Below, piece after piece: positions 1 through 64,000 of a DNA stretch of 64,000 bases (positions are counted from its first letter, which is position 1; each line of letters opens with the position of its first letter). Both the position numbers and the translations under genes were made by a program. Below the pieces are notes generated by a model. It was given only the letters and a program-made list of their open reading frames with translations, did not search any database and was not told the origin of the DNA. Source of the stretch: Phototrophicus methaneseepsis. GTDB lineage: Bacteria; Chloroflexota; Anaerolineae; Aggregatilineales; Phototrophicaceae. The stretch is from contig NZ_CP062983.1 of NCBI RefSeq assembly GCF_015500095.1, forward strand, positions 3,472,001 through 3,536,000, given 5' to 3'.

Positions 1-1089
1 GTCGGCTATGTGACGCCCAAAGAATGGGCGGAGAAAATTGAGCAACTGATACAGGAAACCCCTGGCGCTGGCCCTGGCAGCGGTGTGATCTGGTCTGTGC
101 ATTGCCACAATGACCTGGGCATGGCGACAGCTAACACGCTGGCCGCGGTGCAGTCTGGGGCCCGCCAGGTGGAAGTAACCATCAACGGTATTGGTGAGCG
201 TGCTGGTAACACCAGCATGGAAGAAGTCGTCATGGCGTTACACACACGTAAAAGCGCCTATGATGTTCGCACCAATGTGGATACCACGCAATTTATGAAG
301 ACCAGCCGCATGGTTAGCAACTATATGGGCATGCCTGTCCAGCCTAATAAGGCCATTGTTGGCGCGAATGCCTTTGCGCATGAATCTGGCATTCATCAGG
401 ATGGCGTCTTGAAGGATGCTGAGACTTTTGAGATCATGACGCCGGAATCCGTTGGTTTGCATACGAGCCGCCTGGTGCTGGGTAAGCACAGTGGCCGCCA
501 TGCACTGAAGGTTCGTCTGGCAGAGCTAGGTTACAATGTCGATGGCGATGCGCTCAACCAGGTATTCTCGCGTTTTAAGGTCCTGGCAGACGCAAAGAAG
601 AATGTGACTGACGCAGACTTAGAAGCCTTGATGACCGATGAGTTCCACAAGCCGCAAGAATTCTATCGCCTGGATGATATTCAGGTTACCTGTGGCACTA
701 TGGGCATGCCAACAGCGACCATCCGCCTATCGAATAATAAGGGCGAAACATTCATACAGGCTGGTGTGGGTACGGGCCCGGTCGATGCTTCTTATCGGGC
801 GGTTGATCTGGTAGCTAAGGTGCCCAACACGCTCATTGAGTACAGCGTGCACAGTGTGACAGAGGGCATTGACGCGCTGGGCGAAGTGACCGTCCGCATT
901 GGTGAGCCAAATGGCAATCGCACCTTTGGTGGTTATGGCGCGGATAGCGACGTCATTGTAGCCAGTGTTAAAGCCTATATGGCAGCACTCAACCGTATGA
1001 TTGCCTCTCTAGGGAATGAAAGCATTCAGCCAGAAGGCGATGCGGCAACCCTGGGCACGCACTCAGAAAAGACAGATGTTGCCGAATAA
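1..1089 (+). CDS. leuA: 2-isopropylmalate synthase, C-terminal part (cut by window edge)
   Basis: LeuA condenses acetyl-CoA with 2-ketoisovalerate, the committed step of leucine synthesis. The reading frame is open from base 1 (V-G-Y-V-T-P-K-E-W), so the gene starts before the window; no start codon is called. Seen: the [16 protein letters not shown] metal-binding motif and [14 protein letters not shown] near the start, [14 protein letters not shown] further on (late TIM-barrel and subdomain), then the C-terminal allosteric LeuA dimer domain (roughly the last 130 codons), where leucine feedback normally acts. A hairpin separates it from leuC. Family assignment is secure; the missing N-terminus cannot be judged. 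Confidence 0.95.
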
Positions 1090-1096
1090 TGGCAGT

Positions 1097-1126
1097 ATGG
1101 CGCCAGTGAATGTTCATTGGCGCCAT
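1097..1126 (+). terminator. hairpin between leuA and leuC
   Basis: A perfect 9-bp stem (ATGGCGCCA / TGGCGCCAT) with a 12-base loop lies 8 bases after the leuA stop. Only a short T-rich stretch follows, so it may be a weak terminator or an mRNA-stability hairpin that sets leuA apart from leuCD. Confidence 0.5.
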
Positions 1127-1238
1127 TTCCTAACTTTGTTGGTTTTATTGTATTGGTCATGAAACGATAGTCAGAACATAGTGAGCATCAACGTCCCGTT
1201 GGTGTTGCAAGCATCTCGTTGTAAGAGGGGAAAAGGTA

Positions 1239-2684
1239 ATGTCTACCCAGAAAACGCCACAAACACTCTTTGAAAAAGTCTGGAATAACCATGTTGTACG
1301 GCCCCAGACGGATATGACACCAGCGGCACTCTATATTGATTTGCACCTCGTGCATGAAGTGACCTCACCGCAGGCGTTTACCATGCTGCGTCAGCGTGGC
1401 CTGAAGGTGCGTCGTCCAGACCAGACCTTTGGTACGATGGACCACAGCACGCCGACCACACCGCGCAATGCCTTCGGTATTATTCCTGTTTTGGATATGC
1501 AGGCATCTGCCCAGCTCGACCAATTTACAAAGAACTGCGAAGACTTCGGGATCCCGATGTACTCGCTGGGTACTGAGAATCAGGGTATTGTGCATGTTAT
1601 TGGCCCGGAACAGGGTTTGACGCAGCCCGGTATGACGATTGTCTGTGGCGATAGCCACACCAGCACACATGGGGCATTCGGCGCACTGGCGTTCGGCATT
1701 GGTACCAGTGAGGTCGGCCATGTCCTGGCGACCCAGACACTACTGCAATACAAGCCCAAGACGATGGCGATCCGCGTTGAAGGCAATTTGATCGATGGCG
1801 TTGTTGCTAAGGATATTATCCTGGCTGTCATTGCAAAGATCGGCGTTGGCGGCGGTACGGGCCATGTCTTCGAATATATGGGGCCGGCGATTCGTGGCTT
1901 GAGTATGGAAGGTCGTATGACCATCTGCAATATGAGCATCGAAGGTGGTGCTCGTGCAGGGATGGTCGCACCGGATGAAACCACTTTTGACTGGGTGAAT
2001 GGCCGCCCGTATGCACCCCAGGGTGAAGATTTTGACAAGGCTGTCGAATTCTGGCGTACGCTGCCGACTGATGAAGGCGCTCAGTTCGATGCAGAAGTTG
2101 TCCTTAATGCGGATGAATTGATTCCCATGATTACCTACGGCACCAATCCTGGTATGGGGATGCCTATTGATGGGCGCGTCCCGGACCCGGATAAACAAGC
2201 ATCTGTTTCAGAACGTATGGCGATGGATAAGGCCCTGACGTATATGGGTTTGCAACCGAATGAGCCGCTGATCGGCAAGAAGGTCGATGTGGTCTTCCTG
2301 GGGAGCTGCACCAACTCTCGTATTGGTGATCTGCGCTTGGCTGCTAAAATGCTCGATGGTCAGAAAGTCGCTGATGGCGTGCGCATGATGGTTGTTCCTG
2401 GTAGCCAGCAGGTGAAGGCACAGGCTGAGGCTGAAGGCCTTGATGAAGTCTTTAAGGCGGCTGGCGCAGAATGGCGCGAAGCTGGCTGCTCAATGTGTAT
2501 TGCAATGAATGGTGACCAACTGGCCCCTGGGCAGTATGCGGTCAGCACCAGCAATCGCAACTTTGAAGGTCGTCAGGGCAAGGGCGGGCGTACCTTCCTG
2601 GCTAGCCCGCTGACTGCGGCTGCAACAGCGATTAACGGTCATATCACCGATCCTCGTACGATGTATGTGCCGGAAATGGCCTAA
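1239..2684 (+). CDS. leuC: 3-isopropylmalate dehydratase large subunit
   Basis: With LeuD it forms the [4Fe-4S] isomerase that converts 2-isopropylmalate to 3-isopropylmalate; the same enzyme isomerises citramalate in the CimA route to isoleucine. At 481 residues it is of usual length for the family. Seen: [17 protein letters not shown], and the cluster cysteines in FLGSCTNSR and [22 protein letters not shown] ribosome site precedes the ATG. Its stop overlaps the start of the nitroreductase gene (TAATG), so translation of the two is probably coupled. Confidence 0.97.
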
Positions 2685-3181
2685 TGAACGTCAAACAAGC
2701 GATTCGTACAAAGCGCGCCGTCCGCCAATACACAGATGACGCTGTCCCTGATGAGATCATACGGGAAATTCTGGATACAGCCCGTTGGTCACAGAGCAGC
2801 AAGAATACTCAGCCATGGGAGTTCGTCATCGTTACAGATCCAGATAAACTGCGTGAACTGGCCGAGGCCGGTAATTTTACAACGCATGTGCCGGATGCGG
2901 CATTTGTGATTGTCCTCGTCAGTGACGATGATCACTTCTGGCGCGGGTTCGACCTGGGGCAGGTGGCAATGTGCCTCCAGCTTGCTGCCTGGGAGAAGGG
3001 TATTGGTAGTTGCCCAATCGCATTTCAGCGCCCAGAGCAGGCAAAAGCGGTGCTGCAAGTGCCATCTGGCAAAGCCGTGCACGCGGGCATTACGTTCGGT
3101 TACCCATCAACGGGATTTAAACCCGCGAAGATGGGCGGGCGTGAATCGGTCGATGCGCAAACACATTGGAACACTTGGTAA
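2684..3181 (+). CDS. nitroreductase-family FMN oxidoreductase
   Basis: A short (165-residue) nitroreductase-fold protein. Seen: the N-terminal IRTKRAVRQYTDD segment, whose Arg pattern binds the FMN phosphate, ARWSQSSKNTQPWEFV, and the C-terminal GYP segment with KMGGRES. Members reduce nitro compounds, quinones or flavins with NAD(P)H as dimers; the substrate cannot be read from sequence. It starts on the last base of leuC and is followed 18 bases later by leuD, so it is embedded in the leu operon between the two dehydratase subunits. A role in keeping the oxygen-sensitive LeuCD cluster functional is possible but is inference only. Confidence 0.88.
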   Translation: MNVKQAIRTKRAVRQYTDDAVPDEIIREILDTARWSQSSKNTQPWEFVIVTDPDKLRELAEAGNFTTHVPDAAFVIVLVSDDDHFWRGFDLGQVAMCLQLAAWEKGIGSCPIAFQRPEQAKAVLQVPSGKAVHAGITFGYPSTGFKPAKMGGRESVDAQTHWNTW

Positions 3182-3199
3182 ACAGTAGGGAAGTCAATT

Positions 3200-3808
3200 A
3201 TGGAACCCATTAACACAATTAGCGGGCGCATCGCGCCGCTGGCAGCAAATGATGTGGACACTGACCAGATTATCCCGGCGCGCTTTCTTAAGACCACCAA
3301 CAAGGATGGCCTGGGCAAACAGTGTTTCTTCGATTGGCGTTATGATGCGGAGGGCAATGATCGCGCAGATTTTGTCCTCAATAAGCCCGAATATCAGGGG
3401 GCATCTGTCTTGGTTGCTGGTAAGAACTTTGGCTGTGGCAGCTCGCGTGAACATGCGCCATGGGCTCTGCTTGGTATGGGCTGGAAAGCCGTTGTCAGCA
3501 CAGAATTTGCTGATATCTTCCGCAATAATGCCCTGAAAAATGGCTTGCTCCCCATCATCGTTGATGAAGAGACGCAGCAGCAGTTGATGAGCCTTGCGGA
3601 AGAAGATCCTTCAACTGAAGTCACGGTCGACCTCGAAGAGCAGAAGTTGGTTTTGCCTGATGGCCGTAAGGTCGAATTCCCAATCGATGGCTTTAGTAAG
3701 TACTGCTTACTGAATGGCGTCGATCAACTTGGTTACCTGATGAGCATGGATGATGACATCGTTGCATATGAAGACGCACATCCGCAGCGCGTCGTCACGA
3801 CGGACTAA
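3200..3808 (+). CDS. leuD: 3-isopropylmalate dehydratase small subunit
   Basis: The swivel-domain partner of LeuC in leucine synthesis and citramalate isomerisation. It has 202 residues, normal for LeuD. Seen: [15 protein letters not shown] near the N-terminus and the substrate-loop motif [17 protein letters not shown], both diagnostic. The start follows GGGAAG by a usual distance. It lies in the operon leuC-nitroreductase-leuD-cimA. Confidence 0.97.
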
Positions 3809-3851
3809 AGATTTGTGCGTTGTGTTGCACATGACGGGGAAGGCATAGAAA

Positions 3852-5453
3852 ATGGTACAGGTTGCAATCTACGATACAACACTCCGAGATGGGACACAAC
3901 GCGAAGGTATTTCGCTCTCTGTTGCGGATAAACTGCGAATTACGAACTTGCTCGACGAAATGGGCGTTGTATACATTGAAGGGGGTTGGCCTGGTTCCAA
4001 CCCTAAAGATGCAGCCTATTTTGAACAAGTTCAATCGCTTGAACTGAAGAATGCGCGTATCGCAGCGTTTGGCTCGACATGCCGTAAAGGTGTTGCGCCT
4101 GCGGATGATGCCAATATTCAGGCTCTCGTTGATGCCCAGACACCGGTTGTCACTGTTGTTGGCAAGACTTCTATGTTGCATGTGACTGATGTCTTGCAGA
4201 CAACGCCGGAAGAAAATCTGCGTATGATCCGTGAGAGCCTGGCTTATTTGAAGTCGCTCGGCAAAGAGGTCATCTATGATGCTGAGCATTTCTTCGATGG
4301 GGCCAAGCTTGACCTGGAATATGCTTTTGATACCCTGCAATCAGCAAAGCTCGGTGGTGCTGATACCATCGTGCTTTGTGATACCAACGGTGGCTCAATG
4401 CCATGGGAAGTGGCTGAACTGGTACAGAAAGCCTGTGAACTCTTCCCGGCTGTGAAAATTGGTATCCATACGCATAATGATGCGGAACTGGCAGTTGCCA
4501 ACAGCCTTGCTGCCGTAAAAGCAGGTGCTGTTCATGTACAGGGGACGATCAATGGCTATGGCGAGCGCTGCGGTAACGCCAACCTGTGCAGCATTATCCC
4601 TGATTTGCAATTGAAGATGGGTGTTCAATGCCTGCTAGATGACGGTGATCTGAGCCAATTAACCTTATTGGCCCGCACTGTGGCGGAAATTGCCAATCTC
4701 GCGCCGGATAGTCATCTAGCTTATGTCGGTAAGAGCGCCTTTGCTCACAAGGGAGGGATCCATGTTGCGGCTATTCGCCGTAATGTGGATAGCTACCAAC
4801 ATATTGACCCTGCCCTCGTCGGCAATAAGATGCGTGTGCTCCTCTCGGATCTATCCGGTAGGGGCAATGTGATGAGCAAGGCAGAGGAACTTGGCCTGGA
4901 TGTGACCAAGGCTGAGGCTGTTCAGGTGCTGGATGAGATCAAACAGCTTGAGAACGATGGTTACGTCTTTGAAGGGGCTGAAGCCTCTGTGGCGGTACGA
5001 ATGTTCCGCAATAAGCCAGACTATGAACCGATCTTCAAGCTCATTGATTTTTCCGTGATTGTCGAAGATCGACGTGGACGCGGGCAAGTTTCCGAAGCGA
5101 TGGTCAAGCTGGAAGTCGATGGCGATGTCGTCCATACTGCGGCAGAGGGCAATGGCCCTGTTAACGCGCTTGACCTGGCGCTCCGTAAAGCATTGGTGCC
5201 GCGCTATCCAGAATTGGCGGATTTCCAACTCGTCGATTATAAAGTGCGTATTCTGGATAGCCAGAATGCCACAGCCGCGACGACGCGTGTTTTGATTGAT
5301 ACGCAGCGGGGCGGGGCGCGATGGAGCACCGTGGGCGCAGGGACCGACATTATTCGTGCGAGCTGGCTGGCACTTGTCGATGCTGTCGAATATGGTATTT
5401 GCATCGTCTGTGCAGAGACTGAATCGTTCGTTTCTGAGCCTGCTAGCGATTAA
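3852..5453 (+). CDS. cimA: (R)-citramalate synthase
   Basis: Condenses pyruvate with acetyl-CoA to citramalate, the start of the threonine-independent route to 2-ketobutyrate and isoleucine. Seen: IYDTTLRDGTQREGISLS at residues 5-22 (HMG-CoA lyase-like TIM barrel), GIHTHNDAELAVANSLAA, GTINGYGERCGN and SAFAHKGGIHV, then a C-terminal LeuA-type regulatory dimer domain ending near residue 520. The 533 residues and NGYGERCGNANL fit CimA better than LeuA, and a separate leuA is present upstream. The neighbours LeuCD and LeuB supply the following steps. A GGGGAAGG site precedes the ATG. Confidence 0.93.
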   Translation: MVQVAIYDTTLRDGTQREGISLSVADKLRITNLLDEMGVVYIEGGWPGSNPKDAAYFEQVQSLELKNARIAAFGSTCRKGVAPADDANIQALVDAQTPVVTVVGKTSMLHVTDVLQTTPEENLRMIRESLAYLKSLGKEVIYDAEHFFDGAKLDLEYAFDTLQSAKLGGADTIVLCDTNGGSMPWEVAELVQKACELFPAVKIGIHTHNDAELAVANSLAAVKAGAVHVQGTINGYGERCGNANLCSIIPDLQLKMGVQCLLDDGDLSQLTLLARTVAEIANLAPDSHLAYVGKSAFAHKGGIHVAAIRRNVDSYQHIDPALVGNKMRVLLSDLSGRGNVMSKAEELGLDVTKAEAVQVLDEIKQLENDGYVFEGAEASVAVRMFRNKPDYEPIFKLIDFSVIVEDRRGRGQVSEAMVKLEVDGDVVHTAAEGNGPVNALDLALRKALVPRYPELADFQLVDYKVRILDSQNATAATTRVLIDTQRGGARWSTVGAGTDIIRASWLALVDAVEYGICIVCAETESFVSEPASD

Positions 5454-5476
5454 CGTAATTCGAATTATCTATTATT

Positions 5477-5503
5477 GGGGCGCACGTATCGTGCGCCCTT
5501 TAT
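5477..5503 (+). terminator. hairpin between cimA and leuB
   Basis: GGGCGCAC / GTGCGCCC stem with a 5-base loop, followed by TTTATT. It lies in the 72-base gap before leuB, so leuB is either partly read through or separately transcribed. It also argues against starting leuB upstream of base 5526. Confidence 0.65.
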
Positions 5504-5525
5504 TGTGTTATGGAAGGAATGCATC

Positions 5526-6590
5526 ATGAAAGCAACCATTGCGACGCTGCCCGGTGATGGGATCGGACCGGAAGTTATGGTCGAGACACTGCGGGTGCTC
5601 AGTGCCATTGGCAGCAAATACGGCCATGACTTCACCACGACTGAAAGCCTGATTGGTGGCATCGCTATTGATGAGACAGGCAATCCGCTGCCAGATGAGA
5701 CTATCAAGACCTGTGAAGAAGCTGATGCGATCTTGCTCGCGGCGGTTGGCGGGCCAAAATGGTCTGATCCGACATCTGATGTGCGCCCGGAGCAGGGTTT
5801 ACTTAAGATTCGTCAGCATTTTGGCTTGTTTGCGAACTTGCGCCCGGTCAAGACGTATCCGGCGTTGGCTTCTCATGTCCCGCTGCGCGCAGACCTCATC
5901 GAAGGGGTGGATATTCTCTTTGTGCGTGAACTGACTGGTGGCATTTATTTTGGTCAGCGTAAAGAAATGGGTGATTCCGACGAAGCTTATGACACCATGC
6001 TGTACAGCCGCCCCGAAGTAGAAAGACTGGCGCACGTGGCGTTCCGTGCGGCACAAGGGCGTCGTAACAAGGTTACTTCAGTTGATAAGGCCAATGTATT
6101 GGCTTCTATGCGGCTGTGGCGCAAGACGGTTGTCCAGGTCGCAGAGGACTATGAAGACGTAGAATTGGAGCATTTATTGGTTGATGCTTGCACAATGCAC
6201 CTGCTAACGCGCCCCTCTTCTTTCGATGTCATCATGGCTGGCAACATGTTTGGCGATATTCTCAGTGATGAGGCATCTGTGTTAGCGGGTTCCCTGGGGA
6301 TGCTGCCATCGGCATCATTGGGTGCTGGACGTTTCGGTATGTATGAACCGGTTCACGGCTCCGCGCCGGATATTGCGGGACAGGGCAAGGCGAACCCCAT
6401 CGGCATGTTGTTAAGCTTGGCGATGCTGCTGCGTTATAGCCTTGAATTGGAAGAAGAGGCTCGCGCTATCGAAACGGCTATTGATGATGTGCTGGCAGAC
6501 GGCCTTCGGACGCCAGATATTGCCAGCAAAGGCGAGGCTGTTTGTTCCACAACGGAATTTGTGGATGCGGTTCTGGCTAAATTAGCTTAG
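5526..6590 (+). CDS. leuB: 3-isopropylmalate dehydrogenase
   Basis: Oxidatively decarboxylates 3-isopropylmalate (and 3-methylmalate from the citramalate route) with NAD+. It has 354 residues from the ATG preceded by GGAAGGA; an upstream in-frame start at 5475 would run through the terminator hairpin and adds a non-homologous leader. Seen: TLPGDGIGPEVM near the N-terminus, FVRELTGGIYFG with the catalytic Tyr, and the late GNMFGDILSDEASVLAGSLG and HGSAPDIAGQGKANP motifs. It closes the branched-chain cluster and converges on the minus-strand gene 7 bases away. Confidence 0.97.
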   Translation: MKATIATLPGDGIGPEVMVETLRVLSAIGSKYGHDFTTTESLIGGIAIDETGNPLPDETIKTCEEADAILLAAVGGPKWSDPTSDVRPEQGLLKIRQHFGLFANLRPVKTYPALASHVPLRADLIEGVDILFVRELTGGIYFGQRKEMGDSDEAYDTMLYSRPEVERLAHVAFRAAQGRRNKVTSVDKANVLASMRLWRKTVVQVAEDYEDVELEHLLVDACTMHLLTRPSSFDVIMAGNMFGDILSDEASVLAGSLGMLPSASLGAGRFGMYEPVHGSAPDIAGQGKANPIGMLLSLAMLLRYSLELEEEARAIETAIDDVLADGLRTPDIASKGEAVCSTTEFVDAVLAKLA

Positions 6591-6597
6591 CCCCTGA

Positions 6598-8511
6598 TTA
6601 CAGGTTGCTCATGAAGTCGGTTGCATCAGGGGCCTCCGTATGGGGGCCGATGTTACCGTCTGTGACGAGCAGCGCATCAAATTCGTGGATTGCGAGCGCC
6701 GACAGCAAGAACATGAGTTGACGGCTGTTGGTGCTCATCGTTTGCCACGTCATCGCGCGTAAGCTGATGAATGCCAATGCAAGATAGTATTCCATCCAGC
6801 TATCCAGGTGCTGGGCGATGATCTGGTGAATTGTTGTAACGACAGTTAGCGCATCTTGTAGCTCTGGACTGGTTTGAATGGGTACATTATGGTTGAGTTT
6901 CGCCAGTGCCTGGATGACCTGTTTGGCTCCTGACCATCCCTCTGGGACAAATGAGAGGATATAGTCGCTCAGCAGGCTAATTTCCAGCGTGACCCAGTCG
7001 AAGATCGTATGACCCTCGCGCGTGCGACCAAAGTCGATGAGCAGGGCGCTGTCTTGTGGGCCAATCATAATGTTGCCCAGGTGCAAATCCCCGTGTATTG
7101 TGCTCAATGAGCTGTCTAATGTGATGTCGAGCAAGTCATTGTACCGCTCTAACGGGTTGGGCAGTGTCAAGTCATCAAGGGTAATCTTTGCACCCGTCAG
7201 ATCGAAACTTGGTTCAAGCTGACGTGCTGAATTGGTGAGTTGTTCATTCCGTGTTTTCCAAACGCGCCCCACGATACGCTCGACAATTTCTCCACGGAAA
7301 TACATCTCGCGTTCAAAGTCGAGGCCGCGCAATTCGATCTGGTAAGCGCGCGTCAGGTTGCTGCCCTGGCCGAGTGCAAGCTGGATGGCGTTGCGCTCTT
7401 TATCGACCTTTTGTACGGCGAAGTTCTCGACCATGACCAGATCACCATATTGCAGCTGATTAATACGCTGGCGTTTGATGGGGTAACGTAGGATATGCAC
7501 CCCTGGTGGTGTGGCATCTGATTCGACAATTTCCAACGTGAGCACCGGGGGCAGTAGCCAGTCGTATTCCTGCCATGCTTCGAACCGATAGGGGCGGTTT
7601 TGCTTCCACCAGCCATCCCCAAAGCCGTTATACAGATTTTGCCACAGCCAATCATTGATGCGCTGTGTGGTCCAGGTTGTGATTTTCTGGTTGAGCGTTG
7701 CCGGGTTACCGCTGGAGTCCGTGATAAATGTGTACTTGATCGCTGCTAAATCCGATGTTTCCGGCGCGGTCGGTTTATCCTCTAGGCGTGCTGTCAGTGG
7801 TGGCAGCGTCCCTTTGACGTGGCGTTCATAGCGTTGCGCTTCATCGAGAATGCTATCCATGGAGCCAATTTTGACGACGACAGCGGCGTCCTCGCGTCCA
7901 TCGGGTTGTATTGGCGTGACGACGAGTAAACGGGCCGTGGTGTAACCACCCGTTAACTGCTGGTCGATGCGGATCTGACCATAGCCATAAAACATGCGGC
8001 GCAGCACGAAGAGTTCTTCTTTGTTGAGGCTGCCTGTAAACGCAGGAGAGAAATCGATGCGCACAAAGGGTTGAGATGCATCTGAAGTTGAAGGACGGCT
8101 GTAAATAGATGCCCTGAAATCTTCTGTCGAAAGTCCTAATGCGCGCAACACACGCATAGGGATGCTGTCGCTTTCGTCGATGATGGCAAGCAACAAATCT
8201 CGCTCATGGATGTGCTCGCGACCTTCTTCTGAGGCCGCATCCTGGGCAATATCCAGGATGACTTCTGTACGTGGCGTGTTGGGTATACCTGCCCATAGAC
8301 GATGTCGACTCCCTTTGCCAATTTTACGACGTATGGCATCGATGAGGTATTCAGGGGTTAATCCTTGCTCCGCAATAGCTGTACTGGCAAGCCCATTTGT
8401 AATTTCCAGGAGTGCAATGAAGAGGTGCTCTACGCCAAGATAGTAATGACGCATACGGTGCGCTTCCTGGCGGGCTGTAATGAGAATGTCTTTGAGCGGA
8501 ACATAGGACAT
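6598..8511 (-). CDS. Clp_N domain fused to an aminoglycoside-phosphotransferase-like kinase
   Basis: Seen: residues 1-140 form a Clp_N double repeat (ARQEAHRMRHYYLGVEHLF, then EGREHIHERDLLLAIIDES), the substrate/adaptor-binding part of ClpA/ClpC, but no AAA+ ATPase follows. Residues about 150-610 look like an APH/kinase fold: QLTGGYTTARLLVV and VVVKIG (Lys214) as the N-lobe, a long insertion, HGDLHLGN at 473-480 and IDFG at 492-495 as catalytic and metal-binding loops. I recall similar kinase-like domains described as ternary-complex-associated domains of NTP-dependent conflict systems, but the match needs a search. The FHA gene lies 3 bases upstream in the same operon, which suggests phosphopeptide signalling. 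The substrate is unknown. Confidence 0.75.
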   Translation of the reverse strand: MSYVPLKDILITARQEAHRMRHYYLGVEHLFIALLEITNGLASTAIAEQGLTPEYLIDAIRRKIGKGSRHRLWAGIPNTPRTEVILDIAQDAASEEGREHIHERDLLLAIIDESDSIPMRVLRALGLSTEDFRASIYSRPSTSDASQPFVRIDFSPAFTGSLNKEELFVLRRMFYGYGQIRIDQQLTGGYTTARLLVVTPIQPDGREDAAVVVKIGSMDSILDEAQRYERHVKGTLPPLTARLEDKPTAPETSDLAAIKYTFITDSSGNPATLNQKITTWTTQRINDWLWQNLYNGFGDGWWKQNRPYRFEAWQEYDWLLPPVLTLEIVESDATPPGVHILRYPIKRQRINQLQYGDLVMVENFAVQKVDKERNAIQLALGQGSNLTRAYQIELRGLDFEREMYFRGEIVERIVGRVWKTRNEQLTNSARQLEPSFDLTGAKITLDDLTLPNPLERYNDLLDITLDSSLSTIHGDLHLGNIMIGPQDSALLIDFGRTREGHTIFDWVTLEISLLSDYILSFVPEGWSGAKQVIQALAKLNHNVPIQTSPELQDALTVVTTIHQIIAQHLDSWMEYYLALAFISLRAMTWQTMSTNSRQLMFLLSALAIHEFDALLVTDGNIGPHTEAPDATDFMSNL

Positions 8512-8514
8512 AAA

Positions 8515-8901
8515 TTATTGATCCGTTTGCAGGCGGAGCCATGTCCGCCCAATCCTGAACATACGCCCATCAGCAATAGGGACAATGCCTTTTACGGGAA
8601 TATCATTGAAAAAATCAGCTTCATTTTCCAAAAAAGTACCATTGGTACTATTATTATCTTCTAGCCACCATTGATTATTGCGCCAGTGTAAAAATGCATG
8701 TTGGCGCGATACAAAGGTGTCATTTCTAAGTCTTAAGTGATTATCTTCTCGTCGTCCAATACTCAGCTTCCACTGGTCATCATATTTATCACCATCGGCT
8801 TCTGTGCTGAAGGGTAGTTGTGTACCATCTTCTACACCGCTCATGATGATGATTGTAAAATGAATATCCATATAGAGCGCTGGCTCCTGATCGGATAACA
8901 T
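8515..8901 (-). CDS. FHA-domain protein
   Basis: One forkhead-associated domain occupies nearly all of 128 residues: SIGRREDNHLRL, SRQHAFLHW and NNSTNGTFLE are the usual phosphothreonine-binding loops (G-R, S-x-x-H, N-G). Such domains read Thr phosphorylation. Two starts are possible: base 8901 (used here) or 8871 (M-D-I-H-F), which removes ten residues outside the fold. It is co-transcribed with the Clp_N/kinase gene, whose product may generate or depend on the phospho-signal (inference). Confidence 0.88.
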   Translation of the reverse strand: MLSDQEPALYMDIHFTIIIMSGVEDGTQLPFSTEADGDKYDDQWKLSIGRREDNHLRLRNDTFVSRQHAFLHWRNNQWWLEDNNSTNGTFLENEADFFNDIPVKGIVPIADGRMFRIGRTWLRLQTDQ

Positions 8902-8972
8902 GGCCGCTTCACGTTAGAACTACTCATAACATTGAATATAATGCCACAAATCATCAAGATCAATCAAGCAGA

Positions 8973-9007
8973 CCGCCGCACGATCACATATAAGTATCGT
9001 GCGGCGG
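8973..9007 (-). terminator. strong hairpin downstream of murA
   Basis: A perfect 12-bp stem (CCGCCGCACGAT and its complement) with an 11-base loop between murA and the FHA gene's promoter side. It probably ends murA transcription; the T-rich tail is clearer on the plus strand (CCCATTTTATC). Confidence 0.6.
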
Positions 9008-9035
9008 CCCATTTTATCTTGTTATTTGGGTGGCA

Positions 9036-10349
9036 TTATGCGAGTTCAAGTAGGGGTTGTGTTTCTTTTGTGATTCGCTCGACATCTGCACCAAGCTGCC
9101 GCAGTTGTTTCTCAATATATTCGTGGCCGCGGTCGATCTGGTACCCATTTTCAATGATTGTTTCGCCTTTGGCACCAATACCAGCCAGCAGCAGGGCAGC
9201 GCCTGCGCGGATGCTGGCAGCCCGGACTGGGGCCGCTTTAAGCCCTTTAACGCCATTGACAATGCAGACGTTATTCTGGCTGATGAGGATGTCGGCACCC
9301 ATAGCGATGAGCCCATCGACAAAGTCGTAACGATTTTCGAAGATACGTTCACGAATGAAGCTCTTGCCTTGTGCAATGGTCGACAAGGCTGCAATGCAGG
9401 GCTGCAAATCCGTGGGGAAGCCGGGATAGAACTCTGTTAGGATGTTGATGGGCGTCAGTGGCTCGGATGGATCTCTCTGGACGCGGATACTGTCGCCTTC
9501 GACGGTAATCTCAACGCCCATCTGGTCAAGCTTGGCGATAACCAGACGCAGATGTTCAGGTTCTGCCTGATGAATGGTGACGTCCCCGCCGGCAATAGCG
9601 GCGGACATGACCAGCAAACCAATGACCAAACGATCAGGAATAGGGGTGTATTCAACCGCATGAAGCTCTTTAACGCCATGAATCGTAAGGCGGCGCGTAC
9701 CAATGCCTTCGATATTCGCACCCATTTTGATCAGAAAATGGCAAAAATCAAGGACTTCAGGTTCAGCGGAGGCATTTTCAATAATCGTTGTGCCTTCTGC
9801 CAGGGCAGCGCCCATCACCAGGTTTTCTGTACCCGTGTGGCTGGGGAGATCCAGATAGAGCGGCGCCCCTTTGAGGCGATCGGCCTTATTGTCGATAATT
9901 GTGGTGCCATCATCCAGATAGACGACATCGGCACCCAGGCGGGCAAACCCACGATGATGGAAATCAATCTTGCGGGTACCAATATCACAGCCACCGCTGC
10001 CCGGCAGGCGAACATGACCCATACGGGTGATCATCGGGGCCAGGAATAGCACGGACCCCCGAAAACGCTCAGTAAGTGCTGGCGGGAGCGTGCCATTGTT
10101 GACGGTGGATGCGTCGATTGTGACAGTGTGTGTCTCCAGATCATGATCGACAACAGCCCCAACTTCGCGGGCAAGATCAAGCGCAACGAGTACATCAGCG
10201 ATTTCCGGCACCCCATGCAAAACCGTTTTGCCTGATTGGGGTATGAGTGCAGCGGCAATCATCGGTAGGACGGCATTCTTGCTGCGTTGTGCGACGATTT
10301 CACCATACAGCGGCTTCCCGCCGTTGATCTTAAATGCAGTATCGCTCAT
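9036..10349 (-). CDS. murA: UDP-N-acetylglucosamine 1-carboxyvinyltransferase
   Basis: Transfers enolpyruvate from PEP to UDP-GlcNAc, the first committed cytoplasmic step of peptidoglycan synthesis. It has 437 residues. Seen: SKNAVLPMIAAALI with the conserved Lys24-Asn25, the active-site loop GSGGCDIGTRKID with Cys121 in the position of the fosfomycin-targeted cysteine (two residues longer than the usual LPGGCAIG loop), and the C-terminal RAGAALLLAGIGAKGET. It implies a peptidoglycan-containing wall, in agreement with the LCP and beta-lactamase-like proteins further on. It is divergent from the SAM-riboswitch gene. Confidence 0.95.
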   Translation of the reverse strand: MSDTAFKINGGKPLYGEIVAQRSKNAVLPMIAAALIPQSGKTVLHGVPEIADVLVALDLAREVGAVVDHDLETHTVTIDASTVNNGTLPPALTERFRGSVLFLAPMITRMGHVRLPGSGGCDIGTRKIDFHHRGFARLGADVVYLDDGTTIIDNKADRLKGAPLYLDLPSHTGTENLVMGAALAEGTTIIENASAEPEVLDFCHFLIKMGANIEGIGTRRLTIHGVKELHAVEYTPIPDRLVIGLLVMSAAIAGGDVTIHQAEPEHLRLVIAKLDQMGVEITVEGDSIRVQRDPSEPLTPINILTEFYPGFPTDLQPCIAALSTIAQGKSFIRERIFENRYDFVDGLIAMGADILISQNNVCIVNGVKGLKAAPVRAASIRAGAALLLAGIGAKGETIIENGYQIDRGHEYIEKQLRQLGADVERITKETQPLLELA

Positions 10350-10455
10350 AAAAATTCCTCCGCTTCAGTGCGCGGGCAAGTGTGATACACTCCGGCGCAT
10401 TTTGCAAGTCTACATCGGGTGATCGTTGTATAAGCGTTGAAATACCGGGGAATGC

Positions 10456-10484
10456 TTGATTTTTACAAAAAATCGTGTTATCGT
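10456..10484 (+). promoter_or_regulatory. putative promoter of the SAM-riboswitch transcript
   Basis: TTGATT and TATCGT separated by exactly 17 bases, ending about 30 bases before the aptamer. It is placed where a sigma-70-type promoter is expected. Confidence 0.5.
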
Positions 10485-10512
10485 CTTGTCAGTTAACAAC
10501 AGAAAATAGTTT

Positions 10513-10625
10513 CACTCTTATCCAGAGCGGGCGAGAGATCGGCTCTATGACCCCGCGGCAACCCCCATCGGCAATGGGAAGGTGCCAATTCCGACAGCGG
10601 TACAAGTCTGGTAGATGAGGGTGGA
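10513..10625 (+). ncRNA. SAM-I (S-box) riboswitch aptamer
   Basis: The order of conserved S-box elements is plain: CTCTTATC as the 5' side of P1, then CAGAGCGGGCGAGAG, GCTCTATGACCCCG, CGGCAACC, AAGGTGCCAATTCC and GATGAGGG closing P1. This aptamer binds S-adenosylmethionine. The intrinsic terminator just upstream of the start codon makes it a transcriptional OFF switch: high SAM shuts down cystathionine gamma-synthase. Confidence 0.95.
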
Positions 10626-10688
10626 CGCCTGGCGGTTAGCCAGGACTCCTATTAGACTGCGCCACAGTCTTTTATTGCGAGAACGTTC

Positions 10689-10724
10689 AGCCCGAATCTA
10701 CCCTAATGTGGATTCGGGCTTTTT
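10689..10724 (+). terminator. SAM-riboswitch expression-platform terminator
   Basis: AGCCCGAATC / GATTCGGGCT stem with a 12-base loop and TTTT, ending 23 bases before the ATG. A smaller hairpin (AGACTG...CAGTCT followed by TTTT, about 10,654-10,674) precedes it and may take part in the alternative fold. Confidence 0.85.
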
Positions 10725-10747
10725 AGTTCCCAGAGAGGTATCTAGCA

Positions 10748-12031
10748 ATGGCAATCGATTACAACTCATACGAACACTATAATGCGGCAGAACCCCGTGA
10801 GCAGGGGAGCAGCACACGCGCTGTGCATGCAGGGACGCAACGCCGTAAAGCTTTCAGTTCTTTGACGACTCCTATTGTCCAGAGTGCAACCTTCACCTTT
10901 GAAGATACTGCTGATCTGTGCGACTTCATGGACAAGAAAATCTGGGGCGATGGCCTTGACCGTGAAGAATATGGTCGTTATGGCAACCCGACAATCTGGG
11001 CTGTAGAAGAACGTCTGGCGGCCCTTGATGGTGCTGAAGACGCGGCCATTTATTCATCTGGTATGGCGGCTGTGACATCTTTGCTGCTGACTGTGTTGAA
11101 ATCCGGCCAGCATATTGTCATGACAGATGACTGTTATCGTCGGACGCGGCAATTCTGTCTGACTGTACTCAAGAAGTTTGGCATTGAAACCTCCGTTGTG
11201 CCCATGGGTGATTATGAAGCCCTGGAAGCGGCTATTATCCCTAAGAAGACGCGCCTCATCATCAGTGAAACGCCAACAAACCCTTACCTGCGCGTTGCAG
11301 ACCTTGAGCGCCTGATGGAGATTGCAAAAGCCAGCCGTGTGCTCACGATGATTGACACCACGTTTGCTACGCCCGTCAACTTGCGCCCTGTCGAGTGGGG
11401 TATTGATTTTGTGCTTCATAGTGCGACCAAGTACCTCGGTGGGCATAATGACATCCTGGCAGGGGTGATTACCGGGCGAGCGGATCGCCTGAAGGCGCTG
11501 AAAGATTCTCGCGGTGTCTTCGGCAATGTCATTGATCCTCAGGCCGCTTTCTTATTGGAGCGTGGTATCAAGACGCTGGGCATCCGCGTACAGCAGCAGA
11601 ATCGCAGTGCCCAGGCTGTGGCGGAATTCCTGGAATCTCATCCGAAAATTGAGCGCGTCTGGTATCCCGGCCTGGAATCACACCCTGATTATGAGGTCGC
11701 ACGCAGCCAGATGACTGGCTTTGGTGGCGTTGTCAGTTTTGAAGTTGCCGGGTCGTTGGAAGATACAAGCCTGTTCATTGATCGCTGCCGCATTCCGTAC
11801 ATTGCACCTAGCCTGGGTGGTGTGGAAAGCCTCATCGAACAACCTGCACTCGTCAGCTTCTATGAGCTGACGACAGAAGAACGCCTCAAGGTGGGTATTA
11901 AAGATAATCTGGTACGCTTCGCTATCGGCGTGGAAGACACAGACGACATCATCGCTGATCTGGATCAGGCCCTGGCGGGCATTCCTGATCGTCGTCTGGA
12001 AGTGGCCTGGGAAGCGCGCTTCCGTCTATAA
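10748..12031 (+). CDS. metB: cystathionine gamma-synthase (plant-type), PLP-dependent
   Basis: Joins cysteine with an activated homoserine to cystathionine, en route to methionine. It has 427 residues of the Cys/Met metabolism PLP family. Seen: YSSGMAAVT at about 102-110, DDCYRRTRQF, ETPTNPYLRV, and SATKYLGGHNDILAG with the PLP lysine Lys228. The CYRRTR and GGHND wording is that of plant cystathionine gamma-synthase, which uses O-phosphohomoserine. Expression is governed by the SAM riboswitch in its leader. thrB and thrC, which make and use O-phosphohomoserine, lie next door. A related lyase function cannot be fully excluded. Confidence 0.88.
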   Translation: MAIDYNSYEHYNAAEPREQGSSTRAVHAGTQRRKAFSSLTTPIVQSATFTFEDTADLCDFMDKKIWGDGLDREEYGRYGNPTIWAVEERLAALDGAEDAAIYSSGMAAVTSLLLTVLKSGQHIVMTDDCYRRTRQFCLTVLKKFGIETSVVPMGDYEALEAAIIPKKTRLIISETPTNPYLRVADLERLMEIAKASRVLTMIDTTFATPVNLRPVEWGIDFVLHSATKYLGGHNDILAGVITGRADRLKALKDSRGVFGNVIDPQAAFLLERGIKTLGIRVQQQNRSAQAVAEFLESHPKIERVWYPGLESHPDYEVARSQMTGFGGVVSFEVAGSLEDTSLFIDRCRIPYIAPSLGGVESLIEQPALVSFYELTTEERLKVGIKDNLVRFAIGVEDTDDIIADLDQALAGIPDRRLEVAWEARFRL

Positions 12032-12068
12032 GGTCGATTGCTTTACCTGAACAATACTCTCTGGGAAT

Positions 12069-12099
12069 AAAAAACGGCAGCCGTATGACTGCCGTTTTT
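12069..12099. terminator. bidirectional terminator between metB and thrC
   Basis: AAAACGGCAG / CTGCCGTTTT stem with an 8-base loop between two convergent genes. A-rich and T-rich flanks let it serve both strands. Confidence 0.88.
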
Positions 12100-12131
12100 G
12101 TGTTGTGAGCTATGTTGTAATCAACGAAGCC

Positions 12132-13421
12132 TTATACAGGCATTTTCTCGCGTTCTAGTAAATGGATGATCTCGTCGATGTTATCCCCGGCTTGTAATAA
12201 CTTGTTCGGGTAGGTGGCGCTGATGTCTTCCAACATATTGCTGTGATAGCCAATCGTTGCGTCCGGGTCCTTAAGGACATGCCCAGTCAGGATACCGACG
12301 ACGGTTTCATGGGGTTGGATGATGCCTTTTTCCGCTAATTTACGCGTCCCTGCGACAGAGCAAGCCGAGGCCGGTTCACAGCCAATACCAGAACGGTCAA
12401 TGAGTGCCTTGGCGTCCATGATTTGCTGATCTGTAACGGATTCAACAACGCCGTTGGTCCATTTGATGGCGCGTACAGCTTTCTGGTAATTGACCGGATT
12501 GCCAATCTTAATGGCGGTCGCGATGGTATCGGCCTTTTGGGGTTCATAATCTTCAAAGCCTGTGAGATAGCTCTCGTAGAGCGGGCTGGCACCTTCTGCC
12601 TGGATGATGGCAATCCGTGGCAGTCGATCTATGAGGCCGAGATCATATAGCTCCTTAAGTGCTTTACCAAAGGCCGAACTGTTACCTAGGTTGCCACCCG
12701 GGCAGACAATCCAATCAGGGGCTTGCCAGCGTAGTTGCTGGATTGCCTCGAACATGATGCTCTTTTGACCTTCCAGCCGGAAGGGATTGACGGAATTTAG
12801 TACATAGATGCCTAGTCGATCGCTGACTTCACGGACGAGTTCCAGGTTACGGTCAAAATCAGCGTCGATACGCAGGCAGGTTGCGCCATAAGCCAGCCCT
12901 TGTGCCAATTTGCCGAGCGCGATCGCTTTATTTTGTAGGAAGATGATGCCTTCCATATCTGCCAGGGCGGCATAGCTGGCGAGTGCTGCGGAGGTATTCC
13001 CCGTAGAAGCGCAGGCGACGCGCTCCATACCCAGCACACGGGCCTGAGTGACGCCCCCTGTCATGCCACGATCTTTGAAGGAGCCGGTTGGGTTTTCGCC
13101 TTCATGCTTAAGGTATAACTTATCGACACCCGTCCAGCGTGCTAATTTAGGGCTTGGATACAGGTTTGTGTTGCCCTCTGGTTTAGAAACGATCAGGCTG
13201 TCATCAATATCGGGGTAGATGAGCTCCTTGTAGCGCCAAACGCCGCTGTTATAAGGGGGCTCCAGGCTGCCAAGGCGTTCATCAAATAAAGACTGTGTGA
13301 TGGTTATTCCATCCCAATCATGTATGACATCGAGCAAGCCACCACAGTGATCGCATACATAGCGCACCTCGTCGATGGCGTATTCTGTTTTGCAATCCAT
13401 GCATTGCAGCAAACTCGGCAT
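12132..13421 (-). CDS. thrC: threonine synthase
   Basis: Converts O-phosphohomoserine to threonine with PLP. It has 429 residues. Seen: an N-terminal zinc-ribbon-like stretch (CMDCKTEYAID, then CDHCGGLLDV), HEGENPTGSFKDRGMTGG with the PLP lysine, and CPGGNLGNSSAFGKAL as the phosphate-binding loop. The Cys4 N-terminus is usual for this threonine synthase class. It is divergent from thrB across 66 bases; the two enzymes catalyse consecutive steps. Confidence 0.95.
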   Translation of the reverse strand: MPSLLQCMDCKTEYAIDEVRYVCDHCGGLLDVIHDWDGITITQSLFDERLGSLEPPYNSGVWRYKELIYPDIDDSLIVSKPEGNTNLYPSPKLARWTGVDKLYLKHEGENPTGSFKDRGMTGGVTQARVLGMERVACASTGNTSAALASYAALADMEGIIFLQNKAIALGKLAQGLAYGATCLRIDADFDRNLELVREVSDRLGIYVLNSVNPFRLEGQKSIMFEAIQQLRWQAPDWIVCPGGNLGNSSAFGKALKELYDLGLIDRLPRIAIIQAEGASPLYESYLTGFEDYEPQKADTIATAIKIGNPVNYQKAVRAIKWTNGVVESVTDQQIMDAKALIDRSGIGCEPASACSVAGTRKLAEKGIIQPHETVVGILTGHVLKDPDATIGYHSNMLEDISATYPNKLLQAGDNIDEIIHLLEREKMPV

Positions 13422-13487
13422 TGATGTTATCCTCTGACAGTTTGGTTTTCTCGGCTCGTTTTCGATGACTAAGGATAGCGATTTTCC

Positions 13488-14429
13488 ATGGTGTTTGCCA
13501 TAGCAGAAGCATTTGCCCCCGCAACAGTTGCCAATCTTGGCGTTGGTTTTGATATTCTCGGCCTGGCAGTAGAAGGCGCTGGCGATACAGTGCTTGTTGA
13601 GAAGCGCTCGGAACCCGGTGCGGTGATCCTCTCCATTGAAGGTGATGAGGGCCGTATCCCCTATGATGCAGATAGAAATGTGGCCTCAATTGCAGCCAAT
13701 GCCGTTCTCAAACAAATCCAAGCAGAGGAGGGCGTCGGGATTATCCTCAAAAAGGGGCTGCCGATTGGTAGTGGCCTGGGGAGCAGTGCAGCTAGTTCCG
13801 TCGCGGCGGCTGTTGCTGTAAATGCGCTCTTTGGGGAGCCTCTCAAGCGACATGAGTTGTTAGGGGCCTGTTTGGAAGGCGAGGCAGCCGTCAGTGGCTA
13901 TCATGCTGATAATGTTGCCCCGGCGTTATTAGGTGGTATCACGTTGACGACAGGAACTGGCCTTTCCGATATACAGCGTTTGCCCGTGCCGGATACGCTG
14001 CGCCTGGTATTAGTCTCACCCGCTGTTGAAGTCTCAACCGCTGCGGCGCGGCGCGTGCTGCCTGCGGATGTGTCACTTAAGCTGATGGTGCATCAGACTG
14101 GAGCTGTGGCGCGTTTAGTCGATGCGATCTACCGAGGGGATGTGGTTGCGATGGCGCGTGCTATGGGGGATGATCATGTTATCGAAGCGGCTCGCGCAAA
14201 GTTAATGCCTTATTTGCACGAAGCACGAGAGGCTGCTATCCAGGCGGGGGCTTTAACGTTGGTGATCAGTGGGGCAGGGCCGACATTATGTGCTGTGCTC
14301 AATAGCAGCGATGCTGAAACATCTGTGGCCCAGGCATTGGAAGATGTTTACACGCAGCATAAAATGGCGTGTGTGGTCCGTAAAACGGGCGTTGCAGTTG
14401 ATGGTGCGCGTGTTTTGCAGACCAACTAG
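13488..14429 (+). CDS. thrB: homoserine kinase
   Basis: GHMP-family kinase that phosphorylates homoserine. It has 313 residues. Seen: FAPATVANLGVGFDILGLAV at the N-terminus and the ATP-binding PIGSGLGSSAASSVAAA loop, then late LVISGAGPTLCAVL. Its product is the substrate of ThrC (divergent neighbour) and perhaps of the plant-type MetB. Confidence 0.95.
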   Translation: MVFAIAEAFAPATVANLGVGFDILGLAVEGAGDTVLVEKRSEPGAVILSIEGDEGRIPYDADRNVASIAANAVLKQIQAEEGVGIILKKGLPIGSGLGSSAASSVAAAVAVNALFGEPLKRHELLGACLEGEAAVSGYHADNVAPALLGGITLTTGTGLSDIQRLPVPDTLRLVLVSPAVEVSTAAARRVLPADVSLKLMVHQTGAVARLVDAIYRGDVVAMARAMGDDHVIEAARAKLMPYLHEAREAAIQAGALTLVISGAGPTLCAVLNSSDAETSVAQALEDVYTQHKMACVVRKTGVAVDGARVLQTN

Positions 14430-14461
14430 GCACATTGAATACAGCAATTTTCCCGCGTCGA

Positions 14462-14470
14462 TGCTATAAT
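14462..14470 (+). promoter_or_regulatory. extended -10 promoter element
   Basis: TGCTATAAT, an exact extended -10 box, lies 33 bases after the thrB stop and upstream of the aldehyde dehydrogenase. No -35 at standard spacing is seen, which extended -10 promoters do not need. The identical nonamer precedes the STAS gene at 21,848. Confidence 0.5.
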
Positions 14471-14514
14471 CGACACGATACATGGAATGCATTCCTAGCT
14501 GTCGGGTGGCGTTT

Positions 14515-14646
14515 GTGAAAATCTTGACAATAAAAATTGCGGTTTTTATACTGGTTGCAGTTTCCTTGTTATATGCCTCTTTCCGCTTCGTACGCGGTTT
14601 GATACGCAGCAATAATCAGTCTGACGTAAAGAGTGTCTTGTTATGA
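14515..14646 (+). CDS. possible 43-residue single-TM microprotein
   Basis: GTG start after a GGGTGG stretch. The product begins V-K-I-L-T-I-K and holds one hydrophobic helix (IAVFILVAVSLLYASF) followed by a basic, polar tail. Its stop overlaps the aldehyde dehydrogenase start (ATGA), and it lies just below the extended -10 element, so it would be the leader cistron of that gene. Function unknown; it could also be chance. Confidence 0.35.
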   Translation: MKILTIKIAVFILVAVSLLYASFRFVRGLIRSNNQSDVKSVLL

Positions 14647-16148
14647 CCATTTCTGTTCAGAATTTTATTCGTGGCGCTTGGGTGGATGCAAAGTCTGGCG
14701 CGACTTTTGAAAGTATAAACCCAGCAACAGAAGAAGTCCTCGCTGTTGCCGCTAAAAGTACCCAAGACGATGTCGCAGCTGCTGTTACAGCGGCCAAAGC
14801 CGCTTATGATAAGTGGCGCTTAACACCTGCTCCACGTCGCGGCGAGATTTTGTATCGCGCTGCAGAAATATTGAAAGAACGCAAAGACGATCTCGCGGCG
14901 TTGATGACGCGTGAGATGGGGAAGATCCTTGCGGAGACGCGCGGCGATGTTCAGGAAGCCATCGATATGGCTTATTATATGGGTGGGGAAGGCCGCCGTT
15001 TGATGGGGTATACAGCCCCTGTGGAAATGCCGAATAAGTTCGGTATGGCCCTCCGTGATTCAGTTGGTGTGGTTGGCCTGATTACGCCCTGGAACTTCCC
15101 TGTGGCTGTCCCGAGCTGGAAAATCCTCCCGGCTCTCATTGCTGGTAACACCATCGTCTGGAAACCTGGTGAAGATGTGCCCGCTTCTGCGGCGATGTTC
15201 GCTCAGGTATTTGCTGATGCGGGCTTGCCGGAGGGCGTGCTCAATGTGGTTCAGGGCTACGGTGCGGATGCTGGCGGCCCTCTTGTCGAGCACCCAGATG
15301 TGCGTATTCTGTCCTTTACAGGGTCTACGGATACAGGTCTTGCTGTCTATAGCAAAGCTGCAGCACTTGGTAAAAAGGTGACGCTGGAAATGGGTGGCAA
15401 GAATGCCATCATTGTAATGGATGATGCCAATTTTGATCTGGCAGTCGAGGCCATTACGTGGAGTGCCTATGGCACGACAGGTCAGCGTTGTACAGCGACG
15501 AGCCGCTTGATTGTCCAGAAAGGGATTAAACCCCGTCTGGTTGAGGCGTTGGTCGAAAAGGCGCGTTCAATCCGCATGGGCGATGGACTTGATCCGAATG
15601 TTGATATGGGGCCATTGGTCAACCAGAAGGCAATGGCTAAAGTCAGCAGTTATATGGCTGTTGCAAAAGAAGATGGCGTTAAGATTGCTGTTGGTGGCGC
15701 ACCTGCGGATATGGGGAAAGGGTTTTTCTTCCAGCCGACTTTGTTTGACGGCGTTGAGCAAGGTATGCGTGTAGAACAAGAAGAAATCTTTGGCCCGGTG
15801 CTCTCCGTTGTTGAAGTCGCTGATCTTGACGAAGCCGTCCGAGTGAATAATGCGACACGTTATGGCTTGTCTAGCAGCATCTTCACAGAAAATGTGAACG
15901 CGGCTTTCCGTGCTATCCGCGACCTGACGACAGGTATTGTATATATCAACCATGGGACAACAGGTGCAGAGATTCAATTCCCGTTTGGTGGTACACGTGG
16001 GACCGGCAATGGTATGCGGGAAGCAGGGCAGGCTGCTCTGACGAGCTTTACGGAATGGAAATCTGTTTATGTCGATTATAGTGGGCGCTTGCAGCGTGCA
16101 CAGATCGACACAGATGATATTTTACAGCAGCAAGACGGCGACAATTAG
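14643..16148 (+). CDS. NAD(P)-dependent aldehyde dehydrogenase
   Basis: Oxidises an aldehyde to its carboxylic acid; 501 residues, standard length. Seen: PWNFPVAVPSWKILPALIAG and FTGST of the Rossmann domain, TLEMGGKNA with the general-base Glu, and GQRCTATSRLIVQ with the nucleophilic Cys, then late FPFGGTRGTGNGMREAG. The sequence is nearest in style to semialdehyde dehydrogenases (succinate, ketoglutarate or aminoadipate type), but the substrate cannot be fixed. It shares direction with iscX and the nuo genes, 81 bases upstream of iscX, and is probably a separate function. Confidence 0.93.
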   Translation: MTISVQNFIRGAWVDAKSGATFESINPATEEVLAVAAKSTQDDVAAAVTAAKAAYDKWRLTPAPRRGEILYRAAEILKERKDDLAALMTREMGKILAETRGDVQEAIDMAYYMGGEGRRLMGYTAPVEMPNKFGMALRDSVGVVGLITPWNFPVAVPSWKILPALIAGNTIVWKPGEDVPASAAMFAQVFADAGLPEGVLNVVQGYGADAGGPLVEHPDVRILSFTGSTDTGLAVYSKAAALGKKVTLEMGGKNAIIVMDDANFDLAVEAITWSAYGTTGQRCTATSRLIVQKGIKPRLVEALVEKARSIRMGDGLDPNVDMGPLVNQKAMAKVSSYMAVAKEDGVKIAVGGAPADMGKGFFFQPTLFDGVEQGMRVEQEEIFGPVLSVVEVADLDEAVRVNNATRYGLSSSIFTENVNAAFRAIRDLTTGIVYINHGTTGAEIQFPFGGTRGTGNGMREAGQAALTSFTEWKSVYVDYSGRLQRAQIDTDDILQQQDGDN

Positions 16149-16229
16149 ATGCCAATGAGTGAATCACAAGCAGTTGCGAAAAATTTCGCAAACGATGCTT
16201 AAATTCGTTACTGTATACGAGTACGATAG

Positions 16230-16442
16230 ATGAGTGAGGATGCACTTTACTGGGATGCCAGTTATGAGATTGTCTGTGTGTTGACGGAAGTTTACCCCGA
16301 TATTGATTTGGAAGAAGTGGGTACCCAACAATTATTTGACATGATCATTGGGTTGCCTAATTTTGCCGATGATCCTGCTCTGGCCAACGAGGGTATCTTG
16401 AGTGGGATTCTGCGCGAATGGTACGAGGAGAGTATGAGCTAA
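16230..16442 (+). CDS. iscX: IscX-like Fe-S assembly protein
   Basis: A 70-residue acidic protein matching the IscX/YfhJ pattern: [19 protein letters not shown], then [16 protein letters not shown] and REWYEE (the E. coli counterpart reads WTDSREI, AYPDLDP, DDDPQASNE, ILLVWLDE). IscX is a small partner of cysteine desulfurase IscS and frataxin, thought to regulate iron delivery to cluster assembly. Its stop overlaps the nuoB start (TAATG). Its place upstream of three Fe-S complex-I genes suggests that it helps load their clusters (inference). Confidence 0.82.
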
Positions 16443-17314
16443 TGGAACTCAATCTGCAAGAACTGAATAAGACCGAGTATCCGATACCGGTCGATTTGCA
16501 GAGCAATGTGGCGATCACCAGTTTGTCCAGTGTTTATAACTGGGGTCGGCGTAACTCAATGTGGCCGATGCTGTTCGGTTTGGCTTGCTGTGCTATTGAG
16601 ATGATTGCGACAGCATCCTCTCGTTTTGACTTTTCGCGCTTTGGTATGGAAGTAATGCGCGCGACGCCACGTCAATCTGACCTGATGATCGTCTCTGGTA
16701 CTGTGACCAAGAAGATGATCGTGCCGATCGTCCGCCTCTACAACCAGATGCCAGAGCCGAAGTACGTCCTGGCGATGGGGGCTTGTGCAAGCGGCGGTGG
16801 CCCATTCAAAGAAGGTTACAATGTGGTTTCCGGTGTTGATAAATATTTGCCTGTCGATGTCTATGTGCCAGGCTGCCCGCCAACCCCACAGGCATTGATG
16901 TATGGCTTGATTGCACTGCAAAAGAAAATTGATGGTCAATCGCTGGCCGTTGGTGATGATGTGCCCTGGTATGGTGTGGGGCCTGCAGACCCGACGCCTG
17001 TTCCTATTCTAGGCCCGGATATCATTGACCCACGCCAGATGGATATGATTCGTCGTCAGGCGGAAGCGGCTGCTGGCCGTGAGACGGAAGAGCCTGTTTA
17101 TCGTCTGGATGCAGCCCGTGCACTACCTGTGTTTGGTGCAGAAGCAGAAGCGATTGCTACACGGACTGTCAAGAAAGAAGCTGTAAAAACAGATGTTGAG
17201 GTGAAGTCTTTCTCGCAGGCTGGTATGGATGCCGATGCAATTGAGGCATTGCGCGCCAAACGTCGTGAAAATGCTCTCAAGCGCAAGGCAGCACGCCTAG
17301 CTAAGGAAGGTTAG
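16442..17314 (+). CDS. nuoB: NADH-quinone oxidoreductase subunit B with extended C-terminus
   Basis: NuoB carries cluster N2, the last Fe-S centre before quinone. Seen: [12 protein letters not shown] with the tandem Cys, ARFD-type segment as [21 protein letters not shown] and [15 protein letters not shown]. The core ends near residue 165; the protein has 290 residues, so about 120 are an unusual extension. Its last 25 residues ([18 protein letters not shown]) repeat a motif also found twice at the end of the neighbouring NuoI. The ATG at 16,442 (TAATG with iscX) is preferred over one eight codons upstream. nuoCD follows after 3 bases. Confidence 0.93.
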
Positions 17315-17317
17315 AAC

Positions 17318-19201
17318 ATGGTAGATATGTCCATCCCGGATGAACAGTTGAAGACGGGCACGATAGAAGATGCCATCGATCAACTGAAGCAGCGGTTCCC
17401 TCAGGATGTTTCCGACGATGATCGCCAGGGATATGGCGGTGTTATCATCAGTGCGGATAAGCTGCAAGAAGCGGCCCAATATATTAAATATGAGTTGGGC
17501 TTCGATTATCTTTCTAGTGCGACGGCTGTCGATTACCTGGGTGAAGGTGTGCACAGCGAAGATCATCTCGAAATGGTCTATCATGCCTATCGCACGACAG
17601 GCGGTTCTGCGCTGGTATTCAAGGCCCAGACAGATCGTGAGACGGCAACTGTCCCATCCTTAACGCCAGTCTGGCGGGGTGCGGATTTCCAGGAGCGGGA
17701 AGCCTGGGACCTGCACGGCGTCAACTTTGCCGGACATCCCAATTTGCAGCGCATTTTGCTCTGGGATGGCTTCAATGGGCACCCGCTGCGCAAAGATTGG
17801 AAAGAAGCTTACTACGAGGAAGATAATAAACCATTTGGCAGTCGCTGGCCTGATGGGCATGTGCACCGCGCAGAAGAGCGTAATGTCTTCGGCAAGAACG
17901 TATCTTATCCTGCGGATGTAGACCTGAGCCGCCTGACGGATGTTTCCGAAACGGATATGTACCAGGGCTTTGGCATGGGGGTCGATGTACAGCAGGTTGT
18001 CGACCATAATGGCGTCCAGACAGATCAGCTTATCGTGAATATGGGTCCTCATCATCCCAGTACGCACGGTGTGTTCCGTATGGTGATGGAACTCGATGGC
18101 GAGACGATCACTAAGCTAGAGCCCGTGATGGGGTATTTACATCGTAATCACGAGAAAATTGGCGAACGTAATACGTTCTTGCACAATATTCCGTTTACAG
18201 ATCGCCTGGATTATCTTTCCAGCATGGGCAATAACCATGGTTATGTCCTGGCTGTAGAGCAGCTTCTCGCATTGGGAGCACGCTATGATCCGCCTACCTA
18301 TCGTGCGGAAGTGCTGCGCGTGTTGATGGTCGAACTCAACCGAATTGTGAATCATCTGTGGGCGTTGGGCTTCTGGTTGAATGACCTTGGTGCTTTCTTC
18401 ACCCCGGTGCTTTACTTCACGCAGGAACGTGAGCGTATCCTGGACCTCTTCGAGGCGACGGCTGGCAGCCGTATGATGTGTAACTATATGCGCTTTGGTG
18501 GTGTGTTCGCAGATCTTCCAGAACGCATCCACAGCGTGAGCAACCTGATTAATGATCGCGTGCGTGACTTCGATACGATGAAGTTCCTCACCGAAATGAT
18601 CAACGAACGCATTCCGCGTACGATCGACGAACTGGACGAATATCTGACCCAGAACGATATTGTGCTGGCGCGTTCTAAGGGTGTGGGGTATATCAGCCGC
18701 GAAGATGCAATTGACTACAGTACAGCAGGGCCTGTGCTGCGTGGTAGTGGTGTCGCCTATGATGTGCGCCGTGCGGATCCATATAGCATTTACCCGGAAC
18801 TGGACTTTGACGTCGCTGTGCAGCAAGAAGGCGATATGTATTCACGCTATATGGTTCGCTTGATCGAACTGCGTGAGAGCTTGCGTATCCTCAAGCAATT
18901 GCTGCCGCGCCTGGAATACACAAAGGGCGAGCCTGTTAACGAGAACAACGCGCAGTATTCAAGCAAAGTGCCGATCGGCGAAGCTTATGGGCGCGTTGAA
19001 AATGGTAAGGGTGAGCTTGGCTTCTACGTGGTGAGCGCAGGTGACAAACGTGCGGCGGCTAACCCGTGGCGTTACCATGTGCGTGCCCCAAGTTTCATCA
19101 ACCTGACGCCATTGGGGCTGATGTGCGAAGGGAACAAGGTCGCTGATGCGGTTGCTATCCTTGGTAGCATTGACATCGTTTTGGGTGAGACGGATCGTTA
19201 A
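17318..19201 (+). CDS. nuoCD: NADH-quinone oxidoreductase fused subunits C and D
   Basis: Residues about 1-200 are NuoC (30-kDa): LGFDYLSSATAVDY, ERREAWDLHG-type EREAWDLHGVNFAGHP and HPLRKDW. Residues about 230-627 are NuoD (49-kDa, quinone-site subunit): NMGPHHPSTHGVFR, MGYLHRNHEKIGERN and the C-terminal PSFINLTPLGLM with GSIDIVLGETDR. C and D are fused here as in E. coli and several other lineages. AAGGAAGG at the end of nuoB is the ribosome site. No nuoA, E, F, G, H or J-N lies in this cluster. Confidence 0.95.
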   Translation: MVDMSIPDEQLKTGTIEDAIDQLKQRFPQDVSDDDRQGYGGVIISADKLQEAAQYIKYELGFDYLSSATAVDYLGEGVHSEDHLEMVYHAYRTTGGSALVFKAQTDRETATVPSLTPVWRGADFQEREAWDLHGVNFAGHPNLQRILLWDGFNGHPLRKDWKEAYYEEDNKPFGSRWPDGHVHRAEERNVFGKNVSYPADVDLSRLTDVSETDMYQGFGMGVDVQQVVDHNGVQTDQLIVNMGPHHPSTHGVFRMVMELDGETITKLEPVMGYLHRNHEKIGERNTFLHNIPFTDRLDYLSSMGNNHGYVLAVEQLLALGARYDPPTYRAEVLRVLMVELNRIVNHLWALGFWLNDLGAFFTPVLYFTQERERILDLFEATAGSRMMCNYMRFGGVFADLPERIHSVSNLINDRVRDFDTMKFLTEMINERIPRTIDELDEYLTQNDIVLARSKGVGYISREDAIDYSTAGPVLRGSGVAYDVRRADPYSIYPELDFDVAVQQEGDMYSRYMVRLIELRESLRILKQLLPRLEYTKGEPVNENNAQYSSKVPIGEAYGRVENGKGELGFYVVSAGDKRAAANPWRYHVRAPSFINLTPLGLMCEGNKVADAVAILGSIDIVLGETDR

Positions 19202-19264
19202 CGAGATTTGACAATAATGGGGTGCCGCACTTGATGTGGCCCCCTGTACGAGCAAGAGGTGCCT

Positions 19265-20200
19265 ATGTATGGTGTAGGATTTGCAAAGGGAATGTGGATC
19301 ACTTTCCGACATTTCATGCAAACATATGTGGATGATGTCCGTTACGGCTTCCGTAAATATGCCCCCGATATGAATAACTTCGAGGTGCGTCAGGGTGTCG
19401 ATGCACAGGGCGCGTTCACAGTACAGTATCCAGATGAAAAACTGGCAATGCCGGAGCGCTTCCGCTTTGTGCCATTCCTTGTGGTCGAGGATTATGATCA
19501 TGAGGAACGTCCTGGCAAGGACTGGTGTACGAGTTGCGGTATCTGTGCTAAGGTATGCCCGCCACAGTGCATCTGGATTGTACGTAGTAATGATCCTGAA
19601 ACGGGGCGTCCCGTGCCGGAGCCGGAAGCCTTCTTCATCGATATTGATATTTGCATGAACTGCGGCTTCTGTGCAGAGTTCTGCCCGTTTGATGCCATCA
19701 AGATGGATCATGACTACGAGCTTGCAAGCTATGATCGCACGACCAACCATATCTTTGACAAAGAAAAACTGTCCAAAGAATTCCGTTATTGGAAGACGAT
19801 TGCCCCGACACGTGCTATAGAAGAAGCAGAAGCACGGGGTGGTTGGGAACACAAAGATGCTCAGAAGGCTGCTCGTCGTGGTGGTTCAGCACGTACCAGC
19901 CGCACCAACCAGGATACAGGCCGCGCGGAGAAGCGTGAGGCTGTTGCCAGCCGTGAAGCTGTCGCAGAGGCTCCAGCCAGCGCAACCAGTGCTGAGGACG
20001 AAAAAGCCAAGCGTCGTGAGGCCGCTCTGCAGCGGAAAGCTGCTCGTGCAGCGAAGACTGAAACTGCGGAGAGTGCTCCAAGTGAGGCCGAAGGGCAACA
20101 ACCCTGGAATGATAGTGAAGACGAGAAGGCCAAGCGCCGCGAAGCAGCCCTACGGCGGAAAGCCGCCCGTGCTGCTAAACGTGCAGACGATAGTGAATAA
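19265..20200 (+). CDS. nuoI: NADH-quinone oxidoreductase subunit I with repetitive basic C-terminal tail
   Basis: A two-[4Fe-4S] ferredoxin subunit: CTSCGICAKVCPPQC and CMNCGFCAEFCPFDAIKM are the two binding motifs, within residues about 80-150. The N-terminus (FAKGMWITFRHF) is the usual membrane-facing helix. About 120 further residues form a low-complexity tail with two copies of AKRREAAL-x-RKAARAAK separated by an acidic linker; NuoB ends in the same motif. The start at 19,265 has AAGAGG six bases upstream; a GTG two codons earlier is the alternative. A terminator follows. Confidence 0.9.
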   Translation: MYGVGFAKGMWITFRHFMQTYVDDVRYGFRKYAPDMNNFEVRQGVDAQGAFTVQYPDEKLAMPERFRFVPFLVVEDYDHEERPGKDWCTSCGICAKVCPPQCIWIVRSNDPETGRPVPEPEAFFIDIDICMNCGFCAEFCPFDAIKMDHDYELASYDRTTNHIFDKEKLSKEFRYWKTIAPTRAIEEAEARGGWEHKDAQKAARRGGSARTSRTNQDTGRAEKREAVASREAVAEAPASATSAEDEKAKRREAALQRKAARAAKTETAESAPSEAEGQQPWNDSEDEKAKRREAALRRKAARAAKRADDSE

Positions 20201-20221
20201 GCCTGATTTCACATCACAATT

Positions 20222-20249
20222 AAACCCGGCTCTGTTTGCCGGGTTTTTT
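20222..20249 (+). terminator. terminator after nuoI
   Basis: AACCCGGC / GCCGGGTT stem, 7-base loop, then TTTTTT. It closes the iscX-nuo transcript. Confidence 0.9.
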
Positions 20250-20372
20250 GTTTATGAGACTTATCGCCTTTGTGGTGACAGTTGGCACAGATAATTTTGA
20301 TGATGTGGTTTATAATAATTACCATCTGCCCGTAGGGTGATTCTATCGTAATGCATATTACGGAGCGAGTTT

Positions 20373-21425
20373 ATGAGTGATATACGTGAACAGGTCATGG
20401 CTGCACTGAGTACAGTTATTGAGCCTGAACTACATAAAGACATTGTTTCGTTGAACATGGTGCGCGACCTTGAAATTGATGGCGGCACTGCACGGTTCAC
20501 GATTGTTCTGACCACACCAGCCTGCCCATTGAAGGATGTCTTCTTAAAGCGCTGTGAAGAGGCCGTGTTGGGGACTGTGCCGGGTATTGAACAACTTGAC
20601 ATCCGTTGGGATTCCCAGGTGCCTGTTGATCGCCGTATTCAGGGCCGTTTGAACGCGCCTATGCGCAGTATTATCGCTGTCTCGAGCGGTAAAGGTGGCG
20701 TTGGCAAGAGCACTGTTTCTGTGAATCTGGCTGTTGCGCTGGCACAGGAAGGCGCGAAGGTTGGCTTGATTGATGCGGACATCCTGAACCCGAATGTGCC
20801 GCAGATGATGGGCTTGAATACAGGCCGCCCGAAAGTCGTCAATAATAAGATGCAGCCTATTGAAGCTTACGGCGTGCAAATCATGAGTACGGGCTTCTTG
20901 ACCAGCCCGGATAAGCCCATGATTATGCGTGGCCCGATGCTGCATAGTGCGATCCGTCAGTTCTTCACGGATGTGAACTGGGACCAGCTCGATTACATGG
21001 TGGTTGATTTGCCCCCTGGTACCGGTGATGCCCCGCTGTCTCTGGCGCAGTCATTCCCCCTGGCTGGTGCTATCATCGTGACGCAGCCCCAATCAGTAGC
21101 TGTCTCCGATGCGATACGTGCGGCGGCGATGTTTGACCAATTAGATGTGCCTGTTCTGGGTATCGTGGAAAACATGACAGGGGAGTTCTTCGGCAGTGGC
21201 GGGGGCGAAGCCTTCGCACAAGAGCGCGGCTTAACGTTCCTTGGCCGTGTGCCGATGGCTGCCAACGTGCGAGAAGGTGGTGATTATGGTCGTCCTGTCG
21301 TCGCTGTTGCGCCGGAAACTGCCGCTGGTGCGGCCTTTGCGGAATTGGCCCAACGTGTCGCTGCCCGTACAAGCGTTGTGATGATGCAAAATGCGGATGT
21401 GATCCCGATTAACATCATTGGCTAG
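20373..21425 (+). CDS. mrp: Mrp/ApbC-type Fe-S cluster carrier ATPase
   Basis: Residues 1-80 are a MIP18/DUF59 domain (VIEPELHKDIVSLNMVRDL); residues about 95-340 are a MinD-like P-loop ATPase with SSGKGGVGKSTVSVNLA. Family members bind and transfer Fe-S clusters. At the site where many relatives have C-P-x-C after ENM, this protein reads ENMTGEFFGSGGGEAFA, so the bridging cysteines are absent. DLPPGTGDAPLSLAQ is intact. It lies after the nuo genes, a fitting place for a cluster carrier, but is transcribed on its own. Confidence 0.92.
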   Translation: MSDIREQVMAALSTVIEPELHKDIVSLNMVRDLEIDGGTARFTIVLTTPACPLKDVFLKRCEEAVLGTVPGIEQLDIRWDSQVPVDRRIQGRLNAPMRSIIAVSSGKGGVGKSTVSVNLAVALAQEGAKVGLIDADILNPNVPQMMGLNTGRPKVVNNKMQPIEAYGVQIMSTGFLTSPDKPMIMRGPMLHSAIRQFFTDVNWDQLDYMVVDLPPGTGDAPLSLAQSFPLAGAIIVTQPQSVAVSDAIRAAAMFDQLDVPVLGIVENMTGEFFGSGGGEAFAQERGLTFLGRVPMAANVREGGDYGRPVVAVAPETAAGAAFAELAQRVAARTSVVMMQNADVIPINIIG

Positions 21426-21447
21426 ATATATCTACGTTTGATGGAAG

Positions 21448-21472
21448 AAGCCGTCCTTACGGGCGGCTTTTT
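21448..21472 (+). terminator. terminator after mrp
   Basis: AGCCGTCC / GGGCGGCT stem with a TTAC loop, then TTTTT. Confidence 0.85.
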
Positions 21473-21496
21473 AAATTGTGTTTTTAATGCCCTGGT

Positions 21497-21766
21497 TTAA
21501 TCATCCAGGCCAAGAACCTTGATGCTGTCATCTTCTGGCGGTGGGTTATAGCGCCCAATAAGCAACCAGAATAGAAAGCTAATAATGAGGGCGATTAAAA
21601 ACGCCAGGATATTTTCACCCAGGAGGGGAGTGCCCAGTACGAGGATAATGCCTAGTACAACGATGAAGATACGCATGGTACGACGTCGCCTGGGGATGAC
21701 GCGCTGGGAGAAAATGAGCAACGTACTGAATACCAGGCCGACAATGAAGATATAGCCCCAGTTCAT
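21497..21766 (-). CDS. small two- or three-helix membrane protein
   Basis: 89 residues from the Met-Asn-Trp start, chosen because TTGAGG lies 7 bases upstream; a longer form adds 11 residues. Helices: IFIVGLVFSTLLIF, a very basic loop R-R-R-R, then IFIVVLGIILVLG and LAFLIALIISFLFWLLIG, ending in an acidic tail PPPEDDSI. No family is recognised. It is convergent with mrp and divergent from the STAS gene. Confidence 0.7.
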   Translation of the reverse strand: MNWGYIFIVGLVFSTLLIFSQRVIPRRRRTMRIFIVVLGIILVLGTPLLGENILAFLIALIISFLFWLLIGRYNPPPEDDSIKVLGLDD

Positions 21767-21847
21767 GATGTGCCTCAACAGGATACAACTTATTGACACA
21801 ATGAATCGCGTAGTTGACGTGATTATCGCTTAAGCATATCGAAATTA

Positions 21848-21856
21848 TGCTATAAT
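21848..21856 (+). promoter_or_regulatory. extended -10 promoter of the STAS gene
   Basis: TGCTATAAT, 28 bases before the STAS start codon, in a short AT-rich gap. Confidence 0.55.
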
Positions 21857-21884
21857 CCAACCGTCATTACGCAGGAGTGATAGA

Positions 21885-22220
21885 ATGGTCGAAATTAACG
21901 TTTCGAATCAGGCCCAGGTAACCCTGGTTGAGGTGAGTGGGCGTGTTGATAGTATGACAGCAAACCAGATGGGGAGCGCACTAGGCTCACAAATCAGTGA
22001 TGGCCGGGTGCACCTCGTATTAGACTTAAGCGCTGTGGATTATATGAGTAGCGCAGGGCTGCGCGAGATCGTTACAGCTTTAAAGAGCGTTAAGCGAGCT
22101 TCTGGTGATTTGCGTATCGCACAGCCATCTGATCGTGTGCGAGAAGTGTTGGAAATGTCTGGTTTGAGCACGATTTTCCGAATTTATGCAACGCAGGCTG
22201 ATGCTGTTAAGAGCTATTGA
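21885..22220 (+). CDS. STAS-domain anti-sigma factor antagonist
   Basis: 111 residues, one STAS domain of the SpoIIAA/RsbV type: VEVSGRVDSMTA, LDLSAVDYMSSAGLREIV with the phosphorylatable Ser, then LRIAQPSDRVREVLEMSGL. In partner switching the unphosphorylated form sequesters a HATPase anti-sigma kinase. The HATPase gene is 111 bases downstream. The target sigma factor or enzyme is not in the window. RBS AGGAG. Confidence 0.9.
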   Translation: MVEINVSNQAQVTLVEVSGRVDSMTANQMGSALGSQISDGRVHLVLDLSAVDYMSSAGLREIVTALKSVKRASGDLRIAQPSDRVREVLEMSGLSTIFRIYATQADAVKSY

Positions 22221-22331
22221 ACTGTCCTTAGTGGTAAGCGCTAGATTCGCTCATAACATAATATACAGGTATAACACTTGTAGATTTGTTGTCCTAAACT
22301 CGTTGTCCGAACAGGCTCTTTGAGACGTGCA

Positions 22332-22757
22332 ATGGCATTTTCTCAAAATTCACTGCGTATCCCGGCATCTATTGAGCATATGCGTGCTGCTGTTCTATTC
22401 GTTAGTGAGGCTGCGGAAGAATTGGGAATGCATGCTGAGGGCATTCATCACTGCCAGATTGCCGTTGAAGAAGTCGTCACAAACATTATCCAGCATGGTT
22501 ATACAACCCCGATAGACAGTGACAATGTGATTGATATTGAGGTGCGCCACACGCACGCAGACTTTGTTATCATCATATTTGATGATGCACCCCCTTATGA
22601 CCCGACGAAACGCCGTGACCCTAATCCAGCAGCCTTACTTGAAGACCGTAAGAGTGGTGGGTGGGGTGTCTACTTCGTCAAACAATATATGGATAGCGTG
22701 ACCTATCAACGTGTGAATAATCGTAACCGCCTGATGCTAACGAAACGCCTCCGTTGA
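22332..22757 (+). CDS. RsbW-like serine kinase / anti-sigma HATPase
   Basis: About 141 residues with a GHKL ATPase fold: HCQIAVEEVVTNIIQHGY is the N-box (Glu and Asn), IFDDAPPYDP the D-x-P-P loop, and GGWGVYFVKQYMD the G-box. These are the marks of the RsbW/SpoIIAB group, which phosphorylate STAS partners and bind sigma factors. ATG at 22,332 is used; a TTG at 22,320 with ACAGG upstream is an alternative. It probably forms a switch with the STAS protein just upstream. Confidence 0.88.
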   Translation: MAFSQNSLRIPASIEHMRAAVLFVSEAAEELGMHAEGIHHCQIAVEEVVTNIIQHGYTTPIDSDNVIDIEVRHTHADFVIIIFDDAPPYDPTKRRDPNPAALLEDRKSGGWGVYFVKQYMDSVTYQRVNNRNRLMLTKRLR

Positions 22758-22768
22758 ATATCGACAAT

Positions 22769-24445
22769 TTAGCTCCCACCCGGCTGTGGTGTCGTCGGCG
22801 TACCATCACGCCAGCCGTTGATATTATTTAGATCAACTTCGCCATAGGGCGGCAGATAATTATATTCTGTGTTGCCAGCCGCATCGCGTGTGTAGCATTC
22901 CTGGGCTGTTGATGGTAAATCGCTGCGCGGTTGCGTAAGAGCCTGGTCCGGGTTGAAGTGATTCCAGGCAGCGCGTGATATATCTTCGATAATCGGCCAC
23001 AATTCAGCATAGATCTGGAAGTCCTCAGGCGTATCTTGCCACAAATATACGGAAATAACGTAATTACGCCCATTTGGCGAGAAGACAATGCCGGCTTCGC
23101 CGGCTGTTTCTCCGTACCAACCATTTTTATGAGATACACGCACATCGGGGGGGAGGCCACCTTGTAGCAGCCGTTGCAGATCATTCGCACTCATAAGCTC
23201 AACAAGCTGGCTGCATTCTCTCTGCGTGATCTGATCCGGATAAATGGATGCGAGGCCAGAACCAAATTCAGAGCAATCATAGAGTAGGCTGAAAAGTGTG
23301 CCCATATCTTCTGCGGTAGTCTGGTTGTATGGGTCTGCACCGGTATTAAAGTTCGGATTAGGCGAAGTCTGTGGTTGTGCAACGGAACCAAATTGCTGAT
23401 CTGGTGAACCATCGACCAATGGAGATATCAGGTAGGAATTGGTCAGGCCGATTTCTTGCATGGTATCGCGCACATCAGCAATACCATCAAACTGATCACC
23501 GTTGCCAATCATGTCACTCATAATCAGGTTAGAAGTTGAGTTGGCGCTGCACAGCAGCGAATTCGCCATGAGCCATGCATCATCCTGCGTCGGCTCATTG
23601 TCCAGATGCTTCATAAAGTCGACATTGATCGCGACCTTAACGGTACTCGCTGCTGTAAAGGCGACATCGCCCAGGATATTGATTTCTTCGCCCGTGGTCA
23701 GGTCCTGGATGAAGATGGACGCCACAGTGCTCTGACCGTCATAGATAAAGCCGCGATTATCCAGATAGGCGATGATGAGACTCCGCAGTGTGTCCAGATC
23801 TGCAATGCCACTTGTCCCCTCGCTAATAGGTAATTGAACTGTACGATCTGTTGCAGATCGTAATGCGCGTTCAATCATTGGGATGGCTGCTTCTACGTCT
23901 AGTTGATAGCCGGAGGTCCCCCCATAGGTTGTGAGGGTTGTGGTATCAAAGACAGATTGGCTGTTAGCCTGGTTGTATCGTGTGGCAATATCCTCCAGGG
24001 TCATGCGGAGTGTATTCACCTGGTAGTCCGCTTGTAGAGGGATGTTACGACGCGCAGATTGTTCTTGCCCAAGCAGGTAGTTGACGAAGCGCGTCCAGAA
24101 GCCACCGCCTGTTTCACCGGCAGCTGTGGCTTCTGCAAGCATAGAAGTGGTGTTGATGCGGAAGCCAACTGTATCTGGCCGAAGCAGGATAGGGGCATCA
24201 CTGTACATAAGCACCACTGGCTGGCTGTACGCTTCTTCAAGGTCTGCGCCAGCAAGCTCTAGTGTGAGGTTGCCGACGGATACGCCACCCAGCGTGAGAT
24301 CGGCTGAGAGCAGTTCCTCTCTTTGAGAAAAGCGCAAAAGATCTGTGATAAAAATCACGCCAGCAGCAATGACCATACCCAGCGATAGCAATGGTAGTAC
24401 GACAGAGGGGCGACGCCGACGGCGACGAGTTAAGCGTGATGACAT
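22769..24445 (-). CDS. membrane-anchored beta-lactamase-like serine hydrolase
   Basis: 558 residues. R-R-R-R-R-R and a TM helix (residues about 13-35) anchor it. Residues about 45-200 resemble the peptidoglycan-binding region of VanW-type proteins (GGVSVGNLTLELA). The C-terminal half is a class-A beta-lactamase/DD-peptidase fold: AASTVK (S-x-x-K, near residue 265), CSANSTSNLIM (S-x-N) and HKNGWYGETAGEAGIV (K-x-G). All three active-site motifs are present, so it is likely catalytic on cell-wall peptides or beta-lactams; which cannot be told. The Met at 24,445 has AGGT upstream and is preferred over one 7 codons earlier. Confidence 0.8.
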   Translation of the reverse strand: MSSRLTRRRRRRPSVVLPLLSLGMVIAAGVIFITDLLRFSQREELLSADLTLGGVSVGNLTLELAGADLEEAYSQPVVLMYSDAPILLRPDTVGFRINTTSMLAEATAAGETGGGFWTRFVNYLLGQEQSARRNIPLQADYQVNTLRMTLEDIATRYNQANSQSVFDTTTLTTYGGTSGYQLDVEAAIPMIERALRSATDRTVQLPISEGTSGIADLDTLRSLIIAYLDNRGFIYDGQSTVASIFIQDLTTGEEINILGDVAFTAASTVKVAINVDFMKHLDNEPTQDDAWLMANSLLCSANSTSNLIMSDMIGNGDQFDGIADVRDTMQEIGLTNSYLISPLVDGSPDQQFGSVAQPQTSPNPNFNTGADPYNQTTAEDMGTLFSLLYDCSEFGSGLASIYPDQITQRECSQLVELMSANDLQRLLQGGLPPDVRVSHKNGWYGETAGEAGIVFSPNGRNYVISVYLWQDTPEDFQIYAELWPIIEDISRAAWNHFNPDQALTQPRSDLPSTAQECYTRDAAGNTEYNYLPPYGEVDLNNINGWRDGTPTTPQPGGS

Positions 24446-24481
24446 GGCATTTACCTGATCATACAATAAGTGTGTTGAAAC

Positions 24482-24973
24482 TTATTGATTGTGTTGATTC
24501 TGTTGCAAAATGTGTGCAGCTTTCGCGACTGCGCGCACATGAAAGTTATACAGGGTGGGGGCCTCTTCCACCGTTGTCCATCGATAGCTTAAGAGCTCAT
24601 AACTGAGCTTGCCGACAGCGCCCAGCGGCCTGCAGAGATAAGCCGTATCGATGTGATTATGCTGTGTTTTCTCCACGAGCAATAAATGCGTCACTTCAAC
24701 TTCCAGGCTGAGCTCTTCTTGCAGTTCGCGCTTTACAGCAACGGCCGGGTCTTCGTCACGGCCTATCCAACCACCGGGAATCCCCCAGGGATGCTTTGGA
24801 TGAAAGACATGTTCAACGATTAAGAATTGGCCGTCTTCATTGAACACAATGCCAATAACGCCCAGCGTATATTTAGGCTGCAAAAAGCGGTAGACATAAT
24901 AGACCAGGGCGAACAGGCGAGGGACTCGCTGTATAAGGTGTAATAGACGACGTCGCAAAGTTGTGGATGGCAT
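24482..24973 (-). CDS. NUDIX hydrolase
   Basis: 163 residues with a complete Nudix box: G-W-I-G-R-D-E, then seven residues, R-E-L-Q-E-E-L, preceded by WGIPGG. It hydrolyses a nucleoside diphosphate linked to another group; the substrate cannot be read. The N-terminus is basic with a hydrophobic stretch (RVPRLFALVYYVYRFL), common in membrane-proximal members. It lies 36 bases upstream of the beta-lactamase-like gene, in the same direction, so co-transcription is likely. Confidence 0.9.
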   Translation of the reverse strand: MPSTTLRRRLLHLIQRVPRLFALVYYVYRFLQPKYTLGVIGIVFNEDGQFLIVEHVFHPKHPWGIPGGWIGRDEDPAVAVKRELQEELSLEVEVTHLLLVEKTQHNHIDTAYLCRPLGAVGKLSYELLSYRWTTVEEAPTLYNFHVRAVAKAAHILQQNQHNQ

Positions 24974-25234
24974 ATTGGCCCGGACTTTTGTGGGTGTAGA
25001 ACGTCATTATGAACGGGCTGACAGTCTAAAACACCGAGTAGTATACGTCAAGCAGTAAGTAATGTCGGCGGGCAACCGTCACCTAATCAAACGGAATCGC
25101 AACGTCTCTATAACGCTTTCCTACGTTAATGTCACAAAACCATTTGTTAGGGTTATGATATACTTACTATTGGTCATGGATTCGTTGCCGTCATTTAGCC
25201 TGTACTGAACTCTTCTCTAGACTAGGATCAATCT

Positions 25235-28200
25235 TTGTTGTCGCTAGAAGCGTTTACTTTCTTTGCGCAATCTCCGGGCAATGTCATTTACTTCTTGCTG
25301 GTTATCCTGCTGTTGCAGGCTAATTTACTATTCGTAAATGGCTTTTCCTTCAACAGTATTGTAGTGCCGCGACTCCAGATGTATGTGCGTGGCCTGGGGA
25401 TGATTATCGGCGTCTGGCTGCTTTATGTGCTAGGGGCGCTGCTCCCGTTGCTCATGCCATTGGATGGCCGTATTTTGCTGCCTCCATTAGAACATGCAGC
25501 TATTGTGACGAGTGTTGTTGTTTTTGGCTGGTTGTTCTTACGCGGCCACGATGATGATGCTCGATTTGGCGTGGTGTTCTGGCTGATATTAATTGCCATT
25601 GTGGGTGGTATGTTGGGCACAATCAGCGGCTGGTCTTATCTGGCTGATGAGGTGAGGTTCAGTGAGACAATTTACAGCCAGCTATGGATGGGTGCCGGGT
25701 TTATTTTTAGCCTGATCTTCGCTGTGCTGTGCCTGCTTCGCCTGCAAGTAACGCCCGATGCGCCCCTGAAAATGGCCTTCTTCCTGGTGATGGCTATCGG
25801 GTTCATTGTAAATCTTACTGCCTCTCTGACGGCTGGCATTGCGGGTGATAGCCCTGGGTTACTGCGTCTGGCCTATGTGATTTCTCTGGTGATCGTGCCT
25901 TATATTGTCTTCCGGCTTTCACAAGCTCGCCTGCAGGAAACAATCCTTGAAAAATTGAGGACGCGCCAACCAGCGCCAAGGCCGGTCCCCTACGTTGTGG
26001 TTGAAGAAACAGAGAGCAAACCTGGGACTGCAATAGAATCGCAGCCAATGCAGCTTTTGCGTGCTTTGGGGTTAATCCTGCAGGAGAAAGACCCTGAAAC
26101 GATCCCGCGACAGGTTGTTCAGGCTGCTCTGGAAACATGCCATGGTGATGTGGCTGCGCTGCTGCGCCTGCAAGATGTGAATTATGCGGATTTAACAGAC
26201 GGGTTTGATCGTTCCCAAAAGCGCAAAATCCCGCCAACCTCTATCAACCTCAAGAATCAGCCGACGCTGGTCAATGCGATTGAACGTAAGACGCAGCGAA
26301 CACTCTATAGCGATCGTAATGAGGCGGAGTTACGAGATCTCTATACACGCCTCAATCTGGAACATGTGGGACCTGTTTACTTCCAGCCTCTGTTACGCAA
26401 CAACGAGGTCGTTGCGATATTGCTGCTGGCGATGCCTTATGCCCAGCGAGAACTCACTAATTCTGAAGCTGAACTGTTGAATAGTTTTGGCATTATCGCC
26501 AGTGATTTACTCCAACTGAGCTATGAGGCTAAAGAAGCACGCCTCCAGACAGAGCAGCGGACAATTGACGCGATGCTTGAACGTATGGCGAATGTTTCTG
26601 CTATGGGGCAGGAGGGCGATGAAGCTCCCGGTGATCCATCTAGTGAGGATATGACCCTTGCGCGTATGCAAATCAACGAATTGACGCGTCAGGTGATGGA
26701 TCTCAAACTCAAGCTGGATGATGAACGAACGCGCCTTGCCAATATGCTGGATGCTTCTGATGAGACATTGACAGTGTCTCAGCGTATCCGGGCGATTAAT
26801 GAGGAACAACAGCGCTTGCGAGAAGAGCGCGATGAACTGCGCCGCCGACTAAATGAAGCTGAAACGGCGCTCAGTAGTGTGACCACGGAAGATAATCGTG
26901 TCGTGGTTGATCGCATTGTAACGGCGTTACGAGTGGAGAAAGATACGCTTCAGGCTGAGCGTGAACGACTTCAGGTTCAGTTGGATGAACTGCGCCTGCA
27001 AACGGGCTCCGGTGAGAGTGCGGATGTTCAGCAGATGATCAACCGGATGATTGAGGAGCGCTCAAGGCTCGAAGTTGAACGGGACCAACTGAGCGATAAT
27101 TTGCTGAATATTCAATCTGAATTGGCTGATCTGGGCATTGATGAGGGTACAAGCGGCCTGGCCCAATTGATTGGTCAGCTTTACGAGCAGCGCGCAGAGT
27201 TAAAAGAGCGCAGTGAACAATTGCAGCGTGAGCGTGACGCGCTCCTGAATGAGCGCAAAAGTATTGAGCATGCTATTGATCATGAGCATGAACGCGATAC
27301 ACAGATTGCCAACTTACAGAGCCAGATCGAGAACCTTGCTGTTGATCGTGATGCTGTGACGCGTCAGTATGATAAGCTGCGTGCTGAGCAAGAGAACTAC
27401 GAAGAAAAGCTCAATGCTGTTAAAGACCATCGAGCACGTTTATTGGCCCAGACCTCTGGCCTAGAGCTTGAATTAGACGAAGCCCATGCAGAGCAATCTC
27501 GCCTGAGAGCAGAGATACAAAATCTTGTAAATCAGCGTAGTGATCTCGTTAATGAACGGGATCGCTTGATAGCGGAATCTCGTGCTTTGCAGACGGAGCG
27601 CGATCAATTGCTTGCTCGTGCAGAAGGCAACCGCATGCGGTTCCAGGAAATGAGCGAGCAGGGAGTTGGCTCCCTGAAAGAGATGATTGACGATCTGACC
27701 CAGCAGCGAAGCCAGTTAGAACGCCAGCTATCGGATGTGCGGTCGAGATTGGTTGAATCAGAAAAGCAAATTGCGCGCTTGCAATCTCAGAGTTCGACTT
27801 TTGGGCCGCGTGAGGCTTTATCCCCTGAGCAAAGTGACATGATGGTGAGTTTGGCTCAGGACCTGCGCACGCCGATGACATCTATATTGGGCTATCTGAG
27901 TCTGCTTTTGCAAGAATCCGCTGGCATTCTCGGCGAGCGTCAGCGGAACTTCCTGGAACGTATCGCTACAGGCGTAGACCGCCTGGAAATTATGATTCAA
28001 GACCTTGTACAGATCACCGCTCTAGATACTGGACGCTTGAAGCTGCAAATCGAGCCGGTTAGCGTGGTCCATGTGATTGAAGATGTGATGACTGATACCT
28101 TCATGCAATTCCGGGAGAAGCGGCTAGCCCTTAATCTGGACTTGGATGATAGGATGGCCCCTATTCCGGTAGATCGTACAGGGCTTCGTACGGTGATAGG

Positions 28201-28561
28201 GCAGTTGTTGACGAATGCCTATCTCGTTTCGCCACCCGGCTCTGAAATTACTATTGTCGCCAAGCAAGATGCTTACCGCATCCGAGAAGCTGAAAACCTG
28301 CGAGAATGCGTTTTCGTGTCTGTTACAGATCAAGGTGGTGGTGTGGCTACTGATGACCTTGAAGACGTCTTTAAACGGCGATATAAGGCCACGAACCCCC
28401 TGATTGCAGGCCTTGGAGATACGGGTGTGGGTCTGGCGATTGCTAAGGCAATTGTAGAAGCACATCATGGTCGCCTGTGGATTACGACCCAAGAAGGGGC
28501 GGGCAGTCGGTTGAGTTTTGTCATCCCGATTGAAGCTGGTCTCGGATTTGAGGAAGGATAA
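25235..28561 (+). CDS. membrane sensor histidine-kinase-like protein lacking the phospho-acceptor His
   Basis: 1108 residues. About seven TM helices (residues 10-235), a GAF-like domain (about 270-430), a very long charged coiled coil (about 475-850), then a kinase core. The H-box reads [15 protein letters not shown] where S-H-E-L-R-T-P is expected: the His is Gln875. The ATPase part is intact: [10 protein letters not shown] (N-box), VTDQGGGV (G1) and [16 protein letters not shown] (G2). It may be a pseudo-kinase, a phosphatase or a signal-integrating scaffold. TTG start with AGGA 7 bases upstream. The mucin-like gene follows after 5 bases, so the two are co-transcribed; no response regulator is nearby. 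Confidence 0.82.
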
Positions 28562-28566
28562 GAGCC

Positions 28567-29856
28567 ATGCGTCGAAACTTACGTAACGAAATCCTTGTCG
28601 CGTTAGTCGTGGTGTTGATGCTGGTCGTGGCATTGGCTTTTGCCATCCTCGTAACATACACCCCTGGAGATGAACCGAATCCTGAAATTGCGATTGCGCA
28701 GGGTATTACCGAAGAGGATATGACAAGGACAGCCCTGGAAGAATCGGCGTTAACGCAGTTGGTGCTGCTAACAGAAACAGCGCTGGCGACTGATGCGCCT
28801 TCTGTTGAGGCAACTGAGGCAACAGACGTCGTCGCGGCAACAGAAGGCGCGATGGCTACCGTAACGCCAGTAAGCATGCCAACGGATTTACCCACGGATA
28901 CCGTCATTATGACACCAGTAACCATTGAAGAGTCAACAGAGGTCTCAACGGAAACCTTGGTGAATATCGACGTTCCAACGGAATCATCGGCTACTCTGAC
29001 GGATGAAGCGACAAGTACGGATGCGGCTCTAGAACCAGCAAATGTCGCCGGAGAACCGTCCCTAACGCCAACTACAATGTTGATATCGACAGCGACTGAA
29101 GAGCCAACCTCAACAGCAACTGAGACAGAAACGCCGACAGATGAACCAACGGCTACGCTTTCTCCTTCTGCGACAGCGACGCCAACTGAACGACCCACAG
29201 AGACGGCTACGCCAACCGATGAGCCGACAGCGACGAATACGGATGTGCCAACGGATACCCCGACAGCAACCGCGTCTCCGACCGAAACGCCGACTCCGAC
29301 TGAAACGGTAACAGATACATCAACGCCGAGCGCGACCCCAACAGCGACTCCAAGCCCAACGCCGACGGCAACGGATACTTCAACGCCGACTCCCACATTT
29401 ACGTTGACCTTTACAGCAACGTATACGCCAACAGATACACCGACGCCCACGGCGACTTATACCTCAACACCAACCTCAACGCCGACGCAGGTGCCAACTT
29501 CTGTATCCGGTTTGGTGCCTACGCCATCCAGTGATGATGAACTTCGGGTGACGGGTTGTACAAATATTGGTGGTCTCATCATCTTGCCTGCGCCACGTCA
29601 GACGCTCAGCGGGGAATTTAGCGTTTTTGGTGCTGCTTTTGATGAGACGATGACGGATTACAAAATCGAGTTGCGTGCTGATGAAGATGTCGACTATACG
29701 TTGATCCTCTCCGAGACTGAAAGCGTGCGTTTTGATGAATTAGCCGTTATCGATACAGAGGATTACGAACCCGGGTTATTCTGGCTGCGTTTGATTGTTG
29801 AACGTGGTGATGAATTGGATGCCCTGGAATGCGAGGTCCCCATCTATTTTGAGTAG
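28567..29856 (+). CDS. membrane-anchored Thr/Pro-rich (mucin-like) protein
   Basis: 429 residues. Residues 9-31 are a TM helix ([20 protein letters not shown]). Residues about 50-315 are low-complexity Thr/Pro/Ala/Glu repeats of the type T-P-T-x-T-P-T, likely an extended, possibly glycosylated wall-spanning stalk. Residues about 325-429 form a small compact domain, starting near V-T-G-C-T-N and rich in beta-strand pattern with two cysteines. No family is recognised for it. It is probably in one operon with the kinase-like protein upstream and could be its external ligand-binding partner (inference). Confidence 0.8.
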
Positions 29857-29994
29857 CCTTAGGCAATATAGTTGGCATAATATGCGGCCTCTCATAAAGT
29901 CGTAGGGAATACGACGGTCGAAATTGTTGTCTTGTTCGGCTAAACTAGCGCCGTTTGCTTGCAAATTGTTTGCGAAGAATATGATGGGAATGCC

Positions 29995-31638
29995 ATGATC
30001 GCTGAGGAATCGCGCCGTCAATCACGCTTCGGCTGTGCGCTGAGCTTTCTTATTTTCCGGCTCGTGCCGTTGATCTTAGTCGTTGCAATCGTCTGGACAG
30101 GCTGGCAAGTACTGGCTGCTGTGAATACCACAGCGGCACAATCTGGGCGTTTTGAAGAACGTCAGGATGATTATGTTGCAACAGCAACCGCGCTTGCTGT
30201 ACCAGGTGTCGCTCAAAGTGACCGATCCTACGCACAATTGGTGCAGTTCGCAACGAATACGCCGGAAGCCGATTTGGTTGAGCCAACTGCTGTACCAGAT
30301 ACGCCTGTAGCAGCTCCCACACAATCCGCAGATATACCGACTTTATCTGCTGAAACTATCGAGATTGATTTGCCCGATTTTGTGGCACCCTCAAGCGCCG
30401 ATGAAGGCATGGAAATTGCGGGCACAGCCGTCCCAACACAGGTTCCTCTGATTCAGCGCGATTATCCGCTGGTCAACATTTTGCTGTTGGGTGGCGATGA
30501 TTCCATGTTTGAAGATGGAACTGTTCGTACAGATGTGATGATCATCGTGTCGATTAACACGGAGACGCGGACGGTTTCAATGCTCAACCTGCCGCGCGAT
30601 TTATTCGTTTACATCCCTACTCCGACGATGACGCGTTTGAACACCGTCTATGGTATTGGCGAATCCATGGGGTGGCAGCCTGATGGTGGGTTCGGGCTGA
30701 TGGCACAGACCATCTTTTATAACCTGGGCGTTCGCGTGCATTATTATGCTCGTGTGGATTTTGATGGCTTCATCGATATTATTGATACCCTGGGTGGGGT
30801 TAATATGGCCGTTGATTGCGCATATCAAGATTATGCGCTGCTGGGTGGGGCAGAGGTGCCGAGCGCTGCTGTATTAGCTGATGAAGAAACCATGTTATGG
30901 ACGCTCCCAGTGGGCTACTATCGCATGAGCGGCCAGGAAGCTTTATGGTATGTTCGTACTCGTAATACATCACGAGACGAATTTGACCGTGGACGACGTC
31001 AGCAACAGTTATTGCGTTCACTGCTAAGCGAAGCTTTGGAGAATGGCACGATTCAGCAATTGCCATCATTGTGGGATCAGGCTATGCAGGTTATTGATAC
31101 CAACCTGACGTTGGATGTCATGCTCAGCCTTGCACCAATCGCCTTCGAACTAGACCCTTCCAAGATTGAGTCGTTCACAATGATTCGTACCTACCATACG
31201 ACGCCTTGGCAACCACCGAGCGGCCCATTTGCAGGGCAAGCCGTTCAATTACCGAATTACGAACCCATTCGTGATTTGCTTGTGGATTTTTACCAGCCGC
31301 CGACATCGACTCGTCTGTCGCTCTCACAATCGAGCATTGCAGTATACAACGGCACTGAGAAGGAAAACTTCGATCTTATTGCTGTAGAACGCTTAAGAGG
31401 GCTGGGCTATAACGCCATTGGCTATGGACCTGCTGATCAACAGAATTACACAGATACCATTGTGATTGATCAGATTGGTGAAGATAAGGGCAGCCTGCGT
31501 AACGATATTGCACATGAATTGAACGTCTCGTCAGAGAATGTGCAGATTCAACTCGATCCAAATCGTGAGGCAGACTATAAAGTCGTCTTAGGGTCAAATT
31601 ACAACTCCTGCTCAGGGAATGTCGTTCCCGTGGAGTAA
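29995..31638 (+). CDS. LytR-CpsA-Psr (LCP) family cell-wall ligase
   Basis: About 547 residues. One N-terminal TM helix, a Pro/Thr-rich linker, the LCP catalytic domain (residues about 150-400) with RTDVMIIVSINTETRTVS, LNLPRDLFVYIP, RVDFDGFIDIIDTLGG and RTRNTSRDEFDRGRRQQ (the conserved Arg/Asp residues that bind the polyprenyl pyrophosphate), and a C-terminal LytR_C domain (SIAVYNGTEKENFD onward). LCP enzymes transfer glycopolymers onto peptidoglycan outside the membrane. ATG at 29,995 with GGGA upstream; an in-frame TTG 12 codons earlier is the alternative. Confidence 0.9.
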   Translation: MIAEESRRQSRFGCALSFLIFRLVPLILVVAIVWTGWQVLAAVNTTAAQSGRFEERQDDYVATATALAVPGVAQSDRSYAQLVQFATNTPEADLVEPTAVPDTPVAAPTQSADIPTLSAETIEIDLPDFVAPSSADEGMEIAGTAVPTQVPLIQRDYPLVNILLLGGDDSMFEDGTVRTDVMIIVSINTETRTVSMLNLPRDLFVYIPTPTMTRLNTVYGIGESMGWQPDGGFGLMAQTIFYNLGVRVHYYARVDFDGFIDIIDTLGGVNMAVDCAYQDYALLGGAEVPSAAVLADEETMLWTLPVGYYRMSGQEALWYVRTRNTSRDEFDRGRRQQQLLRSLLSEALENGTIQQLPSLWDQAMQVIDTNLTLDVMLSLAPIAFELDPSKIESFTMIRTYHTTPWQPPSGPFAGQAVQLPNYEPIRDLLVDFYQPPTSTRLSLSQSSIAVYNGTEKENFDLIAVERLRGLGYNAIGYGPADQQNYTDTIVIDQIGEDKGSLRNDIAHELNVSSENVQIQLDPNREADYKVVLGSNYNSCSGNVVPVE

Positions 31639-31643
31639 GCATT

Positions 31644-32126
31644 TTGCGAACATTACTGGGATGTTTTATCATGATGATGGTGTGCACGATGTGTACCCCA
31701 TCTCCTGTCATCCCTGTTGTGGAAGTTGAGACAGTCCACCTAGCGATTACCCCGCTCGCGCCACCTGAAGTAACGCCATTCCCCTGTGACGATGATCTTG
31801 TGATGGAAAACTGGGTTACGACAGTCTCGTTTGCCCGTATACAGGTGCTAGCTGCCTATCAATCTACATTTCAAAGATCGCGAGATGAAGTCGTTGATGA
31901 TATGGAGACAGTCCTGAGACAGTATCGTTTACTTTTGCAGGCTGGCGTGCCAGAGTGCGGTGAGGAGGTAAACGATCAACTCATTAATGTGCTGTGGCAG
32001 AGCATGGGCATGTTGCAGGCTTATGGTAATGGTGAAGATAGAGACTACGCCACGATGCGCGGTGAGTTGGAGCTTGAGTTAGATGCCATTATTGAAGATG
32101 CGCTTAATCTCTTGATAATAGACTGA
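31644..32126 (+). CDS. small putative lipoprotein
   Basis: 160 residues from a TTG start 5 bases after the LCP stop, hence co-transcribed. The N-terminus (R-T-L-L-G-C-F-I-M-M-M-V-C-T-M-C) resembles a signal peptide ending in a lipobox-like V-C-T-M-C. The mature part has a Pro-rich linker, then a mostly helical acidic domain with two further cysteines (PFPCDDD and VPECGEE). No family recognised; location outside the membrane is inferred. Confidence 0.65.
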   Translation: MRTLLGCFIMMMVCTMCTPSPVIPVVEVETVHLAITPLAPPEVTPFPCDDDLVMENWVTTVSFARIQVLAAYQSTFQRSRDEVVDDMETVLRQYRLLLQAGVPECGEEVNDQLINVLWQSMGMLQAYGNGEDRDYATMRGELELELDAIIEDALNLLIID

Positions 32127-32131
32127 GTAAT

Positions 32132-32160
32132 CAAAAAGGCGAGCCGAAGCTCGCCTTTTG
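32132..32160. terminator. bidirectional terminator
   Basis: A near-perfect palindrome, CAAAAAGGCGAGC-CGAA-GCTCGCCTTTTG, between the convergent lipoprotein and permease genes. Confidence 0.92.
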
Positions 32161-32182
32161 AATTTCATTATTTGCCGCGAGT

Positions 32183-33100
32183 TTAATCGCTGACTGTTGG
32201 GTCCAGGGCGTCGCGCAGGCCATCGCCAATGACGTACAAGCAGAGTACGGTCACTGTGATCAAGAGACCCGGTAAAATCACCAGGTGAGGCGCACGCTGG
32301 AAGTATGATTGTGCATTCGTGAGCATATTACCCCAGCTAGGGATAAATGTCGGAATACCGAAGCCCAGGAAGCTCAGGCCAGCTTCTGCCAGAATGTTCG
32401 CGCCGATATCAATTGCCAACGTGATAATCACAATTGATATGAGATTCGGCAAGATATGAGATGCCATCACGCGAATATCCGAAGCGCCCATTGCGCGTGC
32501 TGCGACAATGAATTCGCGCTCACGCAAAGAGAATGTCTCGCCGCGTACAAGACGCATGGTCCCTGTCCACGTTAAGAACCCTAAGACCAGTACCAGGTTG
32601 ACGGGGTCTGGTCCAAGTACAGACGAGACGATCAATAGTAAGAACAAACTGGGTATAGAATTTAGCGTGGTGATAAACCACATCATAAAATCATCTACGA
32701 TACCACCGTAGTATCCTGTGATGAGTCCCAGGCTAACGCCAATTGTCAGTGAGATGAGTGCCGCAAAGAACGCAATTGCAAGAGAAACACGGCCACCCCA
32801 CATCAAACGTGTCAGGTGATCGCGCCCTTGCTCATCTGTGCCGAGCAGATGCTGTGTTGAGGGTGACTCAAATGTTTGTTGCAGGTTTTCCTGGTCAGGA
32901 CGATAACCTGTGACGTGCGTGCTCAGGACGGGAGCTAACAAGGAAATCGCCGTCAAGAGCAAAACAACGGCAATTGCGCCTAAGGTCAGATAATCATGCC
33001 TTAGCTGGAATAGCGCGCGCTGCCAGTGAGAGCGGCTCCTGACATGTTGTTGCAATTCTGCGTATTCTAGCTTGGCGACTGCTGCTTCTGATGCTGCCAT
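32183..33100 (-). CDS. oligopeptide/dipeptide ABC transporter permease (DppC/OppC type)
   Basis: 305 residues: an N-terminal OppC_N segment with a TM helix, a loop with STQHLLGTDEQGRDHLTRL, then five TM helices and the permease EAA-like loop VAARAMGASDIRVMASHILPN that contacts an ATPase. It pairs with the DppB-type permease 14 bases upstream and the substrate-binding protein. The ATPases are not encoded here. Confidence 0.92.
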   Translation of the reverse strand: MAASEAAVAKLEYAELQQHVRSRSHWQRALFQLRHDYLTLGAIAVVLLLTAISLLAPVLSTHVTGYRPDQENLQQTFESPSTQHLLGTDEQGRDHLTRLMWGGRVSLAIAFFAALISLTIGVSLGLITGYYGGIVDDFMMWFITTLNSIPSLFLLLIVSSVLGPDPVNLVLVLGFLTWTGTMRLVRGETFSLREREFIVAARAMGASDIRVMASHILPNLISIVIITLAIDIGANILAEAGLSFLGFGIPTFIPSWGNMLTNAQSYFQRAPHLVILPGLLITVTVLCLYVIGDGLRDALDPTVSD

Positions 33101-33114
33101 GTTTTCCCCCTGAC

Positions 33115-34260
33115 CTAGAACCGGATACGCGGATCAAAGACCGCATATAAAACGTCGGAAATGATGTAGGCAAAAATGGTCAGCACGGCACTTACGATAA
33201 CCGAAGCCATAATAACGGGATAGTCGCGCGTTGTGACGGCCTCAACGATGAGGCGGCCCAAGCCAGGCCAGGAGAATATCGTTTCTGTAATTGCAGCCCC
33301 ACTCAAAACGCCTACGATAGCAGGTCCTAAGAATGTCGCGAGAGGTATAAGCGCATTCCTCGCCGCATGCTGGATCCACACTGTGCGAGCGGGGAGACCT
33401 TTTGCTCGTGCTGTCCGGACGTAGTCGCTGTTGATCGTATCAAGCATGGCGGTTCGCATATAGCGAGAATAGCCAGCAATACCACTGAGTGCCAAGACAA
33501 AAACGGGCAGAACGAGGTATTCGAGTCGATCATAAATCGGGATAACATCGGCACATCCACCAGAGCTGCCATCTTCCATGCGTACGCGCATACGTTCACA
33601 GCGACCGCCAGAGGGCAAGAGATCCAGTGTAAATGCAAAGACGAGCAGTAATATAAGCCCCATCCAAAAACTGGGTACGGCATTACCTACAACCGCGAAG
33701 ATACGCGTGAAATTATCAAACCAGCTACCGCGCGTAATAGCAGCAATCAGACCAAGAGGCACACCCAGGAGCAACGCTACAACAAGTGTCGCGATGCCAA
33801 GTTCCATCGTCGCGGGCACGCGCTCCATAATCAGGTCAAATACAGGGCGACGCCATTTAAATGAGCAGCCAAAATCCCCGCGCAGGATGCCTTTGCGCTG
33901 TGTTGCTAGCACAGAACAACCCTGTACGCTGTTACTGCTGCGAGAAGTCGAGGTCGTTGCTGCGGTCTCGCCTTCTTCTAGTGTCGCGGCTTGAGATACT
34001 TCTGTTTCGTCTTGTGGTAGTTTGAACAGAATATCTGTCCCAATAAGCCAGCGACCATACTGGACATACCAGGGGTCACTCAGGCCAAATTTTGATTCTA
34101 GCTCTGCAACTGTTGCGCCGCTGGTTTCCTGTGGGTTTGCAATACCCAGGAATGACAACGGGCCGCCCGGTGCAAAGGACATAATCATATACGATAGAAG
34201 CGTAACACCAAACAAGGTTGGAATTGCCTGGATGAGGCGCCTTACGATATGCCGTATCAT
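33115..34260 (-). CDS. oligopeptide/dipeptide ABC transporter permease (DppB/OppB type) with an insertion
   Basis: 381 residues, longer than the usual ~310-330. TM1 with IPTLFGVTLLSYMIMSFAPGGP, the segment RGDFGCSFKWRRPVFDLIMERVPATMEL, and the late VRTARAKGLPARTVWIQHAARN (EAA loop) are typical. Between residues about 78 and 125 there is an extra Ser/Thr/Glu-rich stretch ending in a Cys (QGCSVLATQR), with another Cys in GDFGCS. The insertion should lie in the first external loop and may touch the binding protein (inference). Confidence 0.92.
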   Translation of the reverse strand: MIRHIVRRLIQAIPTLFGVTLLSYMIMSFAPGGPLSFLGIANPQETSGATVAELESKFGLSDPWYVQYGRWLIGTDILFKLPQDETEVSQAATLEEGETAATTSTSRSSNSVQGCSVLATQRKGILRGDFGCSFKWRRPVFDLIMERVPATMELGIATLVVALLLGVPLGLIAAITRGSWFDNFTRIFAVVGNAVPSFWMGLILLLVFAFTLDLLPSGGRCERMRVRMEDGSSGGCADVIPIYDRLEYLVLPVFVLALSGIAGYSRYMRTAMLDTINSDYVRTARAKGLPARTVWIQHAARNALIPLATFLGPAIVGVLSGAAITETIFSWPGLGRLIVEAVTTRDYPVIMASVIVSAVLTIFAYIISDVLYAVFDPRIRF

Positions 34261-34293
34261 ATTAACGTTACCATTCTACTCAGACAAAAGAAT

Positions 34294-34329
34294 AAAACGG
34301 TTGCCAGAGAAGCCCCTGGCAACCATTTT
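34294..34329 (-). promoter_or_regulatory. intercistronic hairpin between binding protein and permeases
   Basis: GGTTGCCA / TGGCAACC stem with a 10-base loop, flanked by AAAA and TTTT. It lies downstream of the binding-protein gene and upstream of the permeases, where such hairpins usually lower permease expression relative to the binding protein. Confidence 0.6.
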
Positions 34330-34349
34330 ATTGGTTCTATACCTGGTAC

Positions 34350-36200
34350 TTAGTCGGAAAGTACGCGCCAGGCATCCACGTTCCAGAGCGGGGCAGCCGG
34401 GTACGGGTCGAAGTTCTCGACATTCGGCTGGGCTGCGACCATGACGTTACCGAAGAAGAGCCACAGGTACGGCTGATCTTCATACAGCATTTGCATGGCT
34501 TCCTGATACAGGGCCAGGCGATCTTCCTGGTTACAACCTTCGATCGTGGTTGCTTGCTCCCACAGATCATACAGTTCGGGGTTGTAGTAGCTGGTGAAGG
34601 CGAAGCCTGAGCCAGGAGCATCTGCTTCTGGACCAAATGCCCAACGACCATCTGGATCGAACGGCAAGCCGAGGCTCCAGCCGATGATGATCGCATCACT
34701 TGTCTGTGATGTCAGGAGGTCCACCAGAGCACCGAAGTCGATAGCTTCGAATTCGACGGTGATACCGATTTCACCCAGCTGTTCACGTACGGTCTGGCCG
34801 ATACGTTCACGGACGGTGTTGCCGGAGTTTGTGGACAGGTTGAAGGACATCGGGGTGCCATTGTAGCTTTCGTCAACTTCACGAGCATACAGGCAGTCGT
34901 TACATTCGAGTTGGCCATCGCCGTCGTTGTCAACCCAACCGGCTTCTTCCAACAGGGAAAGTGCCATTTCAGGATCATACGGGTACGGATCCAGACCCGG
35001 ATCAACCCAGGTGAGCGGATCGCTGTTGTTGTGGACAACGGCGCGGGTGCCGTTACCTTCAACGATACCGGTAGCCGGGGTGTCGCCTTCAGGACGGGTA
35101 CCAATGATGGCGTCAACGTCGACCGCATAGGCCATTGCCTGGCGGACGAGTTTATCGCCGAAGACGGGGTGAATACCCTGGTCAGGGTGTTCGCCGTTTT
35201 CGTCCAGGCCGGGCTGCGGGTTGTTGGGGTCAGCGAGGTTCCAACCAATGTAGGTGTAACCATTTGACGGATACTCGAAGACCTGATAACCAGCTTCGTC
35301 AGCGATTTCGCGGAATTCATTCTGACGATCCAGGTTGACGGAGGTGAAGGTCAGTTCGCCAGCCAGGAAGCGTTCGTATTCAACCGTGGTATCCGGAACG
35401 CTCAGGTAAACGAATTCTGACGGGTTCACGACGCCTTCAACGGCATCCTGATATTCTTCAGCGCCGAGGAGGCTGACCTGAACGCCAGCTTCGAAGAAGG
35501 GATCGGTGAATGCGCCAAATGTCGCTGTCGGAACGAAGAACGGATCGTCGTCCATAGCGGCATAGTCATCGCCGAATGCTGCTTCGAACAGATGTGAAGG
35601 CACAACGGCGATGTCATTGATATCGCTCAGTGCAACACAGTTCGGGGTCAGTTCGACAACATTGCCTTCTTCATCACGAGTAGGCTGGCCGAGGGTGATT
35701 TGCAGGGTATAGTCGTCAATTTTTTCGTAGCTGTCGATGAAACCAGCATCGGCGCTACCATCTGCAAGTGTCGTAAAGACATAAGTACGCGGTGAGCTGG
35801 TTTCGCCACTACGAACGGCATCTGCTGCCCAAATCCAGTCATCAACTGTGATCGGGGTACCATCGCTCCAGGTAAGGTCTTGACGAAGGTTGATGGTCAG
35901 GACTGTGCCTGTTTCATCATATTCCCAGCTTTCCGCCAAACCACCAAGCTGGCTCGGTTCTTCGACCAGGGTTGATGGGTTGAGGGCAATAATATCGGGG
36001 TACATAAGATCATAAACATCGGATGACACTGTGTCACTACCGATAATGGGGTTGAAGGTACTCGGATCACCGCCAGAGTTACCTTGAATGATGACACCAC
36101 CCGTATTAGGGTCCGTGTCTTGTGCTGCAGCAGGGCCTACTAACGCCATCACTAGCGTAAGCAAAGCACCCACCATAACGAAATGGGTAAACCGCTTCAT
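34350..36200 (-). CDS. ABC transporter substrate-binding protein, family 5 (oligopeptide type)
   Basis: 616 residues from the Met with AAGGAG 8 bases upstream (a 21-residue longer frame lacks such a site). Signal peptide: M-K-R-F then FVMVGALLTLVMALVGPAAA. Family-5 marks: LAESWEYDETGTVLTINLR, LTWSDGTPITVDDW and DKLVRQAMAYAVDVDAI. The N-terminus lacks a lipobox Cys, so it is probably held by other means or soluble outside. First gene of the importer operon, with a palindromic operator candidate upstream. Confidence 0.93.
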   Translation of the reverse strand: MKRFTHFVMVGALLTLVMALVGPAAAQDTDPNTGGVIIQGNSGGDPSTFNPIIGSDTVSSDVYDLMYPDIIALNPSTLVEEPSQLGGLAESWEYDETGTVLTINLRQDLTWSDGTPITVDDWIWAADAVRSGETSSPRTYVFTTLADGSADAGFIDSYEKIDDYTLQITLGQPTRDEEGNVVELTPNCVALSDINDIAVVPSHLFEAAFGDDYAAMDDDPFFVPTATFGAFTDPFFEAGVQVSLLGAEEYQDAVEGVVNPSEFVYLSVPDTTVEYERFLAGELTFTSVNLDRQNEFREIADEAGYQVFEYPSNGYTYIGWNLADPNNPQPGLDENGEHPDQGIHPVFGDKLVRQAMAYAVDVDAIIGTRPEGDTPATGIVEGNGTRAVVHNNSDPLTWVDPGLDPYPYDPEMALSLLEEAGWVDNDGDGQLECNDCLYAREVDESYNGTPMSFNLSTNSGNTVRERIGQTVREQLGEIGITVEFEAIDFGALVDLLTSQTSDAIIIGWSLGLPFDPDGRWAFGPEADAPGSGFAFTSYYNPELYDLWEQATTIEGCNQEDRLALYQEAMQMLYEDQPYLWLFFGNVMVAAQPNVENFDPYPAAPLWNVDAWRVLSD

Positions 36201-36254
36201 ACTATGCTCCTTGCGAACAACGTATATTATTGGTGCGCTGGGCGCGAAATGTTT

Positions 36255-36272
36255 ATACCACATTCGTGGTAT
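36255..36272 (-). promoter_or_regulatory. palindromic operator candidate upstream of the importer operon
   Basis: ATACCAC-ATTC-GTGGTAT, an 18-bp inverted repeat 55 bases before the binding-protein start. On the minus strand its right arm runs into TATAAA, a -10-like box, so a bound dimeric regulator would block transcription. No regulator gene is adjacent. The stretch from here to about 36,450 holds no gene that I can support. Confidence 0.45.
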
Positions 36273-36452
36273 GACGACTACTAACGAAATTACCGAAAAG
36301 TTATGAAGATGTTTTGAAGATTATTTGCATAAATATGCGAATCTGGCGATAAGTTCGTTCAAACGGTCGATTCTCTGTATCGTAAATGTAAGGCTAAATT
36401 TAAGCATATAAACTTTTTTAAATGAATCTTGCCAGTAATGTCTATTGAGAAA

Positions 36453-36482
36453 TAAAAAACTCTCGCAATTGCGAGAGTTTTG
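36453..36482 (-). terminator. terminator of the tRNA disrupted by the prophage
   Basis: On the minus strand AAACTCTCGC-AATT-GCGAGAGTTT followed by TTTATTT, starting directly after the tRNA 3' end. It is the expected host terminator of a tRNA gene and marks the last host sequence left of the prophage. Confidence 0.8.
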
Positions 36483-36520
36483 TCGGGGCGGCGGGATTCG
36501 AACCCACGACCTCTTGTCGT
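36483..36520 (-). other. attL candidate: 3' fragment of a tRNA gene
   Basis: On the minus strand the sequence gives a variable-loop-like AGGTC, a 5-bp T stem with loop (GTGGG-TTCGAAT-CCCGC) and an acceptor 3' strand CGCCCCG plus discriminator A. No matching 5' acceptor strand (CGGGGCG), D arm or anticodon arm lies upstream, so it is a fragment, not a full tRNA. It sits between the tRNA-type terminator and an integrase reading toward it. This is the usual left junction of an element integrated into a tRNA 3' end; the restored tRNA should lie beyond base 64,000. Confidence 0.7.
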
Positions 36521-36623
36521 GAGTGCAAATTTGCATGACGGGAAGTCCTCCAAGAATTCCGCCAGTCCGCCACATAACAAATGCCGGATTGCATTGAGCA
36601 ACGTGCTTCGCACTCAGTATAAC

Positions 36624-37559
36624 CTAACCGGTTAGAGAGTCGTTAAGATTCACGATGTTTTTAGGTTTAGGCTCGGCCTGTGGCTCCGGCTGGATATGTG
36701 TGGCCCTGAGTGCCTGCTCTGCTGACTCCCAATCGGCGGGGTAGTAATGCCGCAGGGTGGTCATGACATCGGAATGACCCAGCGCAGTGGCTGCTATCGA
36801 CGGTGCTACGTGATCGTCGGCGAGCTGGTGGCCTTTGCGGTGCCGGAAGGCGTGGGCTGAGATGATGCGGATATTATCGCCCTGGTCCTGAGCTGCTTTG
36901 CAATTGCGCCGGATGATTTGCCCCAGGTAATTTGAACTTATCGGTGTTGCTTTGTTGGAGAAGACGTAGACACCTGGTTTACGGCGACGCACCCAGAGCC
37001 ACCGCTTGAGCGCGTCTCTACAGACAGGCCCGAAGACGACACGGCGCGTCTTATCGCCTTTTTCTGTGACAACCCCGGTCATATTCTCCAGATCCAGATC
37101 ATCCATGGTGAGGCCACAGGCCCCACGTGCGCGGCAGCCGGTCTCTGCCAAAAAGAGGATGAGCGCGCGGTCACGAGGTTTACCCCTTGTGACATTTAGC
37201 AGGATTTGAAGTTCTTCCTCGGTGATGGCTTTTTCGCGGGTGATGTATGCATCGATGTGCTCCATCTTGAGCGCTTTGGTGGGCGCTTCACTCAATACCC
37301 CTAATTTGACGAGCCAATTAAAGAGCGTGCGAGTGGTCTTCACATATTTGTTGATGGTCGCTTTGGCGAGGGGTTTGCCGTCGTGCTTGCGGCGGCGAAC
37401 GGCCTGGATGTAGCGGATGAGGTCAGCGGCTGCGATCTCGTCAACCGGGCGTGTGTATCCCAGGTAGTTCTGCATATCTCGCAGGACATAGAAATAACTA
37501 TTGGCTGTTGTGCGGCGCTGCTCTGCTAAGAAGAGCGAAACCGCTTCATGCAACTTCAT
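36624..37559 (-). CDS. int: tyrosine recombinase / phage integrase
   Basis: 311 residues from the Met-Lys-Leu start (GGAGG 7 bases upstream). Residues 1-95 are a SAM-like core-binding domain; residues about 105-290 the catalytic domain with Arg143 (ETGCRARG), Lys in TEKGDKTRR, His236-x-x-Arg239 (SAHAFRHRKG), His262 (ALGHSDVMTT) and Tyr272/273. All catalytic positions are filled. It integrates the prophage at the tRNA and lies at the left edge, as usual; it is divergent from the early operon. Confidence 0.93.
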   Translation of the reverse strand: MKLHEAVSLFLAEQRRTTANSYFYVLRDMQNYLGYTRPVDEIAAADLIRYIQAVRRRKHDGKPLAKATINKYVKTTRTLFNWLVKLGVLSEAPTKALKMEHIDAYITREKAITEEELQILLNVTRGKPRDRALILFLAETGCRARGACGLTMDDLDLENMTGVVTEKGDKTRRVVFGPVCRDALKRWLWVRRRKPGVYVFSNKATPISSNYLGQIIRRNCKAAQDQGDNIRIISAHAFRHRKGHQLADDHVAPSIAATALGHSDVMTTLRHYYPADWESAEQALRATHIQPEPQAEPKPKNIVNLNDSLTG

Positions 37560-37611
37560 TGATGGCCTCCATGAGGGGTGAACAAAAAGTTTAAGTCGAA
37601 GGAGATTCGAA

Positions 37612-38223
37612 ATGTCAGAAAGTAACAAAGATGTAACTGTAACAAATGGTAATAAAGATCATACACAAGCACCGTTACAGCCCCTATTACCAATTGACGA
37701 CGAAGAATTTGAGAATTCGCTCAAGGTCGGCGACGTTGTTTTGCTGCATCAAATCAGAAACAAGGTAATCGAGTTCAACGCCAATAACACTCAGGTGCTG
37801 TTGGGTAAGTGGTTGGATGGCATGTATCACGAGATATGGCACCCGATGAAGCAGGTTGTTGGTGAGGGTGAGCAGGTGGTTGATGACGATACGAAGGTGC
37901 CGGACCCGACCGCAACGAGTGAGGTTGAGATGCCGCAGGATCGACCGGGTGAGCATGTGAAGACGCTGGTGCAGGCGATTGTGACGGCTACGCAGATTGA
38001 AGAAGCCGACAGGCAGATTGAGTTGATGATTGCTGAGGGGTACATCCTGGGCAGCGAACAAATCATCTGGGACCACGATGTGGACGGGCTTGTGCGCGTG
38101 GTGCGCTTCGTCAAGCCGTTTGTGCACCCGGCGGACCGGGAACTGAATCAGCTTTATGACCAGCTCTATGGGATGGTGGTTTCGCTGGACAACGTGATCC
38201 GGCGACGGACGACGACTCAGTAA
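37612..38223 (+). CDS. phage protein of unknown function
   Basis: 203 residues with a clear AAGGAG site. The first 35 residues are polar and disordered-looking; residues about 105-200 are acidic and probably helical (EADRQIELMIAEGYILGSEQ). No family recognised. It is the first gene rightward after the integrase and could be an early regulatory protein, but nothing shows that. Confidence 0.75.
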   Translation: MSESNKDVTVTNGNKDHTQAPLQPLLPIDDEEFENSLKVGDVVLLHQIRNKVIEFNANNTQVLLGKWLDGMYHEIWHPMKQVVGEGEQVVDDDTKVPDPTATSEVEMPQDRPGEHVKTLVQAIVTATQIEEADRQIELMIAEGYILGSEQIIWDHDVDGLVRVVRFVKPFVHPADRELNQLYDQLYGMVVSLDNVIRRRTTTQ

Positions 38224-38267
38224 GGGGCTGTTGAGATCACTACATAAAGGCATTTATCAGGACAAGT

Positions 38268-38525
38268 ATGGAGGAAATCGTGAATAAGAAAACGGAATGG
38301 GTATTGGATACAGAACACCTTATGGCTGTCGCAAGACAGGCATATGGGGAACTGCCAGTACGTGAAATGGCCTTAAAGCTTGGCATCAGTGCAAGCACTG
38401 TTAGTCGCTTAAACAATGGGGCTGATTGTGACATTAAGTCACTTTGCCAAATATGTGTATCGCTTGAGGCTTCGCCCGCAGAATTCTTCACAAAACGGGT
38501 TTGGACATTGGAGGAGGAATCATGA
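38268..38525 (+). CDS. XRE-family DNA-binding protein
   Basis: About 85 residues with one helix-turn-helix: VREMALKLGISASTVSRLNNG, then a short C-terminal helix (LEASPAEFF). ATG at 38,268 is used; a GTG at 38,280, preceded by GGAGG, may be the real start. Its stop overlaps the parA start (ATGA), so it is the first gene of the partition operon and probably its repressor, or the phage Cro/CI-like regulator. Confidence 0.8.
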   Translation: MEEIVNKKTEWVLDTEHLMAVARQAYGELPVREMALKLGISASTVSRLNNGADCDIKSLCQICVSLEASPAEFFTKRVWTLEEES

Positions 38526-39337
38526 TTGTTATCACTTTATTGAATGAGAAGGGCGGGGTCGGTAAGACGACATGGGCTGACCATATTGCGCGCGCGCTTG
38601 CAGCACGAGGTAAGCGCGTCTTGTTGATTGACCTGGACCCGCAAGGGCACGCTACGCTGCGTACTGGTTTGAAATGGGACTCTGGGATTTATGACCTCCT
38701 GGTGCGAGAAGAAAGCTGGGAGTACGCGTTGGAGCCGATTCAGCCGGAGAAGTTCAGCATCCCCAGGGAACGGCTGAGCCGAGGCAAGTTGTGGGTATTG
38801 CCGTCCAACCGTGAGACGCGGTTTGTCGGGTTGGCAGGTTTGAACACCTTCATCCTGGCGAAGCGATTGAAGGAACTTGAGGGCCAGATTGACCTGGTTG
38901 TTATTGATTCTTCCCCTACGCCTTCGCCGCTGCATGCGCTGGCTTACATGGCAACGGATTACATCGTCTACCCGACGGAGTGCGCCTTCTTGAGTATGTC
39001 GGGGTTGGGGCAAAGCCTGCTCGCACGACAGCTCGCCGATAAGAACAAAGAAGATGAACTGAAACGGTCTGATTGGCCGATTGAAAAGATCAGTCATATC
39101 AGCGTGGCTGGCATCCTGCCCACGAAGTTCAAGGCGAACACGATTGAACATACGGAAAACCTGGACAAGCTCCATCAGCAGTTCGGTGACTTCGTGTGGC
39201 CGGAGATACGTAACCGCGTCATCTGGGACACAAGCAGCTCGTACTGCTTGCCTGTCTTCAATTTAGAACCACGTAGTAAGGCCGCTGCCGAAGTGTGGGA
39301 AGTGGCCGACAGAGTAGAGGAGGTGCTGAATGCCTAA
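38522..39337 (+). CDS. parA: ParA-family partition ATPase
   Basis: 271 residues. Deviant Walker A NEKGGVGKTTW at the N-terminus, LLIDLDPQGHAT, and VVIDSSPTPSPLHALA as Walker B. It lacks the N-terminal HTH of type-Ia plasmid ParA; the separate XRE protein just upstream may replace it. ParA proteins move DNA together with ParB. Presence in an integrating prophage suggests that an extrachromosomal state also exists. Confidence 0.9.
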   Translation: MIVITLLNEKGGVGKTTWADHIARALAARGKRVLLIDLDPQGHATLRTGLKWDSGIYDLLVREESWEYALEPIQPEKFSIPRERLSRGKLWVLPSNRETRFVGLAGLNTFILAKRLKELEGQIDLVVIDSSPTPSPLHALAYMATDYIVYPTECAFLSMSGLGQSLLARQLADKNKEDELKRSDWPIEKISHISVAGILPTKFKANTIEHTENLDKLHQQFGDFVWPEIRNRVIWDTSSSYCLPVFNLEPRSKAAAEVWEVADRVEEVLNA

Positions 39338-40859
39338 AGATCGCTACAACGGTGCACAGAAGGCTGACCCGTTTGACCAGAACCCAGACCCGGCCACGTT
39401 GGAAGATATGGACGAACGTATTTTTGGTGCGCGGGATATTGGGATTGATACAGGGCGGATTGTGGCGCGGCCTGTCTCGATTGATGAGATATGGCCGGAC
39501 CTGCGCCAGCCGCGGCGGGCGATCCCGGCTGAAATGCGCGGTGAGTTCGCTGGCAATCCGGCTCATGTGGCTAGCCTGCTCAAGCACTGGCACAAGGAAG
39601 TTGAGCGCGTGAGTGGTATTGAGATTGACCTCGGGCTGCAACTATCTGGGGTGGCGAATGAGCTGGATATAGACATCGAAGGCATGCCCGCGTGGGTTGA
39701 GGAATTTTTGACGCTGGTTGGCCTGGCGGCGAGCATCCGCACGAATGGCCTCATCAATCCTATTACGGTGAACCATCAGGTAGACCGCTACATCATCGAA
39801 ACGGGGGAGCGGCGCTGGCTGGCGCATCATCTGCTGCTGGCTGAGGTGGGGAATGAATTCGCAAAGATCCCGGCGCAGGAAGTGCTAGAGATCAACTTAT
39901 GGCGTCAGGCGGATGAGAACGGGAACCGCCGACCCCTGAACGCGATTGGCATGGCTCGCCAGATTGCGCTGTTGATTATGGATATGTACGAACACGAGGA
40001 CCAAACGGTGTTCCAGCCGTATGAGGCGCTGGTGCGACCTGGTGAATGTGATCGTGCGTACTATGCCCAGGTTTCCAACGGTTACACCTATAAGGTGAAG
40101 GATGGTTACCTGGACAAGATGCTTAAGGCAACTGGGCTGCCTTCTTCGCGGGTGTTGAGTGCTTACCGCGCTCTGCTGCGCGTTGATGACGATCTTTGGA
40201 TTAAGGCGGACCGCGATAGCTGGCCGGAGAAGTGGATACGAGACGAGCAGGATTCGCGCCGAAATCCTGTGAAACATGCCGAGAGTTTACCCCAGGGTAA
40301 ACACCCGGACGATGAGAGTTTACCGGACGGTAAACACCATGTGCCTGAAACAGGGGGCATTGAGCGCTTTTTGGGCGAGAAACCGGATATGCAGCGGCCA
40401 GCGCGCACGGATGGTATGGACCGTGAGCAGGTGGATGCTTATTACGATGAGGCGCATCTGCGGCGCAGTGGGCCGACGTGGGATGACCCGGAGCCTGAGC
40501 CACCGGTTGAGCTGGAATATGTGGACGATGACGATGATTACGATCCGGGTGAATTCGCGGGGCATATCCCTGCGGCGGATGCATCGCCGGTGATTGATTA
40601 CCACATGCGAGGTGTGATTGGTAAGTTTGCTGATTTGGCGTTGCAATACAACGATCGTGAACTGGCTCTGCGCCTGCAAAGCTGGCGGGATATGACGAAG
40701 AAGCAGGTCCAGGACCAGCTTGCTGTTGCTGAAGGTGGTGCTCAGTTGGCTCAGTTTATCCACGAACTGATGGTGGATTTGAATCAGTTCTTGATGGATA
40801 AGCCTGCACGCCAGATTGAGCAGCTCGCTAAAGAGCAGATCCGGCGCTTCATGGAGTAG
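39330..40859 (+). CDS. parB: ParB-like partition protein
   Basis: 509 residues; overlaps parA by 8 bases. The ParB/Srx core is at residues about 125-165: LAASIRTNGLINPITVNH and IETGERRWLAHHLLL. A helical DNA-binding region follows (MARQIALLIM, then LDKMLKATGLPSSRVLSAYRALL). The second half is acidic and linker-like (EPEPPVELEYVDDDDDYDP), with a helical C-terminus. Two palindromes within the gene (40,285-40,335) may be its own binding sites. Confidence 0.85.
   Translation: MPKDRYNGAQKADPFDQNPDPATLEDMDERIFGARDIGIDTGRIVARPVSIDEIWPDLRQPRRAIPAEMRGEFAGNPAHVASLLKHWHKEVERVSGIEIDLGLQLSGVANELDIDIEGMPAWVEEFLTLVGLAASIRTNGLINPITVNHQVDRYIIETGERRWLAHHLLLAEVGNEFAKIPAQEVLEINLWRQADENGNRRPLNAIGMARQIALLIMDMYEHEDQTVFQPYEALVRPGECDRAYYAQVSNGYTYKVKDGYLDKMLKATGLPSSRVLSAYRALLRVDDDLWIKADRDSWPEKWIRDEQDSRRNPVKHAESLPQGKHPDDESLPDGKHHVPETGGIERFLGEKPDMQRPARTDGMDREQVDAYYDEAHLRRSGPTWDDPEPEPPVELEYVDDDDDYDPGEFAGHIPAADASPVIDYHMRGVIGKFADLALQYNDRELALRLQSWRDMTKKQVQDQLAVAEGGAQLAQFIHELMVDLNQFLMDKPARQIEQLAKEQIRRFME
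40285..40335. repeat. paired palindromes within parB (parS or operator candidate)
   Basis: GTTTACCC-CA-GGGTAAAC (40,285-40,302) and GTTTACC-GGAC-GGTAAAC (40,318-40,335), in direct tandem with starts 33 bp apart, about three helical turns. The flanking GAGA also repeats in front of both. Two 18-bp palindromes with the same outer arms at helical phasing point to a protein-binding site rather than coding chance; ParB is the obvious candidate binder. Confidence 0.6.
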
Positions 40860-40864
40860 GGCAT

Positions 40865-41173
40865 ATGGCTATGTACAAGCTATGGACAGTTAATTTGATG
40901 AGGGAGCCTGCGTTGGACCAGCTCCTGGCGTATTTGCTGCCAGGGGAGGATGGGCATCGCGCGGTATGGCGAGAGGTGGGGTGGTTCAATGATGCCACCA
41001 TAAAGAAGGGGTTGGACGATCAGTTGATCGTCCAGCACCCGGAGCGGCCTGGGTTGTATGCGATCTCTAAAAAGGGATATGAGGCTCTGAGGGCTGGAAA
41101 GTTCAAGTCAGAGCATCAGCGGCAGGGGCCACAGGACAAGTCACAGAATGGGGTTTATCAGGTAGGAGCCTGA
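40865..41173 (+). CDS. small winged-helix-like phage protein
   Basis: 102 residues. Residues about 15-80 read like a winged helix: LLAYLLPGEDGHRAVWREV, IKKGLDDQLIVQHPERPGLYAISKKGYEALRAGK. The C-terminus is polar. Five bases after parB, so probably in the same operon; a regulatory role is inference. Confidence 0.65.
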   Translation: MAMYKLWTVNLMREPALDQLLAYLLPGEDGHRAVWREVGWFNDATIKKGLDDQLIVQHPERPGLYAISKKGYEALRAGKFKSEHQRQGPQDKSQNGVYQVGA

Positions 41174-41174
41174 C

Positions 41175-41450
41175 ATGTTGGACGAATATGTTATCTCGAA
41201 TGATCCGACGTTCTATGGCAAAGACAATTCGCCGAAGTGGTTAGTCCAGATCTATCCAGATGCGGTGATTGTGATGCCGGGGCATGTGGCTGAGGGCGGA
41301 CAATTTGAGAAGGTCGAGGATGTGACATCGATGATCTTCTTCTATGACCGCAACTCTGGGTTAAGAGATGCGGTCATGATGTGGCCGCATTGCAACGAAC
41401 AGCAGATCCATGATGACATTGCCAGTCTGATGCGGAAGGTGCGCGTCTAA
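41175..41450 (+). CDS. phage protein of unknown function
   Basis: 91 residues, begins 1 base after the previous stop. Contains SPKWLVQIYPDAVIVMPGH and a late MMWPHCNEQQIHDDI; compact alpha/beta appearance. No family recognised. Confidence 0.65.
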   Translation: MLDEYVISNDPTFYGKDNSPKWLVQIYPDAVIVMPGHVAEGGQFEKVEDVTSMIFFYDRNSGLRDAVMMWPHCNEQQIHDDIASLMRKVRV

Positions 41451-41590
41451 TGGCGAGTGCGACGCAAGCGGCGGGGCTGAAAGGTCTGTGGCCCTGCCGC
41501 GTGGGGCTTGCAACGAACGCGGGCGAAGTGTTTTACAGTGGGGTTATGGGTGATGGAGAGCGCCCAGGGAGCCGCAGAGAGGCTCAATAA
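41450..41590 (+). CDS. possible 46-residue phage peptide
   Basis: Starts on the last base of the preceding stop (TAATG), which suggests coupling. Composition is Gly/Ala/Arg-rich. It competes with another weak frame (41,553-41,771); one of the two, or neither, may be real. Confidence 0.3.
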   Translation: MASATQAAGLKGLWPCRVGLATNAGEVFYSGVMGDGERPGSRREAQ

Positions 41591-41771
41591 GATTATTGAC
41601 TATCCGCAAGTTATCGCATGTGAGCTTAGGGCGTGCCTGAGTGCCATGCGAGGGCAGGACCGCGCGTTAGGGTTTGAGGACTGGCGCGTTGGCTCACAAA
41701 GAAGGACGTGCTTCAATGACTGCAACACAATATACAGAAAAGCGGCGAGCTCTAGCTGGCCTCAGTGGTAA
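41553..41771 (+). CDS. possible 72-residue phage protein
   Basis: Begins M-E-S-A-Q-G-A-A-E-R-L, then a helical stretch NKIIDYPQVIACELRACLSA, which is protein-like. It overlaps the start of the replication initiator by about 56 bases in another frame, and no good ribosome site is seen. Weak candidate. Confidence 0.25.
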   Translation: MESAQGAAERLNKIIDYPQVIACELRACLSAMRGQDRALGFEDWRVGSQRRTCFNDCNTIYRKAASSSWPQW

Positions 41772-42585
41772 TGCTTACAAGGTTCTCGATTATTTGTGCA
41801 TCTTGGCGGATGAAAGAGGGGTCGCATGGCCCAAGCAAGATGACATCAGTGATGGCGTAGCCCTGGCCGAGAATACGGTGCGGGAACGGCTGGATGAGTT
41901 GGTCGAGGCTGGTTATGTGCGGTATCTGCGCAAAGATTCACGAGATGAGTTGACACGTCGCAAAGAAGGCAACGTCTATATCCTCAATCCTTCGCTGCTG
42001 CTGACGACATCTGAAGAAGGTTCCCAATTGTGGAACGGTGCAAATCCCTCCCTCAAAAATTGCGGTAGACAAGAACAGTTACAAGAACATCTACAAGAAC
42101 AAGTACAAGAACTACCTACAGACAGCCAACATCATTACTTCGGTTGCTTTATAGACGTGAGCGACCTTGGCCGGGTGGGTGGTTCTGATTCTGATGTTTC
42201 TGAGTCATCTGATACAGGGTGTGATGATTTGCCATTGTTCCAGTACGAGCGGGAACTGATGGCCGGGTCTGATTTGTTCCGAGATCTGGTGCAATCGGCT
42301 GAGACGGCTGACCGGCCACGTGATGGGCTGGCGGATCGTTTGGCGTACTGGCAGATCGGGGCGAGTGTGACGCGGCGCTGGGTTGAGCAGTATGGGATTG
42401 ACCTGGTCGAGCAGGCGTATGCGCACGTAAAGCGCTCTGAGAACGTGAAAAACCCGGCGGCGCTGATGGGTTGGAGCCTGAAGAACCCGCAGCATATTCG
42501 TAGGGTGACTGTGCCTGTGGCGGATGTGCTGATGGATGGGAGCCGTTACGCCAGTGGGCAGTATGCAGATTTTATTTTGAGTTAA
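41716..42585 (+). CDS. replication initiator-like protein with winged helix
   Basis: 289 residues from the ATG with AGAAGGA upstream. Residues about 10-75 form a winged helix of the HTH_36 type (ALAGLSGNAYKVLDYLCILA, then TVRERLDELVEAGYVRYLRK), common in phage and plasmid initiators. A Gln/Glu-rich linker (QEQLQEHLQEQVQEL) is encoded by four 12-bp iterons. The C-terminal part (residues about 190-280) resembles helicase-loader tails (VKNPAALMGWSLKN). Initiator binding N-terminally to iterons within its own gene is the arrangement of lambda O. Function is inferred. Confidence 0.7.
   Translation: MTATQYTEKRRALAGLSGNAYKVLDYLCILADERGVAWPKQDDISDGVALAENTVRERLDELVEAGYVRYLRKDSRDELTRRKEGNVYILNPSLLLTTSEEGSQLWNGANPSLKNCGRQEQLQEHLQEQVQELPTDSQHHYFGCFIDVSDLGRVGGSDSDVSESSDTGCDDLPLFQYERELMAGSDLFRDLVQSAETADRPRDGLADRLAYWQIGASVTRRWVEQYGIDLVEQAYAHVKRSENVKNPAALMGWSLKNPQHIRRVTVPVADVLMDGSRYASGQYADFILS
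42069..42116 (+). repeat. four 12-bp iterons, candidate phage origin
   Basis: Four exact-phase copies of ACAAGAAC followed by four variable bases (AGTT, ATCT, AAGT, TACC) inside the initiator gene. Constant 8-mer, variable spacer and tandem phasing are typical of initiator-binding iterons. The following sequence is not strikingly AT-rich. Confidence 0.6.
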
Positions 42586-42618
42586 CTGGTTCGAGATTGG
42601 AGAACAGGAGAATTCATC

Positions 42619-43113
42619 ATGTGGGAATTTGTGCCAGATGATGGCAGTACGCAGTTTGTTGTGCCGGATTTTGAAGACGCGCGGTCTGATTATGCACCGT
42701 ACTACCGATCTGGAAAGTCGGTTGAGCGGGCACAGGAAGATGTTCGCTCGAACATGGCTAAGCTCGGTGCGGGTGTCCTGAGCTTTATGCCAGGGTATTT
42801 CTCTGTGGACGGGCAAAAGCGCTATGGCTTTGTCATTAAGTTTGCATGGGGCGGTGGGCAAGGTGTCATTCGTGTGGCTGGATTACCGATGCGCATTGAA
42901 ACACCGAAGAAGATCGAGCAAGTACGGGTGCAATCACTGCTGAATGTATCTGATTGGTTGATGACGATGGTTACGAGCCGCGTTTTTACGCCAGATTTCG
43001 CGCCGTTTTTGCCGTATATGCTGATCGACGGTCAAAAGACTGTGCTGGATGTAATCCGTGAGGGTGGCGTGCTGGCACTGCCGAGCAGCCCTGATGTGGA
43101 GATTGGAGAATAA
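42619..43113 (+). CDS. phage protein of unknown function
   Basis: 164 residues with AGGAG upstream. Residues about 40-100 look like an alpha/beta fold (FMPGYFSVDGQKRYGFVIKF, GGGQGVIRVAGLPMRIE). No family recognised. First of a run of small genes with touching ends. Confidence 0.75.
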   Translation: MWEFVPDDGSTQFVVPDFEDARSDYAPYYRSGKSVERAQEDVRSNMAKLGAGVLSFMPGYFSVDGQKRYGFVIKFAWGGGQGVIRVAGLPMRIETPKKIEQVRVQSLLNVSDWLMTMVTSRVFTPDFAPFLPYMLIDGQKTVLDVIREGGVLALPSSPDVEIGE

Positions 43114-43115
43114 AC

Positions 43116-43364
43116 ATGTGGAGCATTCGGCAAACGGATCCGGGGTCTCAGTCGGCGCATATTCAGGTGACGATCGTTGGTGAGGTGAGTGTTCGTCTCT
43201 CCAGGGGTGTCGTCGTCCGAAAAATGTCATTTACAAGACATTTGCATCGGGCTGCTGATGGCCGCTACTTTGGATTTCATCCACTTAGAAAAATGCAAGT
43301 TTCATATGGTCGCCCTGGGGATTTCAAGGTTGGTTCGCTGCCAGCCGTAGGGGGTGTGGCCTGA
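43116..43364 (+). CDS. small basic phage protein
   Basis: 82 residues, rich in Arg, Gly and Val, with beta-strand pattern (AHIQVTIVGEVSVRLSRGVVVRK). Two bases separate it from the previous stop and its stop overlaps the next start. Unknown function. Confidence 0.6.
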   Translation: MWSIRQTDPGSQSAHIQVTIVGEVSVRLSRGVVVRKMSFTRHLHRAADGRYFGFHPLRKMQVSYGRPGDFKVGSLPAVGGVA

Positions 43365-43606
43365 TGGACGCAAAGGGGTTTCACACGCTGCGCAATATGT
43401 TGCAGATTGAGTACGCGGCGGAGCGTGACGCTATCGAGAAGACGATGCCAGATGTCTCACTGAGTTACATGAACTGGCTGGAATTGAAGGTGCTGCGCAG
43501 TAAGGTGACACCTGCCGAGCCAGCGAAGGACAATCGCATCCGGGCGAAGATCCAGACATTTGCTGAAGGCCAGATTATGCGTGCTTCACGGGATGGTGAG
43601 TTATGA
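43364..43606 (+). CDS. small helical phage protein
   Basis: 80 residues, mostly helical (LQIEYAAERDAIEKTM, SYMNWLELKVLRSKV). Starts on the last base of the preceding stop and overlaps the next gene by four bases (ATGA). Unknown function. Confidence 0.65.
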   Translation: MDAKGFHTLRNMLQIEYAAERDAIEKTMPDVSLSYMNWLELKVLRSKVTPAEPAKDNRIRAKIQTFAEGQIMRASRDGEL

Positions 43607-43887
43607 GAAAGCGTCGTCCTGTGATGTGGAACGGGGTGCAATACCCAAGTATTTACGAGGCTGCTAAGGCGAATGGGATGTCCAGGGAGTGCATGTTGTA
43701 TCGCGTCCGCAAGAAGTATCGGTGTGATGCGGATGTTGGTCAATCGCCGCGACGGCGTCCTGTGTCCTGGAATGGTAAGCGGTTCAAGAGTGTGGGTGAA
43801 GCCGCGCGGGCGAACTATATCACGGTGGCCGGGATGCTGTACCGAGTGAACCAGGGCTATACGTGTGATGCGGATTTGAAGAAATGA
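43603..43887 (+). CDS. tandem HTH-repeat phage protein (NUMOD1-like)
   Basis: 94 residues made of two copies of one ~42-residue unit: R-R-P-V-M-W-N-G-V-Q-Y-P-S-I-Y-E-A-A and R-R-P-V-S-W-N-G-K-R-F-K-S-V-G-E-A-A, each followed by a helix-turn-helix-like M-L-Y-R-V and C-D-A-D. Such units (pattern: W/Y-N-G, S-I/V-x-E-A-A) are DNA-binding modules often found in phage proteins and homing nucleases; no nuclease part is present here. Probably binds DNA with both halves. Confidence 0.75.
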   Translation: MRKRRPVMWNGVQYPSIYEAAKANGMSRECMLYRVRKKYRCDADVGQSPRRRPVSWNGKRFKSVGEAARANYITVAGMLYRVNQGYTCDADLKK

Positions 43888-44069
43888 CCCGTTACACGTT
43901 CCTGGGGGATAAGCTGACGCGGGATGAGCTGCGAGGTATGCAATGCGATCCCGTCCGGCGCGCTGATGGTAAGTGCATTGTGAGCGTGAAGATGGCGACT
44001 GCACTCGTCATTGACGCGCACGGCGTGACGTATGTGGTGCCGCGGCGGCGGCTGAGATTGAACCGATAA
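43884..44069 (+). CDS. small phage protein of unknown function
   Basis: 61 residues, overlapping the previous gene by ATGA. Basic C-terminus (VVPRRRLRLNR), beta-rich middle. No family recognised. Confidence 0.55.
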   Translation: MTRYTFLGDKLTRDELRGMQCDPVRRADGKCIVSVKMATALVIDAHGVTYVVPRRRLRLNR

Positions 44070-44097
44070 CTCCCATTATGTGGTTATGGAGGTCATG

Positions 44098-44880
44098 ATG
44101 AAAGACAGCAAGATTGGATGGACGACACATAGCTGGAACCCATGGGGATGGGTCTGCAACAAGGTCAGTGAGGGGTGCAAGAATTGCTATATGTTCGCAA
44201 TGGCGGCGCGGTTCCACAAAGAGAATCCAGCCACCCGGTCACCTGAGTGGCGCGAACAAGAATCCGCACGGGAACTAAGAAGTTTCCGGTTAGGTGACGT
44301 CATCTTCGTGAATTCGATGTCTGACACCTACAGCGAGCGGGTGCCGGATGAATACATCGAACGGGTTCACCAGACCGTGCAGGCGAATCACGACAAGGTG
44401 TTTTTGCTGCTGACAAAACGTCCTGAGCGTGCCCTGGCGCTGGCGGATCAGCTCGTATGGCCCAAGAATTTGTGGGTTGGTACCAGCGTGGAGATGGAGA
44501 AGCACATTCACCGGCTGGATACGCTGCTGCAACTGCCGACACGCAACTTCTTCGTGAGTGCTGAGCCTCTTCTTGAGGCTCTACCGAGCTTGTACTGGTA
44601 TTTGCAGCCAAACAGCACTGATGGCAAATGCATAGAGTGGGTTATCGTCGGCGGCGAATCTGGCCGGAACCGGAGACTATTTGATAAAGAGTGGGCGCGT
44701 GACATTCAGTGGATGTGTGGGGAATTTGAGACGCCATTCTTCTTCAAGCAGGGGTCAGATGCGGTATCCGGGCAGGACCGGGACTTAGATGGCCGCACCT
44801 GGGACGAAACGCCCGACTGGTCAAAGTATGTTGACGATAACCCAACGCAAATGATGTTGAGCGACATTATCCCGTTTTAG
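44098..44880 (+). CDS. DUF5131 (phage Gp37/Gp68) family protein
   Basis: 260 residues from the second of two adjacent ATGs (GGAGG five bases upstream). The N-terminus is diagnostic: IGWTTHSWNPWGW followed by Cys20, Cys27 and Cys30 in VSEGCKNCYM; then FVNSMSDTYSERVPDEYI, LLLTKRPERA, LWVGTSVE and VIVGGESGRNRR. The three cysteines suggest an Fe-S or metal site, and the fold is thought to be radical-SAM-like. It is widespread in phages with no settled role. Confidence 0.88.
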   Translation: MKDSKIGWTTHSWNPWGWVCNKVSEGCKNCYMFAMAARFHKENPATRSPEWREQESARELRSFRLGDVIFVNSMSDTYSERVPDEYIERVHQTVQANHDKVFLLLTKRPERALALADQLVWPKNLWVGTSVEMEKHIHRLDTLLQLPTRNFFVSAEPLLEALPSLYWYLQPNSTDGKCIEWVIVGGESGRNRRLFDKEWARDIQWMCGEFETPFFFKQGSDAVSGQDRDLDGRTWDETPDWSKYVDDNPTQMMLSDIIPF

Positions 44881-44889
44881 GGGGCTGTG

Positions 44890-45147
44890 ATGTCAGACAG
44901 GATTACTGTTAGCGAGATTGAGGAAGTTTGCGCCGCTGCTGGATTGGAATTCTTGACTCTCAATGAGACTGTGTTTGTTATGCACCCCACGAATGGCATT
45001 ACTGCATTGAACGATCATATCATCAAGCAGCACTTTGGGAGGCTTGACAAAGTGGTTGAGGGGTTAGCGGAATACGGGCGTGTGTGGACCGGGATGCTAG
45101 AGGAAGTTAATCAGGCGACAGGAGAACATGACGATGATACAGATTGA
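44890..45147 (+). CDS. small phage protein of unknown function
   Basis: 85 residues; GGGG lies upstream of the ATG at 44,890. Mixed helix/strand pattern (ISEVEEV-type start, LEFLTLNETVFVMHP), acidic tail. It overlaps the next gene by 20 bases. Unknown function. Confidence 0.65.
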   Translation: MSDRITVSEIEEVCAAAGLEFLTLNETVFVMHPTNGITALNDHIIKQHFGRLDKVVEGLAEYGRVWTGMLEEVNQATGEHDDDTD

Positions 45148-45565
45148 TTTGCTGCCGGGTGAGACGTTTGGTGATGCGCTGGATCGCATCTTCGGTAAGG
45201 ATACGATGGATGCGCTTCGTGCGACTTTGAAAGTGCGAAGCGCCGCGTGGGAGGCGGTGATAAGGAAGATCAATATCAAATACGGGTGCACTTTGAGTGT
45301 GTATACAACGGCCTGCCCTGTGCAGATTGTTGGGCGGTTGCATGATGGTCAGGCTTTTTACTTCCGAGAGAGATGGGGTGAGTGGGAAGCTGGCATCGGG
45401 GCGAGTGATGAGCTCGCTCATCAGGCTGCATTTTACATTGAGACGCCGGAAGGGTGCTTTGGGTGGGAAGGTGAGTGCCAGAGCGAGCCGTCGTGGATGG
45501 ATGTGGAAGAAGTTGCTGTCACGATCATCAGCATTCTTCGTGAATATAATGCGAGGCTGAATTAA
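45128..45565 (+). CDS. phage protein of unknown function
   Basis: 145 residues with AGGAG upstream. LPGETFGDALDRIFGKDTMD, then a domain with four cysteines (KYGC, TACP, EGCFGWEGEC) that may bind metal or be incidental. No family recognised. Last gene of the early run; a 254-base gap follows. Confidence 0.7.
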   Translation: MTMIQIDLLPGETFGDALDRIFGKDTMDALRATLKVRSAAWEAVIRKINIKYGCTLSVYTTACPVQIVGRLHDGQAFYFRERWGEWEAGIGASDELAHQAAFYIETPEGCFGWEGECQSEPSWMDVEEVAVTIISILREYNARLN

Positions 45566-45654
45566 CCACGTAGGTGCCGGGATAGAGTCTGGTTAGCGTC
45601 TTGTTTTATTACCAGGTACGTTGACAATTATCATATAATAAAGATAGGAATAAG

Positions 45655-45685
45655 TGAGGGTTGTAGTTATATGCTGCAACCCTCA
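45655..45685 (+). promoter_or_regulatory. hairpin in the 254-base gap before the late small genes
   Basis: TGAGGGTTG / CAACCCTCA stem with a 13-base loop. Upstream (45,621-45,639) lie TTGACA and a TATAAT too close together to form one promoter. A second hairpin (GCGGCC-CGAAA-GGCCGC) follows at about 45,738. The gap is probably a regulatory junction; I support no gene in it. Confidence 0.45.
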
Positions 45686-45819
45686 TTCATTAACAATCGC
45701 AAGCTGCCTTGGTCTGCTATGACACAGGACAGGGGACGCGGCCCGAAAGGCCGCAAGAAGAGTGCGGGCGGGTTGGTGGGATCGTACTTTTCTGAGTTGA
45801 CGTGCTTCAGGAGTTTGCG

Positions 45820-46077
45820 ATGTTTTTATCAATTGAAGATTGCATTATGCAAGTGGTTAAGCAGCTAGAGCGCAACGGCGGCGGGTCTGTGTATCCGCGT
45901 GCGGTGGCGGCAAGGATTTTGACGGACTTCGGCTTTTACCGTGCTGAGCAGACGCTGCGCCGTGACATGAGCCGATTGGCTGATTCGGGTAAGCTGTATC
46001 GTGTTGGTGGCAAGAATGCGCGTCGTGGTTATGTGCAGGCGCGGGTCCGAAGCTGGCAGCCGATGATGGCAGCATAG
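45820..46077 (+). CDS. small winged-helix-like phage regulator
   Basis: 85 residues from the ATG with AGGAG upstream. VVKQLERNGGGSVYPRAVAA, TLRRDMSRLADSGKLYRVGG and KNARRGYVQA read like a winged helix (recognition helix then wing). It lies upstream of the packaging genes and may regulate late expression (inference). Confidence 0.68.
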   Translation: MFLSIEDCIMQVVKQLERNGGGSVYPRAVAARILTDFGFYRAEQTLRRDMSRLADSGKLYRVGGKNARRGYVQARVRSWQPMMAA

Positions 46078-46100
46078 GCAGAAACAGAAGGGGAATAGTT

Positions 46101-46220
46101 ATGGACGTGGCTTCATTTATTGCTGGTGCTGCGGTGGGATTCTGTGGGGCACAGGTGGCGCTCGGCGTGGGTCTGATCTGGTATGCCCGATGGTATAATA
46201 AAAAGAAGTTATCTCGCTGA
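46101..46220 (+). CDS. 39-residue membrane peptide
   Basis: ATG after GAAGGGG. The product has one long hydrophobic Gly/Ala-rich helix (FIAGAAVGFCGAQVALGVG) ending W-Y-A-R-W-Y-N-K-K-K, positive-inside style. It sits with another small TM protein before the terminase. Could be a holin-like or unrelated peptide; no family recognised. Confidence 0.5.
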   Translation: MDVASFIAGAAVGFCGAQVALGVGLIWYARWYNKKKLSR

Positions 46221-46238
46221 TAGGTGGAGGGTGTGCTG

Positions 46239-46445
46239 ATGAGTGCTGATGACGTTTTTGTGATAATAAATTTGTTCGCTCTGATTCTTTTCGTCCTGGC
46301 TGTATTGCTCGCGTCGCCATTTATGAAATATGTGGAGCGCCATCAATCTGAGGTTGCTGAGCTTTTCGATTTGATTGAGAAGCGGGCTGCTGAGAGGTGG
46401 GGTGCAAAGTCGGATCTGTCTCAGGATGCCGAAAACGACTTATAA
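46239..46445 (+). CDS. small single-TM phage protein
   Basis: 68 residues from the ATG with GGAGG upstream. TM helix VIINLFALILFVLAVLLASPF, then a charged helical tail (EVAELFDLIEKRAAERWG). Topology and size are compatible with a spanin- or holin-associated protein, but it is unplaced. Confidence 0.62.
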   Translation: MSADDVFVIINLFALILFVLAVLLASPFMKYVERHQSEVAELFDLIEKRAAERWGAKSDLSQDAENDL

Positions 46446-46637
46446 AGTTTTTAATATTTGTGCGTTAGTTGCGAGGCGGTCCGGTAGTATGGCATCGTCA
46501 TAGCTGGCTAGGTAGATTTGTGATGATGGCGGCGAGTGTGTTCCTCCATGCACATGAGCTGCTGCCCCAGGGCTAGGCGTGGTCCTGGGCGATACGACTG
46601 TTCTCCTTCTGTACTACCTGTAATACCCCTCTTGTTC

Positions 46638-46664
46638 AAAGCCCTCTCGTTGAGGGCTTTTTGA
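46638..46664 (+). terminator. terminator in the gap before the terminase genes
   Basis: AAAGCCCTC / GAGGGCTTT stem, 5-base loop, then TT. The gap 46,446-46,926 holds this and one more terminator and no gene that I support; the packaging (cos/pac) site may lie here, as it often does next to terS. Confidence 0.82.
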
Positions 46665-46745
46665 TTTGCAAACATGGGGGCTTGATTGTGGTAGATTGTT
46701 ATTAAGGTCGTGTGTTTTTGGCGATTCCCACGACTCACATCCATT

Positions 46746-46774
46746 AAGGCCCCAGCAAAGCCGGGGCCTTTTTC
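46746..46774 (+). terminator. second terminator before the terminase genes
   Basis: AAGGCCCC / GGGGCCTT stem with an 8-base loop, followed by TTT. Together with the first it insulates the packaging operon. Confidence 0.82.
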
Positions 46775-46926
46775 GTTTAATGGCTGCATGTTGTGCGTAA
46801 AAGTGGTGGAATGGGCCGAGATTAAGGGTAGGGCGCAAGGATATTTGCGCTGTTTTGGTTGTATTTCGCATAGTGAAGTACTGCTGAGCGGGAAAACTGT
46901 AACAATTGGACAGGATTTGACAGACG

Positions 46927-47352
46927 ATGGCGGTTCCAGGCAAGGCAGAGCTACGTAAAGCGATTCAGGCGACGGGCGGCGTGGTCTCCGATCTGGCAAA
47001 ACATTACAGTGCGTCACGGCAGACGATCTATAACTGGCTGGATGCGAAGGATCTGCGAGACGAGCTGAACGCGGCACGGCAAAACCTGATTGATGTAGCC
47101 CAGGATAATATCTATGGCGCGCTGATGGATGGTGACCTAGATATTAGTAAATTTGTTCTAGAACGTAAGGGGCGTCAGTTTGGTTGGACGAGGCAGATTG
47201 ACGTTGGCCAGGCGGTGCCACTCTCAAATGAACTCAAGAGTTTGCTGGATGAGATGGGCATTACGCCGGAGCAGATCGGCACGGAACTGCTGCCCGTTTT
47301 GAGAGAACTGAAGGCGCTGCAAGAGGCGGAAGCACATGGCGGCTCTGCCTGA
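46927..47352 (+). CDS. terminase small subunit-like DNA-binding protein
   Basis: 141 residues. N-terminal helix-turn-helix (VVSDLAKHYSASRQTIYNWL), central helical part (LIDVAQDNIYGALMDGDLD) and FVLERKGRQFGW, the usual small-terminase layout. It recognises the packaging site for TerL, whose gene overlaps its end by 17 bases. Confidence 0.82.
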   Translation: MAVPGKAELRKAIQATGGVVSDLAKHYSASRQTIYNWLDAKDLRDELNAARQNLIDVAQDNIYGALMDGDLDISKFVLERKGRQFGWTRQIDVGQAVPLSNELKSLLDEMGITPEQIGTELLPVLRELKALQEAEAHGGSA

Positions 47353-48811
47353 TAATAACCTTTCTGCGGCGGGTCCGGGTGTGGCGCAATTGCTGGCGAG
47401 GCGATTGGCGAGGCGATTGGTTGAGGTCCCGAAGTGGACGCTGGACGCGGAGCCTCAGAACCCTGATGACCCTGATGCGCCGATGTATGAGGTTGATGAA
47501 GCTGGACATCACGTCCGGCTTTTTTGGCATTGGGGCCAGATGCAGGCATGGGATAGCCTGAAGCGGATTATCTTTGTTTTGAGTGGCACACAGGGCGGCA
47601 AGACGTCGTTTCTGCCATGGTGGGTGTTCCGCGAGATTGTGCATACGGGCGGCGGCGATCACCTGGTGGTGACGGTGAGTTATGACCTTTTTAAGTTGAA
47701 GCTGTTGCCTGAGATCCGCGAGGTGTTTGAGCACGTGCTCGGTGTGGGACGGTATTGGGCTGGTGACCAGGTCCTTGAGATTAAAGACCCGCTAACAGGG
47801 CAGTTCCATGCACAACGAGCTGACGACAAGATGTGGGGCCGCATTATCTTGCGGTCTGCCGCGGCGAAGGGTGGGCTTGAATCCGCGACTGCCAAGAGCG
47901 CAGCGCTTGACGAGGCCGGGCAGGATGATTTTAAGGTGAGTGCATGGGAGGCGATTCAGCGGCGTGTTGCGCTGAACCAGGGGCGGACGCTGGTCACGAC
48001 GACACCGTATAACCTGGGATGGATGAAGCAACGCTTGCATGACCCGGTGCAGCGGGCTAACGGTAAGCATCCTGAGATTGATCTGATCAACTTCCCGTCA
48101 ACTGCGAATCCTAAGTTTAGTGAAACGGAGATGCGGCGTGCTCGTGAGACGATGCCGACGTGGAAGTACCTCATGTTTTATGAGGGCAAGTTCACACGTC
48201 CGGCAGGGTTGATCTACACAGATTTTGTCAACGAGCTGCGAGAGGCTGACGGGCACCTGGTTAAGCCGTTCAATTTACCCAAGGAGTGGCCGCGTATCGC
48301 AGGTGTGGACCCTGGCATCATCCATCAGGCGGAGGTGTGGGGCGCGGTGGATGTCGAGAACGAGACGCTTTATTTGTATCGGTCGATGATTCAGGCGCGT
48401 AAGCCGCAGGAGCAGCATGCACGGGATGCGATGAAGCGTGCGAAAGATGGCAGCGAACGGGTTATAAAGTGGGCAATTGGTGCGAAGTCTGAGATCTATC
48501 ATCGAGAGGACTGGAAGGCAGCGGGTGCGAAGAATGTGGTTGAGCCGGATACAAGCGATGTGGAAGAAGGTATCGACCGCGTGACGCTGCTGTTTAAGCA
48601 GTATCGGATTTATATCTTCGATGATCTTTATGAGCTCATTGAGGAGCTGCTGACATACAGTCGTGAGACAGATGAAGATGGTGAGCCGACCGATAAGATT
48701 CGTGATAAATCCACGTTCCATCGGCTGGATGCGCTGCGGTATTTGGTGGTGGCGTATGTGAAGAAGCAGCCGAATTGGAACTTAAAGGCGAAGGTGAAGA
48801 AATATGTCTAG
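47336..48811 (+). CDS. terL: terminase large subunit
   Basis: 491 residues. ATPase: SGTQGGKTSFLPWW as Walker A (residues about 80-93) and SAALDEAGQDDFKV as Walker B with catalytic Glu. C-terminal RNase-H-like nuclease: RIAGVDPGIIHQAEVWGAVD and later KSTFHRLDALRYLV with acidic residues. It translocates DNA into proheads through the portal encoded next; start and stop overlap both neighbours. Confidence 0.93.
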   Translation: MAALPDNNLSAAGPGVAQLLARRLARRLVEVPKWTLDAEPQNPDDPDAPMYEVDEAGHHVRLFWHWGQMQAWDSLKRIIFVLSGTQGGKTSFLPWWVFREIVHTGGGDHLVVTVSYDLFKLKLLPEIREVFEHVLGVGRYWAGDQVLEIKDPLTGQFHAQRADDKMWGRIILRSAAAKGGLESATAKSAALDEAGQDDFKVSAWEAIQRRVALNQGRTLVTTTPYNLGWMKQRLHDPVQRANGKHPEIDLINFPSTANPKFSETEMRRARETMPTWKYLMFYEGKFTRPAGLIYTDFVNELREADGHLVKPFNLPKEWPRIAGVDPGIIHQAEVWGAVDVENETLYLYRSMIQARKPQEQHARDAMKRAKDGSERVIKWAIGAKSEIYHREDWKAAGAKNVVEPDTSDVEEGIDRVTLLFKQYRIYIFDDLYELIEELLTYSRETDEDGEPTDKIRDKSTFHRLDALRYLVVAYVKKQPNWNLKAKVKKYV

Positions 48812-50435
48812 GGAAGTACTCGATCTGTTGCAAGCTGAGCTTGGTGATTTGGTGGGCGATTATTGGGCTGAGCGCACTGAGCAATATGGTGAGCGCGTGG
48901 CGCTGTATCGTGATTATATGGACGGCCAGCATCGGGCGAATATGACCAACGAGATGAAGAAGATGCTGCGTATTACGTCCCGCGCTGATGGACGTGATGA
49001 GGGCTTTAACGCGAATTACTGTGAGCTGGTGGTTGAATCCATGACGGACCGGCTGAAGGTGACGGGGGTCGAAGCGATTGCGCCGGATGCGCAGACAGAG
49101 CTTGTCGCGGGGGAGGATGCTGAGGCACCGGATAGCAATCAGACAGATCCGGGTAAGCCGCTGCAAGATTGGGCGGATGAGCGGCTTGATCATAATCGGT
49201 TTGATGCCTTGCAGGCGGATGTGCATGATGCTGTCATCCGTGATGGTGACAGCTTTGTGATGATCTCGTTTAACAATGAGACGCAGCGCTCCGAATGGAG
49301 CTATGAGCCGGCTTACGATGGTGATTATGGGATGCTTGTGGTTTATGACCGCATGGGCCGGAAGGTTGAAGCTGCTATTAAGATCTGGTGGGAGCGGGGG
49401 AAGCAGTACATCAATATTTATTACCCGGACCGCGTGAAAAAACTTGAAGCGGTGCGGCGGGACATCGAAGAAGACACGGCTGGGAGCTTTGAGCCTGTGC
49501 AGACGTTGATGCTTGAACCGCGTGATGTCTCCAATACGATGGTTGGCGTGCGGGTGACTGAAGGTGGTGATTTGCTGTGGACTGATCCGAGCAGCAGTGA
49601 CGGCCTGGGCGTGCCGGTGGTGCCGTTCCACAACAAGCGGATTGGGCGTGCGACTCATGGTAAGAGCGAGATGGAAGGGGCTATTAGCCTCAACGATGCG
49701 CTGAACCGTAATTTGGCGTCGATGGTGATGACTGCGGAGCTGACCGCGTTTAGCATCTTGCTAGAGAAGGGTCTCGAAATTCCCGCTGGTTTAACGCCGG
49801 GGATGACAGTGGGCATCACGTTTCAGTCGCTGCTTGAGGCGGGTGTGGCAGGTGAAGATCTGGCGGGCATCCTGGGGGCGATTGATGTGAAACGGATTCA
49901 GCCCGGTGACATCGTGCCGTTCATCGACCAGGCGAAGTATCTGATTGAGCAGATCGGGACTGTGAGCCGTACGCCGCTGCCTGGGTTCATGGGTGGTGAT
50001 AATGCGTCAGGTGAATCGCTCAAGCAGCGTGAAGCTGGCTTGATTGGCAAAATCAAGAAGTCACATGTCCGGCTGGGCAATAGCTGGGAGGATGTGCTGA
50101 CAATGGCGCACAAGATTGAATCCGCATTTGCGACGCAATCACCGCCGGATGTACTGCGGTTTAGCTGCCAGTGGGCAGATGCTGAGGTCCGTAATGATAG
50201 CCAGTTCATCAAGGACGTGAAGGAAGTTGCTGACATCGTCGGGCAGAAAGAGACGCTGATGCAGCTCGGGACTGTCTTCGGCTGGGATGAGGCGAAGGTG
50301 ACGCAGATCATGGATGAGAAGGCGGCGGAGAAGGCGCGTGTGGCTGGGGCTGTCGATCGTACGGTGCCGGATTACAGCGGTTTGAGCATCCCGGTACGTC
50401 AGCCTGACGCGTTGGCGATTGGTGCTGCTGTTTGA
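48804..50435 (+). CDS. portal protein (SPP1 gp6-like)
   Basis: 543 residues, overlapping terL by 8 bases. Seen: an N-terminal helical region (ERVALYRDYMDGQHRANM), NANYCELVVESMTDRLKV, VPVVPFHNKRIGRATHGKSE and SLNDALNRNLASMVMTAEL as in portal stem/wing regions, then the clip-side GFMGGDNASGESLKQREAGL. It forms the dodecameric DNA channel of the head. In related phages the minor head gene follows at once; here about 5.9 kb of other genes intervene. Confidence 0.9.
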   Translation: MSREVLDLLQAELGDLVGDYWAERTEQYGERVALYRDYMDGQHRANMTNEMKKMLRITSRADGRDEGFNANYCELVVESMTDRLKVTGVEAIAPDAQTELVAGEDAEAPDSNQTDPGKPLQDWADERLDHNRFDALQADVHDAVIRDGDSFVMISFNNETQRSEWSYEPAYDGDYGMLVVYDRMGRKVEAAIKIWWERGKQYINIYYPDRVKKLEAVRRDIEEDTAGSFEPVQTLMLEPRDVSNTMVGVRVTEGGDLLWTDPSSSDGLGVPVVPFHNKRIGRATHGKSEMEGAISLNDALNRNLASMVMTAELTAFSILLEKGLEIPAGLTPGMTVGITFQSLLEAGVAGEDLAGILGAIDVKRIQPGDIVPFIDQAKYLIEQIGTVSRTPLPGFMGGDNASGESLKQREAGLIGKIKKSHVRLGNSWEDVLTMAHKIESAFATQSPPDVLRFSCQWADAEVRNDSQFIKDVKEVADIVGQKETLMQLGTVFGWDEAKVTQIMDEKAAEKARVAGAVDRTVPDYSGLSIPVRQPDALAIGAAV

Positions 50436-50502
50436 CACAATCGCAAGCTGAAACCAAATAGAATGAGAGTAGGATCCCGGCTGGGACCGCTCTGAAATTG
50501 AA

Positions 50503-50532
50503 ACACGCCGAAAGCGGTCACTTCCGGCGTGT
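50503..50532 (+). terminator. hairpin after the portal gene
   Basis: ACACGCCG / CGGCGTGT stem extended by AAG/CTT with one mismatch, 6-base loop. No T-run follows, so it may protect mRNA or attenuate rather than terminate. It marks the left edge of the cargo block. Confidence 0.5.
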
Positions 50533-50631
50533 GGTGCCTAAATCCTGGTTCGAGAAAGTAGGCTGTTTGTATTGTAGCACAGGGTGAGGGTGCCCGATAA
50601 AGAATGTTCTGTGGTAGAGGGAGAGAATCCG

Positions 50632-50850
50632 ATGAGCAATTTTGATAGGTTCAAAAAAACAGCAGGTATACACGGCATGATTGCAAGCGATATAGCACAC
50701 TTCGGCGGCGTACTCCGATGCAAGGAGTGTGGTAAAGAGCAGCCACTGACCGAACAGCAGATTAGTCATTACCTGGGACACGGCTGGCCTGAGTGCCATG
50801 GCGAAACCATGCTATGGGTTACGCAGCGCCAATTAGATGCAGGGGAGTAG
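50632..50850 (+). CDS. small zinc-ribbon-like protein in the cargo block
   Basis: 72 residues from the ATG with GAGGGAGA upstream. LRCKECGKEQPL and a later HGWPECHGE give Cys-x2-Cys and His/Cys ligands for a metal. No family recognised. First gene of the cargo between portal and minor head protein. Confidence 0.65.
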   Translation: MSNFDRFKKTAGIHGMIASDIAHFGGVLRCKECGKEQPLTEQQISHYLGHGWPECHGETMLWVTQRQLDAGE

Positions 50851-50855
50851 GACAG

Positions 50856-51155
50856 ATGAGTGAAGGACAACGTGTGAAATTAAGCGACGAAGAATCTCAT
50901 GTGCTTATCAACATGTATCACTGCAACACAGCAGAGAAGGTCGTTTACTCCGACTGGTGCGATCAGAATCGACGTCAAATGATCCGGCTAACGGGGCTAG
51001 GCTATGTTGAGCATTTGCCTTGGCAAGGTGGGCAGCATTTCAACGAATACCAGCTTACTCCTATTGGCTTACTTGAAGCTCAAGAGTGCATTCGTGAGCG
51101 CATCAAGCAACTACAAAATCAGATCAAAGTGTTCGAAGAAATGATAGCGGATTAG
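50856..51155 (+). CDS. winged-helix-like protein in the cargo block
   Basis: 99 residues, 5 bases after the previous gene. SDEESHVLINMYHC, RRQMIRLTGLGYVEHLPW and YQLTPIGLLEAQECI fit a winged helix with a C-terminal helix. Possible local regulator of the cargo; inference. Confidence 0.6.
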   Translation: MSEGQRVKLSDEESHVLINMYHCNTAEKVVYSDWCDQNRRQMIRLTGLGYVEHLPWQGGQHFNEYQLTPIGLLEAQECIRERIKQLQNQIKVFEEMIAD

Positions 51156-51165
51156 GGAGTATGTC

Positions 51166-51477
51166 ATGAATCCTAACACAGCATTCCAGCCTGGCGACAT
51201 CGTGAGGCTGACCGCGCCTTGTACTGTCGAGATTGATGGCGACTGCGAATGCTGCGGTCGCCCAAAGTCGTTTGACATTGAGTTAGCCGAAGGTCGCATA
51301 TTCGAAGTCGCGCATGATGACGGCAGTAGATATGTTAGCGTGCACTTTGTGAGTAACCAGTATAGGCGCCAGCGCATTTTACTGGATGCCTGGTTTGTCG
51401 AGATGGTGCGCCGACCGGAGAACTTCCCGCGCTGCTATTCGGTCGATTTATTTACGTTTGCTGGCGTGACGGTTTAG
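51166..51477 (+). CDS. small Cys-rich protein in the cargo block
   Basis: 103 residues. FQPGDIVRLTAPCTVEIDG then DCECCGRPKSFDIELAEG: a knuckle of three cysteines within an SH3-like beta-rich fold. Unknown function. Confidence 0.65.
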   Translation: MNPNTAFQPGDIVRLTAPCTVEIDGDCECCGRPKSFDIELAEGRIFEVAHDDGSRYVSVHFVSNQYRRQRILLDAWFVEMVRRPENFPRCYSVDLFTFAGVTV

Positions 51478-51525
51478 CATCTTAGCCCGATAACCGTCTT
51501 TATGTGGACAAGGGAGTATTTAGAA

Positions 51526-51807
51526 ATGACACCAGATTGTAAATATTGCACAGCACCAGCACAGCTAGGTAAGACGCTGTGCGAGGACTGCGAAGAAATC
51601 CTACGGGTACAGCAAGAGGATGCAGACGACGATATGTACTATGAGTCTGATTACGATGATTTTGATCCGTATATTGAGCACGGCGAAACCGTATGGTTAG
51701 ATGGCTTCTTTTACGATGTGGTTGTCACTGTTGACGATAGTATGCGCGTGACAATTGAGCATAGTCCTGTTTACTACTCGTGCTGGGATGGCAAGCTGCC
51801 ATTCTGA
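51526..51807 (+). CDS. small acidic zinc-ribbon protein in the cargo block
   Basis: 93 residues from the ATG with GGGAG upstream. CKYCTAPAQLGKTLCEDC is a clear Cys4 knuckle at the N-terminus; a very acidic stretch (DADDDMYYESDYDDFDPY) follows, then a beta-rich end. Acidic DNA-mimic character is possible. Unknown function. Confidence 0.65.
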   Translation: MTPDCKYCTAPAQLGKTLCEDCEEILRVQQEDADDDMYYESDYDDFDPYIEHGETVWLDGFFYDVVVTVDDSMRVTIEHSPVYYSCWDGKLPF

Positions 51808-51850
51808 GCCATTACCCGACAAGTTACTTTATAAGCTAGAGGAGAAAATC

Positions 51851-52066
51851 ATGCCAAAGGATACAGAAACAACGCGGATCCCCGTTGAAAATTGGACAAA
51901 TAGCCAGCTTCACGACACGCTTTATGCTGCGTCCGAAGTCCAGGGGCTATTCCCTGACTGCGAATTTACAAAACAACTAGAGTCTTTTTTAGATATGTTA
52001 TGGGATGAAGTTCATCATCGTGAAGATGAGGAGGATAAAGAAGCTGAGATATTGGAAACTCAGTAG
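51851..52066 (+). CDS. small acidic helical protein in the cargo block
   Basis: 71 residues with GAGG upstream. Helical, ending in a highly acidic tail (HHREDEEDKEAEILE). Unknown function. Confidence 0.6.
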   Translation: MPKDTETTRIPVENWTNSQLHDTLYAASEVQGLFPDCEFTKQLESFLDMLWDEVHHREDEEDKEAEILETQ

Positions 52067-52173
52067 CTTAACCTCGTAACGGATTTTATGCAACGTCTCC
52101 AGCGGTACAGTTGCGCAAGAACAGAAACAGTATATATTTATATATACTGGTTTTTCAATAGGTGAGCGAAGAA

Positions 52174-52419
52174 ATGAATTTTTGGGAAGGTGTTCTTTCA
52201 GGCACTATCGCCACTATTGTTGGGGGAATAATCTTACACTTCTTAATTCAAAGCTTAAACTATTCTCCTCCCAAAGGGCCAGAGTTAAATGATTCATCAA
52301 GCGGGTGTGCATACCTACTTTTATTAGTATTTTTTACTATAGTATTTTATGTTCTTATCCAGGGTATCAATGAGGGACCCATTATTGGGATTTCACTGCC
52401 AATATATGAAGGGAATTAG
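52174..52419 (+). CDS. small two-TM protein
   Basis: About 81 residues; two hydrophobic helices (GVLSGTIATIVGGIILHFLI and CAYLLLLVFFTIVFYVLIQG) joined by a polar Ser/Pro loop. AT-richer than the virion genes. It lies about 250 bases upstream of the TM/STAND pair and may belong to the same accessory unit. No family recognised. Confidence 0.6.
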   Translation: MNFWEGVLSGTIATIVGGIILHFLIQSLNYSPPKGPELNDSSSGCAYLLLLVFFTIVFYVLIQGINEGPIIGISLPIYEGN

Positions 52420-52671
52420 TGGGATATTAATCTGTTTTATCCGGCTGAAATTGCTCTTTAGATAGACTGAGGGCACGCCTTATCGTAGAAATGTAATTAA
52501 CCTCTGATTTGCAACTAAAACAACCAAACCAATAAGTAACACTAAAATCGTAGATCCACAGTTGCCGACTTAAAAGTAGGTTTGAACCAGGGCGACATAT
52601 GTGGTTCCAATCTCTAACGGCAGTTCTGATTCACAATAGGCGTATAATTCATTTCATACAAGAAGGGAGAA

Positions 52672-52944
52672 ATGATGAATGACTTAACACTAATTGCAAT
52701 TTTGGTGATTGTGTTATTGGTCGCACTATTGATTGTCAGTCGTGGATTCCGCAGTTTCGTCTTGAGAACCTTTGGCATAGAGGCTGAAGTTCATGGTGTA
52801 AAGACACAATCTGAGATAAATGTGCGTCATCATTCCAGAGCTGAAAAAATAAAAAATACTGGTGGCTCTCTGAGAGCAAATATTACCGATAATTCTATTC
52901 TTGAAGATTATGAACAGGGTAGCGATAACGCCGATACGGGATAA
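52672..52944 (+). CDS. small single-TM protein paired with the STAND NTPase
   Basis: 90 residues with AAGGGAG upstream. TM helix at residues about 6-25 (LIAILVIVLLVALLIVSRGF), then a polar cytoplasmic part with HSRAEKIKNTGGSLRANITD, an Asn/Gly-rich stretch, and an acidic end. It ends 11 bases before the NTPase start, so the two are translated from one message. It could be the membrane-acting effector of the pair, since the NTPase itself has no fused effector (inference). AT-rich. Confidence 0.68.
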   Translation: MMNDLTLIAILVIVLLVALLIVSRGFRSFVLRTFGIEAEVHGVKTQSEINVRHHSRAEKIKNTGGSLRANITDNSILEDYEQGSDNADTG

Positions 52945-52955
52945 GGCTACATCTC

Positions 52956-55784
52956 ATGATCACGATCTTTGGACGTGAAGCCGAAAAAAGACGACTTGCT
53001 CAAATGCTGTCTCGCTATTCCGGAGGTGTCCTTGGTTATTATGGCATGTCTGGACTTGGAAAAAGCACAGTTCTTGATCTATTTGAGCAACGGATTTCAG
53101 AAATGAAGTTTACGCCTTATGTGGCTCGACTGGACTTTGCTGATGTCAGCCTACATGATGTGCTTGCTGCTTTTGTCTATCTCTTGGTTCAACTCGAATC
53201 GACTGGTGCTACCCGAAAACGTAAGAGAGGATTATTTAGAAGATATTCTGACAGCCCGTTGAAAAATGTCGCTCAAGCTCTGGCACCAACACTAAATATC
53301 AAGCAGATTCTCAAGATAAATGTCGATAATCATTCAGTTGCACAACATATTTACAATATAGCAAATGTACAACCGGGAATTAATCAGGCTCAACTGAATG
53401 AGGCTATGGGCAAATTCAAGGTTGGTATCACGAAATTACCTTGCACGCCACCATTTCCTGGCAAAATACAGGGCAACTTCATCCGTCCCTTGGTTGTTGT
53501 GCTTGCTGATACGCTGGAGCAAGCTCCGGATAGTGTTTTAAGTTGGCTCAAACAGCTTGCATCACCGATGTTTGAAGAATATTTGCTGCTGATCGCGGCT
53601 GGGCAGGAAAAAATCGATGGTCTGCTCGAAACGTCGATGGATCGAGTAGAAGATGATGCAATTCGCGACATTCTACGAAATCGTTTTCGAATAGTGGAGG
53701 GTGAGAAGTTAGATGCCGTCTGTCGAATTGCAAGAGGTAACCCACGATGCGCAGTGCTTGCGGGTGAATTACTCACACAGGATGAATCAATCAAGCTGGA
53801 TGCCTTGTTGCCCTCAGATATCAATGATCATTTAGTAGCAGACTATTTAGTAAAACATATTCTGAACCGGCTGCCCAATTCCAGTACCGAAAAACATTTA
53901 TTGACTTATGGTTGTGTACTGCGTCACTGGGAAACAACCGAACAGCTACGCACTGTTTTATTCGCGGTACCCCAGGTGCGCAACATAATGGGGCAGGGTG
54001 CAGATATTCGTGCTGCTCTGAATCGTCTGCGTGAACACTCCTTTCTTGATTCTGGTCACCCTCATCCCACATTGCGTGATCTGCTCCTACACGATCTGAA
54101 ACAGGACGAACATTCGATTTTTCTCGCGCTTCATCACGCGGCTTCAGAATATTATAAGAATCATCATAAGTATGCAGATGCAATTTACCATCTGATAGCT
54201 ATTGAAGAATGGCAGGCAGTATTCAACCTGTGGAACGCGCTCATCAAATTAGAGAATGCACCTGCGTTGGAGCAATGTCTAAAGGAGCTTTCGGCCAGAA
54301 GCATACCATCTGAGTTTGCCTTCATAGGACAGGTGGCTCTAATCGAGAGTGGTTTGATACTGCAGCACGACGCACTATTGATGCCATTGCTATCCTTGGT
54401 GCAGAGTGAATTATCCGATGATAGGAAACACATCGTCAACACACTGACCCAGCGAGCCTTAGAGATGGATTTTATCCCTGATGAATTACGCTTCCAATTG
54501 GTGGTGATTACAACGACAGAGTTGGAAGAACAAGCACAAGCGTTGATCGAGCTTGCTGATGTGAAGCTATGGCAGGAACGTTATACGGAGTCGGAGTCAG
54601 ACTTTAGGCAGGCATATGAGTTGTATCAGGAATTGGGTGATCGCCTTGGGCAGGCAAATGCTTTGCGAAGCCTTGGTGAGGTAAAGGGGTTGCAAAATCG
54701 CTATGTGGAGTCGGAGTCGAACTATAGTCAGGCATATGATTTGCATCGGGAACTAGGTGATCGCCTTGGACAGGCACATGCGTTGAGTGGGCTTGGTGAG
54801 ATGAAGCGGCTGCGGGGTCGCTATACGGAGTCGGAGTCGGACCTCAGCCGGGCATATGAGTTGCATCAGGAGTTAGGTGATCGTTATGGACAGGCACATG
54901 CTTTGCGAGGGCTTGGTGAGGTAAAGCAGTCGCAGGGTCGCTATGTGGAGTCGGAGTCGGACCTCAGCCGGGCATATGAATTGTATCAGGAACTGGGTGA
55001 TCGTCATGGACAGGCAGATGCTTTGCGAGGGCTTGGTGAGGTGAAGCGGCTGCGGGGTCGCTATACGGAGTCGGAGTCGGACCTCAGCCGGGCATATGAA
55101 TTGTATCAGGAACTGGGTGATCGTCATGGACAGGCACATGCTTTGCGAGGACTTGGTGAGGTGAAGCTGCTTCCGGGTCGCTATGTGGAGTCGGAGTCGG
55201 ACTACAGTCAGGCATATGATTTGTATCGGGAATTGGGTGATCGTCATGGACAGGCACATGCTTTGCGAGGGCTTGGTGAGGTAAAGCAGTCGCAGGGTCG
55301 CTATGTGGAGTCGGAGTCGGACTACAGTCAGGCATATGAATTGTATCGGGAATTGGGTGATCGTCATGGACAGGCACATGCCTTGCGAGGGCTTGGTGAG
55401 GTGAAGCGGCTGCAAAATCACTATGTGGAGTCGGAGTCAGACTATAGCCAATCATATAAATTGTATCGGGAACGGGGTCATCGTCATGGACAGGCAAATG
55501 CGTTGATCGGGCTTGGTGAGGTAAAGCAGTCGCAGGGTCGCTATGTGGAGTCGGAGTCGGACTATAGCCAAGCATATGAATTGTATCGGGAATTGGACAA
55601 TTGCTTGGGACAAGCTCTATCGTGTTGGTTACTAGGCCTCCTTGCAGCAGATCGGGAAGATATCGCAAGTCTAGAAAAAAGGATAAAGAATCTGGAGACT
55701 CTTGCGCTGCAGGTCAATACAGATTTGAGAGATGAAGTGGTTTATATGCTGCGAGACCTGCAAAGTCGTCATAGTGCGCTTTGA
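52956..55784 (+). CDS. STAND-type NTPase with nine near-identical TPR units
   Basis: 942 residues. The NTPase starts almost at residue 1: FGREAEKRRL, P-loop GMSGLGKST at 30-38, a hydrophobic Walker B ending VVVLADTLEQ near 178-190, RFRIVEGEKLDAVCRIARGNPR (the G-x-P-type motif of STAND/AP-ATPases), a winged-helix-like part near 310-360 and helical repeats. Residues about 529-888 are nine 40-residue TPRs, each Y-V/T-E-S-E-S-D, G-D-R-x-G-Q-A, L-G-E-V-K. STAND NTPases with TPR sensors include the Avs antiviral proteins and AfsR-like regulators; there is no HTH output here. Cargo position in a prophage favours defence. Codon use is AT-richer than the neighbours. Confidence 0.85.
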   Translation: MITIFGREAEKRRLAQMLSRYSGGVLGYYGMSGLGKSTVLDLFEQRISEMKFTPYVARLDFADVSLHDVLAAFVYLLVQLESTGATRKRKRGLFRRYSDSPLKNVAQALAPTLNIKQILKINVDNHSVAQHIYNIANVQPGINQAQLNEAMGKFKVGITKLPCTPPFPGKIQGNFIRPLVVVLADTLEQAPDSVLSWLKQLASPMFEEYLLLIAAGQEKIDGLLETSMDRVEDDAIRDILRNRFRIVEGEKLDAVCRIARGNPRCAVLAGELLTQDESIKLDALLPSDINDHLVADYLVKHILNRLPNSSTEKHLLTYGCVLRHWETTEQLRTVLFAVPQVRNIMGQGADIRAALNRLREHSFLDSGHPHPTLRDLLLHDLKQDEHSIFLALHHAASEYYKNHHKYADAIYHLIAIEEWQAVFNLWNALIKLENAPALEQCLKELSARSIPSEFAFIGQVALIESGLILQHDALLMPLLSLVQSELSDDRKHIVNTLTQRALEMDFIPDELRFQLVVITTTELEEQAQALIELADVKLWQERYTESESDFRQAYELYQELGDRLGQANALRSLGEVKGLQNRYVESESNYSQAYDLHRELGDRLGQAHALSGLGEMKRLRGRYTESESDLSRAYELHQELGDRYGQAHALRGLGEVKQSQGRYVESESDLSRAYELYQELGDRHGQADALRGLGEVKRLRGRYTESESDLSRAYELYQELGDRHGQAHALRGLGEVKLLPGRYVESESDYSQAYDLYRELGDRHGQAHALRGLGEVKQSQGRYVESESDYSQAYELYRELGDRHGQAHALRGLGEVKRLQNHYVESESDYSQSYKLYRERGHRHGQANALIGLGEVKQSQGRYVESESDYSQAYELYRELDNCLGQALSCWLLGLLAADREDIASLEKRIKNLETLALQVNTDLRDEVVYMLRDLQSRHSAL
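54541..55620 (+). repeat. nine tandem 120-bp repeats encoding TPR units
   Basis: Units start at 54,541 and every 120 bp to 55,501 with no length change; the core TCGGAGTCGGACT/C recurs in each. Some units share identical half-units (the first 60 bases at 54,901 and 55,261; most of 54,781 and 55,021), which points to recent duplication and recombination among units. The first and last are the most diverged, as expected for expanding arrays. Confidence 0.93.
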
Positions 55785-55900
55785 TTGAAAATATGCTTTC
55801 TAGATAAGCGTTTACAATCTCACCAGAAAATAAATCCCTATTAATTGGAAAACTTTCTTGACAAGTTTTCTGAGAAGCTCTCCGCGAGCGAAACTGTCAA

Positions 55901-55930
55901 AAAATGAGCCCCGGAGACGGGGCTTTTTTG
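55901..55930 (+). terminator. terminator after the STAND gene (copy 1 of a repeated terminator)
   Basis: AGCCCCG-GAGA-CGGGGCT followed by TTTTT. The same ~30 bases occur again at 56,251. The stretch from 55,785 to here holds no gene. Confidence 0.88.
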
Positions 55931-55933
55931 TTG

Positions 55934-56137
55934 TTATTCGTTTTCTGTGGGTATTTCCCTCAAGTTATTTAAGGCGCTGAAAACCTTTATAAATTCGTTT
56001 GTGTAATAGTTCCGGCGCTCCTCACCATGGAGTCTATCTTCAAGTGCTCCTGGAGCAGCCTCATTTACAATCCTCCATGCAATCGCAGCAAGTGCCACTT
56101 GTGTCTCGTTTGTATTTGGTAACCAATTATCAGACAT
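55934..56137 (-). CDS. small minus-strand protein between repeated terminators
   Basis: 67 residues from the Met-Ser-Asp start, which has GGAGG five bases upstream; a frame 15 codons longer (to 56,182) lacks a ribosome site. Helical (QVALAAIAWRIVNEAAPG, YTNEFIKVFSALNNL). The only minus-strand gene in the virion half of the prophage and flanked by two copies of one terminator: a typical moron. Function unknown. Confidence 0.6.
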   Translation of the reverse strand: MSDNWLPNTNETQVALAAIAWRIVNEAAPGALEDRLHGEERRNYYTNEFIKVFSALNNLREIPTENE

Positions 56138-56250
56138 TTGTTCCTCCATAGCGTTGATGATGAACTCATTAAACTCCCTCATTAGTAAAAGCGCAAACTA
56201 ATCTGTATAAAAGTGCTGCTGGTTACACAACCTCCACAGAAGTGAAACCT

Positions 56251-56281
56251 AAAATGAGGCCCGGAGACGGGGCTTTTTGTT
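56251..56281 (+). terminator. terminator before the minor head genes (copy 2)
   Basis: AGGCCCG-GAGA-CGGGGCT with one mismatched pair, then TTTTT. Direct repeat of the element at 55,901, 350 bp apart. The 82 bases to the next gene hold its start region only. Confidence 0.75.
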
Positions 56282-56363
56282 GTGGGGCTGCTGTGCGTTA
56301 GGGGCTGGTTTGTCGCAGATGATGAGGTAGCGCAAAAGTGATCATTTATGCGAGGAATTTAAG

Positions 56364-56798
56364 ATGGCTGATGCAAGTGTAACGGCTGCAAATGTGGCAC
56401 CAGTGACGACTGGCGCGAACCGGACGCAGACAGCGACGGTGACCGCTGGTGCGACGGTGACGGCTGGGCAAACTGTAGCTAAGCGCAGCGATGGGCGCTG
56501 GGATCCGGCGGATTGTGACCTCAGCGCGGAAGCTGCCGGGTCGATTGACCGCGGTGTGGCACTCAACGGTGCCAGCGACGGCCAACCGCTGGAAATCGTG
56601 CGAGGTGGTGAGTATGACCCTGGCTTTACGGCAACACAGGGTGTGACGTACGTCTTCAGCGGGACGGCGGGCGGTGTGGCACCGAGCGCTGACCTGGCTA
56701 CAAACGATTGGGTTGTCATCCTGGGTGTGGGCAACGCTGATGGCAATATTCTGCTGCCGCCTGGTGGTATCTTCTACAGCGGTTCACAGGTGCAGTGA
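56364..56798 (+). CDS. putative virion/decoration protein
   Basis: 144 residues, rich in Ala, Thr, Gly and Val with beta-strand pattern (TVTAGATVTAGQTVAKRSDG, GVALNGASDGQPLEIVRGG, VILGVGNADGN). Style is that of DUF2190/capsid-cement proteins. It overlaps the next gene (TGATG). Assignment is by composition and context only. Confidence 0.6.
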   Translation: MADASVTAANVAPVTTGANRTQTATVTAGATVTAGQTVAKRSDGRWDPADCDLSAEAAGSIDRGVALNGASDGQPLEIVRGGEYDPGFTATQGVTYVFSGTAGGVAPSADLATNDWVVILGVGNADGNILLPPGGIFYSGSQVQ

Positions 56799-57097
56799 TG
56801 GACGTGACGGCAGCAGTATTACGCCGGATTGAGAACTCGCTGCATAGCTTGATGGTTGAGCATATGCACGATACGGCTGTCGCTGACCAGCTCGCTTATG
56901 TGATTGAGCAGGATTGCAATACGATCATCGTGAGGCTGCCGGATGCCGATTCATCCCCGGCGCAGATCTCTACAGAGACAAGCGCTCCTATCGAAGATGA
57001 GCGGCCTGATGATGCTGAACCAGGTGAGCAGATCAACCGCGGTACGCTTAACGGGAGTACGCTCACCGGTGCTGTGCTGCCTCCGGTTGACGAATGA
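56798..57097 (+). CDS. small phage protein of unknown function
   Basis: 99 residues. Helical N-terminus (VLRRIENSLHSLMVEHMHD), then an acidic Pro/Ser/Thr-rich C-terminus. It overlaps the previous gene (TGATG) and the next (ATGA). Possibly a head-assembly accessory protein. Confidence 0.6.
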   Translation: MDVTAAVLRRIENSLHSLMVEHMHDTAVADQLAYVIEQDCNTIIVRLPDADSSPAQISTETSAPIEDERPDDAEPGEQINRGTLNGSTLTGAVLPPVDE

Positions 57098-58143
57098 CGA
57101 CCCCTACACCTCCGACGCCAATTAGTGTGAATGACCTCGTTCGGGATTTGCTTGACCGGGGTTATTCGCGTGCAACGATGGCAACCTTGAATGCGGTGAG
57201 TGCGGATACTGGCAGCGGGTTGATTCAGCAGCGGTTACGAGAGCTTGAGGCGGAGGCGGCCCGGCTGGATGCGGCTGGTGAGCGGTTAGACCCGAACAAC
57301 CCGGTCTTGCGTGCGTTGACGGCGGATCTGGATACGATGCTACGGCAGAGCGCGATGCGCGTTGATGATATGGCGGAGACGGTGCAGGCGCTGGGTGTGG
57401 ATGCATCTGCGCCACTGACCCGGCAGCTCGCACTGGCCGGGTTCCCCCAGGAGGAGCTGGCGCGGTTGGGCATCATCTGGAATCAGCCGGATGTGGAGGC
57501 AGTGAATCGGCTTGTGCAGTATGTGGACAGCGCGGGATGGGCGGAAGAGATTGCTGAATTCGGCCCGAATATCCTGAGCCGGGTTGAGCAGATTGCTGTG
57601 AATGGGTTTGCGCAGGGGTGGGGGCCGATACGCGTCGCTCGTGAGCTGTCTAATGTTGTCGAGACGATGCCGAGGTATCAGGCGAACAATCTGATGCGGA
57701 CGCTGCAATTGCAGTCGCTGCGCAGCGGGACGGCGATTCATCAGGCGGCGAATGCGGATATTTTGGAATATCAGGTTCGTATGGCGACGCTGGATAGCCG
57801 GACGTGCCTGACGTGTGTGGCACTGCATGGGACACGATTGGAGATTGGCGAGCGGGTGCTCGACCATCATCAAGGGCGGTGCTTTTCTGTGACGCAGGTT
57901 CGAGGGATGCCCCGGCGAGAGATTGAGAGTGGGCAGGATTGGTGGGACCGCCAGCCGGAAACGGTACGGCTCCAGATGGCAGGGGCGGCGAATTTCAATG
58001 CGTTACAGGCTGGTGCGGTGACGTTAAATGATTTCGTACAGCGGTATGACGATCGCGTGTTTGGTGAGATGGTGCGTGAATCGAGCTTGAAGGGCATCCT
58101 GGGTGATGCTGCTGAGCAGTATTATGCGCGGAATCGGCGCTGA
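57094..58143 (+). CDS. minor head / head morphogenesis protein (SPP1 gp7, Mu F-like)
   Basis: 349 residues. The diagnostic C-terminal motif is seen: LDSRTCLTCVALHGTRLEIG followed by DHHQGRCFSVTQVRG, the Cys/His cluster of the Mu F-like domain. N-terminal part helical (LIQQRLRELEAEAARLDAAG). In SPP1-like phages this protein binds the portal and follows its gene; here the cargo lies between them. Confidence 0.85.
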   Translation: MTTPTPPTPISVNDLVRDLLDRGYSRATMATLNAVSADTGSGLIQQRLRELEAEAARLDAAGERLDPNNPVLRALTADLDTMLRQSAMRVDDMAETVQALGVDASAPLTRQLALAGFPQEELARLGIIWNQPDVEAVNRLVQYVDSAGWAEEIAEFGPNILSRVEQIAVNGFAQGWGPIRVARELSNVVETMPRYQANNLMRTLQLQSLRSGTAIHQAANADILEYQVRMATLDSRTCLTCVALHGTRLEIGERVLDHHQGRCFSVTQVRGMPRREIESGQDWWDRQPETVRLQMAGAANFNALQAGAVTLNDFVQRYDDRVFGEMVRESSLKGILGDAAEQYYARNRR

Positions 58144-58214
58144 TTGAGTTGCCGCAGAATGTGCGTTATCGGGCAATGCTTACGACAAAGTAACAATAAG
58201 GAAAGGTTGGCGAG

Positions 58215-58919
58215 ATGCTGACGACTCAACGACATATTGTTCGCACTGCGCGACGCTTGAATGCTGAAGGCGCAATCAGCTTGTTTAAGCGGCGGTCGTG
58301 GTACGCGGACGAGAATCAAGGCAATGACGGGAGCGATTCCCCAGATGGTCAGTCTAACGGTGGCGATGGCAATAATACCGATGAGATTGACCTTTCTGCT
58401 GTTCCGGAGAGTGTGCGGCGACATTACGAACGTCGTGAGGCTCAGTTGAAGCAAGAAGCTGCTCAGCGGCGACTTGAGAGTAAGGAACTGAGTGAACGGC
58501 TGCAAAAGCTGGAAGCCGCACAATCCCAACAGCTCGAAGAACAGGGTAATTTTAGGGCGCTTGCTGATAAGCACGCCCAGACTGTCGCCGATCTGAGGCC
58601 GTACAAGGATATGGCTGAGCGGTATGAGGCTCGGTTCCGTGATAGCAACGAGAAGCGCATTGCGGCAATTCCTGAACATATGCGCCCATTGGTGCCGACG
58701 GAATATTCGCCGGAGAAGTTATCCGATTGGTTGGATAACAATGTGGCCCGGCTGACGACCCCGAAAGCCCCGGACCTGGACAGCGGTGCAGGTGGCGGCA
58801 GTGGCAAACAATCTAAGATCGAAGTGACTGAGGCGGATCGCTTGGCGGCTGAAGCTGCGACACGGAGTGGTTATCCCATGACCGCAGAGGACATTGCTAA
58901 GCGGCGCGGACAAGGATAG
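58215..58919 (+). CDS. putative capsid scaffolding protein
   Basis: 234 residues. Acidic Gly/Asn/Asp-rich N-terminal part, a long central coiled coil (RREAQLKQEAAQRRLESKEL, LSERLQKLEAAQSQQLEEQG) and a basic C-terminus: the usual scaffold layout (DUF4355-like), and it lies just before decoration and capsid genes. Confidence 0.75.
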   Translation: MLTTQRHIVRTARRLNAEGAISLFKRRSWYADENQGNDGSDSPDGQSNGGDGNNTDEIDLSAVPESVRRHYERREAQLKQEAAQRRLESKELSERLQKLEAAQSQQLEEQGNFRALADKHAQTVADLRPYKDMAERYEARFRDSNEKRIAAIPEHMRPLVPTEYSPEKLSDWLDNNVARLTTPKAPDLDSGAGGGSGKQSKIEVTEADRLAAEAATRSGYPMTAEDIAKRRGQG

Positions 58920-58924
58920 TAATT

Positions 58925-59326
58925 ATGGCAGGTTTTAGATATGCGGGCAGTCTGGTTGGGACTGGCGAACCTGTTATTCGTAAGTACGTGCTAGCTGATG
59001 GCGAAGTCATCAGTAAAAACCAGATACTAAACCTCGAAAGTGGTGAGGCGGATGCTGGCGCGACGAATGACAGTGCTTTTATCGGTGCGGCGGTTGAAAG
59101 TGTGGATAACACGGACGATGGCTTGTCCATCCATGTGATCTGCAATCCCGACGCGATTTATGCGGTTGACGATGCGAATGTGCGCGTCGCTGGTGCGACG
59201 TTAGACCTCGCTAGCGGTGGCATGGGTGTAGCTGCTTCATCCAATGCCGATTTTGTTGTTGTGGCTGATAGTGCTGCTGACGAGCCGACCCTGGTCGTGT
59301 TCAATAGCAACCACTATCTCGGTTAA
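58925..59326 (+). CDS. putative head decoration protein
   Basis: 133 residues, beta-rich: VIRKYVLADGEVISKNQILN, FIGAAVESVDNTDDGLSI, NVRVAGATLDLASGGMGV. Size, composition and position between scaffold and major capsid fit a cement protein. Confidence 0.65.
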   Translation: MAGFRYAGSLVGTGEPVIRKYVLADGEVISKNQILNLESGEADAGATNDSAFIGAAVESVDNTDDGLSIHVICNPDAIYAVDDANVRVAGATLDLASGGMGVAASSNADFVVVADSAADEPTLVVFNSNHYLG

Positions 59327-59337
59327 GGGAGTGAGTG

Positions 59338-60240
59338 ATGGTTCAACATAGTGGCAATTTCTCTGAACTTGTCGATTTCGACCCCGTGCTGACTGAGATC
59401 TTCTTCCAGAAGTATGCTCAGATTCCGCAGATTCTTCTCCCAACGATTTACGCCCAGCGTGAAAGCCGCAAGGCGAAAGAAACCGATATGCGTATTGGGT
59501 CTTTCCCGGATCCACAGCCCTGGGATGGTCACGTGTTTTACGATGATGCTGAGCGTGATTCGAAGATCGAATACGTTCATGGGCATCTGACGCTTGGCTT
59601 CAAGGTGGACATCGAGATGCGCGAAGATATGCAATATGATGGTATCTTCGACCGCGCTGCGAACCTGGGCCAGAGCTTTGCTCGTAAGATCGTCAAGGAT
59701 GAGTCGAGCCCGTTCAACAACGCTTTCAGCTCTTCTTATCCTGGGTATGACAGCAAAGCCCTGTGTGCTACAGATCATCCGCGTAGCGAGACAGATGCTA
59801 CTGCTGTCAGTAATTACCTTGGGGCGAAGGCGCTGACCAGTGCGAACCTGGAAGATGCCATCATTCAGCTTGAGAGCCTGGGTGACGACCGCGGTGAGGA
59901 AACGAACGCGATGGCGAATGTCCTCCTGGTTGGCCGCCAGCAGCGGAAGACGGCGCTGGAACTGACCAGCAGCGAGCTGACGCCGGAAAGCGCTAACAAT
60001 GCGATCAATGTACACAATGATCTGCAAACGTTGGTGCATCCTATGATCAGCGGCAAGAAGTGGTTTGTCATGGACCGCGAGATGGCGCGCATGGTGCTGA
60101 AATGGTACTGGCGCGTGCGCACATCTTTTGGTGTTGATGATGATAAATCCAACACGCTGATGCGGTCGTACTTCGGTCGCAATCGTTATAGCTACGGTTG
60201 GTCGGACTTCCGCTTCGTCGTCGGCTCAAATCCGGCTTAG
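59338..60240 (+). CDS. major capsid protein (Mu gpT-like)
   Basis: 300 residues. FSELVDFDPVLTEIFFQKY, GHLTLGFKVDIEMREDMQYD, LGQSFARKIVKD, KALCATDHP and VLLVGRQQRKTALEL follow the Mu-type gpT/HK97-fold head subunit. GGGAG precedes the ATG at 59,338. Context (scaffold and decoration upstream, connectors downstream) supports it. Confidence 0.78.
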   Translation: MVQHSGNFSELVDFDPVLTEIFFQKYAQIPQILLPTIYAQRESRKAKETDMRIGSFPDPQPWDGHVFYDDAERDSKIEYVHGHLTLGFKVDIEMREDMQYDGIFDRAANLGQSFARKIVKDESSPFNNAFSSSYPGYDSKALCATDHPRSETDATAVSNYLGAKALTSANLEDAIIQLESLGDDRGEETNAMANVLLVGRQQRKTALELTSSELTPESANNAINVHNDLQTLVHPMISGKKWFVMDREMARMVLKWYWRVRTSFGVDDDKSNTLMRSYFGRNRYSYGWSDFRFVVGSNPA

Positions 60241-60253
60241 TAGGGGGTGAATG

Positions 60254-60664
60254 ATGGGCTTGACCAGATTCCCTAATGGGTTGGAGACTAATGGCCGGGC
60301 GAATATTGGCAATGTTGAATTCACCGTTGGCGCAGAATCGACGAACAGCATCAAAGTGACTGTGCAGGTGAAGGATGGCGCTGGTGATGATGTGGCGGCC
60401 CCGACGGCACTCTGGTTTTACCTGAGCGATGACAGTGGCGGTGCTGGCGTTACGGCCACTGCGCCGGATGGTGATATCGCTGTGGGTACCGATGGTGCAA
60501 TTCTGGCGGAGGCGACAGCGGATAAGGTCTTCCTGATTCTGTCTGAGGCTGATGGTGATATTGACCTGGATATTGGCGAGGCGGCTGGCGGTACCTGGTA
60601 CCTGGTCGCAGTGTTGCCGGATGGTCACATCTCTGTGTCGGACGCGATCACCTTCGCTGCTTAA
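60254..60664 (+). CDS. putative virion protein
   Basis: 136 residues, entirely beta-rich and acidic (NIGNVEFTVGAESTNSIKVT, AAGGTWYLVAVLPDGHISVS), Ig-like in appearance. Probably a capsid or head fibre/decoration protein. No family assigned. Confidence 0.6.
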   Translation: MGLTRFPNGLETNGRANIGNVEFTVGAESTNSIKVTVQVKDGAGDDVAAPTALWFYLSDDSGGAGVTATAPDGDIAVGTDGAILAEATADKVFLILSEADGDIDLDIGEAAGGTWYLVAVLPDGHISVSDAITFAA

Positions 60665-60681
60665 TTAAAGTTTGAGATGGG

Positions 60682-60705
60682 AGGGCGCAGGCGACTGCGC
60701 CCTTT
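60682..60705 (+). terminator. hairpin between virion genes
   Basis: AGGGCGCA / TGCGCCCT stem, 6-base loop, then TTT. Weak terminator, or a hairpin that sets dosage after the capsid genes. Confidence 0.6.
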
Positions 60706-60730
60706 GCCATAGAAAGGGGATTGTCAGGTT

Positions 60731-61180
60731 ATGCCATACAACCAAACCCGACATCTGCAAGTGACACCGCCGATTGATACGAATGCTTATACGGCGAATG
60801 ATGTCGTCGGCGGGCTGCTTACGTTTGGTAATTTAGAGAGTGGCGGCGGTGGCACAATCCGGTCTGCTTATATTGTGGATACGCACAGCGAAGGTGCTGA
60901 CCTGACCCTGTATCTTTTTCGCAGTAAGCCCTCGACGATTAATGACGACGCAGCATTTGCACCGACGGCTGATGATCTGAAGAAGCTGGTCGCAATCGTT
61001 GCGTTTGCTGGCAGTGATTTTGTCACGCTCAACAGTATGGATTGGCAGCGCAAGCTTTTGGATGTGAGCTTCGAAGCCGGTGATGAGAACGCGCTGTATG
61101 GCTACCTTGTGGACGGTACAGGGGGCACCTGGGCGGCAGCGAACAACCTTACTATTGGCGTGGACGTTTGGGCTGATTGA
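60731..61180 (+). CDS. putative virion protein
   Basis: 149 residues, beta-rich (NDVVGGLLTFGNLESGGGGT, ADLTLYLFRSKPSTINDD). A pattern seen in phage structural proteins between capsid and connector genes; no exact role. It overlaps the next gene's start region. Confidence 0.65.
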   Translation: MPYNQTRHLQVTPPIDTNAYTANDVVGGLLTFGNLESGGGGTIRSAYIVDTHSEGADLTLYLFRSKPSTINDDAAFAPTADDLKKLVAIVAFAGSDFVTLNSMDWQRKLLDVSFEAGDENALYGYLVDGTGGTWAAANNLTIGVDVWAD

Positions 61181-61182
61181 CG

Positions 61183-61563
61183 ATGACGTTCACTTATGAC
61201 CCCTCTAACCCGGATGATGTGACGCGGGTTCGCTGGCATCTCTCTGATACCGCTGAACCAGCTATGGTGAGCGATGAGGAGATCTCCTTTGCGACATCTG
61301 AGGCCGGGAGCTGGCAAAAGGCTGTTATCTTCATCATTGATAAAAAGCTGATGGATATGAGCATGGAGCCGGACTTCCAGGCGGATTGGCTGCGCGTGGA
61401 TGCTGCTGACGCGAAGAAGCGGTTAGAGACGATGCGCACCCGGAAGCTGAAAGAGTTCGGGTTGTCGTCTGACAGCACGTATGGGAATGCGTTCACCACG
61501 ACGCATCATCATACCTACCGGGCTGATTCCTTGCAGACTGAGGAGCCTGATTATGATAGCTAA
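61183..61563 (+). CDS. head-tail connector protein (gp6-like adaptor)
   Basis: 126 residues. DPSNPDDVTRVRWHLSDT and MVSDEEISFATSEAGSWQKA are the usual start of connector adaptors, which bind beneath the portal; the helical middle and a polar C-terminus with HHHT fit. Position right after the head genes agrees. Confidence 0.78.
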   Translation: MTFTYDPSNPDDVTRVRWHLSDTAEPAMVSDEEISFATSEAGSWQKAVIFIIDKKLMDMSMEPDFQADWLRVDAADAKKRLETMRTRKLKEFGLSSDSTYGNAFTTTHHHTYRADSLQTEEPDYDS

Positions 61564-61593
61564 CCGGATGTGACGCGATAGGCAGGTGAATGA

Positions 61594-61627
61594 GGGCCAG
61601 AATCTAAGGTGATTCTGGCTCTTTTTA
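61594..61627 (+). terminator. terminator between connector genes
   Basis: GCCAGAATC / GATTCTGGC stem, 6-base loop, then TCTTTTT. It lies in the 84-base gap before the next connector gene. Confidence 0.82.
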
Positions 61628-61647
61628 TTTCTGTAGGGAGGTATGCA

Positions 61648-62013
61648 ATGCGACCGGAGACACAGCGAATGATGCAGCGGGCGGTTCTGCGGCGTCTGAC
61701 GCAGACGTGTGAGATCCGGCGGAATCATGCACCTGTGCCGGATGGGTACGGTGGTTATCAGGAGCCGCGTGGGTATGACCGCATCGTGAGCGCGTGCTTT
61801 TTGGTGACAGATTCGCGCAGACAGCGCGATGCAGGTGTTGCGGGAGCAGATGTAGGGCAGGTGTTCTATGTGCTGCAATTGCCTTACGACACGGATATCC
61901 AGGATGGGGATGTCGTGATTGTGGATGATAAACAGTTTGAGGTGGCTCAGGCTGTTGTGGAGCACAGCAACGATGTAATGAGGCAAGCGCGCCTCGTGAG
62001 AGCTGGTGAGTGA
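61648..62013 (+). CDS. putative head closure / head-tail joining protein
   Basis: 121 residues from the ATG with GGGAGG upstream. Beta-rich: LTQTCEIRRNHAPVPDGYGG, GQVFYVLQLPYDTDIQDGDV, DKQFEVAQ. This is the style of head-closure (SPP1 gp16-like) proteins that begin with a reagent-type loop and end in a joining beta-barrel. The next gene starts at its stop. Confidence 0.7.
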   Translation: MRPETQRMMQRAVLRRLTQTCEIRRNHAPVPDGYGGYQEPRGYDRIVSACFLVTDSRRQRDAGVAGADVGQVFYVLQLPYDTDIQDGDVVIVDDKQFEVAQAVVEHSNDVMRQARLVRAGE

Positions 62014-62435
62014 TGCCGAATTCTCAGTCTGACATTTTTGTCCGGGTGGTGCGGAATGACCTGCCGCTGAAAGAGCGGCTGCTGCCGAAAGCCTTCGCCA
62101 AGCGTATGGATATGCTGGCGGAGGAAGGTGTGAACCGGGCGAAAATCCTGATTCAGAACTCGCCTGCGGATGGCATTACGTATGACAGAGGTGGTTATTC
62201 GCATACGGCTAGTTCGCCGGGGCAGCCTCCCCGCAGTGATACGGGCCGATTGATAAATGGCTTGCACTGGCAGCCACGCGGTCAGGATCGGCTAGTGATT
62301 GCGTCTGGTTCATATCCTGCTTATCTGGAATTTGGAACAACGAAGATGGAGCCACGACCGTTCATGGGGCCGATGGCGCGCCAGCTCCAACAGTTGATAC
62401 GGCCCACTTTTGACAAGATTTTAGAGGACGACTGA
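62013..62435 (+). CDS. HK97 gp10-like tail completion protein
   Basis: 140 residues. Helical N-terminal part (MDMLAEEGVNRAKILIQNSP), SDTGRLINGLHWQ, YPAYLEFGTTKMEPRPFMGP: the G-T-x-x-M-x-P-R-P-F-M-x-P signature is diagnostic of the gp10 family. Confidence 0.88.
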   Translation: MPNSQSDIFVRVVRNDLPLKERLLPKAFAKRMDMLAEEGVNRAKILIQNSPADGITYDRGGYSHTASSPGQPPRSDTGRLINGLHWQPRGQDRLVIASGSYPAYLEFGTTKMEPRPFMGPMARQLQQLIRPTFDKILEDD

Positions 62436-62845
62436 TGCTGAAGGCTGCTTATAAGCATCTGGATACGACGCTGCGCGCGATTGATGACGTGAATACGGGC
62501 ATTAACGGCCAGATCTACCGGGACATCGCGCCGAGCGGTGCGGCCATGCCGTACTGCGTGATCAACCTGAATAACGGTGGAATGACAAACGGCGCGATAC
62601 GGTTCAACGAAGGCGATACGCTGTGGACGGTCAAATTCGTTGGACTCCAGGCGCAGCATGCTACGGCTATGCGCGGCTGGGTGGGGCAGGTGTTTGATGC
62701 GATGCATGAGACGATGCCCGGCGTGGTTGACGATTGGTATTTGTTTTTAGTCACGTGTGAGACGGTGGTTGAGTACGTTGAGCGCGATGGCGATGTGGTT
62801 TATCTGCACACGGGGGCAAACTACCGGGTGCGACTGAGTAAATAG
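62435..62845 (+). CDS. tail terminator-like protein (DUF3168 type)
   Basis: 136 residues: IYRDIAPSGAAMPYCVINLN at the N-terminus, a beta-alpha-beta core, then VVYLHTGANYRVRLSK. Size and position between gp10-like protein and tail tube fit a tail terminator/joining protein. Confidence 0.75.
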   Translation: MLKAAYKHLDTTLRAIDDVNTGINGQIYRDIAPSGAAMPYCVINLNNGGMTNGAIRFNEGDTLWTVKFVGLQAQHATAMRGWVGQVFDAMHETMPGVVDDWYLFLVTCETVVEYVERDGDVVYLHTGANYRVRLSK

Positions 62846-62858
62846 GAGCGATTGAGAG

Positions 62859-63293
62859 ATGGTTCAATTACAAGCTTTGGCACCGGAACTGCTCTATGTG
62901 GAGTTCGATGGCGTTGAGATCAGCGCTGTCGGGTTGGAAAGCTTCGATGCGGGTATCGACGAGGAAACCTCCGATACAACCCACATCAAGTCGTTTCTGT
63001 CGACGCCGGATGGTGCGAAGTTGCGCGATACGGTCGCGCCGACTGCGCGCATCAAAGTGGATGGGTCTGCAACCGGCCAGGCTATCCTGGCGAAGTTAAA
63101 ACAAGGCGTCACTGCCAACCTCGTATGGGGCTATGAAGGCAATGGCGCTGGTAAGCCGAAGTACGGCATTGTTGGTCGTTGCAGCGCGAACCGACCGATT
63201 GCGGTCGGTGACATCCAGATGATTGATGTGAAGTGGGCCAATGAAGGTGACGATTGGCTGCACAACTATGACCGCGACGGTACCACCTTCTAA
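62859..63293 (+). CDS. major tail tube protein
   Basis: 144 residues, beta-rich: LLYVEFDGVEISAVGLESFD, GVTANLVWGYEGNGAGKPKY. It lies just before the tail chaperones, the fixed place of the tube subunit in siphoviruses. Confidence 0.78.
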   Translation: MVQLQALAPELLYVEFDGVEISAVGLESFDAGIDEETSDTTHIKSFLSTPDGAKLRDTVAPTARIKVDGSATGQAILAKLKQGVTANLVWGYEGNGAGKPKYGIVGRCSANRPIAVGDIQMIDVKWANEGDDWLHNYDRDGTTF

Positions 63294-63345
63294 GCCATAG
63301 GCATTGAAGGTTCGATTTAAGAAAGCATGTTCTAGCGAGGGTTTT

Positions 63346-63654
63346 ATGACAACTGCAACAAAGAATGGTGCTGTGACTGATAAAAGCGATTCTGCGGATA
63401 AGAAGCCGCTCGTTGATGGGCTGAAGTTCGACTTCACGAAGGCGACAGCGCGTGATATCGAGACTGTTTTAAATTCTGTGGAAACGCTCGACATTAGTGC
63501 TGTGAGCGACCTTATGGCGAAGCTGGCTGTCGAGGGACCTCTCTCCTGGGGTGACATGAACAGCGTGGACACCTATAAGGACTTGCTGTGGCCGGACTTC
63601 CAGGCGGCCCGGCGGACGTTGTACAAGGCGTTTGAGGACCACGTAAAAAACTAG
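63346..63654 (+). CDS. tail assembly chaperone (G-type)
   Basis: 102 residues from the ATG with GAGGG upstream. Helical: FTKATARDIETVLNSVETLD, MAKLAVEGPLSWGDMNSVDT. The last codons before TAG carry A_AAA_AAC in frame, where a fraction of ribosomes should slip into the downstream frame to make the G-T fusion, as in lambda and many siphoviruses. It coats the tape measure during tail assembly. Confidence 0.85.
   Translation: MTTATKNGAVTDKSDSADKKPLVDGLKFDFTKATARDIETVLNSVETLDISAVSDLMAKLAVEGPLSWGDMNSVDTYKDLLWPDFQAARRTLYKAFEDHVKN
63645..63651 (+). promoter_or_regulatory. programmed -1 ribosomal frameshift site
   Basis: The heptamer A AAA AAC lies in the zero frame (GTA-AAA-AAC-TAG). A -1 slip continues CTA-GGG-GAG-CGG-TTA into the 63,666-63,887 frame with no stop, giving a fusion of about 180 residues. 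Confidence 0.85.
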
Positions 63655-63665
63655 GGGAGCGGTTA

Positions 63666-63887
63666 TTGGCACATTTGCTGATGCCGCAGACAACCCCCAT
63701 TAGTCAGGACGACGCCCGGCGATTTTTCCGGGTGCACATTGCAAAAGAGATGGGCTGGACGCTGGAATATGTGGACAGCTTGAGCGCGCAGGATTGGCAC
63801 GATGTGCAGGGCGTTATCCAAGCCCTGAATCGCTATCGAAATATTGAGCTCGATGCTGCCCGGTTCCGCGCAGGGAAAAAGAAATGA
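63666..63887 (+). CDS. tail assembly chaperone T-type extension (expressed by frameshift)
   Basis: Open in the -1 frame from the slippery site; the product reads ISQDDARRFFRVHIAKEMGW and LSAQDWHDVQGVIQALNRYR, like the T domains that recruit the tube protein. A TTG with GGGGAG upstream at 63,666 or ATG at 63,681 could start it independently, but the heptamer makes the fusion the likelier product. It overlaps the tape-measure start (ATGA). Confidence 0.8.
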   Translation: MAHLLMPQTTPISQDDARRFFRVHIAKEMGWTLEYVDSLSAQDWHDVQGVIQALNRYRNIELDAARFRAGKKK

Positions 63888-64000
63888 CGACCGTAACCGA
63901 TCTACAAGTGCTAATCAGAGGTGATGCGAGTGGCGTCCAGAATGCCATTCGTAGTGCTGATTCGCAGGTTTCGGGATTCTCTGGCCGGACACGGAACCGA
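63884..64000 (+). CDS. tape measure protein, N-terminal start (cut by window edge)
   Basis: Open to the end of the window, 39 codons. VTDLQVLIRGDASGVQNAIR and the following SADSQVSGFSG are the usual opening of phage tape-measure proteins, and it directly follows the tail chaperones. Only the very start is seen. Confidence 0.85.
   Translation, partial: MTTVTDLQVLIRGDASGVQNAIRSADSQVSGFSGRTRNR

Follow-up and report, generated by a model that had tools for sequence, protein, structure and literature searches.

A prophage-borne STAND ATPase with recently homogenised TPR units and a small membrane-protein neighbour in Phototrophicus methaneseepsis, a possible NLR-like conflict module

In Phototrophicus methaneseepsis ZRK33, a deep-sea bacterium of the Chloroflexota, a gene encoding a predicted STAND ATPase with C-terminal TPRs sits in the head operon of a prophage. 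The window, meaning the whole stretch of 64,000 nucleotides analysed here (NZ_CP062983.1, positions 3,472,001 to 3,536,000), contains the following features, with coordinates counted from its first base.

36624 to 37628, minus strand: tyrosine-type phage integrase of the same prophage (phrog_1, E 1.9e-40)
46927 to 50435, plus strand: phage packaging genes, with the small terminase at 46927, the large terminase at 47336 and the portal at 48804 (PHROG)
50436 to 56363, no strand: inserted block between the portal and the head gene at 56364 (empty site in a related phage contig, G+C)
52672 to 52944, plus strand: one-pass membrane protein of 90 aa, proposed effector or membrane anchor (ORF, neighbourhood in homologues)
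52956 to 55784, plus strand: predicted STAND ATPase-TPR protein of 942 aa (ORF, Pfam, model and Foldseek matches to MalT and Apaf-1)
54540 to 55619, plus strand: nine 120-bp in-frame units, 40-aa repeats of TPR_12 type (TRF, unit alignment, TPR_12 E 1.2e-59)
55901 to 56278, no strand: two terminator-like repeats (55901-55928 and 56251-56278) flanking a 67-aa ORF
56364 to 60240, plus strand: phage head genes at 56364, 57094 (MuF-type), 58215 (scaffold), 58925 and 59335 (major capsid) (PHROG, synteny)

The gene order of the prophage is integrase, ParA/ParB, replication protein, terminase, portal, the STAND and membrane-protein genes, MuF, scaffold and capsid. The ParA- and ParB-like partition genes (38501-40859) adjoin the integrase, a hint of a plasmid-like stage. 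In the IMG/VR contig L146, whose capsid protein is 53% identical to that of the prophage, 92 bp separate the portal from a homologue of the gene at 56364, after which comes MuF, and in another related phage contig, L164, the portal and MuF matches are about 35 bp apart. Since the site is closed up in both contigs, the ~5.9 kb between portal and head gene (50436-56363) is considered inserted cargo, lying between two conserved phage genes as in known prophage hotspots; between 52 and 53 kb the G+C drops to 0.387. A homologue of gene 56364 was present in L146 and was not found in L164 or L166, so that the empty site rests on few relatives, and as the portal relatives are mostly on contigs of 3-15 kb, few related phages are available to compare the cargo at the same site. 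At the end of the block, the terminator-like repeats are identical at 27 of 28 bases and enclose the 67-aa ORF on the minus strand (55934-56137), possibly being a scar or a second small cargo gene.

The 942-aa protein is composed of a P-loop ATPase beginning at residue 4, a winged helix, a helical linker, the TPR array, which makes up its C-terminal part (Pfam TPR_12, E 1.2e-59), and a short C-terminal tail. The Pfam AAA_16 match at the N-terminus is weak, with 26.6 bits under a cut-off of 32.6. Nevertheless, the features that define the STAND class are all found: a P-loop with Walker A and B, a GxP motif before the winged helix and C-terminal sensor repeats. The Walker A (GYYGMSGLGKST), Walker B (RPLVVVLADT) and GNP (ARGNPRC) motifs are kept in three sequences, the window protein and two homologues. 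AlphaFold2 with the single full-length sequence gave an unusable model (pLDDT 41), and a model of residues 1-520 from a three-sequence input was taken instead, being confident across most of 231-440. Foldseek returned MalT (8bob) and Apaf-1 (1z6t and 3sfz) as the three best PDB matches of this model, all with probability 1.00; the TM-scores are low (0.3), as large parts of the ATPase core are poorly modelled. The conserved motifs, the MalT/Apaf-1 matches and TPR_12 together argue that the protein is a STAND ATPase of the MalT/Apaf-1 class, with winged helix and TPR sensor. An NLR-like receptor architecture had been proposed by an earlier sequence-only reading of this DNA, and TPR_12, the model of residues 1-520 and the Foldseek matches all agree with it. 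No effector domain was found on the protein among Pfam or PADLOC families, Pfam detected no DNA-binding domain, and none of the PADLOC Avs profiles matched. Between Walker A and B, residues ~112-155 (53300-53420) form an insertion rich in beta strands and Asn, which differs across all three homologues and is similar in style to the tail of the membrane protein; as a guess only, it could be the contact point with that protein.

The 90-aa ORF ends 11 bp upstream of the STAND gene and, as read from its sequence, encodes a protein with a single N-terminal hydrophobic helix, with no Pfam family above cut-off and no PHROG family. Two full-length homologues of the STAND protein were found, one in the MAG contig JAIUNI010000012.1 (G090), whose ATPase half is 49% identical to that of the window, and another in contig JALHOR010000162.1 (G006), 34% identical. 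In both, a homologous small gene lies directly upstream of the STAND gene, with overlapping reading frames in G090, and the encoded proteins share 28-35% identity with the 90-aa protein. The STAND gene and the small gene form a two-gene module, and the pair is found again in these two Chloroflexota genomes. The homologue set thus comprises three sequences, two of them from metagenome-assembled genomes, and no further full-length homologues were found in 154 genomes of the order, in 396 of the class or in two genome-contig scans. Peptide patterns of the whole protein had no matches in genome contigs or viral contigs, tblastn against INPHARED phages found nothing, plasmids gave TPR matches in unrelated proteins only, and the DNA motif of the array had no match in viral contigs. 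From the conserved neighbourhood in these three genomes, we infer that the membrane protein may be the effector. The surroundings of the G090 homologue are ordinary chromosome, with no recognisable phage or defence genes adjoining.

These data also bear on the possibility that the protein is a regulatory STAND of MalT type, whose TPRs would bind a small molecule or a host protein and which would regulate genes of the host or the prophage, or membrane physiology, rather than act in immunity. MalT is indeed the best structural match, STAND-TPR proteins are very common in the host's family (TPR matches in 59 of 61 relatives), and the chromosomal G090 orthologue is compatible with such a role. We nevertheless consider it unlikely, since the window protein has no detected DNA-binding domain, its neighbour is a membrane protein instead of a regulon, the gene is inserted in a phage head operon, and the other two homogenised arrays of this genome, described below, belong to TIR fusion proteins, one of which is encoded in a cluster of restriction and STAND genes.

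In the array, TRF detected a single repeat (54551-55596, period 120, 8.7 copies, 85% matches, 0% indels, score 1350) and the alignment gave nine in-frame units, so the exact 120-bp periodicity over nine units noticed earlier is real. The "perfect register" is equally real, although it would be expected in any coding TPR array, and the start previously given to the array is one base off the codon frame. One of the 40-aa units is ALRGLGEVKQSQGRYVESESDYSQAYELYRELGDRHGQAH, and the outer units (1 and 9) are the most divergent. The identical 60-bp halves at 54901 and 55261 are exact, the match extending to 77 bp (54886-54962 = 55246-55322), while the block said to be shared by 54781 and 55021 reduces to a 58-bp exact core (54802-54859 = 55042-55099) within first halves that are 93% identical. 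Exact blocks of 70, 56 and 54 bp join other unit pairs. A GENECONV-like permutation of polymorphic sites was significant for all nine units (global P = 0/2000) and when restricted to units 2-8 (global P = 0.018), but the longest exact run taken alone reached only P = 0.039 by codon-column permutation. The mosaicism is genuine and of moderate strength. The variation consists of mosaics of whole blocks, a pattern that does not suggest a diversity-generating retroelement.

The number of units depends on a Nanopore-only assembly, obtained with R9.4 reads and Canu, for which short-read polishing is not mentioned in the accessible part of the source (PMC8941918). About 1 kb of near-identical units could have had their number or order collapsed, expanded or consensus-blurred in such an assembly. 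This is very improbable as an explanation of the array, since the units differ at 57 of 120 sites, the frame stays open throughout without a single indel, and typical Nanopore reads are much longer than the array; the number of units might be an artefact, but not the units themselves.

The units of the window array are on average 73% identical to each other and 33% identical to those of the G090 orthologue, where no register stands out (0.31-0.38), against 49% identity between the ATPase halves of the same proteins. In the unit tree, the nine window units form a single clade with support of 0.985. No DNA-level repeat was found in the G090 array, and one is present in G006 (84%). These differences indicate that the homogenisation is recent and lineage-specific, in line with the recent unit duplication and gene conversion that the sequence-only reading had proposed. 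Fungal NLRs with high internal conservation are defined by repeats that share 85% identity or more across 100 aa or more (PMC4986451). At lag 40, the window array is 88% identical to itself across 100 aa and so falls within this definition, as it does for concerted evolution.

Change focused on the concave face had been named earlier as a sign of recognition, and it was examined at groove positions set in advance from general TPR knowledge (canonical 2, 5, 9, 12 and 13). There, pN is 0.359, against 0.122 elsewhere (P = 0.003; P = 0.049 for units 2-8). This supports recognition only in part. Most of the other TPR arrays tested have the same enrichment, which therefore speaks for the way TPRs bind in general and not for an arms race, and pN/pS of the window array is 0.50 overall, so there is no clear diversifying selection. 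At unit positions 9-13, pN/pS rises to 0.97-1.14 in this array and 1.15-1.28 in a second one.

To place the array in its genomic background, 42 TPR_12 loci were sampled in the ZRK33 genome and compared by 240-bp self-identity, for which non-repeat DNA averages 0.39. Three loci reach 0.92-0.94 and the other 39 do not exceed 0.52, and each of the three is a STAND gene with a phage terminase in its vicinity. One is the window gene, and the other two are TIR-NB-ARC-TPR genes. That at 4.83 Mb (L049:7283-10705; G000:C1:4829282-4832704) encodes 1140 aa, has about ten 120-bp units (91% match) and belongs to another prophage, where an Erf-like gene lies on one side of it and the terminase genes on the other; that at 1.17 Mb is flanked by an Erf gene and a terminase. 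With random labels, three of three homogenised loci being STAND genes near terminases would occur at ~1e-4, for an observation made post hoc in a single genome. The region upstream of the 1.17-Mb terminase (L087:414-15881; G000:C1:1172413-1187880) is a defence-like cluster with TIR-NB-ARC-TPR, nSTAND1-HEAT, SNF2-PLD helicase and type IIG restriction enzyme genes, the nSTAND1-HEAT gene having 93-bp units up to 96% identical.

We also looked for a tie between homogenised TPR-STAND arrays and prophages across the wider family, which is unsupported by the arrays or the terminase neighbourhoods of relatives. No terminase match was found near the relatives' homogenised TPR arrays, and no homogenised TPR-STAND array in 20 terminase neighbourhoods of relatives, the repeats in two of these (L172 and L176) not being TPR-STAND. 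The first of them (G090:C14:401000-420900) contains dense tandem repeats of 107-143 bp, apparently non-coding, around a terminase-like match.

Neutral repeat turnover would see in the near-identical units nothing but young duplications in a recently acquired gene, devoid of adaptive meaning whatever the role of the protein. The pN/pS of 0.50 suits it, as do the groove enrichment shared with other TPR arrays, the homogenised arrays that relatives have with no phage genes nearby, and the common tendency of repeat proteins to amplify internally. It explains less well why 39 of the 42 TPR_12 loci of the genome are not homogenised and the three that are belong to STAND genes near terminases, or why pN/pS is about 1 at positions 9-13 in two independent arrays, and we regard it as doubtful.

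The reading we prefer, with about an even chance of being right, is that the two genes make up an NLR-like conflict module, an infection sensor with a membrane effector acting in trans, which a temperate phage carries as cargo. The conserved ATPase motifs, the MalT/Apaf-1 matches and TPR_12 point to it, and so do conservation of the membrane gene in three genomes, the insertion in the prophage head operon at a site where relatives lack it, the concerted evolution and 88% internal identity of the units, the TIR-NB-ARC-TPR genes near terminases as the only other homogenised arrays among the 42 loci, and the antiviral TIR-STAND-TPR genes of P2/P4 prophage hotspots (PMC9122126). Against it stand the missing fused effector, the pN/pS of 0.50, the chromosomal location of the closest homologue, the lack of the pattern around the terminases of 20 relatives and the AAA_16 score below cut-off. 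Under this reading, the TPR superhelix would bind a protein that is produced when a competing phage infects the cell, exchange of ADP for ATP would lead the ATPase to oligomerise, and the oligomer would gather or open the membrane protein so that the cell stops or dies, sparing the host population of the prophage. Action through the membrane protein is proposed because the STAND protein itself carries no effector domain, and for the same reason an action of Avs type is an analogy. Recombination among the near-identical 120-bp units (slippage, unequal exchange or conversion) would alter their number and reshuffle groove residues, renewing the sensor as in fungal NLRs with high internal conservation. 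The earlier interpretation as a whole was thus right on recent duplication and conversion and on the NLR-like architecture, and had overlooked the prophage cargo and the membrane partner. A broader proposal, that the temperate phages of Phototrophicus keep NLR-like receptors of a fast-diversifying class next to their packaging genes, in which the window family has no fused effector and would work through a dedicated small membrane protein, and in which recombination of homogenised TPRs retunes the recognition of rival phages, seems improbable to us at present.

If the module is what we propose, NLR-like receptors that renew their recognition surface through recombination of repeats can be part of the cargo of temperate phages, and the fungal NLRs with high internal conservation would have a counterpart in bacteria. 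Such a module would also be a sign of a STAND system whose membrane effector is a separate protein, and the number of repeats and the groove codons across strains would offer a countable test of whether immune sensors of bacteria diversify in this manner.

Among known systems, Avs (AVAST) proteins share with the window protein a STAND ATPase and a C-terminal TPR sensor, and their sensors bind terminase or portal; the window protein differs in having no N-terminal effector and no PADLOC Avs profile match. Since it lacks a fused effector, it falls outside Avs and TIR-STAND by their definitions. MalT has a comparable ATPase/winged-helix half and TPR sensor, whereas the window protein has no C-terminal DNA-binding domain and is found in a prophage with a membrane partner. 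RexA/RexB of lambda is a prophage-encoded two-gene exclusion system, with a cytoplasmic sensor and a membrane protein; the likeness is an analogy, with no homology claimed, RexA not being a STAND ATPase. Fungal NLRs (het-d/het-e; Dyrka et al. 2014, PMC4986451; PMC12222747) share NLR architecture, concerted evolution, repeats above 85% identity over 100 aa and variable codons at the binding face, but they are fungal and chromosomal, and repeat-number polymorphism and positive selection have been demonstrated in them. In bacteria, TIR-STAND-TPR genes in P2/P4 prophage hotspots, of which that of P2 adjoins the portal gene, are described as antiviral systems (Rousset et al. 2022, PMC9122126), and with the fungal NLRs they are the nearest precedents. 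Judging from the accessible part of that paper, where homogenised arrays such as that of the window gene are not mentioned, they too combine a STAND ATPase with C-terminal TPRs as prophage cargo, but their effector is a fused TIR, SIR2 or nuclease domain, where the window gene has none and is accompanied by a small membrane protein.
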